From Cellulomonas hominis (GTDB lineage: Bacteria; Actinomycetota; Actinomycetes; Actinomycetales; Cellulomonadaceae), in assembly GCF_014201095.1 (NCBI RefSeq), contig NZ_JACHDN010000001.1, positions 1,364,001 to 1,428,000 on the forward strand: a DNA stretch of 64,000 nt, given 5' to 3'. The position numbers and the translations under genes are program-made. Below the pieces are notes generated by a model. It made no database searches and was not told the DNA's origin. It saw only the letters and a program-made list of their open reading frames with translations. Positions 1 to 64,000 of the stretch are shown here, piece after piece (within the stretch, counting starts at the first letter, position 1; each line of letters begins with the position of its first letter).

Positions 1-96
1 GCGACCTCGGGGACGGTGTTCCTGGTCGGCGCGCTGCTGCTCGCGGCGGGGCTCACGGTCGCGGTCGCCCGGCGGCGCTGGCTGCCGCGCGCCTGA
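1..96 (+). CDS. C-terminal end of a membrane protein (partial)
   Basis: The frame is open from the first base and ends with TGA at 94-96. The visible 31 residues contain one hydrophobic helix ([18 protein letters not shown]) followed by a basic tail (RRRWLPRA). This is the usual form of a last membrane segment with a cytoplasmic positive end, as in many transporters. The family cannot be told from this fragment. Positions 97-229 downstream contain no gene and form the leader of the next gene. Confidence 0.6.
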
Positions 97-229
97 CAGC
101 GGGGCAGCGGCCCGCGCCCGCGGCCCCGAGTTCGCCCGTGCATGGGACGTAAGTCCTACTAGAGTGCCGAGAGACGCGGCGCCCCCGCCGCGCCGCATCG
201 ACACCGACGTCGCCTGCGTGGAGGCACAC

Positions 230-2248
<2,019 letters not shown>

Positions 2249-2305
2249 GGCGGTCTCCGCCGCGACCCCCGGAGCGGGGAGCCGGCGCGGGAAACCGGGA
2301 CCGGG

Positions 2306-3493
2306 TCAGCGCGCCGGGTGCGTCAGCTCGCCCGTGCGGGCCACGCCGCCGAGCCAGTGCGCGCTCGGCTTCGGGGTGCGCGCGAACGTCTCGCGGTCCC
2401 AGGCGATCAGGCCGAACGTCGGCGCGTAGGAGCCCCACTCGTAGTTGTCGAGCGCCGACCAGTGCAGGTACCCGCGGACGTCGATGCCGTCGGCCATGGC
2501 GTCGTGCAGGCCGACGAGGGCGTCGTGGGTGTAGTCGATGCGGCGGGCGTCGTCCTGGGTGGCGATGCCGTTCTCCGTGACCACGACGGGCACGCCGCCG
2601 GTGCGCCGCCAGGCGTTCCGGACGCCGATGCCCAGGGCCGGCGGGAAGTACTCCCAGCCGATGAGGGTCTTCTCGACGTCGTCGGCGACGGGCTGCGGGT
2701 TCCCGTCGCGGTCGATGAACGTGCGCAGGTAGGCCTGCACGCCGATCCAGTCGTCGCCGGCGGCGGCGTCGAGGAACACGTCCTCGCGCGGGTAGCCGTA
2801 GGCGGCGGTCGCCTCGACGGCGTCGGGCGTGGCCGGGTGGTAGGCCTGGGTGGCGACGGACCAGCCGGACCGCACCTGCCCGACGCCGGACAGCACCTCG
2901 CGGGACCGGCGGTGCCCGGCGATGAGCGCGTCGGTGATCTGCGGGTCGGGCGCGGGCAGGCGGGACGCGGTCATCTCCGTGCCCTCCTCGCCGCGCGTCA
3001 TCGCGACCATGTTGGGCTCGTTGATGGTGCAGACCCACTCGACGTCGTCGCCGAGCACGGGCAGGACCGCCTCGGTGTACCGCGCGAACAGGTCGGGGGC
3101 CACGGGGTTCCGCCAGCCGCCGAGCCGCGCGAACCAGCGCGGGTGCGTGAAGTGGTGCAGCGTCACCGACGGGGTCAGGCCGTGCTCGCGGCAGGTGTCG
3201 ACCATCCGCCGGTAGTGCTGGAGCTGGGCCTTCGACACGTACCCCTGCTCCGGCTCGATGCGCGCCCACTCGATGCTGAACCGGTAGGTGTTCAGGCCGA
3301 GCGACGCGAGCAGGGCGATGTCCTCGGGGTACCGGTGGTAGGAGTCGGCGGCGTCGCCGGAGGGCTCGGCCAGGTCGGTGCCGGGGGCGTGCTCGCGGAC
3401 CCACCAGTCGGAGTTCACGTTGTTGCCCTCGACCTGGTGGGCGGCGGTGGCGGCGCCCCAGAGGAAGCCCTCGGGGAAGCGGCGGACGGTCAT
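2306..3493 (-). CDS. GH1 beta-glucosidase
   Basis: Family 1 glycoside hydrolase that releases terminal beta-glucosyl residues. The 395 residues begin with FPEGFLWGAATAAHQVEG, the family N-terminal signature. The acid/base glutamate is in TINEPN at about residue 159 and the nucleophile in VTENG at about residue 307. SALDNYEWGSYAPTFGL is the conserved end of the barrel. It is somewhat short for GH1 (commonly 440-480), with loops trimmed rather than motifs missing. No signal peptide is seen, so it acts inside the cell on imported oligosaccharides. It is the last gene of the operon running from the binding protein at 10087, 28 bp after the GH94 gene. Confidence 0.93.
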   Translation of the reverse strand: MTVRRFPEGFLWGAATAAHQVEGNNVNSDWWVREHAPGTDLAEPSGDAADSYHRYPEDIALLASLGLNTYRFSIEWARIEPEQGYVSKAQLQHYRRMVDTCREHGLTPSVTLHHFTHPRWFARLGGWRNPVAPDLFARYTEAVLPVLGDDVEWVCTINEPNMVAMTRGEEGTEMTASRLPAPDPQITDALIAGHRRSREVLSGVGQVRSGWSVATQAYHPATPDAVEATAAYGYPREDVFLDAAAGDDWIGVQAYLRTFIDRDGNPQPVADDVEKTLIGWEYFPPALGIGVRNAWRRTGGVPVVVTENGIATQDDARRIDYTHDALVGLHDAMADGIDVRGYLHWSALDNYEWGSYAPTFGLIAWDRETFARTPKPSAHWLGGVARTGELTHPAR

Positions 3494-3521
3494 GTGTCGG
3501 TCCTTCGGTCGGTGGTGGAGG

Positions 3522-6500
3522 TCAGGAGCCCGCAGGCGTGCGGACGTCGAGCACCGCGGCGTCGCCGAGCAGCGCGAGCGGCAGGACGGCCCCCGCGGTG
3601 CGGTACGGCCGGGGCCGCACGCCGGTGGTGACGCGCGCGCCGTCCACCCGGAGCTCGACCGCGGGCGCGGCGGGGTCCACGTGGTACCGCACCCGGCGCG
3701 GCCGGCCGCCGAGGACGACCGACACCTCGAGCCCGTCGTCCTCCGGCGCGAGCGTGGGCGCGACGACGAGGGAGTCCGCGCGCTCCTCCAGGCCGAGCAG
3801 GCCGTGCAGGACCTGCCGGATGTAGATGCCGGGGCCCGACGAGTACACCCGCCAGCCGTCGGCGGTCGGCACGTCGCCGGTGCGCAGGCCGTCGAAGCCC
3901 GCCGCGGCGGCGTACCGGTCGGGGAACGTCGCGTCGGACGACGACGTGTAGCAGGTGCGCTGCCGGGGCAGCGCGCTCGGCACCCGCTCCCGCATGCCGA
4001 CCGGGGACAGCCGCAGCAGCTCCTCGCCGACCGCGGCCCGGCCCAGCGCGGCCAGCGCCTCGACCCACCGGACGTGCGCGTGCACGTACATCAGGCCGAC
4101 CTCGCGGCCGAAGAACGCGGCCTGCTCGGCGCGCAGGAACGACTCGACCTCGCCGTCCGCGAACCGCGCGGGGCGGTTCGTCAGCCGCACGCCGTCCGGG
4201 AAGTGCAGGTGCTCGCGGACCAGCCGCTCGTGCCGCGCGGCCTGCTCGGGGTCGACGGCGCCGGCGATGACGGTCCGGGTCAGCGGGATGAGGCGGTAGC
4301 TCAGGCCGGTCGTGGTGTCGCGGGGGTGGATGACGGGGGTGACGACGCCGTCCTCGACGGTCGCGAACCCGGCCGCCACGCCGTCGGGCAGCAGGAGGCG
4401 GCGGATGTCGGCCAGCACCTCGTCGGCCATCGCGGCCGCCCGGTCGGCGAGGTCGCGGGCGTCGGCGCCGGGCGCCTCCCGCAGCTGCTCGGCCGCGAGC
4501 CCCAGCGCCTGCGCGAGCAGCGCCGAGGTCCAGGTCGACGTCATGTGCTCGCGCATCTCGGGGCGCGCGGGCTGCAGGGTGTCGTCCCAGTCGCCCTCGC
4601 CGTACGCGGGCAGCGCCGTGCCGGGGACCCGGTGCGTGCGCTGGTGCTCGAGCAGCGCGGCCAGGTGCGCGGTGACCGGGGCCGGGTCGCCGTCCCGGAA
4701 CGGCACGACCTCGTCGAGGACCCCGAGGTCGCCCGTGGCCTGCAGGTACTGCCCGAGCGCGAACAGCGGCCACACCACGACGTCGCCGTGCGCGTGCTCC
4801 TGGAGGACCTCGGCGTAGTCGTCGAACATGAACCACTGCGGGAAGGTCCCGTCCACGGACTGCCGCGACAGCACGCGCAGCAGCACGTCGCGCGCGCCGG
4901 CGAACCGCCCGGCGGCGACCAGCAGCTCGAACGGGCCCTGGCAGACGTCGCGGGTGCCCCAGGCCGCGCCGGAGTACTGCTCGAGGCCGTGCGGCACCAG
5001 GAAGTGCACCCGGGCGTCGTGCGCCCACCAGGGCAGCAGCACCTCGAGCTCGGCCAGCCGGGAGCCCGCGTCGATCCGCACGTCCCGCGTGAGCGCAGCC
5101 AGCGTGGCCCGGTGCCGGGCGGCGTGCGCGGCGCGGTCCAGCCCGCCCGCGACGACGACGGCGGCATCGGGGCCGGCCTCCGCGCCGTGGGCCAGGTCGG
5201 CGGTGACGACGACGCGCAGCAGCCGGGTGGCGTCCGCGCGCACGGTGACGACGGAGGTGCCGCGGTCGTCGCCGTCGGCGAACAGCGCGCCGTCGCCGGC
5301 CAGGACCGCGCCGGGGGACGCCGCGAGGACGTAGGTGAGCGCGTCGTGGTGGGCCGCGACCGCGGTGCCCGCGCCGGCCCGGAACGCGACGGCGCCGGTG
5401 CCCGCGGGCGAGGCCGTCCAGTCGCGCTCGCCCAGCTCGACGTCCGTCGTGACCAGGAGGTCCACGTCGGCGGTCGCGCGCACCTCCGTGAGCAGCGCCG
5501 CGCGGTCCCCGGCCGCCACGGTCCGGACCTCGACCTCGGCGTCCGCCCAGCGGTACAGCCAGCGCGCCTCGCCGACGTCGAGCACGAACGCCGACGGCTG
5601 GCCGAGCATCCGCCAGCGCCCGTCCCGGCGCACCAGCACGCGCACGCCGTTCGAGCGCAGCAGGTTCAGGTGGTTCCGGTGCACGCTCGCGAACCGGTCG
5701 AACGACGTGTTGCCGAGGACGGTGTGCGAGCCGACGACCCCGTGCGCGAACACGGTGGTGGACAGCACCGGGCGGTCCGGGGCGAGCGCGTCGCCGCACA
5801 GCAGCACGTGCCCGTGCGGCCGGTCGAGCAGCAGGTCCTTCTCGCCGCGCACCACGTGGGCGCCGTCGGCGGCGAAGTACGACAGCAGCGCCCCGGCCGC
5901 GTCCCGCTCCGGGTACCGGGCGCCGTCGGCGAGCGCGAGCAGGTCGTCGTCGCTCAGCGGCGCGCCGGACAGCAGGGGGGCCGTGGCCAGCAGCGACCGC
6001 TCGTCGCGGGCGACCCCCGCCGGGGCGGTCGTCGCGGCCACCGACGCCGCGCGGGCCACCAGCGCGTCCGCGAGCGCCGGCAGGTCCGCCAGCGCCGCCG
6101 TCATGTCCCCGCGCCGGTCCGGCCAGAACCCGGTGACGGCGTGCAGCGTCCACGGCGCGGCCAGGTCGGTGCGGGCGGACAGCAGCGCGGCGGTCGCCGC
6201 CTCGTGCTGCCGCACGCGGTCCGGCCACGGCTCGCCGGTGAGGAACGCCGGGGTCAGGCCGGCACGGGCGCGCGGGCTGTGCAGGTCGAACGCGTCGGTG
6301 CCGGCGGCGACGGCCCCCTCCACGAGCAGGGCGGCCGCGAGGGGCAGCGCCGGGGCGGAGGTCATCGTCTGCCGGGACAGCACGACGCGGCCGAACCGCG
6401 GGTCGTCCGCGAGCCGGTGCGCGACGTACTGGCTGACGTACGGCTCGGAGGACTGCGCGGCCGCCTCGGGCGACAGCGACAGGTCCTGCAGCACGGCGAC

Positions 6501-6896
6501 GTCGTAGGTCGCGCCGTCGGGCACGGACTCCGCCGCGAGGTCGACCCGCCACACCCACGCCGTCGTCGCCGGGTCGAGCACGAGGTGCACGGTCCACCGC
6601 GCCCCGAGGCCGGCGCCGTCCCAGCGCGCCCACCCGTCGCCCGCGACGTGCCGGGCCTCCGACCGGGAGCCGGTCAGCGGTACCGCGGCGACGGTGCCGT
6701 CCGCGCCGTGCCGCCGCAGGTGCAGACCGCCCACGGCCGCGTCGTGCGGCCCGGGGACGTACTGGTTGACCAGCAGGCCGCCCGGGACGCGGACCGTCCG
6801 GACGTCCCCGGCCCGGGTGAGCGCGATCTCCAGCCCGCCGGGGGCGTCCAGGGTGGTCGTGGCGGGCTGCGGGCGCGCGGGGGTGCGGGTCGTCAT
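3522..6896 (-). CDS. GH94 phosphorylase, 1,2-beta-oligoglucan phosphorylase type
   Basis: A 1124-residue cytoplasmic protein of the GH94 phosphorylase clan, which cleaves beta-glucosides with phosphate to give alpha-glucose 1-phosphate. The C-terminal half carries the (alpha/alpha)6-barrel features: a GAAWGTRDVCQG segment, then GEGDWDDTLQPA near residue 770, where the family has its general-acid aspartate. Cellobiose phosphorylases are about 800-830 residues. The roughly 300 extra N-terminal residues and overall length resemble 1,2-beta-oligoglucan (sophorooligosaccharide) phosphorylases. The ATG at 6896 is chosen; the open frame continues upstream but would overlap the permease gene. It is flanked by GH1 and ABC importer genes, which fits intracellular processing of imported beta-glucooligosaccharides. 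The substrate is inferred. Confidence 0.75.
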   Translation of the reverse strand: MTTRTPARPQPATTTLDAPGGLEIALTRAGDVRTVRVPGGLLVNQYVPGPHDAAVGGLHLRRHGADGTVAAVPLTGSRSEARHVAGDGWARWDGAGLGARWTVHLVLDPATTAWVWRVDLAAESVPDGATYDVAVLQDLSLSPEAAAQSSEPYVSQYVAHRLADDPRFGRVVLSRQTMTSAPALPLAAALLVEGAVAAGTDAFDLHSPRARAGLTPAFLTGEPWPDRVRQHEAATAALLSARTDLAAPWTLHAVTGFWPDRRGDMTAALADLPALADALVARAASVAATTAPAGVARDERSLLATAPLLSGAPLSDDDLLALADGARYPERDAAGALLSYFAADGAHVVRGEKDLLLDRPHGHVLLCGDALAPDRPVLSTTVFAHGVVGSHTVLGNTSFDRFASVHRNHLNLLRSNGVRVLVRRDGRWRMLGQPSAFVLDVGEARWLYRWADAEVEVRTVAAGDRAALLTEVRATADVDLLVTTDVELGERDWTASPAGTGAVAFRAGAGTAVAAHHDALTYVLAASPGAVLAGDGALFADGDDRGTSVVTVRADATRLLRVVVTADLAHGAEAGPDAAVVVAGGLDRAAHAARHRATLAALTRDVRIDAGSRLAELEVLLPWWAHDARVHFLVPHGLEQYSGAAWGTRDVCQGPFELLVAAGRFAGARDVLLRVLSRQSVDGTFPQWFMFDDYAEVLQEHAHGDVVVWPLFALGQYLQATGDLGVLDEVVPFRDGDPAPVTAHLAALLEHQRTHRVPGTALPAYGEGDWDDTLQPARPEMREHMTSTWTSALLAQALGLAAEQLREAPGADARDLADRAAAMADEVLADIRRLLLPDGVAAGFATVEDGVVTPVIHPRDTTTGLSYRLIPLTRTVIAGAVDPEQAARHERLVREHLHFPDGVRLTNRPARFADGEVESFLRAEQAAFFGREVGLMYVHAHVRWVEALAALGRAAVGEELLRLSPVGMRERVPSALPRQRTCYTSSSDATFPDRYAAAAGFDGLRTGDVPTADGWRVYSSGPGIYIRQVLHGLLGLEERADSLVVAPTLAPEDDGLEVSVVLGGRPRRVRYHVDPAAPAVELRVDGARVTTGVRPRPYRTAGAVLPLALLGDAAVLDVRTPAGS

Positions 6897-6946
6897 CGTC
6901 GGGTGACCTCGTTCTCGGTGGTGCGTGGGCGGTCGGGCGGAGCCGG

Positions 6947-7834
6947 CTACTTGAGGCCGGTGGTCGCGACGCCCTGGATGAAGTACCGCTGCAGCGCGAG
7001 GAAGAGCAGCAGGATCGGCGTGATGATGAGCACCGCCCCCGCGAGCAGCAGGCCGTAGTCGGTGCCCCGCTGGCCCGTCGAGTACAGCGACAGCGCGACG
7101 GGCAGCGTGTACATGTCCTGGCTCTGCGACGCCACGAGCGGCCACAGGAAGTTGTTCCACGAGCCGAGGAACGTGAGGATCCCGAGCGTCGCGAGCGGCG
7201 GACCGCACAGCGGCATCACCACGCGGGCGAAGATGCGCAGCTCGCCGGCACCGTCCATCCGGGCGGCCTCGATGAGCTCGTCCGGGATCCCGAGCATGAA
7301 CTGCCGCATGAGGAACACGCCGACCGGCTGGGTGACGAACGGCAGGATCAGGGCCGGGTAGGTGTTGAGCAGCCCGAGCTTCGTGACCATGACGAACAGC
7401 GGCACGAACGTGACGACGCCCGGGACCATGAGCATGGTCATGACCAGCGTGAACAGCACCTTCTTGCCGGCGAAGTCCATCTTGGCCAGCGCGTAGCCGA
7501 CCATCGAGCAGAACAGCAGGTTCCCGAGCACCGTCACGACGGCGACCACGAACGAGTTCGTGAAGTACTGCGTGAAGTGCAGCTCGTTGAACCAGGTGCT
7601 GAAGTTGTCGAGCGTCGGGTTCTCGGGCCACCAGGTCGGCGGCTTCGTGAGGATCTCGCGCTGCGTCTTGACCGAGCCGAGGACCATCCAGGCGAACGGC
7701 AGCAGCCAGGCGGCCACGCCGACGACGAGGACGGTGTAGGTGAGCGCGCGCCCGGTGCTGAACCGCCGGCGGCGGCGCGGCCGCTGCGGCGCGGCCGGGA
7801 CCGTCGGGGTGACGGGGCTGGTGATGGTGGCCAT
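6947..7834 (-). CDS. Sugar ABC transporter permease (MalG/CUT1 type)
   Basis: Inner-membrane subunit of a carbohydrate importer, 295 residues. A basic N-terminus is followed by about six hydrophobic helices. The EAA loop that docks the ATPase reads EAARMDGAGELRIFARVVMPLCGP, typical of MalG-like CUT1 permeases. The ATG at 7834 gives the expected short cytoplasmic start. It lies 8 bp after the preceding permease gene in the operon. No ATPase gene is present in the locus, so a shared MsiK-type ATPase encoded elsewhere is likely, as is common in actinobacteria (inference). Confidence 0.93.
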   Translation of the reverse strand: MATITSPVTPTVPAAPQRPRRRRRFSTGRALTYTVLVVGVAAWLLPFAWMVLGSVKTQREILTKPPTWWPENPTLDNFSTWFNELHFTQYFTNSFVVAVVTVLGNLLFCSMVGYALAKMDFAGKKVLFTLVMTMLMVPGVVTFVPLFVMVTKLGLLNTYPALILPFVTQPVGVFLMRQFMLGIPDELIEAARMDGAGELRIFARVVMPLCGPPLATLGILTFLGSWNNFLWPLVASQSQDMYTLPVALSLYSTGQRGTDYGLLLAGAVLIITPILLLFLALQRYFIQGVATTGLK

Positions 7835-7842
7835 GGGTTCCC

Positions 7843-8808
7843 TCAGTCCTTGGACCGCAGCAGCCGGAACTGCAGCAGGCTCATGAGCGCGATCGCCAGG
7901 AACAGCACGTAGGACGCGGCGGACGCCTGCCCGTACTTGCCGAAGCCGAACTGCTCGAACGTGTAGTAGGCCGTGGAGAGGGTCGAGTCGAGCGGCCCGC
8001 CCTGCGTCATCACGAAGGCCTCCTCGAAGAACTGGAGGTAGCCGACGGAGATGAGGACGGCGCCCAGCAGCAGGGTCGGGCGCAGCAGCGGCAGCGTGAT
8101 GCTGACCAGCCGGCGCCACGGGCTCGCGCCGTCCATGACGGCGGCCTCCTGCACGTCGGCGGGGACCGCCTGGAGCCCCGCCAGGAAGATGACCATGAGC
8201 GTGCCGACGTTCCGCCAGACCGCCATGAGGATCAGCGCGGGCAGCGCCCACGTGGTGTCGGTGAGCCAGGCCGGGCCGTCGATGCCGACCCAGCCGAGCG
8301 CGGTGTTGATGAGGCCGTCGGGCTGGAGCATGTACCGCCACACGACCGACACCGCGACGATGCTGGTGACCACGGGGGCGTAGAACCCCACGCGGAACGC
8401 CGACCGGAACCGGCTGATCCCGTTGTTCAGCGCCACGGCCAGGAGCAGCGCCACGGCCATGGTCACGGGGATGCCGATGACCACGAACGTCGCGGTGACG
8501 CCGAGCGACTTGAGGAACCGGGGGTCGCCGAACAGGGTGACGTACTGGTCGAGGCCGACGAAGTTCACCGCGAGCGGGCTGCGCACGTCGCGCGCCGTGA
8601 AGTCGGTGAACGACATGCCGAACGACGAGACCAGCGGGACGAGCATGAAGAAGCCGAACACCAGGACGAACGGTGCGGCGAACATCCACGCGACGCGGCC
8701 CTGACGGCGGCGCCGAGCGGCGACCGGCCCCCGCTCGGGGGCGCTGCTGCGGCTGGCCGTGCGGCCGGGACGCGGGGTCCCGGCCGCACGGGTGGCGGTC
8801 GCGCTCAT
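7843..8808 (-). CDS. Sugar ABC transporter permease (MalF/CUT1 type)
   Basis: Partner permease of 321 residues. After a 35-residue basic, probably disordered N-terminus come six hydrophobic segments, starting with WMFAAPFVLVFGFFMLVPLV. The docking loop EAAVMDGASPWRRLVSITLPLLRP is the MalF-type EAA motif. It begins 4 bp after the binding-protein stop codon, so the two are translationally linked. Together with the following permease it forms the heterodimeric channel of the importer. Confidence 0.93.
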   Translation of the reverse strand: MSATATRAAGTPRPGRTASRSSAPERGPVAARRRRQGRVAWMFAAPFVLVFGFFMLVPLVSSFGMSFTDFTARDVRSPLAVNFVGLDQYVTLFGDPRFLKSLGVTATFVVIGIPVTMAVALLLAVALNNGISRFRSAFRVGFYAPVVTSIVAVSVVWRYMLQPDGLINTALGWVGIDGPAWLTDTTWALPALILMAVWRNVGTLMVIFLAGLQAVPADVQEAAVMDGASPWRRLVSITLPLLRPTLLLGAVLISVGYLQFFEEAFVMTQGGPLDSTLSTAYYTFEQFGFGKYGQASAASYVLFLAIALMSLLQFRLLRSKD

Positions 8809-8812
8809 GGCG

Positions 8813-10087
8813 TCAGCCCACGCCGATCGACGTCGCCTGCTCCTGGAGCGCGGCGAGCGCCTCGGCCGGGTCCTCGCCGCTGACGATCATCCGCTCCAGC
8901 GCCGAGTCGGCCGCCGCGGCGACCTGCACCCACGCGGTGTTCACCGGCGGGGACTGCGTGTCCTGGAGCTGCTCGCCGAACACGGCCAGCTTCTCGTCGT
9001 CGGCCAGGGCCGGGTCGTCCCACGCGGACTGCGAGGACGGCAGGTCGCCGGTCAGCTCGTAGAAGTCGACCTGGACGTCGGGCTGGGTCAGCCAGTCCAC
9101 GAGCTTCCAGGCGGCGTCCTGGTTGTCGGAGTCGTTGAAGACCACGAGGTTCGAGCCGCCCGCGAACGACGTGGACGTCTTCCCGGCGGGGATGCGCGCG
9201 GTGGCGTACTTGTCGGCGAACTCCTCGCCGCCCAGCTGCTCGAGCGAGCCCATCATGAACGGGCCCTCGATGAACGCGCCGACGCGGCCGTCGACGAAGT
9301 CGGCCTCGGTGGCGCCGGGCGTGCGGTCGGCCTGCGCGTTCGCGAGGCCCTGGTCGAAGAAGGACGTGTAGTACTCGTACGCCTCGGCCATCTCCGGGGT
9401 GTCGAGCGTCCACTCGGAGCCGTCCTCGTCCATCAGGGCGGCACCGTTCGACCACGGCGCCCAGAGCGAGCCCTGGAACGCGTCGTTGCCGGAGGCCAGC
9501 AGGCGGATGCCGTACTCGGCGTCCGTCTTGTCCTTGATGTCGGTGAGCATCTGCTGCAGCTCGTCCCAGTCGGCCGGGGCCTCGGTCCAGCCCGCCTGCT
9601 CGGCGAGGTCGGTCCGGTAGTACAGCACCCGGGTGTCGACGTACCACGGCACGCCGACGGCCTGGCCGGCGAGCTCGGTGGTGTCGACCGAGCCGGCGAA
9701 GAAGTCGCTGGTGTCGATGCCGTCGGGCACCGGGGCGAACGCGTCGCCGAACTCGGCCATCCAGGTGGTGCCCATCATCGCGACGTCGGGCGTGGTGCCG
9801 GCGGCGATGGCGGTCTGGAACTTGTCGCGGGCGGCGTCCCAGGGGATCGGGACGACCTCGATGTCGACGTCGGGGTTGGCGTCGACGAAGTCCTGCACGA
9901 AGTCGGGCAGGGCCTCGCCCTCGGTGCCCATGGCCCACACGGTGAGCTCGCCGCTGGCCTCCCCCGATCCGAGGGTGGACGCGTCGGTGCTTCCGGTGCT
10001 CCCGGTGTCGTCGGAGCGACCGCACGCGGTGAGCGCGGTCAGGGCGAGCGCGGTCACCAGGGCGACGCGCGCGGCGGGACGGATCAT
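8813..10087 (-). CDS. Extracellular sugar-binding lipoprotein of the ABC importer
   Basis: Captures the oligosaccharide outside the cell and delivers it to the two permeases. The 424-residue protein starts with a lipoprotein signal peptide; the lipobox LTAC places the lipidated cysteine at residue 22, followed by a Gly/Ser/Thr linker. The mature part (GELTVWAMGTEGEALPDFVQ and later KLVDWLTQPDVQVDF) is typical of family 1 (CUT1) solute-binding proteins. It is first in the operon, 62 bp from a paired inverted element (10150-10188) that probably binds the divergent LacI regulator. The sugar specificity is not visible in the sequence. Confidence 0.92.
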   Translation of the reverse strand: MIRPAARVALVTALALTALTACGRSDDTGSTGSTDASTLGSGEASGELTVWAMGTEGEALPDFVQDFVDANPDVDIEVVPIPWDAARDKFQTAIAAGTTPDVAMMGTTWMAEFGDAFAPVPDGIDTSDFFAGSVDTTELAGQAVGVPWYVDTRVLYYRTDLAEQAGWTEAPADWDELQQMLTDIKDKTDAEYGIRLLASGNDAFQGSLWAPWSNGAALMDEDGSEWTLDTPEMAEAYEYYTSFFDQGLANAQADRTPGATEADFVDGRVGAFIEGPFMMGSLEQLGGEEFADKYATARIPAGKTSTSFAGGSNLVVFNDSDNQDAAWKLVDWLTQPDVQVDFYELTGDLPSSQSAWDDPALADDEKLAVFGEQLQDTQSPPVNTAWVQVAAAADSALERMIVSGEDPAEALAALQEQATSIGVG

Positions 10088-10149
10088 GGTTCGTTCCTCC
10101 TCGAACGGACGGTGCGGCGGCTGAGGACGCGGGGTGCGCCTCGCGGGTC

Positions 10150-10188
10150 TATGCGCTTAGATCGATCGGATGTGATGTTAAGCGCATA
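10150..10188. promoter_or_regulatory. Paired LacI-type operator between divergent genes
   Basis: TATGCGCTTA at 10150-10159 and its exact reverse complement TAAGCGCATA at 10179-10188 face each other. Each arm is itself a near-palindrome around a central CG, as LacI/GalR sites are. Their centres are 29 bp apart, just under three helical turns. The element lies between the binding-protein gene (-) and lacI (+), so one regulator could control both. Confidence 0.7.
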
Positions 10189-10228
10189 GAATGCCGTTCG
10201 CAAGTGGAGCGCCCCGAGGAGGTCAGCA

Positions 10229-11302
10229 GTGCCGCGTCGACCCACCGTCTACGACGTCGCCGAGCGCGCCGGCGTGTCCATCGCGACCGTGTCGTTCACG
10301 TTCCGCCAGCCCGAGCGCGTCCGCGAGTCCACGCGCGACGCCGTGCTCGCCGCCGCGCGCGAGCTCGGCTACGTCCCGTCCGCGAGCGCCCGCGGCCTCG
10401 CGCACGGCAGCACCGGCGCGCTCGGGCTCTACGCGTTCGACCTCATGCTCGCCGCCCCGCAGTCCGGCGCGGCCGCCGCCCCGCCGCCCTCCGGCGAGCA
10501 CCCCGACTCCGACCCGCGCGCCTTCCCGCTGTACGTCGACGAGGTGCAGCGCGGCGTCGAGCTCGAGTGCTGGCAGCGCGGGCAGGCCCTGCTGCTCAGC
10601 AGCGGCTCCGGCACCGGCGCAGCCGTCACCGAGATCGCCGGACGCGTGGACGGGCTCGCGATGTTCCCCGGGCCGACGCCCGTCGAGGCGCTGGAGCACG
10701 TCGCCCGGCGGATCCCGGTCGTCGCCTTCAGCATGCCGCCCGTCGCCGACGGCCTGCACCACGTCACCGTCGACAACCGCGCCGGCATGCGCGACCTCGT
10801 CGGCCACCTGGTCGGCGACCACGGCCTGCGCGACCTCGCATTCGTCGGCCGCCTCACCACGCCCGACTACGCCGAGCGGTTCGCCGGGTTCCGCGAGGCG
10901 CTCGCCGCCGCCGGGCTCCCCGAGCCCGCCGAGCCCCTCGACCCCACCGACCTCGCCGAGCCGCACCGGCTGGAGGTCGTCGCCGAGCTCGCGGACGCCG
11001 ACCGGCTGCCGCGGGCGCTGGTCTGCGCGAGCGACCAGCACGCGCTCGCCGTGCTCGACCTGCTCGCCGCCCGGGGCATCCCCGCGCCCGAGCGGGTGGT
11101 GGTCACCGGGTTCGACGGCATCCTCGCCGGACGGCTGACGCGTCCCTCGCTGACGACGGTGCGGCAGCCGATGGTCGCGATGGGGCGGCTGGCGGTGCAG
11201 GTGCTGGTCCGGCACGCGGGCACGGCCGCCGGGGAGCCGGAGTCGCACCGCCTGCCGGTCGAGGTGGTCCGCCGGGAGAGCTGCGGCTGCCCGGGGGTCT
11301 GA
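10229..11302 (+). CDS. LacI-family regulator of the beta-glucoside locus
   Basis: Transcriptional repressor of 357 residues. The N-terminal helix-turn-helix reads VYDVAERAGVSIATVSFTF, with the hinge region following (ELGYVPSASARGLAHG). The rest is the periplasmic-binding-protein-like effector domain, ending TRPSLTTVRQPMVAMGRLAV and a Cys-Gly-Cys tail typical of actinobacterial CebR-like proteins. The GTG at 10229 has a good GAGGAGG ribosome site about 8 bp upstream. It is transcribed away from the importer operon across the paired operator, so it is very likely its local repressor, released by the imported oligosaccharide. Confidence 0.9.
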   Translation: MPRRPTVYDVAERAGVSIATVSFTFRQPERVRESTRDAVLAAARELGYVPSASARGLAHGSTGALGLYAFDLMLAAPQSGAAAAPPPSGEHPDSDPRAFPLYVDEVQRGVELECWQRGQALLLSSGSGTGAAVTEIAGRVDGLAMFPGPTPVEALEHVARRIPVVAFSMPPVADGLHHVTVDNRAGMRDLVGHLVGDHGLRDLAFVGRLTTPDYAERFAGFREALAAAGLPEPAEPLDPTDLAEPHRLEVVAELADADRLPRALVCASDQHALAVLDLLAARGIPAPERVVVTGFDGILAGRLTRPSLTTVRQPMVAMGRLAVQVLVRHAGTAAGEPESHRLPVEVVRRESCGCPGV

Positions 11303-11311
11303 GCGCGCGGG

Positions 11312-12628
11312 TCAGACGTCGAGCAGGGCCCGGATGCGGCGGACCGCCTCGCGGCCCGCGCGGTTGGCCCCGACCGTGCTCGCGCTCGGGCCGTAGCCGA
11401 CGAGCTGCACGCGCGGGTCCGCGAGCACCTGAGTCCCGTCCATCACGATGCCGCCCTCGGGGTTCCGCAGGCCGAGCGGACGCAGGTGGTCCAGCGCCGG
11501 ACGGAACCCGGTCGCCCAGAGCACCACGTCGGCGGCCTCGCGCACCGGGCCGGTGACCCAGCCGTCCGCGAGCGGGCCGCGCGCCGCCGCCTCGTCCCAG
11601 ACCGCCCCGTCCGGGACCAGCCGCGCGAACACCGGCCGGGCGCGCAGCACGCCCGCCGCGATCCCCGCGCGGTACTCCGGGGTCAGCGGCAGGCCGGTCG
11701 CCGACACGATGCTGCCCGGCGGCAGGCCGGCGCGGGTGCGGTCCTCGACCCGGGCGACGGCGGCGCGGCCGAGCTCCGGGGAGAACTCCTCGTCGCGCCA
11801 GTCCGGCGGGCGGCGGGTGACCCACGTGGTCGACGCCGCGTGCGGGTGGATCGCGAGCAGGTGCTGCACCGCCGAGATGCCGCCGCCGACGACGAGCACC
11901 CGGCGGCCCGCGAACTCCTCCGGGGTCCGGTAGTCGTGGGTGTGCAGCTGGGTGCCGGCGAAGTCGTCCCGCCCCGGGTAGGACGGCCAGAACGGACGGG
12001 TCCAGGTGCCGGTGGCGTTCACCAGCGCCCGGGCGTGCCAGGTGCGGGCGAGGCGGCGGCGGGCCGGGGCGGGCGCGGGCGGCGGAGGCGCGGCGGGCGT
12101 GGCGGGCGCGTCCGGGGCGGGCGCGGGGACCGGGACCGGGCGGGCGGCGCCGACGCCGCAGCCGAGGCCGTCGTCGGGGTCCGGCACGGCGGTCGGGACC
12201 CCGGCGGGGGCGCGGTCGTGCCGCCTGTCGTCGGTGCCCGGCCGCTCCACGGTCTCGACCGCCAGCAGCCCGCCGTCGTCCCGGACCACGCGCACCTGGA
12301 CCGGCCGGCGCACCGCGAGCGCCAGGTCCCGCTCGTAGTCGCCGAAGTACCGGGTCAGCGCGCTCGACGCGGGCTCGTCCGCCGGGAACTCCGGCAGGGC
12401 GCGGCCGGGCAGCTCGTAGACGCCGTTCACCGTGCGCATGGTCAGACCGGGCCAGCGCTCGCGCCACGCCCCGCCCGGGCCGGCGGAGGCGTCCAGGACC
12501 ACGTACGTCGGGCCGCCCGCGGTCCCCGCCGGGACGAAGCCCGAGCGCGCGAGGTGCGCCGCCACGGCGAGGCCGGCCTGGCCCGCACCGACCACCACGA
12601 CGTCCGCGGAGGCGTCGGTCGGGGTCAC
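11312..12628 (-). CDS. Flavin-containing monooxygenase-like FAD/NAD(P) oxidoreductase
   Basis: A 438-residue flavoprotein. VVVGAGQAGLAVAAHL near the N-terminus binds FAD, and RRVLVVGGGISAVQHL is the second, NADPH-binding Rossmann motif. WATGFRPALDHLRPLGL near the end is the conserved ATG-type motif of this class. Its middle contains an unusual Pro/Ala-rich insertion (12046-12240) that may be a disordered loop. The GTG at 12628 is chosen because the FAD motif follows within 15 residues; the longer open frame upstream is low-complexity. The substrate is unknown. Homologues include CzcO-like and ornithine-hydroxylase-like proteins. Confidence 0.8.
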   Translation of the reverse strand: MTPTDASADVVVVGAGQAGLAVAAHLARSGFVPAGTAGGPTYVVLDASAGPGGAWRERWPGLTMRTVNGVYELPGRALPEFPADEPASSALTRYFGDYERDLALAVRRPVQVRVVRDDGGLLAVETVERPGTDDRRHDRAPAGVPTAVPDPDDGLGCGVGAARPVPVPAPAPDAPATPAAPPPPAPAPARRRLARTWHARALVNATGTWTRPFWPSYPGRDDFAGTQLHTHDYRTPEEFAGRRVLVVGGGISAVQHLLAIHPHAASTTWVTRRPPDWRDEEFSPELGRAAVARVEDRTRAGLPPGSIVSATGLPLTPEYRAGIAAGVLRARPVFARLVPDGAVWDEAAARGPLADGWVTGPVREAADVVLWATGFRPALDHLRPLGLRNPEGGIVMDGTQVLADPRVQLVGYGPSASTVGANRAGREAVRRIRALLDV

Positions 12629-12852
12629 GTCGGGCACACGAGGTCCAACGCGGCGGCCCCCGCGGACGTTCCCCCGCGGCGCCCGGCCGCGCCCGCCCCT
12701 CCCGCCCCGCACCCGCGGGGCGCGCCCCTCCCGTCCCGCGCCCGGCGCGACCGGCCGCGGCTCCCGGCCCGCCGCTCCCCTCCACCGCCCTCGCACGGGG
12801 TGGCGGCACGAGGCAGCGGCACGGGGTCGACACGGGGTGGTGGGATGGGGGC

Positions 12853-13752
12853 GTGGGTGAAGCGACCATCGAGGCCTCCGGGGCGCTCCCGGGCGACGAC
12901 GCCGGCGCCGTGCGCGCGCTCGCCGACGCCGCGGGCGCCGCCGACGGGGTACCGCCGCTGTCCGAGCAGCCGCTGCTGTGGCTCGACGGCGGCGGGCCCG
13001 GCGTGCGGCACCTGGTCGCCGCGGCACCGGACGGGGCGACCGCCGGGTACGCGCAGGTCGACCTCCGGGACCCGGCGCTGGCGACGGCCGAGCTGGTCGT
13101 CCACCCGGCGCACCGGCGGCGCGGCGTCGGATCGGCGCTGCTGGACGCGGCGGTCGCGGCGGTCCGGGAGCGCGGCGGGGACGGCGTCTCCGTGTGGGCG
13201 CACGGGGACCTGCCCGCGGCCCGGGCGCTCGCCGCGGCGCGCGGGCTGCCGGTCGTGCGGGAGCTGTGGCAGATGGCCCTGGACCCGGTGGTCGTGCCGG
13301 AGCTCCCGCCGCTGCCCGACGGCGTCGCGGTGCGGGCGTTCCGGCCGGGCCGGGACGAGGACGCGTGGGTGCGGGTCAACGCCCGGGCCTTCGCGGCGCA
13401 CCCCGAGCAGGGGCGGCTGACCCGGGCCGACCTCGACGACCGGGCCGCCGAGCCGTGGTTCGACCCGGCCGGGTTCCTGCTGGCCGTCCGCGGCGACGCG
13501 CTGCTCGGCTTCGGCTGGACCAAGGTCGCCGACCCCGCGGAGGGTGAGATCTACGCGCTGGGGGTCGACCCCGACGCCCGCGGGCAGGGCCTCGGGCCCG
13601 CGCTGACCGCCCGGATGCTCGCGCACCTGGCGGGGCGGGGCGTCGGCCGCGTCGTGCTGTACACCGAGGGCGACAACCACGCCGCGATCCGGGTGTACCG
13701 GGCGGCCGGCTTCGCGCGCTCGGCGGTCGACGTCGTGTACCGCGCGGGCTGA
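12853..13752 (+). CDS. mshD: Mycothiol synthase (MshD)
   Basis: Acetylates the cysteinyl amine of Cys-GlcN-Ins in the last step of mycothiol synthesis, the actinobacterial thiol buffer. The 299 residues contain two GNAT domains, as MshD does: the first with HPAHRRRGVGSALLDAA and the second with VDPDARGQGLGPALTARML, both acetyl-CoA pyrophosphate loops. The N-terminal AADGVPPLSEQ and the late GDNHAAIRVYRAAGF are characteristic of the family. The GTG at 12853 is the likely start. Its presence is good evidence that the organism is an actinobacterium. Confidence 0.87.
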   Translation: MGEATIEASGALPGDDAGAVRALADAAGAADGVPPLSEQPLLWLDGGGPGVRHLVAAAPDGATAGYAQVDLRDPALATAELVVHPAHRRRGVGSALLDAAVAAVRERGGDGVSVWAHGDLPAARALAAARGLPVVRELWQMALDPVVVPELPPLPDGVAVRAFRPGRDEDAWVRVNARAFAAHPEQGRLTRADLDDRAAEPWFDPAGFLLAVRGDALLGFGWTKVADPAEGEIYALGVDPDARGQGLGPALTARMLAHLAGRGVGRVVLYTEGDNHAAIRVYRAAGFARSAVDVVYRAG

Positions 13753-13866
13753 CTCCCGCGCCACGACGGGGCACCGAGTCCTCCACAGGCACCCGCCGCG
13801 TGCGCGGTCCCCAGCGGGACGGCCTCCGGCCACCCGCCGGACACGTCCGGGTGCAACCATGTGGGG

Positions 13867-16383
13867 ATGAACGACGCCTCCTCCTCCGACGGGACCCCGC
13901 GGGGCCGCACCCGACGCCCGTCCGCCGCCACGGCGGCAACCGGTCGACGCGCGTCCGCGCCCGCGGCGCGGGGCCGGTCCACCGCGTCCCGGACGCGTCC
14001 CGCCGGGGCCACGGAGGACGCGGCGTCGTCGAACGGCACGGCCTCCGACGGCGGCTCGGGCTCGGGCGCCACCACCGCCCCCGTGCCCGTGACCTCCGCG
14101 CCGACCGCCCGCACCCGGCCGCTGGCGCCCGAGCTCGCCGCGCACATCGCCGAGCACATCGCCCCCTCGCCCCGCCCCGGCACCGCGGTGCTCGACGACG
14201 CGGAGCTCCCGCCGCTGCCGACGGACCGGTTCCTCGACCGCGAGGTGTCCTGGCTCGCGTTCAACGAGCGGGTGCTGCAGCTCGCGGAGGACCCGGGCCA
14301 GCCGCTGCTGGAGCGCGTGCGGTACCTGGCGATCTTCGCGTCGAACCTGGACGAGTTCTTCATGGTCCGCGTCGCCGGCCTGAAGCGCCGCATCGCGACG
14401 GGCCTCGCCGTGACCGCCGCCTCGGGGCTGAGCCCGCGGCAGGTGCTCGAGGCGATCAGCGTGCGGGCGCACGACCTCGCCGCCCGGCACGCCCGGGTGT
14501 TCGCCGAGCAGGTGCAGCCCGAGCTCGCGCAGCAGGGCATCACCCTGGTCCGCTGGGACGAGCTCGGTGAGGCCGAGCAGGACCGGCTGCGGAAGTTCTT
14601 CCGCAAGCAGATCTTCCCGGTGCTGACCCCGCTGGCGGTCGACCCGGCGCACCCGTTCCCGTACATCTCCGGGCTGTCGCTCAACCTGGCCGTCGTCGTG
14701 GTGAACCCGGCGACCGGCAAGGAGCACTTCGCCCGGGTCAAGGTGCCGCCGCTGCTCCCCCGGTACATCGCCGTCGACGCGCGCGGCCGCCCGAGCGCCG
14801 CCGCCGCGCAGGCGCCGACCGACCGCGGCCCGATGTCGTTCGTGCCGGTCGAGGACGTCATCTCGCAGCACCTTGACCACCTGTTCCCCGGCATGGAGGT
14901 GCGGGAGCACCACACGTTCCGCGTCACCCGCAACGAGGACGTGGAGGTCGAGGAGGACGACGCCGAGAACCTGCTCCAGGCCATGGAGAAGGAGCTGCTG
15001 CGCCGCCGGTTCGGCCCGCCCGTGCGCCTGGAGATCGCGGACACGATCAGCCCGCGCATCCGCCAGCTGCTGGTGCGCGAGCTCGGGGTCGCCGAGGAGG
15101 AGGTCTACGAGCTGCCCGCGCCGCTCGACCACACGGGCCTCAACCTCATCGCGGACCTGGACCGGGCGGACCTGCAGTACCCGCGGTTCGTCCCGACCAC
15201 GCACCGGTTCCTCGCCGAGGTCGAGAGCGCGACCCCGACCGACGTGTTCGCCGCGATCCGGACCCGGGACATCCTGCTGCACCACCCGTACGACTCGTTC
15301 TCGACCTCGGTGCAGACGTTCCTCGAGCAGGCCGCCGCGGACCCGAAGGTCCTCGCGATCAAGCAGACGCTGTACCGGACCTCCGGCGACTCGCCGATCG
15401 TGGACGCCCTGATCGACGCTGCCGAGGCCGGCAAGCAGGTGCTCGCCCTGGTGGAGATCAAGGCGCGGTTCGACGAGCAGGCCAACATCGAGTGGGCCCG
15501 CAAGCTCGAGCAGGCCGGCGTGCACGTCGTGTACGGCATCGTCGGGCTCAAGACGCACGCGAAGCTGTCGCTGGTGGTCCGGCAGGAGTCGGACGGCCTG
15601 CGCCGGTACTGCCACGTCGGGACCGGCAACTACAACCCGAAGACCGCGCGCCTCTACACGGACCTCGGCCTGCTGACCTCCGACCCGGACGTCGGGCAGG
15701 ACCTCACGCGCCTGTTCAACCAGCTCTCCGGCTATGCGCCGAAGTCCCGGTTCCACCGGCTGCTGGTCGCGCCGCGGTCCGTCCGGGCCGGGCTGGTCGA
15801 GCGGATCGACCGCGAGGCGCAGGCCGCGCGCGAGGGCCGGCCGGCGTGGATCAAGATCAAGGTGAACTCGATGGTCGACGAGGAGACCATCGACGCGCTG
15901 TACCGCGCCTCCCAGGCCGGCGTGCCGATCGACCTGTGCGTCCGCGGCATCTGCGCGCTGCGGCCGGGCGTCCCGGGGCTGTCCGAGACGGTGCGCGTGC
16001 GCTCGATCCTCGGACGGTTCCTCGAGCACGCGCGGGTGTTCGCGTTCGCGGCGGACGCCGGGGTGACGCCGGAGGTCGCGGACACCGGGCGGGACACGGA
16101 CGGCCCGCGGCTGCCGGGGCCGGAGGTGTACATCGGGTCCGCCGACCTCATGCACCGGAACCTGGACCGCCGCGTCGAGGCCCTGGTGCGGCTGGCCGAC
16201 GCCGAGCAGATCGCCGAGCTCGTGGACCTGCTGGACGAGTCGATGGACGACGGCACGTCGTCGTGGCACCTGGGCCCGGACGGCGCCTGGACCCGGCACT
16301 CCGAGGGACCCGACGGCCCGCTGCGGGACCTGCAGTCGATGCTGATCTACCGGCAGCGCCGCCGGCTGGGCGCCGCCCGGTGA
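13867..16383 (+). CDS. ppk1: Polyphosphate kinase 1
   Basis: Reversibly transfers the gamma phosphate of ATP to polyphosphate. About 838 residues: an N-terminal 90-residue Ala/Thr/Arg-rich extension, then the PPK1 N domain ([19 protein letters not shown]), a middle domain containing HHPYDSF, and two PLD-like catalytic domains. The autophosphorylated histidine is in GLKTHAKL at about residue 564 and the second active-site histidine in [11 protein letters not shown] at about 583, the same 19-residue spacing as in E. coli. The start could be GTG 13861 or ATG 13867. It overlaps the next gene by 4 bp (GTGA), so polyphosphate synthesis and the Nudix-phosphatase protein are co-expressed. Confidence 0.95.
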
Positions 16384-17345
16384 AGGCTGTCCCCGTCGTC
16401 GAGGCCGCGGGGGCCCTGGTCTGGCGGGTCCGGCAGGGCCGCCTGCAGGTCGTCCTCGTGCACCGCCCCCGGTACAAGGACTGGTCCTGGCCGAAGGGCA
16501 AGCTCGAGCCGGGCGAGCACGTCGTCACCGCCGCCGTCCGCGAGGTCGAGGAGGAGGCCGGGCTGGACGTCGTGCTCGGCCGCCCGCTGCCCGGCCTCGA
16601 GTACCCGCTCGCCGACGGCCGGTTCAAGCGCGTGCACTACTGGTCCGCGCAGGTCGCCGGCCGCCCCGACCGGCCCGCCGTGCACGCGCGGCCGCCCGCC
16701 CAGCACGCCTCCGCCGACGAGATCGACCGGGTGCGCTGGATGGACGCCGACGTCGCCCGCCGCCGCCTCACCCGCGAGGACGACCGGGTCCCGCTCGACG
16801 CCCTGGTGGACGCGCACGCCCGCGGGCGGCTCGACACGCGGGCGCTCGTGGTGGTCCGGCACGGCCGCGCCCGCAGCCGCGCGTCCTGGGGCAAGGGCGA
16901 GGCCACCCGGCCCCTCACCGACGCCGGGAAGCGGCAGGCCGCCGCGCTCGTGCCGGTGCTGTCCGGGTTCGGCGTCGCCGAGGTCGTCACCAGCCCGTGG
17001 GCACGCTGCCGCAGCACCGTCGCGCCGTACACCGCGGCCGCGGGCCTCGCCGCGACCGAGGACGAGCCGCTCACCGAGGCTGCGCACGAGGAGTCGCCGG
17101 AGAAGACCGCCGGCGTCGTCGCCGACCGGCTCCGGGCGGGGACCGACGTCGCCGTGTGCACGCACCGCCCGGTGCTGCCGACCGTGCTCGACGTGGTCGC
17201 CGCGCACGCCCGCCCGCGGGTCCGCGCCGCGCTGCCCGCTGCGGACCCGTACCTGCGGCCCGGTCAGGTGCTGGTGTGCCACGTCTCCGGCGCGGCCGAC
17301 GACCCGCACGTGGAGGCGGTCGAGGTGCACACGCCGCTCGTCTGA
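16380..17345 (+). CDS. Nudix hydrolase-histidine phosphatase fusion (MutT1-like)
   Basis: 321 residues in two domains. Residues 1-150 are a Nudix hydrolase: [12 protein letters not shown] followed by [14 protein letters not shown] gives the Nudix box at about 45-67. Residues 155-321 are a histidine phosphatase with RHGRARSR, the phospho-acceptor histidine at about 161, and a later CTHRPVLPT. This is the architecture of mycobacterial MutT1, which breaks down 8-oxo-dGTP and dinucleoside polyphosphates. GTG 16380 overlaps the ppk1 stop. The pairing with ppk1 suggests nucleotide polyphosphate clean-up, but the substrate is inferred. Confidence 0.88.
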
Positions 17346-17465
17346 ACCCCGGCCCGGCGCGGCCCGCCAGGGCGGCCGGGGCGGCACCTGCCGATCATCT
17401 GCGGCCGTCCGCAACGTGCCCGCCTGCCCGCAGCCTGCCGCCCCGGCCCGGGGCCCCGCCCCGGG

Positions 17466-18470
17466 TCAGTTGAGGAACGGGCTCAGCAGGAAGTAGACCA
17501 GCGCCGCGACGGCCGCCGCCGCCGGGATCGTGAGGACCCACGCGACGCCGATGTTCTTCGCGACACCCCAGCGCACCGCCGACAGCCGCTTGGTCGCGCC
17601 GACGCCCATGATCGCCGAGGTGATCGTGTGCGTGGTCGACACCGGCGCGTGCAGCGCGAAGGCGTTCACGTACAGGACCACCGCGGACACCGACTCGGCG
17701 ACGAAGCCGCGCGCCGGGTCGAGCTCGATGATCTTCCGGCCGAGCGTCCGCATGATGCGCCAGCCGCCGGAGTAGGTGCCCAGCGAGATCGCCGCGGCCG
17801 CCGACAGCTTGACCCACAGCGGGATCCCGCCGTCGGGGTCCGCCCAGCCGACCGTGAGCAGCGCCATGAAGATGACGCCCATGGTCTTCTGCGCGTCCTG
17901 CAGGCCGTGGCCGAGGGCCATCGCGGCGGCCGAGACGGTCTGCGCGAGCCGGAACCGGCGGGTCGTCCGCGACGGCGACGCGTTCCGCACGATCCACAGC
18001 AGGCCCACCATGACGAGGAACGCCAGGCCGAAGCCGATCAGCGGCGAGAAGATCATCGGCAGGACGACCTTGTCGACGATCGCCGAGCCGTAGATCACGA
18101 GCCCGCCCGCGAGGCCGGCGCCCACCAGGCCGCCGATCAGCGCGTGCGTGGAGGACGACGGCAGGCCGAACCACCACGTGATGAGGTTCCACACGATCGC
18201 GCCGACCAGGGCGCACAGCACGACCACGAGGGCCTGGTGCGACGAGGCGTCGCTGAGGTCGACGATCGAGGTCGCGATGGTCTCCGCGACCTCGGTGCCG
18301 AGCAGCGCGCCCGCGAAGTTCATGACCGCGGCCATGAGCAGCGCGACGCGGGGCGTCAGGGCGCGCGTGGACACGGACGTCGCGATGGCGTTCGCGGCGT
18401 CGTGGAAGCCGTTGGTGTAGTCGAAGCCGAGCGCCAGGGCGACCACGACCACGACGAGCGCGAGTTCCAC
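17466..18470 (-). CDS. pit: Low-affinity inorganic phosphate transporter (PiT family)
   Basis: Membrane symporter for metal-phosphate, 334 residues with about ten hydrophobic helices. The two inverted PiT signatures are present: FDYTNGFHDAANAIAT near the N-terminus and ALGHGLQDAQKTMGV in the second half. It starts 6 bp after the DUF47 gene stop, so they form an operon read from 19097. A likely PHO box stands upstream of that operon. Convergent with the ppk1/Nudix genes. Confidence 0.94.
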   Translation of the reverse strand: MELALVVVVVALALGFDYTNGFHDAANAIATSVSTRALTPRVALLMAAVMNFAGALLGTEVAETIATSIVDLSDASSHQALVVVLCALVGAIVWNLITWWFGLPSSSTHALIGGLVGAGLAGGLVIYGSAIVDKVVLPMIFSPLIGFGLAFLVMVGLLWIVRNASPSRTTRRFRLAQTVSAAAMALGHGLQDAQKTMGVIFMALLTVGWADPDGGIPLWVKLSAAAAISLGTYSGGWRIMRTLGRKIIELDPARGFVAESVSAVVLYVNAFALHAPVSTTHTITSAIMGVGATKRLSAVRWGVAKNIGVAWVLTIPAAAAVAALVYFLLSPFLN

Positions 18471-18476
18471 CGGGGC

Positions 18477-19097
18477 TCAGGACTCCTTGAGCGCGATGGT
18501 CTCGACCATGTTCGCGACCTTCTCGAACGCGTCCGCCGCGTCCTCGAGCTTCTCCACGACCTCCTTGAGCTTCATCAGGAGGATCGGGTCGGTGATCTCG
18601 TCGAACATCTGCGCGAGCAGCTTGCGGTGCGACTTGTCCGCCTGGTTCTCGAGGCGGTTGACCTCGACCCAGTACTCGGACAGCGAGTCCATCGACCGCA
18701 GCCGCGGCATGGCGTCGGCGGTGAGCTCGGCCGCGCGCTGCAGCACCTGCACCTGGTCGGACACCCGCGCCGGCAGGGCCTCCAGCTTGTACAGGACGAT
18801 GAGGTCGGCCGCCTCCTCCATGAAGTCCATGCAGTCGTCGAGCGCCGAGGCCAGGCCGTAGATGTCGTCCCGGTCGAACGGGGTGACGAACGTCTGGTTC
18901 AGCCGCCGCATGATCGAGTGCGTCGCCTCGTCGGCGAGGTGCTCGGCCTCGGCCAGCTGCTTGGCGAGCGCCTTGCGGGCGGGACGGTCGGCCCCCAGCA
19001 GCTCGGCCAGCAGGTTCGCGCCGGTCACGAGGTGCGCCGCGGAGGCGGCGAGGAGATCGAAGAACGAGGTGTCGCGCGGGGTGAGGCGCAGGCGCAC
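18477..19097 (-). CDS. DUF47/PhoU-like phosphate transport accessory protein
   Basis: A 206-residue all-helical cytoplasmic protein of the DUF47 family, similar to PhoU, almost always encoded next to PiT transporters. Seen here: FFDLLAASAAHLVTGANLLAEL at the start, FVTPFDRDDIYGLASALDDCMDFMEE in the middle with acidic residues that bind metal in PhoU-like proteins, and LEDAADAFEKVANMVE at the end. First gene of the two-gene phosphate operon, 54 bp from the nearest PHO-box-like repeat. Confidence 0.9.
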   Translation of the reverse strand: MRLRLTPRDTSFFDLLAASAAHLVTGANLLAELLGADRPARKALAKQLAEAEHLADEATHSIMRRLNQTFVTPFDRDDIYGLASALDDCMDFMEEAADLIVLYKLEALPARVSDQVQVLQRAAELTADAMPRLRSMDSLSEYWVEVNRLENQADKSHRKLLAQMFDEITDPILLMKLKEVVEKLEDAADAFEKVANMVETIALKES

Positions 19098-19450
19098 GGG
19101 AGGCTCCGGGGAAGAGGGCTCTTGTCAGGCACAGGCTAGGGCAGCCGCCGGGTGAACTGACAACCCCGAAGGTGAACGCAGGGTGAACGCACAGCGTTCC
19201 CGGGGTGTCGCGCTCGTCACGTTCGGCGGCGGACCGGGACGGAGGTCTCACGTCGGCGGGAGCCGCACCGGGGGTCTGAGGACGCCGGACCGGGAAGCGC
19301 CTCTCGGCGCGTGGCCGCTCGGAGCGGCTGGAATTGGAGCCCGGGGCTACCGCGGCCCGGCGTCGCGTTCGAGTCTACGCGCCGGCTCCCGCCGCGTCGC
19401 GGGCGGGCGGGGTGAGGAATCCCACGGCACACCGGCCACCCCGGCGGCGT
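19098..19450. other. Intergenic stretch between divergent-facing regions, with PHO box
   Basis: About 350 bp with no convincing gene. The left part holds the PHO-box-like repeats (19151-19188) and presumably the promoter of the DUF47-pit operon. The right part is GC-rich and lies downstream of the minus-strand hypothetical gene that ends at 19451. I see no RNA gene in it. Confidence 0.5.
19151..19188 (-). promoter_or_regulatory. PHO-box-like direct repeats (PhoP site)
   Basis: Three copies of GGTGAAC lie at 19151-19157, 19171-19177 and 19182-19188, read as GTTCACC on the minus strand, the direction of the operon. The two distal copies are exactly 11 bp apart, the period of actinobacterial PHO boxes, whose core is GTTCACC. 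The third is 20 bp away with a degenerate unit between. This would place the phosphate operon under PhoR-PhoP control. Confidence 0.6.
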
Positions 19451-20095
19451 TCACTCCAGTGCGCCCGCACGCCACAGCCCGGCGGCGTGCTCCAGCTCCT
19501 CGGCGGTGCGGACCAGCGACCCCGCGCTGCGGGTCAGCCGCGCGGACGAGTCGTCCGCGGCCAGGTCCAGGTGGTCGGCGTCGAACGCGGCGCCCGTGCC
19601 GAGCACCCGGCAGAACGCCGCCCCCCGCTCCAGCGCCACGTCGAGGTCGCCCGTCCACAGGCCGGACAGCACCGCGTCGAGCACCTGCCGCACCTCGTCC
19701 GGTCCGGGCGGGCTGGCGACGCCGGCGACCACGTGGTGCACCGGGGCGGTGTGCAGGCCCTGCCGGTACCGGTCCGCCACGGTCTCCGGGTCGCGCCGGA
19801 CCCACTCGCGCAGCACGTACAGCCGCCACAGGGTCCCCGGCAGCGTCGTCGCCGGGCAGTCCGCCCACAGCGCCGCCACCACGTCGAGGCCCTCGGTCTC
19901 CACAAGCCGGACCAGCCGCTCGACCAGCGCCGGGTCGTCGCCGCCCGACCGGCCGCGGTGCACGATCGCCGCCGCCGTGGTGTGCGCGACCTCCGAGCGC
20001 AGCGCCGGGTCGAGGTCGCCGGGGAGCTCGTCGGCCTCGCGCGGGTCGAGCATCGCGGGCCGGCGGAAGCGGGGGCGGGAGGAGTCGGACGTCAC
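19451..20095 (-). CDS. Hypothetical protein, helical, unknown function
   Basis: A 214-residue soluble protein I do not recognise. No signal peptide or membrane helix is visible. It begins with an Arg-rich MTSDSSRPRFRRPAMLDP and continues as probable alpha-helical repeats rich in Leu, Val and Trp (LPGTLWRLYVLREWVRRD), with no catalytic motif. Codon use and GC are like the neighbours and the frame is clean, so the gene is real. It is monocistronic, back to back with the sugar porter gene at 20259. Confidence 0.7.
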   Translation of the reverse strand: MTSDSSRPRFRRPAMLDPREADELPGDLDPALRSEVAHTTAAAIVHRGRSGGDDPALVERLVRLVETEGLDVVAALWADCPATTLPGTLWRLYVLREWVRRDPETVADRYRQGLHTAPVHHVVAGVASPPGPDEVRQVLDAVLSGLWTGDLDVALERGAAFCRVLGTGAAFDADHLDLAADDSSARLTRSAGSLVRTAEELEHAAGLWRAGALE

Positions 20096-20258
20096 CCCCC
20101 CGATTGTCCGCCCTCCGGCCGCGACCCCGCAGGACGGCCACCACCGCGCCCCGCTTCCGGGTGCGAGATGTGCGGGTCGGGTGAAAGGTGGGATGGCCCT
20201 CGGGCGGCGATCCGCCGGGGCGCGTCACCGCAGGCAGAGCGGAGCGAGGAGAGGCGTC

Positions 20259-21716
20259 ATGGCGCAGGCACACGGGGGGACGACGGGGCGGCACCCGTCG
20301 CACAACAAGGCGATCGGCCTGGCGGTCGCCGCGGCGGTCGGCGGCTTCCTGTTCGGGTTCGACTCGTCCGTCATCAACGGCGCGGTCGACGCGATCCAGG
20401 GGCAGTTCGACCTCGGGGCGACCCTGACCGGGTTCGCCGTCGCGGTGGCCCTGCTGGGCTGCGCGTTCGGCGCGTGGATCGGCGGCAAGCTCGCCGACCG
20501 GTGGGGCCGCACGAAGGTCATGGTGCTCGGCGCCGTGCTGTTCTTCGTGTCGTCGATCCTGTCGGCGATCGCCTTCAGCGTCTGGGACCTGATCATCTGG
20601 CGGATCATGGCCGGCATCGGCATCGGCATCGCGTCGGTGATCGCTCCGGCGTACATCGCGGAGATCGCCCCCGCGGCGCTGCGCGGCCGGCTCGGGTCGC
20701 TGCAGCAGCTCGCGATCACCATCGGCATCTTCGCCGCCCTGCTGTCGGACCAGCTGCTGCAGGAGGCCGCGGGCGGCGCGTCCGAGGAGCTGTGGCTGGG
20801 CTGGGAGGCCTGGCGCTGGATGTTCCTGGTGGCGGTGCTCCCGGCGGCCGTCTACGGCATCCTCGCGCTGCGGATCCCCGAATCCCCCCGCTACCTGGTC
20901 GCTCAGGGCCGGCGCGACGAGGCGGTCGCCGTCCTGGAGTCCGTGCTCGGTCCCGACGAGGACGCCCGCGAGCGCGTCGCGCAGATCGAGAAGACCATCG
21001 AGAAGGACAAGGCCCTCGAGGCGCAGGCGACGCTCCGCGGCCCCCGGTTCGGCCTCCTGCCCGTGGTCTGGGTCGGCATCCTGCTGTCGGTCTTCCAGCA
21101 GTTCGTCGGCATCAACGTGATCTTCTACTACTCGACGACGCTCTGGCAGGCCGTCGGGTTCGACGAGAGCCAGTCGTTCCTGGTCTCCACCATCACGTCG
21201 GTGACGAACGTGGCGGTGACGTTCATCGCGATCGCGCTCATCGACAAGGTGGGGCGGCGCCCGATCCTGCTGACCGGGTCCGTCGGCATGACGCTGTCGC
21301 TGGCCATCATGGCGATCGCGTTCACGCAGGCCTCCGGCTCGGGCGAGGACGTCTCGCTCCCGTCGCCGTGGGGGCCGGTGGCCCTGGTGGCTGCGAACGC
21401 GTTCGTCGTGTTCTTCGGGGCGTCCTGGGGCCCGCTGGTCTGGGTGCTGCTCGGCGAGATGTTCCCGAACCGGATCCGGGCCGCCGCGCTGGGCGTGGCC
21501 GCGGCCGCGCAGTGGATCGCGAACTTCCTCATCACCGTGACGTTCCCGCCGCTGCTGGACACCTTCGGCGCGACCGGGCCGTACCTGATGTACGCCGTGT
21601 TCGCGGCGCTGTCGTTCTTCTTCGTGCTGACCAAGGTGCCCGAGACCAAGGGCGTCCAGCTCGAGGACATGGAGGACCTGCCGCCCGCCCGCCGGCGCGA
21701 GGCGGGGCGCGCCTGA
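20259..21716 (+). CDS. MFS sugar porter (sugar-proton symporter)
   Basis: A 485-residue inner-membrane transporter of the sugar porter family with 12 predicted helices. Family signatures are clear: GGFLFGFDSSVINGA in helix 1, GGKLADRWGRTKVM between helices 2 and 3, RIMAGIGIGIASVIAPAYIAEI, IPESPRYLV before the central loop, QQFVGINVIFYYS in helix 7, and VPETKGVQLE at the C-terminus. The ATG at 20259 has GGAG upstream. Likely substrates are glucose, xylose or arabinose. A terminator hairpin follows at 21738. Confidence 0.93.
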   Translation: MAQAHGGTTGRHPSHNKAIGLAVAAAVGGFLFGFDSSVINGAVDAIQGQFDLGATLTGFAVAVALLGCAFGAWIGGKLADRWGRTKVMVLGAVLFFVSSILSAIAFSVWDLIIWRIMAGIGIGIASVIAPAYIAEIAPAALRGRLGSLQQLAITIGIFAALLSDQLLQEAAGGASEELWLGWEAWRWMFLVAVLPAAVYGILALRIPESPRYLVAQGRRDEAVAVLESVLGPDEDARERVAQIEKTIEKDKALEAQATLRGPRFGLLPVVWVGILLSVFQQFVGINVIFYYSTTLWQAVGFDESQSFLVSTITSVTNVAVTFIAIALIDKVGRRPILLTGSVGMTLSLAIMAIAFTQASGSGEDVSLPSPWGPVALVAANAFVVFFGASWGPLVWVLLGEMFPNRIRAAALGVAAAAQWIANFLITVTFPPLLDTFGATGPYLMYAVFAALSFFFVLTKVPETKGVQLEDMEDLPPARRREAGRA

Positions 21717-21737
21717 CGACCCCGGTTTGCTGCGGCA

Positions 21738-21770
21738 CGAGCCCCTCGCGGAAACTTCGCGGGGGGCTCG
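21738..21770 (+). terminator. Stem-loop terminator after the sugar porter gene
   Basis: Arms CGAGCCCCTCGCG (21738-21750) and CGCGGGGGGCTCG (21758-21770) pair over 13 bp with one T-G wobble around a 7-nt loop. There is no clear T-tract after it, as is usual for actinobacterial terminators. It separates the porter from the ABC ATPase gene. Confidence 0.7.
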
Positions 21771-21864
21771 GCCGTTGGGGACACCGGAGTCATCGCTCGA
21801 AGGGACGCACCGTGGGAACGCCGCACCAGCACGCAACCGGCACGCACCGGGCGGGGGTGGCCCG

Positions 21865-22623
21865 ATGACCGCCCTCGCCGCGCACGACGTCTGGGCCGGC
21901 TACGGCGGCGCGCCGGTGCTCGCGGGCGCGAGCCTGTCGGTGGAGCCCGGGCAGACCGTCGGCCTGATCGGCCGCTCCGGCGCCGGCAAGTCCACCCTCG
22001 TGCAGGTGCTGCTCGGCCGGCACAAGGCCACGCAGGGCCGCGCGACCTGGGGCGGCCGCCCCGTGGCGAAGCTGTCCCGCAAGGAGGCCAAGGCCTTCCG
22101 GTCCGTCGTCCGGGCCGTGCACCAGGACGGCATCGTCGGCGTCGACTCCCGCACGTCGGTGCAGAAGGTGCTCGCCGCGACCCTGAACGACGCGCGCAAG
22201 GCCGGCCGTGCCACCGGGCAGGAGCCCGCGGACGTGCTCGCCCGGGTCGGCCTGGCCCCGCGCTACCTCGACCGCACGCTGCACTCGCTGTCCGGGGGCG
22301 AGAAGCAGCGCCTCGCGCTCGCCGACGCCCTGGCCACGCGGCCCGAGGTGCTCGTGCTGGACGAGCCGGCCACCGCGCTGGACCCCGCGCTGCGCGAGCA
22401 GGTCGCGGACGAGCTCGTCGCGATCGCCGGCACCGGCGTCGGGCTGCTCGTCGTGTCGCACGACCTGCGCCTCGTGGACCGCCTGGCCGGGACCGTGCAC
22501 GTGCTCGCCGAGGGCCGGGTCGTCGAGTCCGGGACCGTCCGGACGCTGCTGTCCGACCCGCAGCACGAGGAGACCCGCGAGCTGGCGGAGGCGTTCCCGG
22601 AGGCGGTCGGCGCGTTCCGCTGA
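21865..22623 (+). CDS. Orphan ABC transporter ATPase (OppF/NikE-like)
   Basis: A 252-residue single nucleotide-binding domain: Walker A GRSGAGKST at about residue 36, signature LSGGEKQRLALADAL, Walker B VLVLDEPATALD and the switch histidine in VVSHD. It resembles ATPases of peptide or nickel importers. No permease or binding protein is adjacent, and the next gene is convergent, so its partner is encoded elsewhere or is lost. The ATG at 21865 is preferred because the domain starts within 12 residues. Confidence 0.85.
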   Translation: MTALAAHDVWAGYGGAPVLAGASLSVEPGQTVGLIGRSGAGKSTLVQVLLGRHKATQGRATWGGRPVAKLSRKEAKAFRSVVRAVHQDGIVGVDSRTSVQKVLAATLNDARKAGRATGQEPADVLARVGLAPRYLDRTLHSLSGGEKQRLALADALATRPEVLVLDEPATALDPALREQVADELVAIAGTGVGLLVVSHDLRLVDRLAGTVHVLAEGRVVESGTVRTLLSDPQHEETRELAEAFPEAVGAFR

Positions 22624-22636
22624 CGGCGGCCGGCGC

Positions 22637-24481
22637 TCACCGCGAGGCGAGCGTCAGCACCTCCTCCAGCCGGGCCGGCACCGACCGGGCCTCGCCGCGC
22701 ACCCCCGCGGCGGCGAGCGCCCGGCCGACGTCGGCGGCCCCGGCCCCGGCAACCCGCACGGCCCGCCCGGCCACCGTCACCGGCAGCCCCGCCGCGCTGA
22801 GCGCCCCGAACGCCGCCTGCCAGTCCGGCGTCGTCACCTCGACCGCCGTCGTCCCGTCCAGCACGTCTGCGAGCGTGCCCGCGGCCACGCGGCGACCGCG
22901 GGACATCAGCACGAGGGCGTCGCACTGCTCCGCCTCCTGCATGTAGTGCGTGGTCACCAGCACCGCGACGCCGGCCTCGGCCTGCTCGTGCACCGTGTCC
23001 CACAGCACCGCGCGGGCCAGCGGGTCGACGCCCGACGTCGGCTCGTCCAGGACCAGGAGCTCCGGGCCGTGCGACAGCGCGGCGGCGAACGCGAGCCGCC
23101 GCTGCAGGCCCAGGCTGAGCGAGCCCACCAGCCGGTCGCGCTGCGCCGCGAGGTCGGCCGGCGGCTCCGGGACGACGTCCAGGCCGTACGCCGCCGCGAC
23201 GAACGCCAGGTTCTCCGCGACGGTGAGGTCCGCGGCCAGGCCGAGGCCCTGCGGGACGTAGCCGATCCGCCGCCGGGTGTCGCGGGACGGCTCGCCACCG
23301 AGCACCCGGACCGTGCCCGTCGTCGGGGCGAGCAGGCCGAGGACCGTGCGGATGAGCGTGGTCTTGCCCGCACCGTTCGCGCCGAGCAGACCGAGCACCT
23401 GGCCGGGGCGGACGGTGAGGGAGACGTCGTCGACCGCGCGGAACGCGCCGAAGGCGGTGACGACGTGCGCGGCGTCGACGGCCGGGGCGGCCGGGGCCGC
23501 GGTCGCGGCGCGGTGCCGGGCCGGGGCGGGGACGGCAGGCTCCGGCTGCGTGACCGCGGTGCCGGCACCCCCGCGCCGCTCCACGGTCAGCGCGATCACG
23601 GCGTCCTCGAGGTCCGCGGGCGGCGCCCCCTCCCCCGGGGGCACGAGCGCGTGCACCGCACCCCCGCGCCGCCACTGCGCGAGCGCGGGCGCACCCGCAC
23701 CCGCGGCGACGACGGCGTGCTCGCGCGGGCCCCCCGTCGTCGTGCCGACCGCGCTCTCGGCGGGGATTGCACCGCCGCCACCGCCCGCGCCCACCCGGCG
23801 GACCGCGATCGAGCCCCGGACCTGCGGCGCCGCGGCGGCGGGGTCGCCGCGGTAGACCGCGACGCCGCGGTCCAGGACGAGGACCGTCGCGGCCCGCTCC
23901 GCCTCGTCCAGGTACGTCGTCGTCACGAGCACCGCCGAGCCGCCGGCCGCGGCGGCGGAGAGCAGGCGCCAGAGGTCCACGCGGCTCACCGGGTCGACCC
24001 CGGTGGACGGCTCGTCCAGCACGACGAGCTCCGGGTCCGGCAGCATCGCCAGGCAGAACCCGAGCTTCTGCCGCATGCCGCCGGACAGCTCGCGGCCCAG
24101 CCGGTGCGGCACGTCCGCCAGCCCGGCGGCGGCGAGCAGCCGGTCCGCGCGGTCGCGGGCGGTCGCGGGGTCGAGCCGGTAGGCGCCGGCGACGAGGTCG
24201 ACGTTCTCGGCGACGCTCAGGTCGCCCCACACCCCGGAGGTCGCGGGCAGGAACCCGGTGCGCCGCGGGTCGGCCCGCCGCACCTCGCCGGCGTCCGGCA
24301 GCTCCCGCCCGACGAGCAGACGCGCGAGCGTCGTCTTGCCGGCGCCGTCACCGCCGACGACGGCGGTGATCTCGCCGGCGGGCACCGGCAGCGTGACGTC
24401 GTCGAGCACCGCGTGCCCGCCGCGCCGGACCGTCACGCCCGTCACCCCCGCGACGCCCGCGGGCGCGGCCACGGCGGTCAC
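22637..24481 (-). CDS. Tandem ABC ATPase of an ABC-2 exporter
   Basis: 614 residues holding two complete nucleotide-binding domains in one chain. Domain 1 (about 1-220) has GGDGAGKTT, LSGGMRQKLGF and LVVLDEPSTGVDP. Domain 2 (about 330-560) has GANGAGKTT and LLVLDEPTSGVDP, but its signature reads LSLGLQRRLAF instead of LSGGQ, so one ATP site may be weakened. A Gly/Ala/Pro-rich linker joins them. GTG 24481 overlaps the stop of the permease gene (GTGA), giving coupled translation. Likely an exporter of drugs, lipids or polymers regulated by the divergent TetR protein. Confidence 0.9.
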   Translation of the reverse strand: MTAVAAPAGVAGVTGVTVRRGGHAVLDDVTLPVPAGEITAVVGGDGAGKTTLARLLVGRELPDAGEVRRADPRRTGFLPATSGVWGDLSVAENVDLVAGAYRLDPATARDRADRLLAAAGLADVPHRLGRELSGGMRQKLGFCLAMLPDPELVVLDEPSTGVDPVSRVDLWRLLSAAAAGGSAVLVTTTYLDEAERAATVLVLDRGVAVYRGDPAAAAPQVRGSIAVRRVGAGGGGGAIPAESAVGTTTGGPREHAVVAAGAGAPALAQWRRGGAVHALVPPGEGAPPADLEDAVIALTVERRGGAGTAVTQPEPAVPAPARHRAATAAPAAPAVDAAHVVTAFGAFRAVDDVSLTVRPGQVLGLLGANGAGKTTLIRTVLGLLAPTTGTVRVLGGEPSRDTRRRIGYVPQGLGLAADLTVAENLAFVAAAYGLDVVPEPPADLAAQRDRLVGSLSLGLQRRLAFAAALSHGPELLVLDEPTSGVDPLARAVLWDTVHEQAEAGVAVLVTTHYMQEAEQCDALVLMSRGRRVAAGTLADVLDGTTAVEVTTPDWQAAFGALSAAGLPVTVAGRAVRVAGAGAADVGRALAAAGVRGEARSVPARLEEVLTLASR

Positions 24482-25551
24482 CGCCCGGCCCCGACGGGCT
24501 CGGCGGAGGCGGAGGCCGCGCCCGCACCGCGCGGCCGGCGCGGCGTGATCGACGCCCGGAACCGCCACACCGCCGCGCCGAACACCAGCGCCGCCATCGC
24601 GGTGAGCACCACGATCGGCAGCCACAGGGAGTCGATCCCGGCGCCGCGGAGCATGAGGCCCTGGGACACCTGCGTGAAGTAGGTCAGCGGCAGGCAGTAC
24701 CCGATCCACCGGACGCCGAGCGGCATCGCGTCGAGCGGGAAGATGATCCCGGAGAGCAGGATCTGCGGCAGCAGCACGAGGATCGCCGCCTGGATCGCCT
24801 GGCCGGCGTTCTGCGACACCGTCGAGATGAACACGCCGATCCCGAGGACGACGAACAGGAAGATCGCCCCGGCCAGCACGAACAGCGCGACGTTCCCGGT
24901 GAACGGCACCCCGAAGATCACCATGCCCAGCACGGTCACGACGGCCATGTCGAGGGCGGCGAGCAGGAAGTACGGCGCGATCTTCCCGACGATGACGTCG
25001 ACCGGCCGCAGGGGCATCACCGCGAGCTGCTCCAGCGTCCCGGCCGCGCGCTCTTTCACCAGCCCGATGCTCGTGATGATCGTCCCGATGAACGTGAGGA
25101 TCAGACCGATCAGCGCGGGCACCATCACCCAGGACGTCTCGAGGTCGGGGTTGAACAGGATCTCGGGGTCGACCGCGTCGCCGAGCCGCGCGACGACCAC
25201 GTTGGCGGCCTGCGCAGCGAACAGGTTGGTGCCGTCGATCAGCACCTCCGGCGTCCCGGAGTCCCCCGTCACGACGGCGATGTCGTAGCGGTTGGCGGCG
25301 AGGGCGTCGACCGCGTCGGCCCGGTCCTCGCCGGGACGCACGTCCCGCACGTCGAGCGTCTCCCCCGCGGGGGACGCCGTGATCGCGTCGGCGGCCTGCT
25401 GCGCCCCCGGGCCGACGACCAGCGTGGTCAGGCTGTCGACGGTGAAGTTCGCGGCGAACCCGAAGATCGTCAGCAGCAGCAGCGGCAGGACCACGAGCAT
25501 CGCGACCGTCCGGTGGTCGCGGCGGAGCTCCCGGAACTCCTTGAGGATCAT
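24478..25551 (-). CDS. ABC-2 type permease of the exporter (YhhJ-like)
   Basis: A 357-residue membrane protein: MILKEFRELRRDHRTVAMLVVLPLLLLTIFG gives the first helix with its basic flank, then a large extracellular loop (about residues 45-170), then five helices including ERAAGTLEQLAVMPLRPVDVIVGK, the conserved ABC-2 motif. ATG 25551 is chosen; GTG 25560 is also possible. Forms an operon with the tandem ATPase. A perfect palindrome in its promoter (25624-25646) is probably the TetR operator. Confidence 0.9.
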   Translation of the reverse strand: MILKEFRELRRDHRTVAMLVVLPLLLLTIFGFAANFTVDSLTTLVVGPGAQQAADAITASPAGETLDVRDVRPGEDRADAVDALAANRYDIAVVTGDSGTPEVLIDGTNLFAAQAANVVVARLGDAVDPEILFNPDLETSWVMVPALIGLILTFIGTIITSIGLVKERAAGTLEQLAVMPLRPVDVIVGKIAPYFLLAALDMAVVTVLGMVIFGVPFTGNVALFVLAGAIFLFVVLGIGVFISTVSQNAGQAIQAAILVLLPQILLSGIIFPLDAMPLGVRWIGYCLPLTYFTQVSQGLMLRGAGIDSLWLPIVVLTAMAALVFGAAVWRFRASITPRRPRGAGAASASAEPVGAGR

Positions 25552-25623
25552 CGCGCGCACGGCTCGCCTCCCGGCGTCCCGGGGCGCCCTCCGCGGCGCC
25601 CGAACGGCACCACCGTACACCCG

Positions 25624-25646
25624 AACCGGAACCTCCGCTTCCGGTT
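25624..25646. promoter_or_regulatory. TetR-type operator palindrome
   Basis: AACCGGAA (25624-25631) and TTCCGGTT (25639-25646) form a perfect inverted repeat with a 7-bp spacer, lying between the exporter operon (-) and the tetR gene (+). Size and position fit a TetR-family operator controlling both. Confidence 0.7.
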
Positions 25647-25668
25647 ATTTCGGGTTAGGGTGACCGGC

Positions 25669-26295
25669 GTGAGGGCGGACGCGGCACGGAACCGGCAGCG
25701 GGTCCTCGATGCCGCCCGGGCCCTCTACACGACCCGGGGTCTCGACGAGCCGATGGAGCAGATCGCCCGCGCGGCCGGCGTCGGGGTCGGCACCGTGTAC
25801 CGGCACTTCCCCGACCGGGCCGCGCTGGTCCGGGCCGTGATCGCGGACCGGCTCGCGCACGTCGGCCGGCTCGTCGCCGCCGCCGGCACCGCGCTCGACG
25901 GGCCGGACCCGCGCGCGGCGTGGGAGGGCTTCCTCGACGGGATCCTCGAGTCCGGGCTGCCGATGCTGCTGCCCGCGCTGGCGCCCCGCGCCCGGGACGC
26001 CGACGTGTTCACCCCCGACCTGGTGGACGAGCGGGCGCGGACGGCCGCCGCGGCCGCGGGCGTGGTCGGCGCGGCGCAGGACCGCGGGCTGATCCGCGCG
26101 GACGTCGGGGTGCCGGAGATCCTGCTCATGTTCGCCGCCGCGCTGCGCCCGCTGCCCGGCCTGCCGGACGAGCTGAACGCCGCCCTTCTGGAGCGCCGCG
26201 CCCCGCTGCTGCGGGCGGCCCTCCGCCCCGGGGGCGACCCGCTGCCGGGCCGCCCCGTCGAGGTCGCGGACCTGCTCACGACGCTCGCCCCCTGA
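25669..26295 (+). CDS. TetR-family repressor of the ABC-2 exporter
   Basis: A 208-residue regulator. The N-terminal DNA-binding domain reads RQRVLDAARALYTTRGLDEPMEQIARAAGVGVGTVYRHFPDRAALV, the standard TetR helix-turn-helix; the C-terminal 150 residues are a variable helical ligand domain. The start may be GTG 25660 or 25669. It is divergent from the exporter across a perfect palindrome and so most likely represses both itself and the exporter until a transported compound binds. Confidence 0.9.
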   Translation: MRADAARNRQRVLDAARALYTTRGLDEPMEQIARAAGVGVGTVYRHFPDRAALVRAVIADRLAHVGRLVAAAGTALDGPDPRAAWEGFLDGILESGLPMLLPALAPRARDADVFTPDLVDERARTAAAAAGVVGAAQDRGLIRADVGVPEILLMFAAALRPLPGLPDELNAALLERRAPLLRAALRPGGDPLPGRPVEVADLLTTLAP

Positions 26296-26315
26296 CCCAC
26301 CCCGCCCGACCCGTC

Positions 26316-26352
<37 letters not shown>

Positions 26353-26357
26353 AGATC

Positions 26358-26401
26358 GCAGCAGCTGCGGGCTTCGAGCCGCGGAACCCCGCAGCTGCTG
26401 C
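26358..26401. terminator. Long hairpin between convergent genes
   Basis: GCAGCAGCTGCGGG (26358-26371) and its exact complement CCCGCAGCTGCTGC (26388-26401) enclose a 16-nt loop. The position between two converging transcription units fits a bidirectional terminator. There is no T-tract. Confidence 0.6.
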
Positions 26402-26423
26402 AACCTCGACGCGGAGCAGGGCC

Positions 26424-26495
26424 GGGCGGGTGGCCAGGTGGGCGGGTGGGCGGGCGGGTGGCCGGGCGGGTGGCCGGCCGGGCGGGCGGGCGGTG
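26424..26495 (+). repeat. G-rich tract with G-quadruplex potential
   Basis: A run of GGGCGGG/GGGT units fills the last 70 bp before the SDR stop codon. It includes five consecutive G-triplets with single-base loops at 26440-26458, a canonical quadruplex motif on the plus strand. Non-coding. Confidence 0.7.
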
Positions 26496-27251
26496 TCAGC
26501 GGGCCAGCCAGCCGCCGTCGACCGCGAGGACCTGGCCGTGGACGTAGGCGGCGGCGGGGGATGCCAGGAACGTCACCACGTGGCCGATGTCCTCGGGCGT
26601 GCCCCAGCGGCCCGCCGGGATGCGGACCGAGAGCTGCTCGAGCCGCACCGGGTCCGCGAGCAGCGCCGCGTTCATGTCCGTGGCCATGTACCCCGGCGCG
26701 ACGGCGTTCACCCGCACCCCGCGCCCGGCCCACTCGTTGCACAGCGCCTTGGTGAGCTGCGCGACCGCGCCCTTGGACGCCGCGTACGCCGGGACGGTGA
26801 AGCCGCCCTGGAACGACAGCAGCGACGCGAGGTTGACGATGCTGCCGGCGCCCCGCTCCAGCATCGGCCGGCCGAAGGTCTGGCAGAGCTGGAACACCGC
26901 GCGCAGGTTGACCTGCAGCACGGCGTCCCAGTCGGCGAGCGGGAAGTCGGCGGCGGGGTGCCGCGCCTGCGTCCCGGCGTTGTTCACCAGGACGTCGACC
27001 GTGTGCGCCTCGAGGACCCGGCGCGCGGCCGGCTCGACGCCGTCCGGGTCGGCGAGGTCCAGCCGCTCGAACGCGACCCGGCGCCCGCGCTCCCGGGCGT
27101 ACGCCACCAGGTCGTCCGGCACGCCGGCCCGCCCGAGCACGACGACGTCGGCCCCCGCGTCGAGCAGGGCCCGTGAGATGCCGAGCCCGAGGCCGCGGCC
27201 GCCGCCGGTGACGGCGGCGGTGCTGCCGGTGAGGTCGAAGGGGGAGGTCAT
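26496..27251 (-). CDS. kduD: SDR oxidoreductase, probable 2-keto-3-deoxygluconate dehydrogenase (KduD)
   Basis: A 251-residue short-chain dehydrogenase. It shows the cofactor loop TGGGRGLGLGIS, NNAG, a catalytic serine in NLASL, and YAASK with the active-site Tyr and Lys, ending VHGQVLAVDGGW. In this cluster, with kduI present, the likely reaction is NAD(P)H-dependent interconversion of 2,5-diketo-3-deoxygluconate and 2-keto-3-deoxygluconate. SDR sequences alone do not fix the substrate. Last gene of the operon, overlapping the previous stop by 4 bp (ATGA). Confidence 0.8.
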   Translation of the reverse strand: MTSPFDLTGSTAAVTGGGRGLGLGISRALLDAGADVVVLGRAGVPDDLVAYARERGRRVAFERLDLADPDGVEPAARRVLEAHTVDVLVNNAGTQARHPAADFPLADWDAVLQVNLRAVFQLCQTFGRPMLERGAGSIVNLASLLSFQGGFTVPAYAASKGAVAQLTKALCNEWAGRGVRVNAVAPGYMATDMNAALLADPVRLEQLSVRIPAGRWGTPEDIGHVVTFLASPAAAYVHGQVLAVDGGWLAR

Positions 27252-28291
27252 GCGTCGGCCTTTCCGTCGAGGGGGGTGGTGAGGACCTTGAGGCAGCCGG
27301 TGCCCGCGGCGGCCGCCTCGACCGCCGCGGCGGCGTCGGTCAGCGCGAACGCGCGGGTCGGGAACCGGTCGAGCCCGAGCGCGCCGGACGCGAGCAGCTC
27401 GATCGCCCGGTCCACGTCCTCGGTGGTGTAGACGCGGACGCCCAGCAGCGTCTGCTCCTTGAAGCACACGTCCCGGAGGTCGATCGGCGCGGGCTGCTTG
27501 TGCACGCCGACGACGACGATCCGGCCGAGCACCCGCGTTGCGGTGGTGAGCTCCGGCGCGACCGCGGGGTGGCCGGCCGAGTCGAACACGACATCCGCGC
27601 CCTCCCCGCCCGTGACGTCCCGGACCGACCCCGTGAGCGTGCCGCCCTCCGGGACGACGTCCAGGCCGAGGTCCGCGGCCACCGACCGCCGCCAGGCGCT
27701 CGGCTCAGCGAGGACCACCCGGGCCGCGCCGGCGTGCCGGGCGACCAGGGCGGTGAGGATCCCGATCGGCCCCGCGCCGAGCACGCCGACCGTGTCCCCC
27801 GGCACCAGCCCGGACAGCGCGACGGCGTGCACCGCGACGGCCAGCGGCTCGGCGAGCGCGGCGGTCCGCGCGTCCACGGTGGCCGGCACCGGGTGCAGCA
27901 CCTCGGGCGGCAGCGCGACGTAGTCCGCCATCGCCCCCGGGGTGTCGATGCCGTACAGCCCGAGCTCCCGGCACACGTGCGGGCTCCCCGACGCGCACGC
28001 CCGGCAGGTCCCGCAGGAGATCAGCGGCCGGGCGACGACGAGCTCCCCGACGCCGGGCCCGGACGCGCCGGCCCGCTCGACCCAGCCGGACAGCTCGTGC
28101 CCGGGGACCAGCCCGTGCCGCGCGCGGGGGTGCGCACCGTGCACGATCGCCAGGTCCGTGCCGCAGATGCCGTTGTAGGCCACGCGCACCAGCGCCCAGC
28201 CGTCGGGGACCTCCGGCAGCGGCACCTCCCGCACCTCGACCGCGTCCGGGCCGGTCCAGACCACGGCGGACATGGTGGCCGCGGCGCTCAC
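27248..28291 (-). CDS. Zinc-dependent medium-chain dehydrogenase
   Basis: 347 residues of the sorbitol/threonine dehydrogenase type. The catalytic zinc ligands are in YNGICGTDLAIVHG and GLVPGHELSGWVE. CGTCRACASGSPHVC supplies the four structural-zinc cysteines, and GVLGAGPIGILTALVARH binds NAD(P). GTG 28291 overlaps the preceding stop (GTGA); ATG 28273 is an alternative start. As part of the keto-deoxyuronate operon it probably oxidises a sugar acid or alcohol intermediate such as an aldonate. The exact substrate is not determinable. Confidence 0.88.
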   Translation of the reverse strand: MSAAATMSAVVWTGPDAVEVREVPLPEVPDGWALVRVAYNGICGTDLAIVHGAHPRARHGLVPGHELSGWVERAGASGPGVGELVVARPLISCGTCRACASGSPHVCRELGLYGIDTPGAMADYVALPPEVLHPVPATVDARTAALAEPLAVAVHAVALSGLVPGDTVGVLGAGPIGILTALVARHAGAARVVLAEPSAWRRSVAADLGLDVVPEGGTLTGSVRDVTGGEGADVVFDSAGHPAVAPELTTATRVLGRIVVVGVHKQPAPIDLRDVCFKEQTLLGVRVYTTEDVDRAIELLASGALGLDRFPTRAFALTDAAAAVEAAAAGTGCLKVLTTPLDGKADA

Positions 28292-29280
28292 GACGCCACC
28301 GCCAGGACCGCCGGGTTGACCACGTTCGCCGGCCGGAGCCCCGCGCACACGTCGAGCACGTTCTGCATGGTCCGGCGCTTGAGCTCGCCGTACGACTCCT
28401 CGGTGTACCAGGCGAGGTGCGGGGTGAGCACGACCTGGTCCATCGCGGTCAGCGGGTGGTCGACGGGCACCGGCTCGGCCTCGTGCACGTCGATGCCCGC
28501 GCCGGCGATCCGCCCCTCCCGCAGCGCGGCCACGAGCGCCGCGGTGTCGACCACGCCCCCGCGGCTGGTGTTCACCAGGATCGCGTCCCGCCGCATCCGG
28601 GAGAGCGCCGCGCCGTCCACGAGGTGGTGGGTGGCGTCGTCGAGCGGCACGTGCAGGCTGAGCACCTGCGACCGCTCCAGCAGCTCGTCCAGGGTCACGG
28701 CACGCACGCCGTGGTACGTCGACCCGGGGGTGGCCCGCACGTCGTGCCCGATCACCTCGTAGCCGAGGCCGGCGGCCTTGCGGGCCGTCTCCGTGCCGAT
28801 CAGCCCCAGCCCGAGCACGCCGAACGTCCGGCCGCGCACCTGGTGCACCGGACGCACGGCCGGCAGCTCGAACCGCCCGGCGCGCAGGCCGCGGTCGAGT
28901 CGCGGGATCGCGCGGGCCACGGACAGCGTGAGGGCGATCGCGTGGTCCGAGACCGCCTCGGTGCCGTAGTCCGGCACGTTGCACACGGCGACGCCCCGGG
29001 CGGTCGCGGCGTCCACGTCCACGGAGTCGACCCCCACGCCGTAGCGGCCGATCGCGCGCAGCCGCGGCAGCGCGTCCAGCACCTCGGCGGTGATCTGCGC
29101 GTACTGCACGAGGATCGCGTCGGCGTCGGCGCACGCGGCGACGACCTCGTCGGCGGTGCGGCACTGCGCCACGCGGAACGTCGCCCCGGCGGCCGCGGCG
29201 GCGGCCTGCTCCTCGGCGAAGGCGTCGTGGTCGCACTCGGTCACCACGACGTGCGTGGCCCCGGCGGTGCGGTCGGTCAT
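28288..29280 (-). CDS. D-2-hydroxyacid dehydrogenase (C-terminal-binding-protein-like)
   Basis: A 330-residue NAD-dependent dehydrogenase. GRTFGVLGLGLIGTETARKA is the Rossmann loop. The catalytic arginine is in LVNTSRGGVVD, the glutamate in AGIDVHEAEP, and the histidine in LTPHLAW. RYGVGVDSVDVDAATARGV is the family signature in the substrate domain. It reduces 2-keto acids or oxidises D-2-hydroxyacids; in this operon it may recycle hydroxypyruvate- or tagaturonate-like side products (inference). Starts 35 bp after the iclR gene. Confidence 0.9.
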   Translation of the reverse strand: MTDRTAGATHVVVTECDHDAFAEEQAAAAAAGATFRVAQCRTADEVVAACADADAILVQYAQITAEVLDALPRLRAIGRYGVGVDSVDVDAATARGVAVCNVPDYGTEAVSDHAIALTLSVARAIPRLDRGLRAGRFELPAVRPVHQVRGRTFGVLGLGLIGTETARKAAGLGYEVIGHDVRATPGSTYHGVRAVTLDELLERSQVLSLHVPLDDATHHLVDGAALSRMRRDAILVNTSRGGVVDTAALVAALREGRIAGAGIDVHEAEPVPVDHPLTAMDQVVLTPHLAWYTEESYGELKRRTMQNVLDVCAGLRPANVVNPAVLAVAS

Positions 29281-29315
29281 GAGGTTCCCTCCTGCGACCG
29301 CACCGGCGGGTGCGG

Positions 29316-30113
29316 TCAGGTCGTGCGGTGCCCGAGCGCGGCGGACGCGGCGCGGGCTGCGGCTCGCAGGTCGCCGTGCATGGCGACGATCTGGTCCTCG
29401 GAGTGCTCCAGGGACAGGGTGGAGATGGACATGCCGTACGTGGCCTGCCCGGTGTGGTCGAACAGGGGGACCGCGATGCAGGCGACCCCCGGGACGTTCT
29501 CCCCGCGGTCCAGCGCGTACCCGCGGTCGCGGATGTCCGCGAGCTCGTGCAGCAGGCCGGGCAGCGTCGTGATCGTGCTGTCCGTGCGGCGCGGCAGCCC
29601 GGTGCGGGCGGCGTAGCGGGCCGCCGCGTCGTCGTCGCCCTGCGCGAGGATCGCCTTGCCGATGCCGGTCGCGTGCATCGACACCGAGTCCCCGACCCGG
29701 GACGGCATCCGGTACGGCTTGTCCGAGTCGGTGCGCACCAGGTACACCACCTCGTCGCCGTTCCGGGCGCCCACGTGCACCGTGCAGTGCACGCGCGCCA
29801 CCAGGTCGTCGACGTGGGGCTGCACGATCCGGGAGATGTCGATCCGGCGCAGCGCCTGCCCGGCGAGCGACAGGATCCGCGGGCCCGGCAGGTACTCCCC
29901 GCGGGCGTCCACGGTGACGAACCCGTGCTCGGCGAGCGTCGCGATGATCCGGTGCACTGTGGCCTTCGGCAGGCCCGTGGCCGCCACCACCTCGGAGAAC
30001 CGCGCGTGCGTCAGCGCCGCCTCGAGCACGATCAGCGTCTTCCCGCTCGCGCTCAGCGGCGCGGCGCCGTCCGCCGCCGGGTCCTCGCTCGGCAGGAGGC
30101 TGGTCGCGCGCAT
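29316..30113 (-). CDS. IclR-family regulator of the keto-deoxyuronate operon
   Basis: A 265-residue regulator with the N-terminal winged helix (ARFSEVVAATGLPKATVHRIIATLAEHGFV) and the C-terminal GAF-like effector domain (SMHATGIGKAILAQ, PGVACIAVPLFDHTGQATYGMSIS). It sits inside the operon it probably controls, like KdgR regulators of pectin catabolism. A perfect IclR-like palindrome (32508-32524) lies at the operon promoter. Confidence 0.88.
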   Translation of the reverse strand: MRATSLLPSEDPAADGAAPLSASGKTLIVLEAALTHARFSEVVAATGLPKATVHRIIATLAEHGFVTVDARGEYLPGPRILSLAGQALRRIDISRIVQPHVDDLVARVHCTVHVGARNGDEVVYLVRTDSDKPYRMPSRVGDSVSMHATGIGKAILAQGDDDAAARYAARTGLPRRTDSTITTLPGLLHELADIRDRGYALDRGENVPGVACIAVPLFDHTGQATYGMSISTLSLEHSEDQIVAMHGDLRAAARAASAALGHRTT

Positions 30114-30148
30114 GGTCGGCCCTTCGGTCGCGCGCTGGTCGCCGCCGA

Positions 30149-31006
30149 TCAGCGCAGGTCGGTGATCGCACAGCCGTCCATGTCGTCGAAGGACTGGTTC
30201 TCGCCGGCCATCGCCCACACGAAGGTGTACGCCGCCGTCCCGACCCCGCAGTGCACCGACCAGGAGGGCGAGACCACCGCCTCCCCGTCGGCGACCAGCA
30301 GGTGCCGGGTCTGTGACGGTTCCCCGAGGATATGCACCACGCGGGCGTCCGCGGGCAACCCGACGTACAGGTAGGCCTCGGTGCGCCGGTCGTGGGTGTG
30401 CGCCGGCATCGTGTTCCACGTGGACCCGGGGTGCAGCCGCGTCACCCCCAGGACGAGCTGGCAGGACCGCACCCCGCCCTCGTGGACCACCTGGCGCAGC
30501 GTGCGGCGGTTCGACGTCAGGGCGTCGCCCAGCTCGCGCACCGTCCCGCCGTCCGGGCCGGTGAGCACCGTCGGGTGCGTCGCGTGCGCCGGGGCGGACA
30601 CGAGGTAGAACCGGGCCGGATCGGCGGGATCGGCGGACGCGAACCGGACCGCGCCCGCGCCCCGGCCGACGTAGAGGACCGAGCCCTCCGTCATCGCGTA
30701 CGCCTCCCCGTCCACGGTGACCGCCCCGGCGCCGCCGCCCACGTGCACGACCCCGGCCTCGCGGCGCTCCAGGAACGTCGCGGTGCGCAGCGGGTCGAAC
30801 GCGGGCAGGTCGAGCGGGAGGTCCGCCGGCACGGCGCCGAGCAGCACGAGCCGGTCGTGGTGCGTGTACACCGCGCGCACCTCACCGGGCGCGAACAGCC
30901 CGGGCACGAGGTACCGGTCGCGCAAGTCCTCGGTGGACATGCCGGGCACCTGCTCCGGCGCCGTGGCCTGCCGGACCTCCATCGGGGCGGTCACCGGGGC
31001 GGTCAC
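30149..31006 (-). CDS. kduI: 5-keto-4-deoxyuronate isomerase (KduI)
   Basis: Isomerises 4-deoxy-L-threo-5-hexosulose uronate, the product of unsaturated uronide cleavage, to 2,5-diketo-3-deoxygluconate. The 285 residues form the double cupin: MEVRQATAPEQVPGMSTEDLRDRYLVPGLF at the start is the family N-terminal pattern, and TMPAHTHDRRTEAYLY holds the zinc ligands (HxH at about 203-205 and Glu at about 210). GMSTEDLRDRYL and ENQSFDDMD are also typical. GTG 31006 overlaps the MFS stop (GTGA); ATG 30982 is an alternative. This gene identifies the pathway of the cluster. Confidence 0.93.
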   Translation of the reverse strand: MTAPVTAPMEVRQATAPEQVPGMSTEDLRDRYLVPGLFAPGEVRAVYTHHDRLVLLGAVPADLPLDLPAFDPLRTATFLERREAGVVHVGGGAGAVTVDGEAYAMTEGSVLYVGRGAGAVRFASADPADPARFYLVSAPAHATHPTVLTGPDGGTVRELGDALTSNRRTLRQVVHEGGVRSCQLVLGVTRLHPGSTWNTMPAHTHDRRTEAYLYVGLPADARVVHILGEPSQTRHLLVADGEAVVSPSWSVHCGVGTAAYTFVWAMAGENQSFDDMDGCAITDLR

Positions 31007-32400
31007 GCCGTCGGCCCCTGCCGGTCCTCGAACACCCAGTCCCCGCCGTCGGCGTCGTCCGGCGAGCTGAGGTCGCGGCCGCGGGTCTCCGGGGAGCGCC
31101 ACGCGACGAACAGGCTCATGCCCGCGATCGCGGTCATGTACACCGCGACCGGGATCCAGGAGTCCGCGAACCAGCCGAGCAGCGCCGCGCAGATCAGCGG
31201 GGCCAGGCCGCCGCCGAACACCGACGAGAACTCCCGGGCGAGCGCGACGCCCGCGTACCGGTACCGCGTGCCGAACATCTCCGGGAACCAGGCCGTCTGC
31301 GAGCCGACGGTGCCCTGCACCGCGACGATGAACCCGAGGATCAGCGTCACGAAGATCAGCACCGTGTTCTTCGACGTGATCATGAGGAAGGCCGGCAGCG
31401 GCAGCACGGTCAGGCAGGTGAGCACGAACCGGTTGACCGGGCGGCGGCCGAACCGGTCCGTCGCGATGCCGTGCACGAAGGCCGAGATCATCGCGAAGAA
31501 CGCCCCCGCGAGCAGCATCGGCGGGATCAGGGACTTCTCCACGCCCAGCACGGTGGTCAGGTACGACGCCATGAACACCTGGTACGTGTACGAGTGCGCG
31601 TTGCCGCCGATGTTGATGAGGAACACCCGCAGGAGCGGCCGGCGGCCGTGGCGGACCACGTCCCCGATCGGCGCCTTCGGCTGCGCGTGCTCGGCCTTGA
31701 GCTCGGCGAACACGGGGCTCTCGTTCAGCGTGCGGCGCAGGACCAGCGCCAGGATCGTCACGAGGATCGACGAGATGAAGATGGCGCGCCAGCCCCAGGA
31801 CATCAGCGCCTCGTCGTCGAGCCGCTGCACGAGGATCCACGCGATCGCGCCGAGCGCGGAGCCGGCGGCGGCGCCCACCATGACGAGCGAGGAGTACCGG
31901 CCCCGCTTGTTCCGGGCGGCCGTCTCCGCGAGCAGCACCATGCCGCCCGCCTGCTCCGCGCCGGCGCCGAAGCCCTGCAGCAGCCGGCACAGCACGAGCA
32001 GCACCGGGGCGAGCACGCCCACCTGCGCGTACGTCGGCAGCAGGCCGATCGCGAGCGTGGCGGTGCCCATGAGGAACAGCGTCGCCACCAGCACGAACTT
32101 GCGGCCGAGCCGGTCGCCGTACCGGGAGAAGAAGATGCCGCCGAGCGGGCGGGCGATGAAGCCGACCGCGTACGTGCTGAACGACGCGATCATGCCGACC
32201 ACCGGGGAGACGGTCGGGAAGAACAGCTCGCTGAACACCAGCGCGGACGCGGTGCCGTAGATGACGAAGTCGTAGTTCTCGAGGGTCGTGCCGATCAGGC
32301 CCGCCCAGGCGGCCTTGCGCAGGCCCTTCGGCGACGACGGCTCGGTGGGCGGGGGCGGGACGACGCGCGCCGGGGCGCTGCTCTCCGTGCTGGGAACCAT
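31003..32400 (-). CDS. MFS transporter, metabolite-H+ symporter (MHS) type
   Basis: A 465-residue inner-membrane carrier with 12 helices. TLENYDFVIYGTASALVFSELFFP and GRPLG-like ARPLGGIFFSRYGDRLGRK are hallmarks of the MHS subfamily (ProP, ShiA, KgtP), whose members carry organic acids. First gene of the six-gene operon, coupled to kduI by a 4-bp overlap, so uronate or a deoxy-keto-uronate is the probable cargo. ATG 32400 is preferred over an open frame reaching 32526, since that region contains the operator. Confidence 0.9.
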   Translation of the reverse strand: MVPSTESSAPARVVPPPPTEPSSPKGLRKAAWAGLIGTTLENYDFVIYGTASALVFSELFFPTVSPVVGMIASFSTYAVGFIARPLGGIFFSRYGDRLGRKFVLVATLFLMGTATLAIGLLPTYAQVGVLAPVLLVLCRLLQGFGAGAEQAGGMVLLAETAARNKRGRYSSLVMVGAAAGSALGAIAWILVQRLDDEALMSWGWRAIFISSILVTILALVLRRTLNESPVFAELKAEHAQPKAPIGDVVRHGRRPLLRVFLINIGGNAHSYTYQVFMASYLTTVLGVEKSLIPPMLLAGAFFAMISAFVHGIATDRFGRRPVNRFVLTCLTVLPLPAFLMITSKNTVLIFVTLILGFIVAVQGTVGSQTAWFPEMFGTRYRYAGVALAREFSSVFGGGLAPLICAALLGWFADSWIPVAVYMTAIAGMSLFVAWRSPETRGRDLSSPDDADGGDWVFEDRQGPTA

Positions 32401-32507
32401 GCTTCCTCGGATGGTCGGGGCATCGGGTGGATGCGGACGGGGGTCCGGCCGGGGGCCGCCGTCGGCGGGTCCCTTGCCGGGAGCACGACCACGCTGCCAT
32501 GCTCTCC

Positions 32508-32524
32508 GCGGAACTGAGTTCCGC
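32508..32524. promoter_or_regulatory. IclR-type operator palindrome
   Basis: GCGGAAC-TGA-GTTCCGC is a perfect 7-bp inverted repeat with a 3-bp spacer, centred between the MFS-kduI operon and the divergent DUF4862 gene. A further GGAAC half-site follows at 32530-32534. IclR-family sites are palindromes of this size with GGAA/TTCC arms, so the IclR protein in the operon is the likely ligand. Confidence 0.65.
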
Positions 32525-32603
32525 ATGACGGAACTTATGCCGGACCGCGGCGGGCGTCAAGGGCGCCGCCGCGATCCGCCCGGACCGCGACGAAGGAGAC
32601 GCC

Positions 32604-33542
32604 ATGACCCGCCCGCTGCTCGCCGCCTACCCGCTCGCCCCCGCCGACCCGGCAGCCGAGCGCGCGTTCTACGAGGGGGTGGCGGACCTCGACATCGCGG
32701 GCCTGGAGGCGCCGCTGCCGCCGGACGACGGCCGGCACGCCGACCCCGCGTGGCTCGACCAGGTCGTCGCCCCCGCGCACGACCTGCTGCTGACCTGCGT
32801 GCCGACGGTGATGCACCGGCGCGCGCTCGACCCCGGCTACGGGCTGGCCTCCGCGGACGAGAGCGGCCGGCGGCGTGCGCTCGCCGACGTCCGGCGGGCC
32901 TGCGACCTCGCGCGCGCCCTGGCCGACCGCTCGGGCCGGCCGCGGGTGCTGGCGATCGAGGTGCAGTCGGCGCCCGGGCCGCTGGCGGGCTCCGGCGCGG
33001 CGCTCGCCCGGTCGCTCGCCGAGGTGCAGGAGTGGGACCGCGCCGGGGCGCGGCTGGTCGTCGAGCACTGCGACGCCCTCGTGCCCGGGCAGGCCCCGCA
33101 GAAGGGGTTCCTGCCGCTGGACGCCGAGATCGCCGCGGTCCGGCTGCTCGACGCCGGTGCGGACGGGCCGGGGATCGGGATCAACTGGGGGCGGTCCGCG
33201 ATCGAGGGGCGGTCCGCGGCGACCCCCCTCGAGCACCTGCGGACCGCGGCCGACGCGGGGCTGCTCGCGACGCTCGTGCTCTCGGGGGCGGCTGCCGTCG
33301 ACGGGCCGTGGGGCCCGGCGTGGACGGACGCGCACCTGCCGCCACGCGGGGACGACCCGGCGCTGGCGAACGCGGGGTCGTCGCTGCTGGGGGTCGAGCA
33401 GGTGCGGGCGGCGCTGGACGCGGCCGGCGCGGGGGTGCACCTCGGGGTGAAGGTGGCGCCGCGGCCGAGCGACGGGGACGTGGCGGACCGACTCGCCCTC
33501 GCGGCGGCCACGCTGCGCGTGCTGGCGGACGCGCGGGGCTGA
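32604..33542 (+). CDS. DUF4862 family protein, TIM-barrel-like
   Basis: A 312-residue soluble protein of the DUF4862 family, whose function is not established. The pattern of short beta strands alternating with helices (DLLLTCVPTVM, VLAIEVQSAP, ARLVVEHCDAL, GIGINWGRSAIEGR) and the acidic and histidine residues at strand ends resemble xylose-isomerase-like TIM barrels that bind a metal and a sugar. It is transcribed divergently from the kdu operon across the IclR-type palindrome, which links it to deoxyuronate or uronate metabolism. Confidence 0.75.
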   Translation: MTRPLLAAYPLAPADPAAERAFYEGVADLDIAGLEAPLPPDDGRHADPAWLDQVVAPAHDLLLTCVPTVMHRRALDPGYGLASADESGRRRALADVRRACDLARALADRSGRPRVLAIEVQSAPGPLAGSGAALARSLAEVQEWDRAGARLVVEHCDALVPGQAPQKGFLPLDAEIAAVRLLDAGADGPGIGINWGRSAIEGRSAATPLEHLRTAADAGLLATLVLSGAAAVDGPWGPAWTDAHLPPRGDDPALANAGSSLLGVEQVRAALDAAGAGVHLGVKVAPRPSDGDVADRLALAAATLRVLADARG

Positions 33543-33612
33543 CCCCACCGAGCCCGCAGGCCCCCGCCGACCGCACGGCCTGCCGTCGCACCGCCCGCAG
33601 CGGCGGGGCGGG

Positions 33613-34629
33613 TCAGCGGCCGGGGGTCGACTGCCGGAGGACGACCTCGCCCGGCACCGGCACCAGGGACGGGTCCGCGGACGGCGGCTGGAGCACGAGC
33701 CGGGTCGCGACCGCGCCGATGTGCGCGAGCGGCAGCCGGACGGTGGTCAGCCCGGGCGTTACGTCGCGCAGCGTCTCGATGTCGTCGAAGCCGGCCACGG
33801 CCAGGTCGCCCGGCACGGAGACCCCGGCGTCCCGCGCGGCGGCGAGCGCGCCGACGGCCATGACGTCGTTCGCGGCCAGCACGACCTCGGCGTCCCCGCG
33901 GTCGGCGAGCAGCCGGCCCATCGCGGCGTACCCGCCGTCGCGGGTGAGGTCCCCGGCCACGTGCCGCGGCGGGGGGCAGCCCAGCTCGGCGAGCGCCTCG
34001 ACGAACCCGGCGCGCCGGTCGGCGGCGGTGGCGTGCCGCTCGGGCCCGCCGAGCACCGCGAACCGCCGGTAGCCCCGGCCGTGCAGCGCCCGGACCAGGT
34101 CGGCGGCTCCCTCGCGGTTGCCCACGACGACGGCGTCCGTGCCGAGGGTGTCCTGGCCGATGACCGCGACGGTGCCGCCGACCGACCGGAAGGCGTCGAG
34201 CGCCGCCCGGACAGCGGCCTCGGTGGCCTCGTCGCCCTGCCGCGCGCCGGCGAGGATGACCGCCCGGGCACGCTGCCGCTCCAGCAGCCGGACGATCTCC
34301 ACCTCGCGCTCCGGGTCGTGCCGGGTCGAGGCGAGCGTGACCATGAGGCCCGCCTCGTCCGCCGCCTCGGTGACGCCGGCGGCGATCGCGGCGAAGTACG
34401 GGTCGGCGACGTCGTGCACGACCAGGCCGAGCGACGTCGTCCGCCCGCGGGCCATCGCCTGCGCGATCCCGTCCGGCGAGTACCGCAGCCGGGTCGCAGC
34501 CGCCTGCACGCGCTGGCGCAGCTCGGCGCCGACGGTGCGGTTCGCGCTGCCGTTCAGCGCGCGGGACGCGGTCGCGAGCGAGACGCCGGCCTCCCGGGCC
34601 ACGTCGCTGAGCGTCACCTGTCCGGCCAT
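33613..34629 (-). CDS. LacI-family transcriptional regulator
   Basis: 338 residues: helix-turn-helix TLSDVAREAGVSLATASRALNGSANRTVG at the N-terminus, hinge LRYSPDGIAQAMARG, then a ligand domain ending in VAGFDDIETLRDVTPGLTTVRLPLAHIGAVA. ATG 34629 is followed directly by the DNA-binding domain. It is convergent with the DUF4862 gene and may serve the neighbouring uronate cluster, but no operator resembling its own was found to prove this. Confidence 0.9.
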   Translation of the reverse strand: MAGQVTLSDVAREAGVSLATASRALNGSANRTVGAELRQRVQAAATRLRYSPDGIAQAMARGRTTSLGLVVHDVADPYFAAIAAGVTEAADEAGLMVTLASTRHDPEREVEIVRLLERQRARAVILAGARQGDEATEAAVRAALDAFRSVGGTVAVIGQDTLGTDAVVVGNREGAADLVRALHGRGYRRFAVLGGPERHATAADRRAGFVEALAELGCPPPRHVAGDLTRDGGYAAMGRLLADRGDAEVVLAANDVMAVGALAAARDAGVSVPGDLAVAGFDDIETLRDVTPGLTTVRLPLAHIGAVATRLVLQPPSADPSLVPVPGEVVLRQSTPGR

Positions 34630-34674
34630 GCGGGACAGGGTAGGCGCATTCCCGGGCCCCGGACCGGGACCGCG

Positions 34675-34690
34675 TGGGTGCGAGCACCCA
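34675..34690. promoter_or_regulatory. Short perfect hairpin/palindrome between divergent genes
   Basis: TGGGTG-CGAG-CACCCA lies between the lacI gene starting at 34629 (-) and the VOC gene starting at 34763 (+). It could be an operator or an mRNA hairpin. Confidence 0.35.
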
Positions 34691-34762
34691 GCCGGGCGGG
34701 ACGGCGGCCGGAGCCGGGAACGTCCACGACACCGCCCGGGCGACGGGCCTACGGTCGGGGGC

Positions 34763-35155
34763 ATGACACCGCACCTGGACCTGATCGGCCTCGTCGCCGC
34801 CGACCTGCCCCGCACCCTCGCGTTCTACCGGGCGCTCGGCGTCGACCTCCCGCCGGAGGCCGACGCCGCCCCGCGCGTCGAGGTCACCCTGCCCGGCGGG
34901 ATCCGCCTGGCCTGGGACACCGTCGAGGTGGTGCGCTCGTTCGACCCGGGCTGGCAGCCGCCGGCCGGCGGGCACCGCGTGGCGCTGGCGTTCGCGTGCG
35001 CGGACCCCGCCGAGGTCGACGCGACCTACGCGCGGATGGTGGACGCCGGGTTCGCCGGGCACCTCGCGCCGTGGGACGCGGTCTGGGGCCAGCGGTACGC
35101 GGTGCTGCACGACCCGGACGGGACCGCGGTGGACCTGTTCGCGCCGACCGCCTGA
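34763..35155 (+). CDS. VOC-family (glyoxalase/bleomycin resistance) protein
   Basis: A 130-residue single vicinal-oxygen-chelate domain pair: LDLIGLVAADLPRTLAFYRALGVDLP opens the first beta-alpha-beta unit, and AVLHDPDGTAVDLFAP closes the second with the usual Asp-Pro-Asp-Gly turn. Members bind a metal and act as dioxygenases, lyases or antibiotic-binding proteins. The function here is open. Monocistronic. Confidence 0.85.
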   Translation: MTPHLDLIGLVAADLPRTLAFYRALGVDLPPEADAAPRVEVTLPGGIRLAWDTVEVVRSFDPGWQPPAGGHRVALAFACADPAEVDATYARMVDAGFAGHLAPWDAVWGQRYAVLHDPDGTAVDLFAPTA

Positions 35156-35177
35156 AGCCGGGGGTGGGCGGCCGGGC

Positions 35178-36227
35178 TCACACCGCCGCCCACCCGCGCT
35201 CCCCTGCGAGCGCGGCGACCGTCCGCCCCACCACCGACTCCGGCTGCGGCACCCCCGGGTTCTGGTTCACGAGCACGGCGACGCCGCCGCCCGCGGCGGG
35301 GTACCCGCGCAGCTGGCCCTGGAACCCGTCGCCCCAGCCCTGCGTCATGACGCAGGGCCGCTCGGCGGACCCCAGCACGAACACCCCGCGCCCGACGCCC
35401 GGCTCGCCGGCGTCGTCCAGCATCGCCGCGACCTCGTCCGGCCCGAGCAGCACGCCGCCGCCCGACCCCGACCAGCACCGCACCAGGTCCGCGAGCAGCA
35501 CCCCGGCCTCCTCCGGCGTGGACCACAGGCTGGACGCCGCGAGCCCGGCGTAGTGCAGCCGCTCCCCGGGCACGCGGCTCCCGTCGGGCCGGTGCCCGGC
35601 GGCGGCCGACGCGGCGATCCGCGCGACGGCGGCGCCCCGGGGTGTCGCCGGGTCGCCCGGCTCCCCGGCCCACACGGCCGTCGACCGCAGGCCGAGCGGC
35701 TCCGCCACCTCCCGGTGCACGACGTCCGCGAACGCCTGCCCGGTCGCCGCCTCCACCGCGAGCTCGACCAGGCAGTACCCGGCGTCGGAGTAGGCGAACC
35801 CGGTCCCGGGCGCCGCGGTCACCCGGACCCGGCCGGGGTGCGCGGCGGTCCGCCCCGCGACGACGTCCGCGGTGGCGGGAGCGGGGCCGGCGCCCGGCTC
35901 GAACGCGCCGTCCGGGTCTGCGACGCCGCCGCGGTGCGCGAGCAGGTCGCGCAGCGACGGCCCGGCCGCCCCGGGTGCGGTGACCTCGACAGGCACGAGG
36001 TCGCGGACGTCCGCGTCGAGGTCCAGCACCCCGCGCTCCGCCAACCGGAGGACGACGACCGCGGCGACGGCCTTGGCCGCCGAGCACAGGTGCATCGGGG
36101 TCCCCGCGGTGAGCGGCCGCCCGGTGGTGGCGTCGGCCAGCCCCTCGACGCGGACGGCGACGCCGTCGCGCGGGTCCACGACGACGGTCGCGATCCCGAC
36201 GGGCGGGCGGGTGGCGGACTCGGACAT
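35178..36227 (-). CDS. Serine hydrolase, class C beta-lactamase/esterase-like
   Basis: A 349-residue penicillin-binding-protein-like hydrolase. The nucleophile motif SxxK appears as SAAK in MHLCSAAKAVAAVVVLRLAERG. The second motif is YSD in FAYSDAGYCLVE, where the family commonly has YxN. No signal peptide is visible, so a cytoplasmic esterase or peptidase role is more likely than cell-wall work or antibiotic resistance. It is convergent with the VOC gene. Confidence 0.85.
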   Translation of the reverse strand: MSESATRPPVGIATVVVDPRDGVAVRVEGLADATTGRPLTAGTPMHLCSAAKAVAAVVVLRLAERGVLDLDADVRDLVPVEVTAPGAAGPSLRDLLAHRGGVADPDGAFEPGAGPAPATADVVAGRTAAHPGRVRVTAAPGTGFAYSDAGYCLVELAVEAATGQAFADVVHREVAEPLGLRSTAVWAGEPGDPATPRGAAVARIAASAAAGHRPDGSRVPGERLHYAGLAASSLWSTPEEAGVLLADLVRCWSGSGGGVLLGPDEVAAMLDDAGEPGVGRGVFVLGSAERPCVMTQGWGDGFQGQLRGYPAAGGGVAVLVNQNPGVPQPESVVGRTVAALAGERGWAAV

Positions 36228-36389
36228 GCGGCCTCCAGGCAGCGAGAAGGTGGCCCGCGCTCCTCGCCCCGGATGCGGCTGTGCCCGCGACGCTAGCGCC
36301 CACCTCCGACATCGCCCCCGGACGCGGCGAGGGCCGGGCCCGCACCGTGGGAGGTGCGGACCCGGCCCTCGCCGGGTGAGCGGACCGCG

Positions 36390-38972
36390 TCAGGCGGGCA
36401 TGAGGCCCGTGCCGCCGTCGCCGGACGACGCGATCGGCGGCGCCGGCGGGACGTCCGTGCCGGAGCCCGGCGTCCCGGCCGTGCGCGCACCGGCGGCCAC
36501 CGGCTCCTTCGGACGGGAGCTGCGCTCCTCGCCGCGGAAGACGAACTCGCCGAGGATGCCCTCGCCGTGCGCGTCCACGACGATCTGCTGACCCGCGTGC
36601 AGCTCGCCGAACAGGATCTTCTCGGACAGCGCGTCCTCGATCTCCCGCTGGATCGCGCGGCGCAGCGGCCGGGCGCCCAGGACCGGGTCGTAGCCCTTCT
36701 CCGAGAGCAGCTTCTTGGCCGCCTCGGTGAGCTCGATGCCCATGTCCTTGTCCCGCAGGCGGGCGTCGAGCTTCGCGATCATCAGGTCGACGATCGCGAA
36801 GATCTCCGGCTGCGAGAGCTGCGGGAAGACGACCACGTCGTCGACGCGGTTGAGGAACTCCGGACGGAAGTGCGTCTTGAGCTCGTCGTTGACCTTCGCC
36901 TTCATGCGCTCGTACGACGTCGACAGGTCGCCGCCGGCCTGGAAGCCGGTCTGGACGCCCTTGGCGATGTCCCGGGTGCCGAGGTTGGTGGTCATGATGA
37001 TCACGGTGTTCTTGAAGTCGACCACCCGGCCCTGCGAGTCGGTCAGGCGACCGTCCTCGAGGATCTGCAGCAGCGAGTTGAAGATGTCCGCGTGCGCCTT
37101 CTCGACCTCGTCGAACAGGACGACCGAGAACGGCTTGCGGCGCACCTTCTCGGTGAGCTGACCGCCCTCGTCGTACCCGACGTACCCGGGGGGCGAGCCG
37201 AACAGCCGCGACACGGTGTGCTTCTCCGAGAACTCGGACATGTCGAGCTGGATCAGCGCGTCCTCGTCCCCGAACAGGAACTCCGCGAGCGCCTTGGCGA
37301 GCTCGGTCTTCCCGACGCCCGTGGGGCCGGCGAAGATGAACGAGCCACCGGGACGCTTCGGGTCCTTGAGGCCGGCGCGGGTGCGGCGGATCGCCTGCGA
37401 GAGCGCCTTGATCGCCGACTCCTGGCCGACGACCCGCTTGTGCAGCTCGTCCTCCATGTGGAGCAGGCGGCTCGACTCCTCCTCGGTGAGCTTGAACACC
37501 GGGATGCCGGTGGCCAGCGCCAGCACCTCGGCGATGAGCTCCTCGTCCACCTCCGCGACCGCGTCCAGGTCGCCGGACTTCCAGGCCTTCTCCTTCTCCT
37601 GGCGCTTCAGCCCGAGCTGCTTCTCCTGGTCGCGCAGGCGCGCGGCCTTCTCGAAGTCCTGCTCGTCGATGGCCGACTCCTTGTCGCGGCGCGTCTCGGC
37701 GATCTGCTCGTCGAGCTCGCGCAGCTCCGGCGGGGCCGTCATGCGGCGGATGCGCAGGCGGGCGCCGGCCTCGTCGACCAGGTCGATCGCCTTGTCCGGC
37801 AGGAACCGGTCGTTGACGTACCGGTCGGCCAGGGTGGCGGCGGCCACGAGGGCGCCGTCGGTGATCGAGACGCGGTGGTGCGCCTCGTACCGGTCGCGCA
37901 GACCCTTGAGGATCTCGATGGCGTGCTGCAGGTTCGGCTCGGAGACCTGGATGGGCTGGAACCGGCGCTCGAGGGCCGGGTCCTTCTCCACGTACTTGCG
38001 GTACTCGTCCAGGGTCGTCGCGCCGACGGTCTGCAGCTCGCCGCGGGCCAGCATCGGCTTGAGGATGCTCGCGGCGTCGATCGCGCCCTCGGCGGCACCC
38101 GCACCCACGAGGGTGTGGATCTCGTCGATGAACAGGATGATGTCGCCGCGGGTGCGGATCTCCTTGAGCACCTTCTTCAGGCGCTCCTCGAAGTCGCCGC
38201 GGTACCGGGAGCCGGCCACCAGGGCGCCGAGGTCGAGCGTGTAGAGCTGCTTGTCCTTCAGCGTCTCCGGCACGTCGCCGCGGACGATGTCCTGGGCCAG
38301 GCCCTCGACGACGGCCGTCTTGCCGACGCCGGGCTCGCCGATCAGCACCGGGTTGTTCTTGGTGCGGCGGGACAGCACCTGCATGACCCGCTCGATCTCC
38401 TTCTCGCGCCCGATGACCGGGTCGAGCTTGCCCTCGCGCGCGGCCTGCGTCAGGTTGCGGCCGAACTGGTCGAGGACGGCGGAGCCGGACGGCTGGCCCT
38501 CCTGCGGGCCGCCGGCGGCCACGGGCTCCTTGCCCTGGTAGCCGGACAGCAGCTGGATGACCTGCTGGCGGACGCGGTTCAGGTCGGCGCCGAGCTTGCC
38601 GAGCACCTGGGCCGCGACGCCCTCGCCCTCGCGGATGAGGCCGAGCAGGATGTGCTCGGTCCCGATGTAGTTGTGGCCGAGCTGCAGCGCCTCGCGCAGC
38701 GACAGCTCCAGCACCTTCTTGGCGCGCGGCGTGAACGGGATGTGCCCGCTCGGCGCCTGCTGGCCCTCGCCGATGATCTCCTGCACCTGGGCGCGCACCG
38801 CGTCGAGCGAGATGTTCAGCGACTCGAGCGCCTTGGCCGCGACACCCTCCCCCTCGTGGATGAGACCCAGGAGGATGTGCTCGGTGCCGATGTAGTTGTG
38901 GTTGAGCATCCGCGCCTCTTCCTGGGCGAGGACGACCACGCGACGGGCTCGGTCCGTGAATCTCTCGAACAT
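36390..38972 (-). CDS. clpC: ATP-dependent Clp protease ATP-binding subunit ClpC
   Basis: An 860-residue AAA+ unfoldase that feeds proteins to ClpP. It starts with [21 protein letters not shown], the canonical ClpC N-terminus (ATG 38972 rather than the ATG two codons upstream). Two Clp_N repeats with [12 protein letters not shown] fill residues 1-140. AAA domain 1 has [15 protein letters not shown], the UVR-type middle domain reads [18 protein letters not shown], and AAA domain 2 has [14 protein letters not shown]. The C-terminal tail is Pro/Gly-rich. Monocistronic, with a ClgR-like site upstream. Confidence 0.97.
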
Positions 38973-39091
38973 GTGCACTCCTCACGAGCGACGTGCTCGC
39001 CGTGCGACCCGGCCCGTTGACCCGGGGTCGACACGCACGACGAGGCGGCGTTGTTCGATGCTAACGGCGGGGGGTGTCGCGGGCGTCCCGT

Positions 39092-39105
39092 GTTCGCCCC
39101 TGGCG
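39092..39105. promoter_or_regulatory. ClgR-like binding site upstream of clpC
   Basis: GTTCGC-CCCTG-GCG has the GTTCGC-N5-GCG layout described for ClgR, the activator of clp genes in actinobacteria. It lies 120 bp upstream of the clpC start. The arms are only partly symmetrical. Confidence 0.4.
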
Positions 39106-39114
39106 TGACGACGG

Positions 39115-39169
39115 GGGGACGGCGCGGGGACGGCGCGGGGACGGCGCGGGGACGGCGCGGGGACGGCGC
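39115..39169. repeat. Five 11-bp tandem repeats
   Basis: GGGGACGGCGC is repeated five times without error between clpC and lacI. The period is close to one helical turn, so the copies lie on one DNA face. Confidence 0.85.
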
Positions 39170-39193
39170 CGCGACCGCGCGGAGGCGCCGGCG

Positions 39194-39211
39194 CCCTGAA
39201 TCGGTTCAGGG
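39194..39211. promoter_or_regulatory. LacI-type operator (CCCTGAA-TCGG-TTCAGGG)
   Basis: A perfect 7-bp inverted repeat with a 4-bp centre containing CG, matching the TGAAnCGnTTCA style of LacI/GalR operators. It lies 88 bp upstream of the lacI start and overlaps its probable promoter, which suggests autoregulation. Confidence 0.65.
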
Positions 39212-39298
39212 CCCCGGGGCCCGGTCTATGCTGCCGCTCAGTCCCGCGAGCGGGGGCGAGAGCCGCCCCCCGACGGCGCCGGACGCCCGGAGGAGCCC

Positions 39299-40327
39299 GT
39301 GCCGCGGACCACAGCCCCACGCCGCAGCTCGATCGGCGACGTGGCCCGACTCGCCGGCGTCTCCGTCGGCACCGTGTCCAACGTGTTGAATCGACCCGAC
39401 CGGGTCGCCCAGGCCACGCGCGACCGCGTGCTCGACGCGATCCAGCGGCTCTCGTTCGTCCCCAACGCCTCCGCCCGCCAGCTGCGCGCCGGCACGATCA
39501 CGACCGTCGGGGCGATCGTCCTCGACATCCGGAACCCGTTCTTCACGGAGGCCGCCCGCGGCGTCGAGGACCGCCTGGCGCTCGCCGACCACACCCTCAT
39601 GCTCGCGTCCAGCGACGACGACCCCGAGCGCGAGGCCCGCTACCTGCGGCTGTTCGAGGAGCACGGCGTCTCCGGCCTGCTGGTCGTCCCCACCGGCGAC
39701 GACCTCGGCCCGCTGCTCGCGCTCGCCGGCCGTGGCGTGCACACCGTGCTGCTCGACATGCCCTCCCCCACGGACGCGATCTCCTCGGTCGCGGTCGACG
39801 ACGTCGCGGGCGGGCGGATGGCGGGCGAGCACCTGCTCGACCTCGGGCACCGCGAGATCCTCATGCTCAACGGCCCGCACGCGATCCGGCAGTGCCGCGA
39901 CCGCCTCGCCGGCCTGCACCGCGCCGTGGAGCGCCGCGGCCTCGACCCCGACGTGGTCGTGCGGGAGGTCCGCATCCCGTCGCTGGACGCCGGCGGCGCG
40001 GCCACGGCGTTCGCGGCGCTGCTGGACGAGGACCCCGCGCCGCGCGCCGTGTTCTGCGTCAACGACCTCGTGGCCGTCGGGGTGCAGCGGGAGATCCGCC
40101 GGCGCCGCCCCGAGCTGCTCGGCCGGACCGCCATCGTCGGGTACGACGACATCGAGATCGCCGCCGAGCTGGCGACGCCGCTGACCTCGGTGCGGCAGCC
40201 CGCGTACGAGGTGGGCTACCGGGCGGCCGATCTGCTGCTGTCCCGGGACGCCGACGGCAACCCCGTGCGGGACCACGTGGTGTTCCAGCCGGAGCTGGTG
40301 GTGCGGTCCTCGAGCGTGCTCGCGTGA
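39299..40327 (+). CDS. LacI-family regulator; its 3' end is the insertion site of the CRISPR-Cas block
   Basis: A 342-residue regulator. The helix-turn-helix reads SIGDVARLAGVSVGTVSNVLNRPDRVAQATR, followed by LSFVPNASARQLRAG and a ligand domain ending in TAIVGYDDIEIAAELATPLTSVRQPAYEVG. GTG 39299 is the start. The last 75 bp plus 5 bp beyond the stop are repeated at 56209-56288 beyond the CRISPR-Cas locus, so this gene was probably cut and restored at its 3' end when that block arrived. Target sugar genes are not adjacent and were perhaps separated by the insertion. Confidence 0.92.
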   Translation: MPRTTAPRRSSIGDVARLAGVSVGTVSNVLNRPDRVAQATRDRVLDAIQRLSFVPNASARQLRAGTITTVGAIVLDIRNPFFTEAARGVEDRLALADHTLMLASSDDDPEREARYLRLFEEHGVSGLLVVPTGDDLGPLLALAGRGVHTVLLDMPSPTDAISSVAVDDVAGGRMAGEHLLDLGHREILMLNGPHAIRQCRDRLAGLHRAVERRGLDPDVVVREVRIPSLDAGGAATAFAALLDEDPAPRAVFCVNDLVAVGVQREIRRRRPELLGRTAIVGYDDIEIAAELATPLTSVRQPAYEVGYRAADLLLSRDADGNPVRDHVVFQPELVVRSSSVLA

Positions 40328-40332
40328 GCGGT
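40253..40332 (+). repeat. Left 80-bp direct repeat (lacI 3' end), attL-like
   Basis: Overlaps the end of lacI. It matches 56209-56288 at 79 of 80 positions; 40259-40332 and 56215-56288 are identical over 74 bp. Similarity stops abruptly on both sides. The copy encodes the C-terminal peptide DGNPVRDHVVFQPELV...SSVLA and its stop codon. Confidence 0.92.
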
Positions 40333-40429
40333 GCCCGCGCCCTGCACCGTGACGTCCCCTTAGTCCGAGCGGGCCTCTGCGTCGCCGGCGACGTCCGCGA
40401 CGGTCGCAAAGCCGCTGGACGTGACCGCT

Positions 40430-40543
40430 GAGGCGTGGCCGCGCACCTCCGTCACCGGTGCGTCGCCGTGCTCATAGCCCTACCCCCGGCTGGGACTGAA
40501 GGAGAAGCGGCCAGGGCCGGGGTATCTTCGCTGGTCAGGATGT
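40430..40543 (+). promoter_or_regulatory. Leader of CRISPR array 1
   Basis: The segment before the first repeat ends GGGTATCTTCGCTGGTCAGG-ATGT. The leader of array 2 ends GGGTATCGTCACAGGTCAGG-AAGT, so the last 24 bp are conserved with few changes, while the rest differs. It should contain the array promoter and the integration signal read by Cas1-Cas2. From 40333 to 40430 I see no gene. Confidence 0.7.
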
Positions 40544-41365
40544 GTCCGCTCCCCGCGTGCGGGGATGAGCCCGAGGCCGAGCCTGGTCGCGGGGTCACCG
40601 ACTCGTCCGCTCCCCGCGTGCGGGGATGAGCCTGACTGCCGCCACCAGCCGGTCGTAGGCAATCCGTCCGCTCCCCGCGTGCGGGGATGAGCCCGTCACG
40701 GACGCCGAGTTCGACGAAGCGCTGGAGTCCGCTCCCCGCGTGCGGGGATGAGCCCAAGATGAAGGAGCTCGGCATCTCGGCGTACGAGTCCGCTCCCCGC
40801 GTGCGGGGATGAGCCCGTCTCGCTCGGCGCGAAGTACGCATCCCGGGCAGTCCGCTCCCCGCGTGCGGGGATGAGCCCCCGATGGGCAACCTCTACCTCA
40901 CCAAGGGCGAGTCCCCTCCCCGCGTGCGGGGATGAGCCCGCGGTCGCGTTCGGCTACCGGCCGACCCGCGCGTCCGCTCCCCGCGTGCGGAGATGAGCCC
41001 GTCGTCGACATCGCGACGCAGGCGAAGTACCGGTCCGCTTCTCGCGTGCGGGGATGAGCCCTGCACCTGAACCAGGGTCAGTAGGGCGGCTGCGTCCGCT
41101 CCCCGCGTGCGGGGATGAGCCCTCGCCGCGGAGCCGTTGGCCTGCAGCGTCCATGTCCGCTCCCCGCATGCGGGGATGAGCCCGTCAGACCCGCGATGAG
41201 CCCGACCCATCCGGCGTCCGCTCCCCGCGCGCGGGGATGAGCCCGCGTAGGGCGTCATCGGCTTACCCGCAGACGAGTCCGCTCCCCGCGTGCGGGGATG
41301 AGCCTCCGCGGTCCGCCATCCCCGTGGTGTGCGACCAGTCCGCTCCCCGAGTGCGGGGATGAGCC
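40544..41365 (+). CRISPR. CRISPR array 1, type I-E, 14 repeats
   Basis: Fourteen 28-bp repeats (start GTCCGCTCCCCGCG, end GCGGGGATGAGCC) and 13 spacers of mostly 33 bp, one of 34, starting at 40544, 40605, 40666, 40727, 40788, 40850, 40911, 40972, 41033, 41094, 41155, 41216, 41277 and 41338. The first six repeats agree; many later ones carry changes (40911, 40972, 41033, 41155, 41216, 41338), which marks the right end as old and the left as leader-proximal. CCCCGC/GCGGGG forms the crRNA hairpin cut by Cas6e. Repeats differ from array 2 at positions 4-6 (CGC versus GTC). Confidence 0.97.
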
Positions 41366-41486
41366 CTACGTGTGGGACTGGGAGACGGATGACCCCAGTC
41401 GCGCGCGTCATCGCGTCGGCGGCCCGTCGGTCAACTTCCGCGTTTGCGCGACCCCACCAGGACATCCACGCGACTCTGAGCTACGG

Positions 41487-41507
41487 TATAAGCAATAGCA
41501 GACGGAG
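41487..41507 (+). promoter_or_regulatory. Possible -10 box and ribosome site of the TA pair
   Basis: TATAAG at 41487-41492 is an AT-rich hexamer unusual in this sequence and could be a -10 box; GGAG at 41504-41507 is 7 bp before ATG 41515 and supports that start. No good -35 box is seen. Confidence 0.4.
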
Positions 41508-41514
41508 CCTGACG

Positions 41515-42528
41515 ATGCTTATGCCAGACGTGTGGTCCGCACTAGCCGAGAGCCACGAGATCCTGCCCACCGCCGACTCGAGCCTTCGGGCGGACGTGGT
41601 GCTGCGTGGGCCGGCGTTCCCTGCCACGCCCTACGACGTCAGAACGGTCTCGACCCTGCACCCGTCACGCGTCCGACGGTTCGCCGACCCTGCCGGCAGC
41701 ACGCCGGAGGACCTGCCGCAGGTGCTGGTGATCACCGCGTCCGCGACGCCCGCAGCGGTCGATGCGGCACTGACGGCCCGCGTGTCCGTCCTCATCGCAC
41801 CGGAGCACGGCCCGGTCAGCGGAACGCTGATCGACAGCGACGGCCGGTCCCACACCGTGGACGCAGGCGGCGAGCGGAACTCGGCACCCGACCGCGCCCC
41901 GAGCCGCCCGGGACGCCCCGCATGGGGCACGTTCGCTCTCGCGTACACACTGCTGGGCGACCGGACCCCGCGGTCCCAGACCGCCCTGGCTCGCGAGATC
42001 GGCGTCACCCAGGCGAGGGTGTCGCAGTCGCTGACGCGGCTGCGGCTGCGTCATCTCGTCGCACAGCGCCCGTCCGGGTGGACGACGACGCACCCGAGCG
42101 CGATCGCCCACTGGCTCGCCGCGGAGTACCCGCGCCCGAGGACGGCTGCTGCATGGCTCACGTTGGACGAGCCGGTGCCCGCCACGCGGCAGATCGCCGA
42201 CCTCCTGACGCACGCCGGGGTCGCCTACGCGGTCGCCGGTCAGGTGGCAGCAGACTCGTACGCCCCCTGGTCGCGCCCGACCCGCTCGATCATCTGGACG
42301 GATCGCCTGGTCGATCTGAGCGCAGCCGGCTGCACGCCGGTGAGCGAGGCCGAAGCGTCCGTGATCATCGCGGTACCGGACGACCCGCGAGCGCTCACGC
42401 AGGCGCGCGAGCGCGACGGACTGGTCCTGGCGGACCCGTGGCGCACCTGGGTGACGCTCGTGCAGTCAGGGGACGACGCCGCAGCCGAGCACCTGCTGGT
42501 TCGGCTGCTCGCCGAGGCTGCCGCGTGA
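41515..42528 (+). CDS. HTH-domain protein, AbiEi-like antitoxin/regulator
   Basis: A 337-residue protein. The middle holds a MarR/winged-helix type DNA-binding unit (SQTALAREIGVTQARVSQSLTRLRLRHLVAQRPSGW). The C-terminal 130 residues (VPATRQIADLLTHAGVAYAVAGQVAADSYAPW...) resemble the C-terminal domain of AbiEi antitoxins, which accompany nucleotidyltransferase toxins. It overlaps that gene by 4 bp (GTGA). ATG 41515 is chosen for its GGAG site; the frame is open further upstream into array 1, where it is not credible. Placed between the old end of array 1 and cas3. The antitoxin role is inferred from architecture and partner. Confidence 0.65.
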   Translation: MLMPDVWSALAESHEILPTADSSLRADVVLRGPAFPATPYDVRTVSTLHPSRVRRFADPAGSTPEDLPQVLVITASATPAAVDAALTARVSVLIAPEHGPVSGTLIDSDGRSHTVDAGGERNSAPDRAPSRPGRPAWGTFALAYTLLGDRTPRSQTALAREIGVTQARVSQSLTRLRLRHLVAQRPSGWTTTHPSAIAHWLAAEYPRPRTAAAWLTLDEPVPATRQIADLLTHAGVAYAVAGQVAADSYAPWSRPTRSIIWTDRLVDLSAAGCTPVSEAEASVIIAVPDDPRALTQARERDGLVLADPWRTWVTLVQSGDDAAAEHLLVRLLAEAAA

Positions 42529-43274
42529 ACGCGCTCGCTCTCACCTCGGCGTCGCGCGCGACGGATGCCGGCTGGCTCGCCGCCGCGGACATCGCCTCGG
42601 TCGCAGCGCGGATGGGTGCGACCTACCGGCTCGTCGGCGGTCTCGCGGTCACGCTGCTCGTGCACCACCATGGGGCGAACGGCCTCGCCCCGCCACGCGA
42701 GACGGCGGATGCGGACATGGGCGTGCCGTTCGACGTGTGCGGCGACGAGCAGCTCGTTCCCGCGCTGCGCGCCGCTGGCTACTCGCAGACCGAGGGCAAC
42801 CGGTTCGTCCGGGAGGACGGGGACCGCGAGCTCGTGATCGACGTGCTCGCGCCGTCGTATGTGGGTCGGCTCGTGACCAACCAGCCGCACGGCGACCTCG
42901 TCGTGGACGAGATCCCGGGCCTCCACGTGGCCCTGCTCGAGCCGGCGACCGAGGTCTCGATCACGGCACGACTCACCGACGGGACCGAGATCAGCACCGC
43001 GTTGCTGCTACCGGACGTGGCGGCAGCGCTGGTCATGAAGGCGCACGCCTACCAGGGGCGACTCGCCGCGGCAGACGCAGTCGACATCCACCGCTTGCTG
43101 GAGGCCGCGAACCTCGCGGGGCGCACCACGCGGGACTGGCCGGACCGGCGGGAGGCACGCGACGCCGCGCGCATGCTGCACGCGCTGCTGGGGTCGACCC
43201 GCCGCGACCGCCACCTCGGGTCCGCCGGACCGCGGGCTCGCCTGCTGGTGAGACGGGTGGTGCCCGAGCTGTGA
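42525..43274 (+). CDS. Nucleotidyltransferase, AbiEii/MenT-like toxin candidate
   Basis: A 249-residue protein of the DNA polymerase beta-like nucleotidyltransferase superfamily. The family core is visible: YRLVGGLAVTLL (Gly38-Gly39) and, after a helix, RETADADMGV, whose Asp62 and Asp64 would bind the catalytic metal. LVMKAHAYQGRLAAADAVDIHRLL is the conserved Lys/Asp helix of AbiEii-like enzymes. Such proteins block growth by adding nucleotides to tRNA or other targets and protect against phage. GTG 42525 overlaps the partner gene's stop, so the pair is translated together. Confidence 0.72.
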   Translation: MNALALTSASRATDAGWLAAADIASVAARMGATYRLVGGLAVTLLVHHHGANGLAPPRETADADMGVPFDVCGDEQLVPALRAAGYSQTEGNRFVREDGDRELVIDVLAPSYVGRLVTNQPHGDLVVDEIPGLHVALLEPATEVSITARLTDGTEISTALLLPDVAAALVMKAHAYQGRLAAADAVDIHRLLEAANLAGRTTRDWPDRREARDAARMLHALLGSTRRDRHLGSAGPRARLLVRRVVPEL

Positions 43275-43483
43275 GAGCTCGCCGCGGAGGTCGATCGGTC
43301 CGGTTCGCCGCCTCGCGCAGGACCTAGGTCTCTTCTGATCGTCCCGTTGACAGAGTCGTCGGTCCGGCCGAGCCGCCTCAGGTGAGTGCGTCGATGGCGC
43401 TCGCCCGCCGGATCGTGGCGCCTCGGGTAGACAAGCCGGATGGGGGAGCTGGCTCAGCGACCGGTCACACGCGGTGGTGCACC
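43275..43483 (+). other. Gap before cas3
   Basis: About 210 bp between the toxin candidate and cas3. TTGACA at 43347-43352 could be a -35 box of the cas operon, but no convincing -10 box follows at the right distance. cas3 has alternative in-frame starts at 43382 (GTG) and 43394 (ATG) within this gap. Confidence 0.4.
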
Positions 43484-46360
43484 GTGCTGACGCTTGCGAC
43501 GACGTGGGCGAAATCCTGGCCCTACGACGGTGAGGTGGAGCAGTGGAGCCCGCTGTGGCGCCACCTCGACGACGCGGGCGACGTCGCCGGGCTGCTGTTC
43601 GACCGGTGGCTGCCGCCCGCCGTGCGGGACCACCTCGCCGCGGGGGCGGGTGGCGACCCCGACCGGGCGCGCCGGCTCCTCGTGTGGATCGCGGGAGTGC
43701 ACGACGTCGGCAAGGCCACGCCGGCCTTCGCGGTCCAGGTCCGACGCCTCGCCGCACGCATGGAACGGGCCGGGCTCCGGATCGGCCCGGCCGTGCAGAC
43801 CGACCGGAGCCTGCTCCGGCACGAGATCGCCGGCGCCGCGATCCTCGACCGCTGGCTCCGCGACCGCGGCGACTGGTCGCGCCGCGCGCGTCGGCAGGTC
43901 ACGGGCCTGGTCGCCGGTCACCACGGGTCGTTCCCGGAGCTGTCCCGCATCACCACCGCGCCCCGCCGGCCGGACCTGCTGGGATCGGGGCCCTGGGTCG
44001 AGGTCCAGGACGCGTTGCTGGACCGCGCCGCCGAGCGCGCGGGTGTCGACCCGGCCGACTCGTCGTGGTCCTCGCTGCTGCTCCCCCAGACGGTGCAGAT
44101 GCTCCTGGCGGGGACCGTCGTCATGGCGGACTGGATCGCCTCGGGCGACGCGTTCCCGTTGCTCGACGTCGACGACGTCCCCGCGCCCCCACCGGCCGGC
44201 GCGCCGAACCCGCGCGCGGAGGCAGGGTTGCGCGCGGTGCGGCTCGGCCGCCGTTGGGTGCCGGGGCCGCATCCGGACGACGCCGGCGAGTGGTTCCGCG
44301 CGCGGTTCCCCTGGGCGACCGCCGGACCACGACCCGTCCAGCGCGCGGTCGCCGTGCTCGCCGACGAGATGACGGCGCCCGGCCTCATGATCGTCGAGGC
44401 GCCGATGGGGGTCGGGAAGACGGAGGCGGCGTTCCTCGCGGCCGAGACGCTCGCCCGGCGCACCGGCGCGACGGGGTGCTTCGTCGCGCTCCCCACGCAG
44501 GCGACGTCGAACGCGATGTTCGGGCGGATGCTCGACTGGCTGGAGCGCGTACCCGACGAGTCGGGGGCGCACGCGCAATCCGTGGCGCTCGTCCACGGCA
44601 AGGCCGCCCTGAACGACGACCTGGCCGCCCTGCCGTTCGGCGTCGAGCTCCGGGCCCCGGTGTACGACGACACCGGACCGCACCGCGCCAGGAACGGAAC
44701 GGTCCGCCCGGCCGTCGGCGAGTGGACGCGCGGGCGCAAGCAGGCGGCGCTGAGCAGCTTCGTCGTCGGCACGATCGACCAGGTCCTGTTCGCGGCCCTG
44801 CGCGCCCGGCACACGATGCTCCGGCACCTGTCGCTCGTCGGAAAGGTCGTCGTCATCGACGAGGTGCACGCCGCCGACGTCTACATGTCCACGTTCCTGG
44901 ACCGGGCCCTCGAGTGGCTCGGCGCCTCGGGGACCCCCGTGGTCCTGATGTCCGCGACCCTGCCGGGGGCGCGCCGCGCGGACCTCTACCGGGCCTACGA
45001 GCGGGGAAGGTCCGGCGAGGCCACGACCGGGGGAACCGACGAGCTCACGGGCGACATCGGCTACCCCTGCGCGGTCGTCACCGGCGAGCACGGCCCCCGC
45101 GTGCACGCGCTGCCTCGCGGGGACGACAGCCGCACCGTCCACGTGCACCGCCTCACCGACGACCTGCCGGCGCTCGGCGACCTGCTCGCCGACCGGCTAC
45201 GTGACGGCGGCTGCGCGGTCGTGGTGCGGAACACCGTCCGCCGCGCGCAGGAGACCGCCCGGTACGTCGCGGAGATCCTGGGCGCCGACGACGTCTCCGT
45301 CGCGCACGCGGGCTTCCTCTCCGTGGACCGCGTGGCGACCGACCGCCGGTTGCTGGAGCAGTTCGGGCCACCCGGGCCCGGGGCTCTTCGGCCGCAGCGC
45401 CACGTCGTCGTCGCGACGCAGGTGGTGGAGCAGTCGCTCGACGTCGACTTCGACCTCATGGTCACCGACGTCGTCCCGGTCGACCTGCTCCTGCAGCGCC
45501 TCGGCCGCCTCCACCGGCACCGGCGCGGCACCGTCGAGTCGGACCGGCCCGCGCCGCTCCGCGAGGCGCACGCGTACGTCACCGGCGCGGACTGGTCCAC
45601 CACCCCGCCCGCGCCGGAACGCGGCACCCGGGCCGTCTACGGGACGTGGCTCCCGTGGGCCGGGCTCGCGGTGCTCGGGACGCACCTCGACGGACAGCCA
45701 CTGCGGCTACCCGACGACATCGCGCCGCTGGTGCAGGCGGCCTACGCGGACGACGTGCCCGTGCCGGACGACTGGCGAGAGCCGGCCACCACCGCGCGTG
45801 ACGAGTTCAGGCGCCGGCAGGCTGAGCGCGAGCGGGCGGCCGCCCCGTTCACGATCGCCCCGGTGCGGGCCGCCGGCACGGACCTGTACGACGGCGCCCG
45901 GTTTTCCGCCGGGGTGGTCGACGAAGACTCCCTGCAGGCACAGGGCTTCGTCCGCGACGGATCCGACTCGATCGAGGTCGTCGTCGTGCAGCGCGGGGAC
46001 GACGGGGTGGACCGCATCCCCGACTGGGTGCCCGGCGGCGGCGAGATGCTGCCGCTGCGCGCACATCCCGTGCCTCGGGACCTGGCCCGGACGCTGGCGC
46101 GGTGCACGCTGCGGCTGCCGTACGCGCTGTGCCGACCTGGTGTCGCCGAGCGGGTCATCGCGTCCCTGGAGCAGGACTACTTCGAGGGGTGGCAGCGCAC
46201 GCCGCTGCTCTCCGGACAGCTCGCCCTCGTCCTCGACGACGACCGCAGCGCCCGGCTCGCCGACCACCACCTGCACTACGACCTGACGCTCGGGCTGGTG
46301 GTGGCCGACGACCGGCCGCCCACCGATCACCTCGTGCCGAAAGCCCCGGAGGCCCCATGA
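43484..46360 (+). CDS. cas3: CRISPR-associated helicase-nuclease Cas3 (type I-E)
   Basis: Degrades target DNA marked by Cascade. The 958-residue protein starts with an HD nuclease domain: WAKSWPYD, then the metal site GVHDVGKATPAF (His73-Asp74), and VAGHHGSFPE. The superfamily 2 helicase follows: EAPMGVGKTEAA (Walker A Lys at about 312), VVIDEVHAADVYMS (DEVH at about 459), VLMSATLPGARR, and a C-terminal RecA domain with VVATQVVEQSLDVDFDLMVTD and LLQRLGRLHRH. GTG 43484 is preferred because WAKS is normally close to the N-terminus. It overlaps cas8e by 4 bp (ATGA), so all cas genes form one operon. Confidence 0.97.
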   Translation: MLTLATTWAKSWPYDGEVEQWSPLWRHLDDAGDVAGLLFDRWLPPAVRDHLAAGAGGDPDRARRLLVWIAGVHDVGKATPAFAVQVRRLAARMERAGLRIGPAVQTDRSLLRHEIAGAAILDRWLRDRGDWSRRARRQVTGLVAGHHGSFPELSRITTAPRRPDLLGSGPWVEVQDALLDRAAERAGVDPADSSWSSLLLPQTVQMLLAGTVVMADWIASGDAFPLLDVDDVPAPPPAGAPNPRAEAGLRAVRLGRRWVPGPHPDDAGEWFRARFPWATAGPRPVQRAVAVLADEMTAPGLMIVEAPMGVGKTEAAFLAAETLARRTGATGCFVALPTQATSNAMFGRMLDWLERVPDESGAHAQSVALVHGKAALNDDLAALPFGVELRAPVYDDTGPHRARNGTVRPAVGEWTRGRKQAALSSFVVGTIDQVLFAALRARHTMLRHLSLVGKVVVIDEVHAADVYMSTFLDRALEWLGASGTPVVLMSATLPGARRADLYRAYERGRSGEATTGGTDELTGDIGYPCAVVTGEHGPRVHALPRGDDSRTVHVHRLTDDLPALGDLLADRLRDGGCAVVVRNTVRRAQETARYVAEILGADDVSVAHAGFLSVDRVATDRRLLEQFGPPGPGALRPQRHVVVATQVVEQSLDVDFDLMVTDVVPVDLLLQRLGRLHRHRRGTVESDRPAPLREAHAYVTGADWSTTPPAPERGTRAVYGTWLPWAGLAVLGTHLDGQPLRLPDDIAPLVQAAYADDVPVPDDWREPATTARDEFRRRQAERERAAAPFTIAPVRAAGTDLYDGARFSAGVVDEDSLQAQGFVRDGSDSIEVVVVQRGDDGVDRIPDWVPGGGEMLPLRAHPVPRDLARTLARCTLRLPYALCRPGVAERVIASLEQDYFEGWQRTPLLSGQLALVLDDDRSARLADHHLHYDLTLGLVVADDRPPTDHLVPKAPEAP

Positions 46361-47985
46361 CCGAGCAGGCGTACTCGCTCCTCGACGAGCCCTGGATCCC
46401 GTGCCTCACGGTCGACGGAGCGACGGTCGAGGTGTCGCTGCTGGACCTGTTCCACAGGGCCCCTGACCTCCGGCGGGTCGTCGGCGACCTCCCGACCCAG
46501 GGCTTCGCCCTCCTGCGCCTCGCGCTCGCCGTGCTGCACCGCGCGGTGGACGGCCCCGCGGACGAGGACGCCTGGCACGACCTGTGGGAGGCGGGCGGCC
46601 CGCCGGTGTCGCAGATCGAGGCGTACCTGCGCGGCCACGCGGACCGGTTCGACCTGTTCCACGACAAGACGCCGTTCCTGCAGGTCGCCGGCCTGCACAC
46701 GGCAAAGGGCGAGTTCTTCGGCCTCGAGCGGCTGATCGCCGACGTGCCTGCAGGACATCGGTTCTTCTCGACGCGGGCCGGACGTGGGCTCGCGTCGATC
46801 AGCCCGGCCGAGGCCGCGCGGTGGCTGGTGCACGCGCAGGCGTACGACGTGAGCGGGATCAAGTCGCACTTCATCGGCGACCCGCGGGGCAAGGGCGGCA
46901 AGGTCTACCCGCTCGGCCTCGGGTGGGCGGGATACCTCGGAGGGATGGCCGTCGAGGGCGAGACGCTCTGGGAGACCCTGCTGCTGAACCTCGTGCCGCT
47001 GAGCCTGCCGGACCTGGTGGAGTCCGGCCCGGCGGACCGTGCGGCCTGGGAGGCCGACCCGCCCGGCCCGGAACCCTCGCCCGACGTCGCGGGACGCCCG
47101 TACGGCCCGGTGGACCTGCTCACCTGGCCGAGCCGCCGGATGCTGCTCCGCCGCGAGGGCGACGGCGTGACCGGCGTGCTCATCGGCTACGGCGACCCCC
47201 TGACCCCGCAGAACCAGCACCTGCGGGAGCCGATGACCGCCTGGCGGCGCAGCGAGGCGCAGGAGAAGAAGCTCGGCATGCCGCTCGTGTACATGCCGCT
47301 GGAGCACGACCCGAGCCGTGCTCTGTGGCGCGGGCTCGCGGCGATCCTGCCGAACGTGGCGCCGCGCGGCCGCGACGACGACAAGCCTCCGCGCGTCACC
47401 GCGGGCGTCGTCGCGTGGGCGGGTCGCGCGCTGGAGCGCCCCGCCCCGGTCACGCTGCACGCGGTCGGCATGGTCTACGGGTCGAACAACTCGGTGGTCG
47501 ACGACGTCGTGGACGACCGGCTGACCGTCCGCCTCGACCTGCTCGCCGACGGTTCGGCCGCCGCGCAGGGCATGGTCGTCGACGCGGTCGCCGCGACCGA
47601 CGCCGCGGTGCTCGCGCTGCGCAACCTCGCCTCGAACCTCGTGCGCGCTGCGGGCGGAACCGACGCCCGACTCGTCGACGGCGCCCGCGCCCGCGCCGCG
47701 GAGCAGGCGTACGGGGCGCTCGACCAGCCCTTCCGGTCCTGGCTGTCGACGCTCGGCGCCGACTCCGACGTCGATGCCGCGCGCACCGAGTGGCACGACC
47801 GCGCCCGACGCACGATCGACGGGCTGGGTCAGGCACTCGTCGACGCCGCGGGTCCGGCCGCCTGGGTCGGACGTGAAGTGTCCGGGCGGCGCGTCACCGC
47901 ACCCGAGGCGCACGCCTGGTTCCACGCGGCACTCCTCGCCGCACTCCCCCGTCCCCCGCGCACCCAGGAGGCGCCGCATGACTGA
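46357..47985 (+). CDS. cas8e: Cascade large subunit Cas8e (Cse1/CasA)
   Basis: Recognises the PAM and recruits Cas3. 542 residues beginning YSLLDEPWIPCLTVDG, the family signature, with DLPTQGFALLRLALAVLHRA, then a long middle with YPLGLGWAGYLGG and LTPQNQHLREPMTAWRRSEAQEKK, and a C-terminal helical bundle (PEAHAWFHAALL). Its length agrees with other Cse1 proteins. Overlaps cas3 by 4 bp and cse2 by 8 bp. Confidence 0.95.
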   Translation: MTEQAYSLLDEPWIPCLTVDGATVEVSLLDLFHRAPDLRRVVGDLPTQGFALLRLALAVLHRAVDGPADEDAWHDLWEAGGPPVSQIEAYLRGHADRFDLFHDKTPFLQVAGLHTAKGEFFGLERLIADVPAGHRFFSTRAGRGLASISPAEAARWLVHAQAYDVSGIKSHFIGDPRGKGGKVYPLGLGWAGYLGGMAVEGETLWETLLLNLVPLSLPDLVESGPADRAAWEADPPGPEPSPDVAGRPYGPVDLLTWPSRRMLLRREGDGVTGVLIGYGDPLTPQNQHLREPMTAWRRSEAQEKKLGMPLVYMPLEHDPSRALWRGLAAILPNVAPRGRDDDKPPRVTAGVVAWAGRALERPAPVTLHAVGMVYGSNNSVVDDVVDDRLTVRLDLLADGSAAAQGMVVDAVAATDAAVLALRNLASNLVRAAGGTDARLVDGARARAAEQAYGALDQPFRSWLSTLGADSDVDAARTEWHDRARRTIDGLGQALVDAAGPAAWVGREVSGRRVTAPEAHAWFHAALLAALPRPPRTQEAPHD

Positions 47986-48634
47986 CACCGTCACCGTCCC
48001 GGATCCTCCGGCGACGCCCGGGCACCGGGGCGGATCGGCTGCCTCGTTCGTCGTCGCGACGATCGCGCGCATCCAGTCCGGCTACCTGCGGACACCCGCC
48101 GACCCGCGGTCCCGGGCGGCGCTGGCGCAGCTGCGCCGTGGCGTCGGGCGGGAGGTCGGCTCCGTGCCGGAAATCCTGGAGCTCACGACGGACCCGGACG
48201 CCCGCGGCGGCGGCGAGGGCCCGACCCGCGACGAGCGCGCGATCCATGGCGCCCTCACGCTCTACGCGTTGCACCAGCAGTCGCAACGCCGCGGGATGTT
48301 CGTCGCCGGGGTGTCGTTCGGCACCGCTCTCGGCCGGATCAAGCAGCGAGCAGGCACCCCGGTCCCCGGTGTCATCCGGCGCTTCCAGGCCCTCGGCACG
48401 TCCTCCGACCTGACCGAGGCCCTGGTCCACGCGCGCGCCCTCGTCACGCTGCTGCGGTCGGCCGACCAGGGCTTCGACTACGGCTGGTTCACCCGCGACC
48501 TGATCCGGCTGCAGGACCCTGCGCGCGCCGACGCCGTCCGGCTGTCCTGGGGTCGCGACTTCTACCGCGTGCGTGCGGAACCGACCGACGCCGCCACCGA
48601 CCCGACCGCCAGCACCACCTCCGAGGAGCCGTGA
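47978..48634 (+). CDS. cse2: Cascade small subunit Cse2 (CasB/Cas11)
   Basis: 218 residues, nearly all helical, stabilising the R-loop as a dimer in Cascade. The conserved AAFALYALHQQS-like pattern is seen as HGALTLYALHQQSQRRGMF, and the second helical half contains DYGWFTRDLIRLQDP followed by the RLSWGRDFYR motif. ATG 47978 is inside the end of cas8e. A short Thr/Ser/Glu tail ends the protein. Confidence 0.93.
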   Translation: MTDTVTVPDPPATPGHRGGSAASFVVATIARIQSGYLRTPADPRSRAALAQLRRGVGREVGSVPEILELTTDPDARGGGEGPTRDERAIHGALTLYALHQQSQRRGMFVAGVSFGTALGRIKQRAGTPVPGVIRRFQALGTSSDLTEALVHARALVTLLRSADQGFDYGWFTRDLIRLQDPARADAVRLSWGRDFYRVRAEPTDAATDPTASTTSEEP

Positions 48635-49818
48635 TGAGCCGTACCGTCATCGACCTGCACGTCCTGCAGACCGTCCCGCCGAGCAACGTCAACCGGGACG
48701 ACACCGGGAGCCCCAAGACCGCGGTCTTCGGGGGCGTGCGCCGGGCGCGGGTGTCCTCGCAGGCGTGGAAGCGGGCGGCGCGCCTCGCCTTCTCCGACCT
48801 GCTCGACCGGGAGAACCTGGGCACCCGGACCAAGCGGATCGTCGAGGTCGTCGCGGAGCGGGTCACCGCGAGCCGCCCGGACCTGGCCGGCCGGGCGCCG
48901 TCGCTCGCCGAGGGTGTCGTGCGTGGGACCGGCATCGAGCTCGAGAAGGCGACGCGCACGCGCTCGGGCGCCGAGCCCGTCGAGGTCCAGCAGAGCAAGT
49001 ACCTGGTGTTCCTCTCCCACCTGCAGCTCGACCAGCTCGCCGCCAAGGCGGTCGAGATCGCGGACGCCCCGGACCCCGAGGCCGCGATGAAGGCCTTCAA
49101 GGGCAAGGAGGGCAAGGACCTGCTCAAGCGGGACCACTCCGTCGACCTGGCGCTGTTCGGGCGGATGGTCGCGGACGACAAGGACCTGAGCGTCGACGCA
49201 TGCGCCCAGGTCGCCCACGCCATCTCCGTGCACGGCATCGACAACGAGTTCGACTACTTCACCGCTGTCGACGACGAGAAGGGCGACGACGAGGACGCCG
49301 GCGCGGGGATGATCGGGACGGTCGAGTTCAACTCGTCGACGCTGTACCGGTACGCGACCGTCGACGTCGACCGGCTTCGGGACAACCTCGGCGACGACGA
49401 GGCAACCCGGCGGGCCGTCGAGGCGTTCATCCAGGCGTTCGTGACGTCGATGCCCACGGGCAAGCAGAACACGTTCGCGAACCGCACGCTGCCGGACGTC
49501 GTCGTCGTGACGGCGCGGGACAGCCAGTCCGTGAACCTCGTCGGCGCCTTCGAGGACCCGGTCACGGCCGAGAACGGCACGCCGCGCGCCACGGTCGCCG
49601 CCCGGCGGCTCGCACGTCGTGCCGTCGAGGTGTCCGAGGTCCTCGGGCAGCGTCCTGTCGCGACGTGGGCTCTCGCCGTCGGCGACGCCCGCACGGGGCT
49701 GGAGGACGTGTGGGACGCCGACCGCGCTGAGGACCTGCGGCTGTCCTGGACCACCCTCCCGGCGCTCGCGTCGTCCGTGGGCGACGTCGTCGCCGCGCGC
49801 GCCGGAGCACCGCGGTGA
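48634..49818 (+). CDS. cas7e: Cascade backbone subunit Cas7e (Cse4/CasC)
   Basis: Six copies coat the crRNA spacer. The 394-residue protein begins VIDLHVLQTVPPSNVNRDDTGSPKTA and GVRRARVSSQAWKRAAR, the diagnostic N-terminus with the RNA-binding strand. MPTGKQNTFANRTLPDVV is the conserved C-terminal motif. The start overlaps the cse2 stop by one base. A Glu/Asp/Lys-rich loop occurs at about residues 205-220. Overlaps cas5e by 4 bp. Confidence 0.95.
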   Translation: MSRTVIDLHVLQTVPPSNVNRDDTGSPKTAVFGGVRRARVSSQAWKRAARLAFSDLLDRENLGTRTKRIVEVVAERVTASRPDLAGRAPSLAEGVVRGTGIELEKATRTRSGAEPVEVQQSKYLVFLSHLQLDQLAAKAVEIADAPDPEAAMKAFKGKEGKDLLKRDHSVDLALFGRMVADDKDLSVDACAQVAHAISVHGIDNEFDYFTAVDDEKGDDEDAGAGMIGTVEFNSSTLYRYATVDVDRLRDNLGDDEATRRAVEAFIQAFVTSMPTGKQNTFANRTLPDVVVVTARDSQSVNLVGAFEDPVTAENGTPRATVAARRLARRAVEVSEVLGQRPVATWALAVGDARTGLEDVWDADRAEDLRLSWTTLPALASSVGDVVAARAGAPR

Positions 49819-50534
49819 CGGTGCTCGCACTCACCCTCGCCGGCCCCATGCAGGCATGGGGCAGCGGCAGTCGCTTCGCCACCCGGGCCACCGACGACGC
49901 GCCGACGAAGTCGGGGGTGATCGGCCTGCTCGCCGCGGCCCGAGGACTGCGGCGCACGGACCCGCTCGAGGACCTGCTCTCGCTCCGCTTCGGGGTGCGG
50001 ATCGACCAGCCCGGGGAGCTGCTGCGGGACTTCCAGACCGCGCGGACGCTCGACGGCGGGACGTCGATGCCGCTGTCGTACCGGTACTACCGCGCGGACG
50101 CCCGCTACGTCGTGGCGCTGGAGGCGGATCGCGCGCTGCTCGAGTCACTGGTCGACGCGCTGCGCTCCCCGGTGTTCCCGCTGTACCTGGGCCGGCGGTC
50201 CTGCCCGCCGTCCGAGCCACTCGCCCCTCGGCTGCGCGAGGCGGCCCTCGAGCAGGTGCTCATCGACGAGCCGTGGCAGGCGGCTGCCTGGTGGCGCCGG
50301 AAGCTGGACGGCGACCCGGTGGACCTGGAGTTCCGCATGGACGGCGAGGGCGGGGCGGCGCCCGGGCTCCGCGTGCTCGGCACCTCGACCCAGCGCGACG
50401 AACCGCGGTCGTTCGACCCGCAGAACCGGCAGTACGGCTGGCGCACCGTCACGCACGGGGTGATCCCGTTGCGCGCCGGTGGGCCACCCGCCGTCGCCGG
50501 ACTCGCCCACGAACCGATGACCGAGCTGGAGTGA
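49815..50534 (+). CDS. cas5e: Cascade subunit Cas5e (CasD)
   Basis: Caps the 5' handle of the crRNA. 239 residues with LTLAGPMQAWGSGSRFATRATDDAPTKSGVIGLLAAA, the invariant Cas5e N-terminus. PVFPLYLGRRSCPPSEPL is the second conserved block. Its starting GTG overlaps cas7e and its stop overlaps cas6e, both by 4 bp. Confidence 0.95.
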   Translation: MTVLALTLAGPMQAWGSGSRFATRATDDAPTKSGVIGLLAAARGLRRTDPLEDLLSLRFGVRIDQPGELLRDFQTARTLDGGTSMPLSYRYYRADARYVVALEADRALLESLVDALRSPVFPLYLGRRSCPPSEPLAPRLREAALEQVLIDEPWQAAAWWRRKLDGDPVDLEFRMDGEGGAAPGLRVLGTSTQRDEPRSFDPQNRQYGWRTVTHGVIPLRAGGPPAVAGLAHEPMTELE

Positions 50535-51229
50535 CCGCCGTGTACCTGTCCCGTCTCCAGCTGAACCCGCGCCGCCGGGGCGCACGGCGGCTGCTGAGCA
50601 GTCCGCAGCGCCTGCACGCGGCCGTGCTCGCCTCCTTCCCCACGCCGCCGACCGGGGACCGCGCGGGATCGGCCCGCGTGCTCTGGCGCCTCGACCACGA
50701 CGCCGAGCGTGTGCTGCTCTACGTCGTCAGCCCGGACGAGCCGGACTTCGCCCACCTCGCGGAGCAGGCCGGGTGGCCGACCACGGAGCGCGGGACGGTG
50801 AAGTCGTACGACAAGCTCCTCGCCCGTCTCGACGCCGGGCAGACCTGGGCGTTCCGCCTCGCGGCGAACCCCACGCGCTACGTGCGCGGCTCGGACGACT
50901 CCCGCGCGAAGCGCGTGGGGCACGTGTCGGTCGGTCACCAGGCGACGTGGCTGCGCGAGCGGTGCGAGCGGCTCGGGTTCCGCATCACCGGAACCGGACC
51001 GGAGGACCCGACGGGCGACCTGGTGGTGACCCGGCGGAACATCGCCTCGTTCGACCGCCGCGAGACGGAGATGCCGCGGTCCCGCACGGTCACGATCAGC
51101 ACAGTCCAATACGACGGGCGGCTCGAGGTCACCGACGCGGCCGCGCTGCGGCAGACTCTCGTCACCGGCATCGGCCCCGCGAAGGCCTACGGCTGCGGAC
51201 TGCTGACCCTCGCCGCGGATCGCTCGTGA
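50531..51229 (+). CDS. cas6e: CRISPR RNA endonuclease Cas6e (CasE)
   Basis: Cuts pre-crRNA at the repeat hairpin and stays in Cascade. 232 residues: YLSRLQLNPRRRGARRLLSSPQRLHAAVLASFP at the N-terminus contains the probable catalytic histidine (about residue 29), and GIGPAKAYGCGLLTLA is the C-terminal Gly-rich loop. The GTG start overlaps cas5e by 4 bp. Confidence 0.94.
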   Translation: MTAVYLSRLQLNPRRRGARRLLSSPQRLHAAVLASFPTPPTGDRAGSARVLWRLDHDAERVLLYVVSPDEPDFAHLAEQAGWPTTERGTVKSYDKLLARLDAGQTWAFRLAANPTRYVRGSDDSRAKRVGHVSVGHQATWLRERCERLGFRITGTGPEDPTGDLVVTRRNIASFDRRETEMPRSRTVTISTVQYDGRLEVTDAAALRQTLVTGIGPAKAYGCGLLTLAADRS

Positions 51230-51230
51230 C

Positions 51231-52175
51231 ATGGCGCGCATCCCGGGCACCCGCCCGCCTGAGCTCGGCGAGCTGACCCGCGCGCAGGACCGGCTGTCGT
51301 TCCTCTACCTGGAGCGCTGCGTCGTGCACCGCGAGTCCAACGCGGTGACCGCCACCGACGAACGCGGCACGGTGCACATCCCCGCCGCCTCGGTCGGGGC
51401 GCTGCTGCTCGGCCCCGGCGTCCAGATCAGCCACCACGCGATGATGTTGCTCGGCGACTGCGGCGCCACGGTGGTCTGGGTCGGGGAGCGCGGCGTGCGC
51501 TACTACGCGCACGGCCGGTCCCTGGCGCGCTCGTCCACGCTGCTGCTGGCGCAGGCCGAGCTCGTCACGCACCGTCCGTCGCGACTGAGAGTCGCCCGCG
51601 AGATGTATGCCATGCGCTTCCCCGGCGAGGACACGACCACCCTGACGATGCAGCAGCTCCGTGGACGGGAAGGGGCGCGGGTCCGCCGCTGCTACCGCGA
51701 GCAGGCTGCCCTGCACGGCATCGAGTGGAAGAACCGACGCTACGACCCCACGGACTTCGAGTCCGGCGACCCCGTCAACCAAGCTCTGTCCGCCGCGACC
51801 ACCGCGCTCTACGGGATCACCCACGCCGTCATCGTCGCGCTCGGCTGCTCCCCCGGCCTCGGCTTCGTCCATACCGGACACGTACGGTCGTTCGTCTTCG
51901 ACGTCGCCGACCTGTACAAGGCGGAGTACGCCATCCCGTGCGCCTTCGAGGTCGCGGCGCACACCTCGATGGACATCGGCGCTGAGACCAGGCGCGCGAT
52001 GCGCGACCGCTTCCGGGACGGCGCGCTGCTCGACACGTGCGCACGCGACATCCGCACTCTCCTGCTCCCGACCGACCCGCCAGAGGAGGAGCCCGACGCC
52101 GACCTGGTCCACCTCTGGGACGGGGGCGATCGTGTCGTCGCCGGTGGCACGTCCTACGCGGAGCCGGACTGGTGA
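51231..52175 (+). CDS. cas1e: CRISPR spacer integrase Cas1e
   Basis: Inserts new spacers with Cas2. 314 residues. Catalytic positions match E. coli Cas1 in spacing: Glu147 (REGARVR), His214 (GFVHTGH), Asp224 and Asp227 (FDVADLYK), against E141, H208, D218 and D221. An acidic stretch (DPPEEEPDADL) lies near the C-terminus. Begins one base after the cas6e stop codon and overlaps cas2e by 4 bp. Confidence 0.97.
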   Translation: MARIPGTRPPELGELTRAQDRLSFLYLERCVVHRESNAVTATDERGTVHIPAASVGALLLGPGVQISHHAMMLLGDCGATVVWVGERGVRYYAHGRSLARSSTLLLAQAELVTHRPSRLRVAREMYAMRFPGEDTTTLTMQQLRGREGARVRRCYREQAALHGIEWKNRRYDPTDFESGDPVNQALSAATTALYGITHAVIVALGCSPGLGFVHTGHVRSFVFDVADLYKAEYAIPCAFEVAAHTSMDIGAETRRAMRDRFRDGALLDTCARDIRTLLLPTDPPEEEPDADLVHLWDGGDRVVAGGTSYAEPDW

Positions 52176-52519
52176 TCGTCCTCGTGCTGACCGCCTGCCC
52201 GGAGGGCCTGCGCGGGCACCTCACCCGCTGGCTGATCGAGGTCTCCGCCGGGGTCTTCGTCGGGAAGGTCAGCACCCGCGTGCGTGACGAGCTCTGGGAC
52301 CGCGTGGTCGAGCTGTCCGGCCGCGGCCGCGCGGTCATGGCGCACACCGCCCGCACCGAGCAGGGGTTCGCCCTCCGCAGCCACGGGCACCACTGGGAGC
52401 CGGTCGACGTCGAAGGGCTCACGCTGATGCTCCGGCCGCACGGGGCGGAGTCGGCCGACGCGCCGGCACCGGCCGCGGGGTGGAGCAACGCCGGGCGGCG
52501 TCGGCGGATCGGACGGTAG
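52172..52519 (+). CDS. cas2e: CRISPR adaptation protein Cas2e
   Basis: Structural partner of Cas1, 115 residues. VLVLTACPEGLRGHLTRWLIEVSAGVFVG is the type I-E Cas2 N-terminus, with SARVRDELW-like VSTRVRDELWDRV and SHGHHWEPVDVEGLTLM following. A 25-residue Ala/Pro/Arg tail ends the protein. Array 2 begins 120 bp downstream, the usual place for an active leader. Confidence 0.95.
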   Translation: MIVLVLTACPEGLRGHLTRWLIEVSAGVFVGKVSTRVRDELWDRVVELSGRGRAVMAHTARTEQGFALRSHGHHWEPVDVEGLTLMLRPHGAESADAPAPAAGWSNAGRRRRIGR

Positions 52520-52639
52520 CGGCACAGGTTCATCAGCGCTGATCGTCGCGCCCAGCGGCGGGCGCGACAGCCCTCTGCGAGGGTGCGCGGAGTGAAGTGA
52601 AAACGCACGTCGAGCGGGTATCGTCACAGGTCAGGAAGT
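52520..52639 (+). promoter_or_regulatory. Leader of CRISPR array 2
   Basis: The segment between cas2e and the first repeat. It contains a relatively AT-rich patch (GTGAAGTGAAAACGCAC) and ends GGGTATCGTCACAGGTCAGG-AAGT, matching the end of leader 1. Expected to hold the array promoter and the Cas1-Cas2 integration signal. Confidence 0.75.
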
Positions 52640-55600
52640 GTCGTCTCCCCGCGTGCGGGGATGAGCCCGTGTGGTCCAAGGCGATCGGCCCGGCCCCGAA
52701 GTCGTCTCCCCGCGTGCGGGGATGAGCCGGGCTCGGGCACGGACGAGGCGACGCTGATCTCGTCGTCTCCCCGCGTGCGGGGATGAGCCCCGCCACGCCG
52801 CCGGCGACCTGGAGGCCGCTGAGTCGTCTCCCCGCGTGCGGGGATGAGCCGTCCGCGAACTTCTTCACCGCCAGCGTCGCGAGGTCGTCTCCCCGCGTGC
52901 GGGGATGAGCCCGCGTACGTCACCGAGCCACCAGGGGGGATCGGGTCGTCTCCCCGCGTGCGGGGATGAGCCCTACTGGGCCGTCGCGGGCGCCGGGAAC
53001 GGCGAGTCGTCTCCCCGCGTGCGGGGATGAGCCGGGTAGGGCAGGCCGCTCGTCATGCGGCCGCCGGTCGTCTCCCCGCGTGCGGGGATGAGCCGGCCGG
53101 GTGCGCGTGCGGGTGCCTCACGAAGCCGTCGTCTCCCCGCGTGCGGGGATGAGCCCGTGCCGGACTTCCCGAGGGGGTGACGGGTTGCGTCGTCTCCCCG
53201 CGTGCGGGGATGAGCCGCCGGGTCGAGCGTGCGGACGTACCCGGGGTTCGTCGTCTCCCCGCGTGCGGGGATGAGCCCCTGCTGATCCCGGCGGCGGAGA
53301 AGGCCGGGGAGTCGTCTCCCCGCGTGCGGGGATGAGCCCGCATCCGCTCGCCCACCGAGTCCTCACCCGGCGTCGTCTCCCCGCGTGCGGGGATGAGCCC
53401 GGCGTGCGCGTCGAGGGGGTGGAGTCGTGATGGTCGTCTCCCCGCGTGCGGGGATGAGCCGGCGGGGGGTCCCTCGGGGGGGTACGGAAGCCTGTCGTCT
53501 CCCCGCGTGCGGGGATGAGCCCCGGGACGCAGGGTTGAACACCGCAGCCGTGAAGTCGTCTCCCCGCGTGCGGGGATGAGCCGGCGCTCGGGGACATCCT
53601 GGGTGACCTCCTGTGGTCGTCTCCCCGCGTGCGGGGATGAGCCGCCGCTCGATCTCCTTCGTCGCCATCGACGTGAGTCGTCTCCCCGCGTGCGGGGATG
53701 AGCCCCAGCGGCTGGCCGCCGCTGGTGAGACGCCCGTGTCGTCTCCCCGCGTGCGGGGATGAGCCCATGGGCCTCGTGTCGCAGGCTACCGCGGGCCGGT
53801 CGTCTCCCCGCGTGCGGGGATGAGCCCTCGCGAAGCGACTCACGAACTGAGGAGAGCCAGTCGTCTCCCCGCGTGCGGGGATGAGCCCTGGGCCTGCGCC
53901 TCCTTCGACTGCGGGGTGAGGTCGTCTCCCCGCGTGCGGGGATGAGCCGTCGATCTCCGGGCCGCCCTGCACCTGCGACAAGTCGTCTCCCCGCGTGCGG
54001 GGATGAGCCCGTGAAGGACTACGGCGCGAAGGGCGACGGGGCGTCGTCTCCCCGCGTGCGGGGATGAGCCCTCCCCGCCGACGTACACGACGCCATCGAG
54101 GTCGTCGTCTCCCCGCGTGCGGGGATGAGCCCTGCTCAAGGTCGCCCTTCAGGTTGTCCATCTTGTCGTCTCCCCGCGTGCGGGGATGAGCCCCGGCGCC
54201 TGATCGCGGCGCTAGTGCCGCAGACGTCGTCTCCCCGCGTGCGGGGATGAGCCCAGGCCCCGCCCGATGAACGGGTGCCCCTCCGGGTCGTCTCCCCGCG
54301 TGCGGGGATGAGCCGTACCTGATCCTGGCGAACATCGGACTCACGTCGTCGTCTCCCCGCGTGCGGGGATGAGCCCAACTACATCGTCACGGGCAACGAC
54401 TTCACGAAGTCGTCTCCCCGCGTGCGGGGATGAGCCCCCCGCCGGCACCGTGATCGTCTGGGTGACGATGTCGTCTCCCCGCGTGCGGGGATGAGCCCGC
54501 GCCCAGCAGGCCAACGAGATCGACCAGCTCGTCGTCTCCCCGCGTGCGGGGATGAGCCCGTGATCGCGTGGGCGTCGGGCCACACGCACACGTCGTCTCC
54601 CCGCGTGCGGGGATGAGCCCTCCTGCAGGCGCTGGCCCACCGACGCGAGCTCGTCGTCTCCCCGCGTGCGGGGATGAGCCCACGCTCGCGACCGGGGAGT
54701 ACATCGACATCGCGTCGTCTCCCCGCGTGCGGGGATGAGCCGGTGCGCGTCGGCTCGGTCGCGCCCTTGAGGTCGTCGTCTCCCCGCGTGCGGGGATGAG
54801 CCCGTGTTGATCCGGTCCTCGATCATCGCCAGGTCGTCGTCTCCCCGCGTGCGGGGATGAGCCCCGCCGACTCCGCGCTCACAGGTTGAGCTCCCACGTC
54901 GTCTCCCCGCGTGCGGGGATGAGCCCAGCCTCGCATGGGCAGCGGCGAACCCGTCCAAGTCGTCTCCCCGCGTGCGGGGATGAGCCCCCTTTCACCCGGA
55001 AGGACTCCGTCCGCGGTTCGTCGTCTCCCCGCGTGCGGGGATGAGCCCCTCGTGACGGTCCGCGCGGAGGAGCGCATCGCGTCGTCTCCCCGCGTGCGGG
55101 GATGAGCCCACCGCGAGGAACTTCAGCTCGCGGCCGTTCAGGTCGTCTCCCCGCGTGCGGGGATGAGCCCTGCTGCGCGGTCTCGATGAACCGGTCACGG
55201 GTGTCGTCTCCCCGCGTGCGGGGATGAGCCCTTGGGTCGCACGGTGACCGCGAGTTCGCCCGGGTCGTCTCCCCGCGTGCGGGGATGAGCCCCCGGTCAC
55301 CTCGCTCAACGCCGGGAAGATCACGTCGTCTCCCCGCGTGCGGGGATGAGCCCTGGTCCATCTGCCCGAGGAACGTGTCGTACGTGTCGTCTCCCCGCGT
55401 GCGGGGATGAGCCCGTCTTCACCGCCAGCACGGCGACGCCGGTCAGGTCGTCTCCCCGCGTGCGGGGATGAGCCCGTCGGTGCGGTCATCGCCCCGTACG
55501 CGGGAGTGTCGTCTCCCCGCGTGCGGGGATGAGCCCGACGCCGAGATGCCCACCGGCAGCAGTCGGCGGTCGTCTCCCCGCGTGCGGGGATGAGCCCCTC

Positions 55601-56207
55601 GGGGCGATCTCGATCGACCGGGTCCGGGTGTCGTCTCCCCGCGTGCGGGGATGAGCCCGACGCCGAGATGCCCACCGGCAGCAGTCGGCGGTCGTCTCCC
55701 CGCGTGCGGGGATGAGCCGGCATGAGCGTCGTCAAGTGGATCCTGCTGGGCGTCGTCTCCCCGCGTGCGGGGATGAGCCCCTGGCCAAGCTGCGCGCCCT
55801 GTTCACGAAGAAGTCGTCTCCCCGCGTGCGGGGATGAGCCCCGAAAATCGTCGCCATCGCCGCGTTGCGCTGCGTCGTCTCCCCGCGTGCGGGGATGAGC
55901 CCAGCGACAGCGAAGTGCTCGTTGCGGGCACTCCGTCGTCTCCCCGCGTGCGGGGATGAGCCCTCGGACGTGCGCAGATCGGCGTGCGAGCCGCGGTCGT
56001 CTCCCCGCGTGCGGGGATGAGCCCGTCGTGGTGCCGGGGCCATCTGTCCAGCATCGGTCGTCTCCCCGCGTGCGGGGATGAGCCCCCGAACCCGGACCCG
56101 AGCACACCGTTGCCGGCGGTCGTCTCCCCGCGTGCGGGGATGAGCCCTCCCTGGTCCCCGCGAAGACCCTCCCGGTCACGTCGTCTCCCCGCGTGCGGGG
56201 AGGAGCC
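52640..56207 (+). CRISPR. CRISPR array 2, type I-E, 59 repeats
   Basis: Fifty-nine 28-bp repeats (start GTCGTCTCCCCGCG, end GCGGGGATGAGCC) and 58 spacers, with a period of 61 bp and two 34-bp spacers (before 54898 and before 56119). All repeats I read are identical except the last (56180), which has GGAGGAGCC at its end. Spacer 48 (55536-55568) and spacer 50 (55658-55690) are the same. Spacers look protein-coding and phage-like, but no match can be made here. The array ends one base before the right direct repeat. Uniform repeats and length suggest it is the active array. Confidence 0.98.
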
Positions 56208-56208
56208 G

Positions 56209-56288
56209 GACGGGAACCCCGTGCGGGACCACGTGGTGTTCCAGCCGGAGCTGGTGGTGCGGTCCTCGAGCGTGCTCGCGTGAGCGGT
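56209..56288 (+). repeat. Right 80-bp direct repeat (lacI 3' remnant), attR-like
   Basis: Copy of the last codons, stop and 5 further bases of lacI (compare 40253-40332), with one difference. No start or upstream part of the gene is present, so it is a remnant. The lacI downstream flank presumably continues after 56288. Confidence 0.92.
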
Positions 56289-56299
56289 CGCGTGCGACC
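56286..56299 (+). terminator. Small hairpin after the lacI remnant
   Basis: GGTCGC-GT-GCGACC starts in the last bases of the direct repeat. It is present only beyond the right copy, so it was probably the original terminator of lacI before the insertion. Confidence 0.5.
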
Positions 56300-56471
56300 G
56301 GCCGGGTGAAGCGGGGCCTGCACTCGGCGCTCCGGTGTCACCCGCACCGCCCCTCCGCCGTCCCCCGTTCGGGTCGTTCCGCCTCTTAACCGGTTTATCA
56401 CCCGCCCCAGCGCCGATCGGAACGGCGGAGCGCCGCCGCACGAGCGGTGCCGGAGCCCAAGGAGCGGGTCG

Positions 56472-58109
56472 ATGACGACGGTGGCGGACGACAGGCGCGG
56501 AACACGGGTGGGCGCCAGGGTGGCCGGGCTCGGCTTCGCCGCGAAGATCCTGCTCACGGTCGCGATCGCGGTCCTCGCGACCGTCGTGGTGGGCCTCGTG
56601 TCCGTGTCCTCGGTCCGGCAGATGGCCGACGTCTCGCACCGGATGTACGACGAGGACGTCCAGGGCACCGCCCTCGCCGGGGAGATGCGGTTCCAGATGG
56701 TCACCGCCCGGCAGAACACGATCGCGGCGCTGTACCAGCAGGTCGCCACGGGCGACGCCGAGATGATCGCGGGGTTCCAGGACGCCCGCGACGCCGCACT
56801 GACGCAGGTCGGCGACCTGGCCGCGCAGTACGCGGAGCAGGACGGGCTGACGACCGAGCAGGCCGACGCGGTCGCGGCCGTGCACGACGAGGTCGTCACG
56901 TACCAGCAGAAGATCGCCGACACCGCGGCGGCCCGGGCGGCCGGTGACGAGGACCGGGCGCAGACGCTGCAGAACGAGACCGCGCCGATCGGGCAGGCGG
57001 TGACGGACGGCATCGAGCGGCTGGTCGAGCTGCAGGTGGCCGCGTCGAAGGCCGCGGACGAGCAGGCAGCGGCGGACGCCGGGCAGCGCACGTGGCTGGT
57101 GCTCGGCTGCCTCGTGATCGGCGCGGTGCTCTCGGCGCTCGTGGCCCTGGTCGTCGCGCGGCGGCTCAGCTCGCGGATGAACGGGGTGCGCCGCGTGGCC
57201 GACGCGCTCGCCCAGGGCGACCTCACGGCGCGCAGCGGCGTGGGCGGCGGTGACGAGATCGGCCGCACGGCCGCGTCGCTCGACCGGGCCGCCGGCGCCC
57301 TGCGCGGCACCGTCGCGGAGATCGTCGGGTCCGCGAACGACGTGGCCGCGGCCGCCGAGCGGCTCGCCGCGTCCTCCGCGCAGGTGGTGGCCGGCTCCGA
57401 CGAGACGTCCGCGCAGGCCGGGGTGGTCGCCGCCGCAGCCGAGCAGGTGTCGCGCAACGTGCAGACCGTCGCCGCGGGCGCTGAGGAGATGGGCGCCAGC
57501 ATCCGGGAGATCGCCCAGAACGCGACGCAGGCCGCCAAGGTGGCCGGCCGGGCGACCGACGCCGCCGCGGCGACCAACGAGCAGGTCGCGCGCCTCGGCA
57601 CGTCGAGCACGGAGATCGGCAACGTCGTCAAGGTCATCACGAGCATCGCCGAGCAGACGAACCTGCTGGCGCTGAACGCCACGATCGAGGCCGCCCGGGC
57701 GGGCGAGTCCGGCAAGGGCTTCGCCGTCGTCGCCGGGGAGGTCAAGGAGCTCGCGCAGGAGACGGCCCGCGCGACGGAGGACATCGCGCGCCGCGTCGAG
57801 GCCATCCAGAACGACACCACCGGGGCCGTCGCGGCGATCGGGGAGATCTCGCACATCATCGCGAGCATCAACGACTACCAGCTGACGATCGCGAGCGCGG
57901 TGGAGGAGCAGACCGCCACCACCACCGAGATGTCCCGGTCGGTCGCCGAGGCGGCCACGGGGTCGGGGGAGATCGCGAGCAACATCACCGGCGTGGCCAC
58001 GGCCACGGCGTCCAGCACGCGGGTCCTCGGGTCGATGGGGACCTCGATCGACGACCTCGCGCGGATCGCGACGGACCTGCGGGGGCGGGTGTCGGGGTTC
58101 ACCTACTGA
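56472..58109 (+). CDS. Methyl-accepting chemotaxis protein
   Basis: A 545-residue chemoreceptor: first membrane helix at about 25-48 ([20 protein letters not shown]), a helical extracellular sensor domain (about 50-210), second helix [21 protein letters not shown], a HAMP unit with [26 protein letters not shown], and a cytoplasmic coiled coil with the signalling tip [28 protein letters not shown]. There is no C-terminal CheR-docking pentapeptide. GCCGAT at 56412-56417 could belong to a flagellar-type promoter, but no properly spaced -35 box was found. Implies a motile organism. Confidence 0.95.
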
Positions 58110-58169
58110 GCGGTCGCGGGCCGGCCGGGGCGCTGCCGTCCCGGCCGGCCGGCGGAGCATGATGGGCCC

Positions 58170-58517
58170 ATGGTCCAGGTCGGTCGCGTCTACGAGCAGC
58201 CCGACGGCGCCACGCGCCGGGTGCTGGTGGACCGGCTCTGGCCCCGTGGTGTCCGGAAGGACGACCCCCGCGTGGACGCGTGGCTGCCGCAGGTCGCGCC
58301 GAGCACGGAGCTGCGCCGGTGGTACGGCCACCGCGCGGAGGCGTTCGAGGAGTTCGCGGACCGGTACGCCGCCGAGCTGGCGGGCGGGCCGGGCGCGGAG
58401 GCGTTCGCGCAGCTGGCGGACCTGGTGGCCGGCGGCCCCACGACGCTGGTGACCGCGACGCGCGAGGTGGACCTGAGCCACCTCACGGTGCTGCGCCGGC
58501 TGCTCGACGCCCGGTAG
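58170..58517 (+). CDS. DUF488 (YeaO-like) protein
   Basis: A 115-residue protein of the DUF488 family. The signature RVLVDRLWPRGVRKDDPRVDAWLPQVAPSTELRRWYGHRA is complete, and the C-terminus VTATREVDLSHLTVLRRLL is the conserved end. The biochemical role is not known. A diverged copy of its 3' end occurs 2 kb downstream at 60468-60548. Confidence 0.9.
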   Translation: MVQVGRVYEQPDGATRRVLVDRLWPRGVRKDDPRVDAWLPQVAPSTELRRWYGHRAEAFEEFADRYAAELAGGPGAEAFAQLADLVAGGPTTLVTATREVDLSHLTVLRRLLDAR

Positions 58518-58520
58518 CAG

Positions 58521-58691
58521 TCAGACCGCCGCGGCCACCGCGGCGAGGTCGGGCACCGGCCACCCGGCGTGCTCGGCGGCGCCGTCGAGGGCGTTGGAGG
58601 CGACCGGGGCGCGCAAGAGGCGAGCCCCGGATGCGGCCGGCTCGGCAGACAGCACGGTGCGCGGCGCCCTCCAGTAGCCAGGGATGGTCAT
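58521..58691 (-). pseudogene. 56-codon open frame, possible gene fragment
   Basis: An open frame MTIPGYWRAPRTVLSAEP... ending ASNALDGAAEHAGWPVPDLAAVAAAV, just after DUF488 on the opposite strand. The end looks like a true protein C-terminus (an alternating Ala/Val helix), while there is no good ribosome site at the ATG. It may be the truncated remnant of a gene once downstream of DUF488. I do not recognise the family. Confidence 0.35.
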
Positions 58692-58791
58692 GGAGCCCCG
58701 CAGGGGCGGGGCAGCGGACTCGCTGGTGCCGGCTCACGAGCTCGGCGGTAGACCTACTCACGCGGAGGAGTGCAGGGCAAGTGGGTGCCGG

Positions 58792-58844
58792 CGGGCCTCG
58801 TCGCTGGTGTGGACGTGCCCGCTCCCCTCACCCGGGGACGAGCC
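58792..58844 (+). CRISPR. Orphan degenerate CRISPR leader end plus one repeat
   Basis: 58817-58844 matches the 28-bp repeat of array 1 at 22 of 28 positions (GCCCGCTCCCC at one side, CGGGGACGAGCC at the other). The 25 bp before it (58792-58816, ending TCGCTGGTGTGGACGT) match the leader end of array 1 at 18 of 25 positions in the same register. No second repeat occurs 61 bp away. It looks like a dead, single-repeat array. Confidence 0.55.
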
Positions 58845-59062
58845 CCGGGCGCACGCACATCGACTCGATCACTCCGAGATTCGAACGAGACGCGGAGCAG
58901 TCCAGGACCTTTGCCTCTTGTGGCTACGTCCCACCACGAGGCGCGGCCCGGATGGGCGCCCGCCTTCGAGTTAGCCAGGGCCAGAACTCTCATGCACAAC
59001 GCACGGGCCACGTAACGTGCCTCGTGTTGGGGGCCGTTTCCATTCGGCTGGAGTGCGCAACG

Positions 59063-60040
59063 ATGCAACATCCATCTCGCAGGAAAATGGTCGCGGTCGC
59101 GATCCTCGCACTACTCATCACCGCGGGCGGCTCGGCCCATGCCGCACCTACGTCGGACCCGGTTGAGCAAACCGCTGAGCTCATTGAGGCGATCGCGCCG
59201 CGTTCGAGCCCACTCGAAGTCGGATCTGAGGCAGACGGGGCAATCCACTTCATCACGGAGACTGCCGTGACGACGATTCCGCTTTCGCCGGAGCTGCCCG
59301 TCACCATCGAAGATGCTGACGGACTGGTCGCTCCGTTCGGGATCGATCTGCCCGCCGAGGTCAACGTCACGTCCGCGCAGACTGCCACCGACGGCACGGT
59401 CGTCTTCCCGGCGGTCGGCAGGGGGGTCGACGTGGCTGTGCAGACCACGACTGCGGGCGACGTTCGGCTTCAGACCGTTATCGCCGATCCCGAGGCGCCG
59501 CACACCTTCACCTACGATTTCAGCGACGGCATCGCACCAAAGCTCAGGGATGACGGCAGCGCCCTCCTCGTCAGTGACGACGACGGGGAAGTAGTCATGT
59601 CCCGTGGCGAGGTCGCTCCCCCGTGGGCCGTCGATGCAGCCGGACGAGACGTCGACACGAGCTACACGGTCGAGGGCTCGAAGCTGATCCAGATGGTCCG
59701 TCCCGGCCCAGGCGCGACCTACCCGATCGTGGCCGACCCGACGGTCACCGTCGGCACGGGCATCTACGTCTACTTTTCTCAGCAAGAGACCAAGTCGATC
59801 GCGGCGAGCCCCATCACGGACAGAGCCCACTACGTCGGCATTCTCTGCGGCGCGATTCCTAACGGCCCGGCAGCCGCGGCGTGCATGGCAATCACCGGTG
59901 ACACCATCAAGAGCATCGCCAACACGTTCAAGTCGGCAGCGAAGAACAAGCAGCGGGTCGAGCTGAAGTTCCTCGTCGTCCCGATGCCGCCACACGCAAC
60001 GCCCATGCTCACGCTCGTGGGCTGGAAGCCAGTCGCATGA
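59063..60040 (+). CDS. Secreted protein of unknown function
   Basis: A 325-residue protein with a Sec signal peptide (basic MQHPSRRK, hydrophobic MVAVAILALLITAGG, cleavage likely after SAHA). The middle has a beta-rich pattern with TVIADPEAPHTFTYDF, PWAVDAAGRDVDTSYTVEG and YPIVADPTV, seen in many uncharacterised secreted actinobacterial proteins. The C-terminal 90 residues differ: a Gly/Ala-rich helix (GPAAAACMAITGDTIKSIANTFKSAAKN) and a short basic strand (VELKFLVVPMP). Lower GC than the neighbours suggests transfer. It is followed by a small membrane protein, and an exported effector or bacteriocin-like role is only a guess. Confidence 0.7.
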   Translation: MQHPSRRKMVAVAILALLITAGGSAHAAPTSDPVEQTAELIEAIAPRSSPLEVGSEADGAIHFITETAVTTIPLSPELPVTIEDADGLVAPFGIDLPAEVNVTSAQTATDGTVVFPAVGRGVDVAVQTTTAGDVRLQTVIADPEAPHTFTYDFSDGIAPKLRDDGSALLVSDDDGEVVMSRGEVAPPWAVDAAGRDVDTSYTVEGSKLIQMVRPGPGATYPIVADPTVTVGTGIYVYFSQQETKSIAASPITDRAHYVGILCGAIPNGPAAAACMAITGDTIKSIANTFKSAAKNKQRVELKFLVVPMPPHATPMLTLVGWKPVA

Positions 60041-60059
60041 TCCGCGACCAGGGGCTGGC

Positions 60060-60248
60060 ATGAGCAGATCTGCTCTTGAGGCAGTGAGCTCTTCCCTGCT
60101 TCTGCTCGCCGGCATGGCCGCGACCGGCAACCTGCACACCGTCGAGGACTACGTGCTCGTCGTGGCGTTCGGTGTCGTGTACTGGTTGGCCCAGCGGTTC
60201 TTGTGGCGTCGCCGTCCGCGACGCGATCAGCGAACCGACAAGTCGTGA
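60060..60248 (+). CDS. Small two-helix membrane protein
   Basis: 62 residues: two hydrophobic segments (AVSSSLLLLAGMAATG and DYVLVVAFGVVYWLAQRFL) and a strongly basic C-terminal tail (RRRPRRDQR), so the tail faces the cytoplasm. It starts 19 bp after the secreted-protein gene and is probably co-transcribed. It could anchor, export or give immunity against that protein (inference). No family recognised. Confidence 0.55.
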   Translation: MSRSALEAVSSSLLLLAGMAATGNLHTVEDYVLVVAFGVVYWLAQRFLWRRRPRRDQRTDKS

Positions 60249-60295
60249 CGTCCAGGAAGATCATTCCACCGTTCGGCGGGTGGTCGTCCTGACAG

Positions 60296-60360
60296 GCGAA
60301 GGCCTCCGGCGATGAAGTGGAGGGGCCCAGTCCTCCGCTTCACCGACCGGTGGCCTTCGC
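60296..60360. terminator. Large imperfect hairpin
   Basis: The left arm starts at 60296 with GCGAAGGCC and continues to GGAGG. The right arm ends GGCCTTCGC at 60352-60360. Nearly 28 bp can pair around a short GGCCCAG loop. It probably terminates the two-gene unit and may also mark the border of the atypical segment. Confidence 0.65.
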
Positions 60361-60467
60361 GTCCCAGGATGCGCTGCCCTGACTCGCGCGCCCACACCCC
60401 CCCTGACGTGCCGGCGGCGGCCAGGATGTTGCTGATCAGCCCGCAGACCGCGCCCGTGTGGACGCGT

Positions 60468-60548
60468 GGCCCGACCATGCTGGTGACGACCTGTGAGGTC
60501 GAGCCGAGCAACCTCACGGTGCTGCGCCGGCTGCTCGAGGGGCGGTGA
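60468..60548 (+). pseudogene. Remnant of a DUF488 gene 3' end
   Basis: The translated peptide RGPTMLVTTCEVEPSNLTVLRRLLEGR, ending at a stop, aligns with the end of the DUF488 protein (GGPTTLVTATREVDLSHLTVLRRLLDAR). A 28-bp block is identical at the DNA level; the rest has diverged and one codon is missing. No upstream part of the gene is present. Confidence 0.75.
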
Positions 60549-60588
60549 CGGCGGCGACCCTCTCCGCAGCCGCGAGACAATGGGCCCC

Positions 60589-61458
60589 ATGCCCCTCGCC
60601 ACCTCCGTGACGCCCGTGCTCGACCCGCCCGCCCTCCCGGAGGACCTCGACGTCCGGCTGGTCGTCTCCGACATGGACGGGTCGCTGCTGGACGAACGAG
60701 GCCGGGTGCCGGCGACGTTCTGGCCCGTCCTGGACGAGCTGGAGCGGCGCGGCATCGCGTTCTGCCCGGCGAGCGGCCGCCAGTACGCGAACCTCCGGGA
60801 GCTGTTCGGCGACCGGGGCCGGGACCTGGTGTACATCGCGGAGAACGGCGCCTACGTCGCGCAGGGCGGCGAGGCGCTGTCCACCGACCCGCTGCCCGCC
60901 GAGGAGGTGCCGGTCGTGGTCCAGCGGGTGCGGGACCTCGCGGCTGCCGGGCGGGACGTCGGCATGGTGCTGTGCGGGCAGCGGTCCGGGTACGTCGAGC
61001 GCGGCGACGGCCCGTTCGCCGAGCACGCCCGGCGGCACTACGCCTGGCTGGAGCAGGTCGACGACGTCACGGCCGTGGACGACGTGGTGCTGAAGATCGC
61101 CGTGTTCGACTTCGGGTCCATCGAGGACGTGGCAGCGCCGGCGTTCGCTGACCTCGCGGACCGGCTGCGCGTCGTGGTGTCCGGGCAGCACTGGCTCGAC
61201 GTGATGAACCCGGCCGCCGACAAGGGGCACGCGCTGCGCCGGGTGCAGGAGCGCCTCGGGGTGACGGCCGCGCAGACGATGGCGTTCGGGGACTACCTCA
61301 ACGACGCCGGGATGCTGGACGCCGCGCACTGGTCGTTCGCGATGGACAACGCGCACCCGGACGTCCGGGCGCGGGCGCGGTACGTCGCGCCGGCGAACGC
61401 CCGGGACGGCGTGGTCCGGACGATCGCAGCGGCGCTGGGGGTCGACGTCGGGCGGTGA
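60589..61458 (+). CDS. HAD-superfamily (Cof/IIB type) phosphatase
   Basis: 289 residues. VRLVVSDMDGSLLDE holds the nucleophile and acid aspartates; CPASGRQYANL is motif II; the lysine of MNPAADKGHALRRVQ is motif III; FGDYLNDAGML is the metal-binding motif IV. A C2-type cap lies in the middle. Family members dephosphorylate sugar phosphates or flavin precursors. The start may be 60580 or 60589; neither has a good ribosome site. Confidence 0.9.
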   Translation: MPLATSVTPVLDPPALPEDLDVRLVVSDMDGSLLDERGRVPATFWPVLDELERRGIAFCPASGRQYANLRELFGDRGRDLVYIAENGAYVAQGGEALSTDPLPAEEVPVVVQRVRDLAAAGRDVGMVLCGQRSGYVERGDGPFAEHARRHYAWLEQVDDVTAVDDVVLKIAVFDFGSIEDVAAPAFADLADRLRVVVSGQHWLDVMNPAADKGHALRRVQERLGVTAAQTMAFGDYLNDAGMLDAAHWSFAMDNAHPDVRARARYVAPANARDGVVRTIAAALGVDVGR

Positions 61459-61468
61459 CGCCGCCCGG

Positions 61469-61960
61469 TCACCACCCGTGCAGGACCGGCGCCTCGCCCG
61501 GGTACCGCTCGAACACCGCGCGCTCCTCGGCCGAGAACGGCCGGGGCTCGTGCGCCTGCCGGTCGAGCTGCACCATCCGGGACCGGGCGCGCAGGTAGAC
61601 CACCGGCTCGTCGCCGTCCGCGTCCAGCACCTCGTACCCGAAGTCCACCGAGGACCGGCCGATCCGCGGCACCCAGACGTCCACCGCGACCGGCGCGGGC
61701 CGGAACCCCAGCGGCGCGAGGTACTCGATCTCGTGCTTGACGACGACGAGCAGCGAGTCCGTCGGCCGCCCGGCGGGGTCCACGCCCATCGACGGGAACA
61801 GCGCGAACCGGGCGTCGTCGAGGAACCGCAGGTACGCGGCGTTGTTGACGTGGGCGAACAGGTCCACGTCGGACCAGCGGACCTGCATGGTCACGCGCCC
61901 GCGGTGCGCGGCGGGGTCGCCGCCGGCCGGGGTCGCGCTCAGGGTGAGGGGGTCGGTCAC
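61469..61960 (-). CDS. Acyl-CoA thioesterase (hot-dog fold, 4HBT type)
   Basis: 163 residues with VRWSDVDLFAHVNNAAYLRFLDDARFAL, the YbgC/4HBT active-site pattern in which the aspartate in the first segment acts with the hot-dog helix, then VVVKHEIEYLAPLGF. Hydrolyses acyl-CoA thioesters in the cytoplasm. The substrate is unknown. Convergent with the HAD gene. Confidence 0.9.
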   Translation of the reverse strand: MTDPLTLSATPAGGDPAAHRGRVTMQVRWSDVDLFAHVNNAAYLRFLDDARFALFPSMGVDPAGRPTDSLLVVVKHEIEYLAPLGFRPAPVAVDVWVPRIGRSSVDFGYEVLDADGDEPVVYLRARSRMVQLDRQAHEPRPFSAEERAVFERYPGEAPVLHGW

Positions 61961-61982
61961 CGGCCCAGCGTAGGTCGCCGGG

Positions 61983-62462
61983 TCAGCCGTCCGCGGCGGC
62001 GCGCAGGGCGGCGACGTCGAGCTTCTGCATCGCCAGCATCGCCTGCATGGCGCGGCCGGACCGCCCGGGGTCGGGGTCCTGCAGCAGCTCCTCCAGCACC
62101 CGCGGCACGATCTGCCAGGACAGGCCGTACGGGTCCTTGAGCCAGCCGCACTGCGACGGCTCGCCGCCCCCGGCGATCAGGCCGTCCCACAGGTGGTCCA
62201 CCTCGTCCTGCGTGTCCACCGAGACGTAGAAGGAGAACGCCTCGGTGAACCGGAACTGCGGCCCGGCGTTGAGGGCCTCGACGGGCAGGCCGTCCAGCTC
62301 GAACGTCACCCCCATCACCTGCCCGGGCTCGACGCCGGGGGCGCCGTCCGGGTAGCGCCGGGTCTCGAGGACGCGGGAGTTCGGGATCAGCGAGGTGTAG
62401 AGCGCGGCGGCCTGCTCGGCCTCGCGGTCGTACCAGAGGAAGGGGTGGACGCGGGTCTGCAC
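61983..62462 (-). CDS. VOC-family protein, PhnB-like
   Basis: 159 residues of the PhnB/3-demethylubiquinone-methyltransferase-like VOC group: FLWYDREAEQAAALYTSLIPNSRVLETRRY at the start, QFRFTEAFSFYVSVDTQDEVDHLWDGLIAGG in the middle, and CGWLKDPYGLSWQIVPRVL, the characteristic end. The C-terminal MQAMLAMQKLDVAALRAA helix is also typical. GTG 62462 has GAGGAGG upstream. Despite the family name no methyltransferase activity is implied. Confidence 0.9.
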   Translation of the reverse strand: MQTRVHPFLWYDREAEQAAALYTSLIPNSRVLETRRYPDGAPGVEPGQVMGVTFELDGLPVEALNAGPQFRFTEAFSFYVSVDTQDEVDHLWDGLIAGGGEPSQCGWLKDPYGLSWQIVPRVLEELLQDPDPGRSGRAMQAMLAMQKLDVAALRAAADG

Positions 62463-62517
62463 GGGAGGCCTCCTCGACTCGGGTGCGGCCCAGTCTGCGC
62501 CAGCGGACCCCTGCCCG

Positions 62518-63789
62518 TCACCGCCCGGCCGGCGATCCGGACGGCGCGAACGCCCGCGCGGTCGCGGCCACCGGCGCCACGAGCAGGGCCGGCAGCAGGA
62601 ACGCCACCTCGAGCCCGGGTCCGTCCGCGAGCAGCCCGACGGCGACCGCGCCGAGCACCGCGCCGGCGTAGTTGAACAGGTTGACCCGGGCCACGACCTC
62701 GTCGGTCCGCGCGGGGTCGAGGTCGCCCGCCGCCGAGAACGCGAGCGGGACCAGCGCCCCGACGCCGACACCGACGACCGCGAAGCCGAGGACCGCGGCG
62801 GCCGGGGCGGGCACGAGCGCGACGAGCACCAGACCGGCCGCGGCCGCGAGCGCCGTCACCGCCACGAGCGGCCCGCGCCCCGTCCGGGTCACGAGCCGGT
62901 CGCCCGCGAGCCGCGTCACGAGGATCGCCGCCTGGTACGCCGCGTACCCGAGGGGGGCGACCGCGGCCGACGCGAGCAGCACGTCGTGCAGGTACACGGT
63001 GCTCCAGGTGCTCACGGCCGAGTCGGCGACGAACGCGGCGAGCACGACGCTGCCGATCGTCCAGATGCCGCGGGTCGGCAGCGGGCGCCGCGGGGGCGCG
63101 GGCGGGACGAGCACGCCCGGCGCGACGCCCGGCACCGCGGTGCCCGGGGCCGCACCGCCCGCGGGCGCCGCCGGCACCGCGACGTCCGGGTCCGGCACTC
63201 CCGCCGCGAGCGGGAGGTCGCTCGGCACCAGCCGCGGCCGCCCGAGCAGCAGCGCGCCCGCGAGGACCACGGCCGCGACGACCAGCGCCCCGGCCGCCCC
63301 GGGCACCGCCGCCGCGCCGACCAGCGCCGACATCACCAGCGCCCCGGCCACCGCCGCCGCGGTGTAGCAGGCGAAGAACCCAGACATCACGGGGCGCCCG
63401 TACCGGCGCTGCACGAGCACACCCTGGATGCCGCCGGCCGCGTCGACCATGCCGAGCCCCAGGCCGTACAGCCCGAACCCCGCGACGAACGGCACCATCG
63501 GCGCCGACGCGGCGACGAGCGGCAGCGCGACCGCCTGCACGCCGAGGCCGGCGAGCAGCGCCGCCCGGCTGCCGCGCCGGGTCGCCAGGCGCTCGGCCAC
63601 GACCGACCCGGCGGCGGCCGCCACACAGACCAGGAGGACGACGAGCGACACCGCGGTGTCGTCGATGCCCTGCCGCTGCTTGAACGCGGGCAGCGCCGTC
63701 ACCACCGTCGCGTAGCCGAAGCCCTGCGCCGCGTACGCCGCTCCGACCGCGACCCGCGCCCGGACGTCCACCGCCCTCGCACCGCCCAT
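62518..63789 (-). CDS. MFS transporter
   Basis: A 423-residue carrier with 12 hydrophobic helices and a long Pro/Gly/Val-rich cytoplasmic loop in the middle (about residues 205-245). ERLATRRGSRAALLAGLG is the MFS loop 2-3 motif. ATG 63789 is favoured over GTG 63798 because the GAGAGG site is then well spaced. The substrate is unknown; drug or sugar efflux is possible. Confidence 0.87.
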   Translation of the reverse strand: MGGARAVDVRARVAVGAAYAAQGFGYATVVTALPAFKQRQGIDDTAVSLVVLLVCVAAAAGSVVAERLATRRGSRAALLAGLGVQAVALPLVAASAPMVPFVAGFGLYGLGLGMVDAAGGIQGVLVQRRYGRPVMSGFFACYTAAAVAGALVMSALVGAAAVPGAAGALVVAAVVLAGALLLGRPRLVPSDLPLAAGVPDPDVAVPAAPAGGAAPGTAVPGVAPGVLVPPAPPRRPLPTRGIWTIGSVVLAAFVADSAVSTWSTVYLHDVLLASAAVAPLGYAAYQAAILVTRLAGDRLVTRTGRGPLVAVTALAAAAGLVLVALVPAPAAAVLGFAVVGVGVGALVPLAFSAAGDLDPARTDEVVARVNLFNYAGAVLGAVAVGLLADGPGLEVAFLLPALLVAPVAATARAFAPSGSPAGR

Positions 63790-63863
63790 CGCCCGCACCT
63801 CTCGCCCGCCGTGCGGCGGCGCGGGTGCGCCGCCGGTGGTGCCGCCGTGCCGATCGAACCCCG

Positions 63864-64000
63864 TCAGCCCCCGAGCTCCGGGTGGCGCGCCCGCACGATC
63901 CCGAACGCCTCGTGCGCGACCTCGATCGTCCGCGCGACGTCCGCCGACGTCAGCGCCGCGTTGATGAAGTGGTTGTGGTGCGACGTCAGGTAGACGCCGC
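63864..64000 (-). CDS. C-terminal end of a class III aminotransferase (partial)
   Basis: The visible last 45 residues read GVYLTSHHNHFINAALTSADVARTIEVAHEAFGIV, the usual end of glutamate-1-semialdehyde aminomutase-like, PLP-dependent class III aminotransferases. The gene continues beyond the window. The exact enzyme cannot be told. Confidence 0.6.
   Translation of the reverse strand, partial: GVYLTSHHNHFINAALTSADVARTIEVAHEAFGIVRARHPELGG

Follow-up and report, generated by a model that had tools for sequence, protein, structure and literature searches.

A complete type I-E CRISPR-Cas block is very probably inserted at the 3' end of a lacI-family regulator gene, judging from sequence comparison, and lies between two direct copies of that gene end. 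It may have entered on a foreign piece of DNA carrying a lacI end together with the CRISPR-Cas genes, by homologous recombination at lacI and an illegitimate joint at the array end, an explanation to which we give close to an even chance. The window (the whole stretch of DNA analysed, 64,000 nucleotides) corresponds to positions 1364001-1428000 within one 4.49-Mb contig. Positions below are those of the window unless noted, and the genes, arrays and repeat copies of the locus are on the forward (+) strand.

The direct repeat

The lacI-family gene (39299-40327) is intact and encodes 342 aa, with Pfam LacI and Peripla_BP_3 matches above cut-off. Its orthologs in the genus genomes G017 and G095 are 93% identical in protein sequence, and the best identity in a search of named records was 86%, the window's own record possibly being left out there. 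The final 75 bp of the gene, stop included, and the following 5 bp form the left repeat copy (40253-40332), which recurs in direct orientation at an offset of 15956 as the right copy (56209-56288), with 79 of 80 bases equal. The sole mismatch is C at 40258 vs G at 56214, and the exact core measures 74 bp (40259-40332 in left-copy coordinates). Just outside both copies, identity drops at once to background. In a k-mer screen of the window, limited to 18-mers found exactly twice and spaced 3-40 kb, this 74-bp core was the longest exact direct repeat reported. The original observation of a lacI 3' end repeated 16 kb away is confirmed at 79/80 with the 74-bp exact core. Its wording, "the last 75 bp and stop", holds for the duplicated tail but not for a separate stop, since the 75 bp already include it. 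An 11-bp tandem repeat (GACGGCGCGGG) is present at 39096-39183, between clpC and lacI.

The CRISPR-Cas block

Array 1, two ORFs, an eight-gene type I-E cas operon and array 2 are enclosed between the repeat copies; PADLOC, Pfam and array mapping bear out the earlier statement that both arrays and all cas genes lie within the lacI repeats. The left insert end (40333-40543) is 211 bp long, and its last ~50 bp are read as the array-1 leader, since on visual comparison they look like the leader of array 2. A search of these 211 bp for a remnant of cas2 or for another gene gave chance-level matches only (best E 0.027). Array 1 (40544-41366) comprises 14 repeats of the GTCCGC type, six of them with altered letters. 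It is followed by two adjacent ORFs of 378 and 192 aa (41392-43100; individually 41392-42528 and 42525-43100), whose family was not recognised with Pfam, NCBIfam, PADLOC or PHROGs. The 378-aa ORF gave only sub-cut-off helix-turn-helix matches (Pfam, NCBIfam), the 192-aa ORF gave no family match in the four libraries scanned, and neither had a PADLOC or PHROGs match. The toxin-antitoxin pair announced for this place corresponds to these two ORFs, and the label is unproven, having only the sub-cut-off helix-turn-helix matches behind it.

The operon cas3-cas8e-cas11e-cas7e-cas5e-cas6e-cas1e-cas2e (about 43457-52519) was identified with PADLOC models for all eight genes and with Pfam for the four scanned. 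The array-2 leader (52520-52639) extends from the cas2 stop to the first repeat, and array 2 (52640-56208) has 59 GTCGTC-type repeats, of which the last alone is altered within its first 28 letters. The assignment to type I-E is based on the presence of cas3, cas8e, cas11e, cas7e, cas5e, cas6e, cas1e and cas2e in a single operon, and on 29-nt repeats and 32-nt spacers at a 61-base period (few 62) in both arrays, with an array adjoining cas2. The repeat starts differ between the arrays (GTCCGC in array 1, GTCGTC in array 2); the GTCCGC type is also found in genome G102, and the GTCGTC type in G008 and, with another loop, in G099. The locus may be a mix of two array lineages. Within array 2, an identical spacer occurs at 55537-55568 and 55659-55690, two units apart. 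Four phage matches examined yielded no consistent PAM.

Comparison with related genomes

A close cas1 (E <= 1e-30) was found in 7 of 81 genus genomes, the present one included. It is absent from all 12 of the relatives closest to the present genome in the flanking HAD protein (78-85% identity), whose HAD-gene stretches hold no cas gene at E <= 1e-15. The six other cas1 carriers have a HAD match at 57-62% identity (three genomes) or none at threshold (three genomes). Among the 12 nearest relatives, clpC lies on the HAD-gene stretch in nine, seven of which have an MCP gene between clpC and HAD; a close lacI ortholog at the HAD locus is found in G017 and G095 only. The gene order in G017 is clpC, rhamnosidase, lacI, a gene 3' of lacI named lipoprotein-like by eye, and HAD; that in G095, with overlapping contig ends merged, is a rhamnosidase-like gene, lacI, a lipoprotein-like gene and HAD, and cas genes are absent from both. 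Two lacI tails seen in G095 were set aside as a single site split by assembly, the contig ends overlapping by 127 identical bases. In G089 the order is clpC, MCP, MCP, HAD, with no close lacI and no cas between.

Both flanks of the block therefore have block-free counterparts, lacI in G017 and G095 and clpC-MCP without lacI in G089. The block is read as an insertion because cas1 is absent from all 12 nearest relatives and because lacI stands without the block in G017 and G095. Insertion at lacI, as first proposed, is the most likely reading; none of the relatives examined has the predicted empty junction, in which 56289 would follow the lacI end immediately, and the check suggested earlier comes out only half as expected. 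The MCP gene (56472-58109), whose product we take to be a methyl-accepting chemotaxis protein, belongs to the host backbone and has an 85% identical ortholog adjoining clpC in G089. The stretch 5' of it (56289-56471), read as native, matches G089 clearly from 56360 on and weakly before; a search of the right flank in the 81 genus genomes returned G089 and one weak match.

The right flank and the sequence after the left copy were each compared with the post-lacI sequences of G017 and G095 and with the pre-MCP stretch of G089. The score of the right flank was reached by 11, 7 and 18 of 500 shuffles, respectively, and that of the sequence after the left copy by 249, 495 and 436 of 500. This polarity test covers 50-72 bases at and after the copy end, with rough shuffling in blocks of two bases. 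In the post-lacI stretch G017 and G095 are themselves unlike each other (201/500 shuffles). Because the sequence past the right copy, and not that past the left, weakly resembles the native flanks of relatives, these shuffle comparisons hint that the right copy is the native lacI end and that the left tail is the newcomer's or was copied with the newcomer.

The clpC-HAD interval (38978-60493) varies in most close relatives, containing MCP genes, DUF488, the lipoprotein-like gene, lacI or rhamnosidase; it appears to be a hotspot where genes are gained and lost. An alpha-L-rhamnosidase gene (Pfam; L031 6955-9285) lies beside lacI in G017, and a similar gene in G095. It is absent from the window between clpC and lacI (38979-39298), and the lacI product of the window may therefore be an orphan regulator.

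Proposed route of insertion

In the explanation that we hold at nearly even confidence, the incoming DNA would have had a lacI 3' end on its left and the distal end of array 2 on its right. Its left side would have been placed by homologous recombination in lacI, so that the intact left gene would end in the newcomer's tail. Its right side would have been joined illegitimately to the lacI end, either directly or when the ends of the piece closed into a circle, which then entered by one crossover within ~80 bp. The right copy would then be the tail of the recipient's own lacI, left in place. An integrase would be unnecessary, and the length of the repeat would be fixed by the position of the illegitimate joint. 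The locus has the form of a gene-end duplication in which part of the gene end is repeated and the truncated copy borders immediately on foreign DNA, and Ku is encoded in the genome. Homologous recombination had been offered originally as one option; it fits the evidence, and an integrase is not required.

Since the tails differ at only 1 of 80 bases, the donor tail would come from a near-identical lacI, and the donor would be close to the present strain. A donor with CRISPR-Cas beside lacI was not found in the 81 genus genomes, where the left insert end also had no strong match besides itself, only three weak ones. A Cas8e search of 396 genomes of the order, a set that appears without the genus cas1 carriers (presumably not drawn), gave 10 matches including the present genome, the others being at most 51% identical. 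The best plasmid Cas1 match was 67% (Nocardia farcinica record). Counting against homologous recombination with an illegitimate joint, the lipoprotein-like gene follows lacI in G017 and G095, where the sequence from 56289 would be expected, and the origin of CRISPR beside lacI in the donor is left unexplained.

The right joint

The right copy starts at the base directly after the last 29-nt repeat of array 2 (56180-56208), at spacer position 1, with no DNA between. GCC stands immediately before the joint in both parents, and two changes, at 56202 and 56214, lie at most 7 bp from it. The last repeat is the sole altered one among 59. Of the comparison arrays, only that of G099 continues into altered repeats; in G008 and G102 the final repeat is unaltered and has no degenerate one close by. 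The proposal that array 2 was cut at the joint was dropped, as two of the three comparison arrays end unaltered and alteration of the last repeat alone agrees with a natural end; a natural end is as likely as a cut. In R. toxicus, the repeats near the oldest spacers are described as degenerate (excerpt of PMC6113626). By our own estimate a chance break would fall on a repeat/spacer boundary in about 1 in 61 cases, and the position of the joint may be due to chance or may have been guided by the GCC common to both parents.

Three other accounts bear on this joint. The Cas1-Cas2 integrase could itself have linked the distal repeat of the array to the end of lacI, a casposon-like settling of the whole CRISPR-Cas locus at a gene end; we regard this as very unlikely, the suggestion coming solely from the boundary, with the right copy beginning precisely at spacer position 1 of what looks like a natural array end. 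Alternatively, the last spacer of array 2 could derive from lacI, homologous recombination through the 32-nt spacer having given the right junction. The start at spacer position 1 would be explained, and the letter at 56214 is that of the G095 lacI, but the last repeat ends in G whereas the base preceding the same stretch in lacI is C, the phage matches show no consistent PAM, and 32 nt is short for recombination, which makes this origin very improbable. Finally, a larger duplication including lacI may have come first, and a later deletion, reaching to the array end, may have removed the greater part of its second copy. The left edge of the right copy is defined only by its junction with the array, and this copy may once have been longer; however, a repeat screen of 38000-60000 showed no other duplication of comparable strength apart from the arrays, nor did the flank comparison, and such a history is hardly to be expected.

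A further possibility is the capture of a CRISPR-Cas fragment at a staggered double-strand break. In this mechanism the lacI tail is nicked at two points 80 nt apart, the ends are filled in, and the foreign fragment is attached by Ku-dependent joining, which leaves a long target duplication. Such capture would give the repeat in one step with no need for a lacI-bearing donor, Ku is present, and the two changes near the right joint fit it. It demands, however, two nicks at that spacing and an unprotected 16-kb fragment, and although no present evidence separates it from recombination at lacI with an illegitimate joint, we consider it improbable.

Search for a recombinase and an attachment site

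The repeat copies would also be accounted for if the block were a site-specific genomic island, moved by a tyrosine integrase that was lost or acted in trans, with recombination between an attP containing the lacI end and an attB in lacI; the copies would then be attL and attR. Direct repeats flanking the block at the 3' end of an intact lacI (79/80) agree with this, though other mechanisms predict repeats too, and in V. albensis a known island site is reported to hold a CRISPR-Cas region for which no integrase was identified (excerpt of PMC6360697). Six-frame scans of the whole genome (E <= 0.001) gave four PF00589 and five PF00239 matches. The four tyrosine-recombinase matches lie elsewhere in the genome, and no tyrosine or serine recombinase match falls within the block (contig positions 1404333-1420288), in agreement with the original view that it encodes no integrase. 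The ten annotated genes of the block matched Cas families, gave a sub-cut-off match, or gave nothing. A 528-aa ORF (L246 1393-2979) carrying a serine-recombinase domain lies ~19 kb upstream of the window start and was rejected as the mover of the block, as it is not next to it. Serine integrases leave short common cores, unlike the 80 bp here.

Reuse of the site by other elements was not seen. A screen of the other 80 genus genomes, which scored 11 candidate places in each and would miss diverged tails, gave weak partial matches but no second full lacI tail. Other insertions at the same lacI codon, as suggested earlier, are likewise absent from the genus genomes by this measure. Long exact flanking repeats were also absent from the four other cas loci with both flanks (G099, G008, G102 and G004); the contigs of G012 and G084 end just after cas2 and soon after, respectively, and are not real tests. 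Outside the arrays, only three short repeats were found, in G004, all on one side of the cas operon. A finer flank comparison, which covered three of the six other cas loci, gave only weak matches at these three closest loci, with a best E of 7e-6 vs 3e-35 here. Site-specific insertion by a recombinase is unsupported by these results, with none in the block, no recurring site and no long exact repeats at the four other loci, and we regard the island reading as doubtful.

Comparison with known systems

The arrangement resembles that of E. coli recombinants obtained by conjugation, where the insert lies between gene-end direct repeats, foreign DNA adjoins the truncated copy and no integrase is involved (excerpt of PMC3240628). 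In that study, the PCR product that marks a duplicated homologous gene end came up in 56 of 60 clones, and the duplications measured 109-950 bp in 14 sequenced clones. Amarir-Bouhram and colleagues attribute the duplications, found in most of their selected recombinants, to a circle from which part of the gene end was missing and which recombined by a single crossover (PMC3240628, as excerpted). The E. coli system differs in using a laboratory plasmid and lacZ, with duplications of 109-950 bp, whereas the present case is natural, with 80 bp in lacI and a 16-kb CRISPR-Cas insert (same excerpt).

In V. cholerae, a type I-E CRISPR-Cas system is located on island GI-24, and V. albensis has at the same location a region of 12 kb with no identified integrase, according to the part of PMC6360697 available. 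Like GI-24 and the other Vibrionaceae CRISPR-Cas islands described there, the present block is a complete I-E system at one chromosomal site that is absent from related strains. GI-24 has an integrase and attachment sites, whereas the present block has no recombinase and its site is the 3' end of lacI (PMC6360697, in part).

Homology-facilitated illegitimate recombination was proposed for the displacement of T6SS effectors in V. cholerae, a process that works without an integrase as proposed (excerpt of PMC5361080). The likeness consists in one homologous anchor and one illegitimate joint, with older recipient sequence staying downstream; the V. cholerae case concerns effector-immunity modules and the present one CRISPR-Cas (PMC5361080, as far as excerpted).

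Significance

A literature search on CRISPR-Cas and Cellulomonas gave, among the matches listed, no title about the present locus. The locus shows an acquisition of CRISPR-Cas that can still be read, and does not amount to a new type of mobile element. In our judgement, CRISPR-Cas loci are gained and lost among related bacteria, but the joints of a single acquisition are seldom readable. Here both joints, and the lacI end presumed to be native, can still be seen. Through the 74-bp perfect repeat, the living strain also allows a direct test of whether the block is lost by ordinary recombination.
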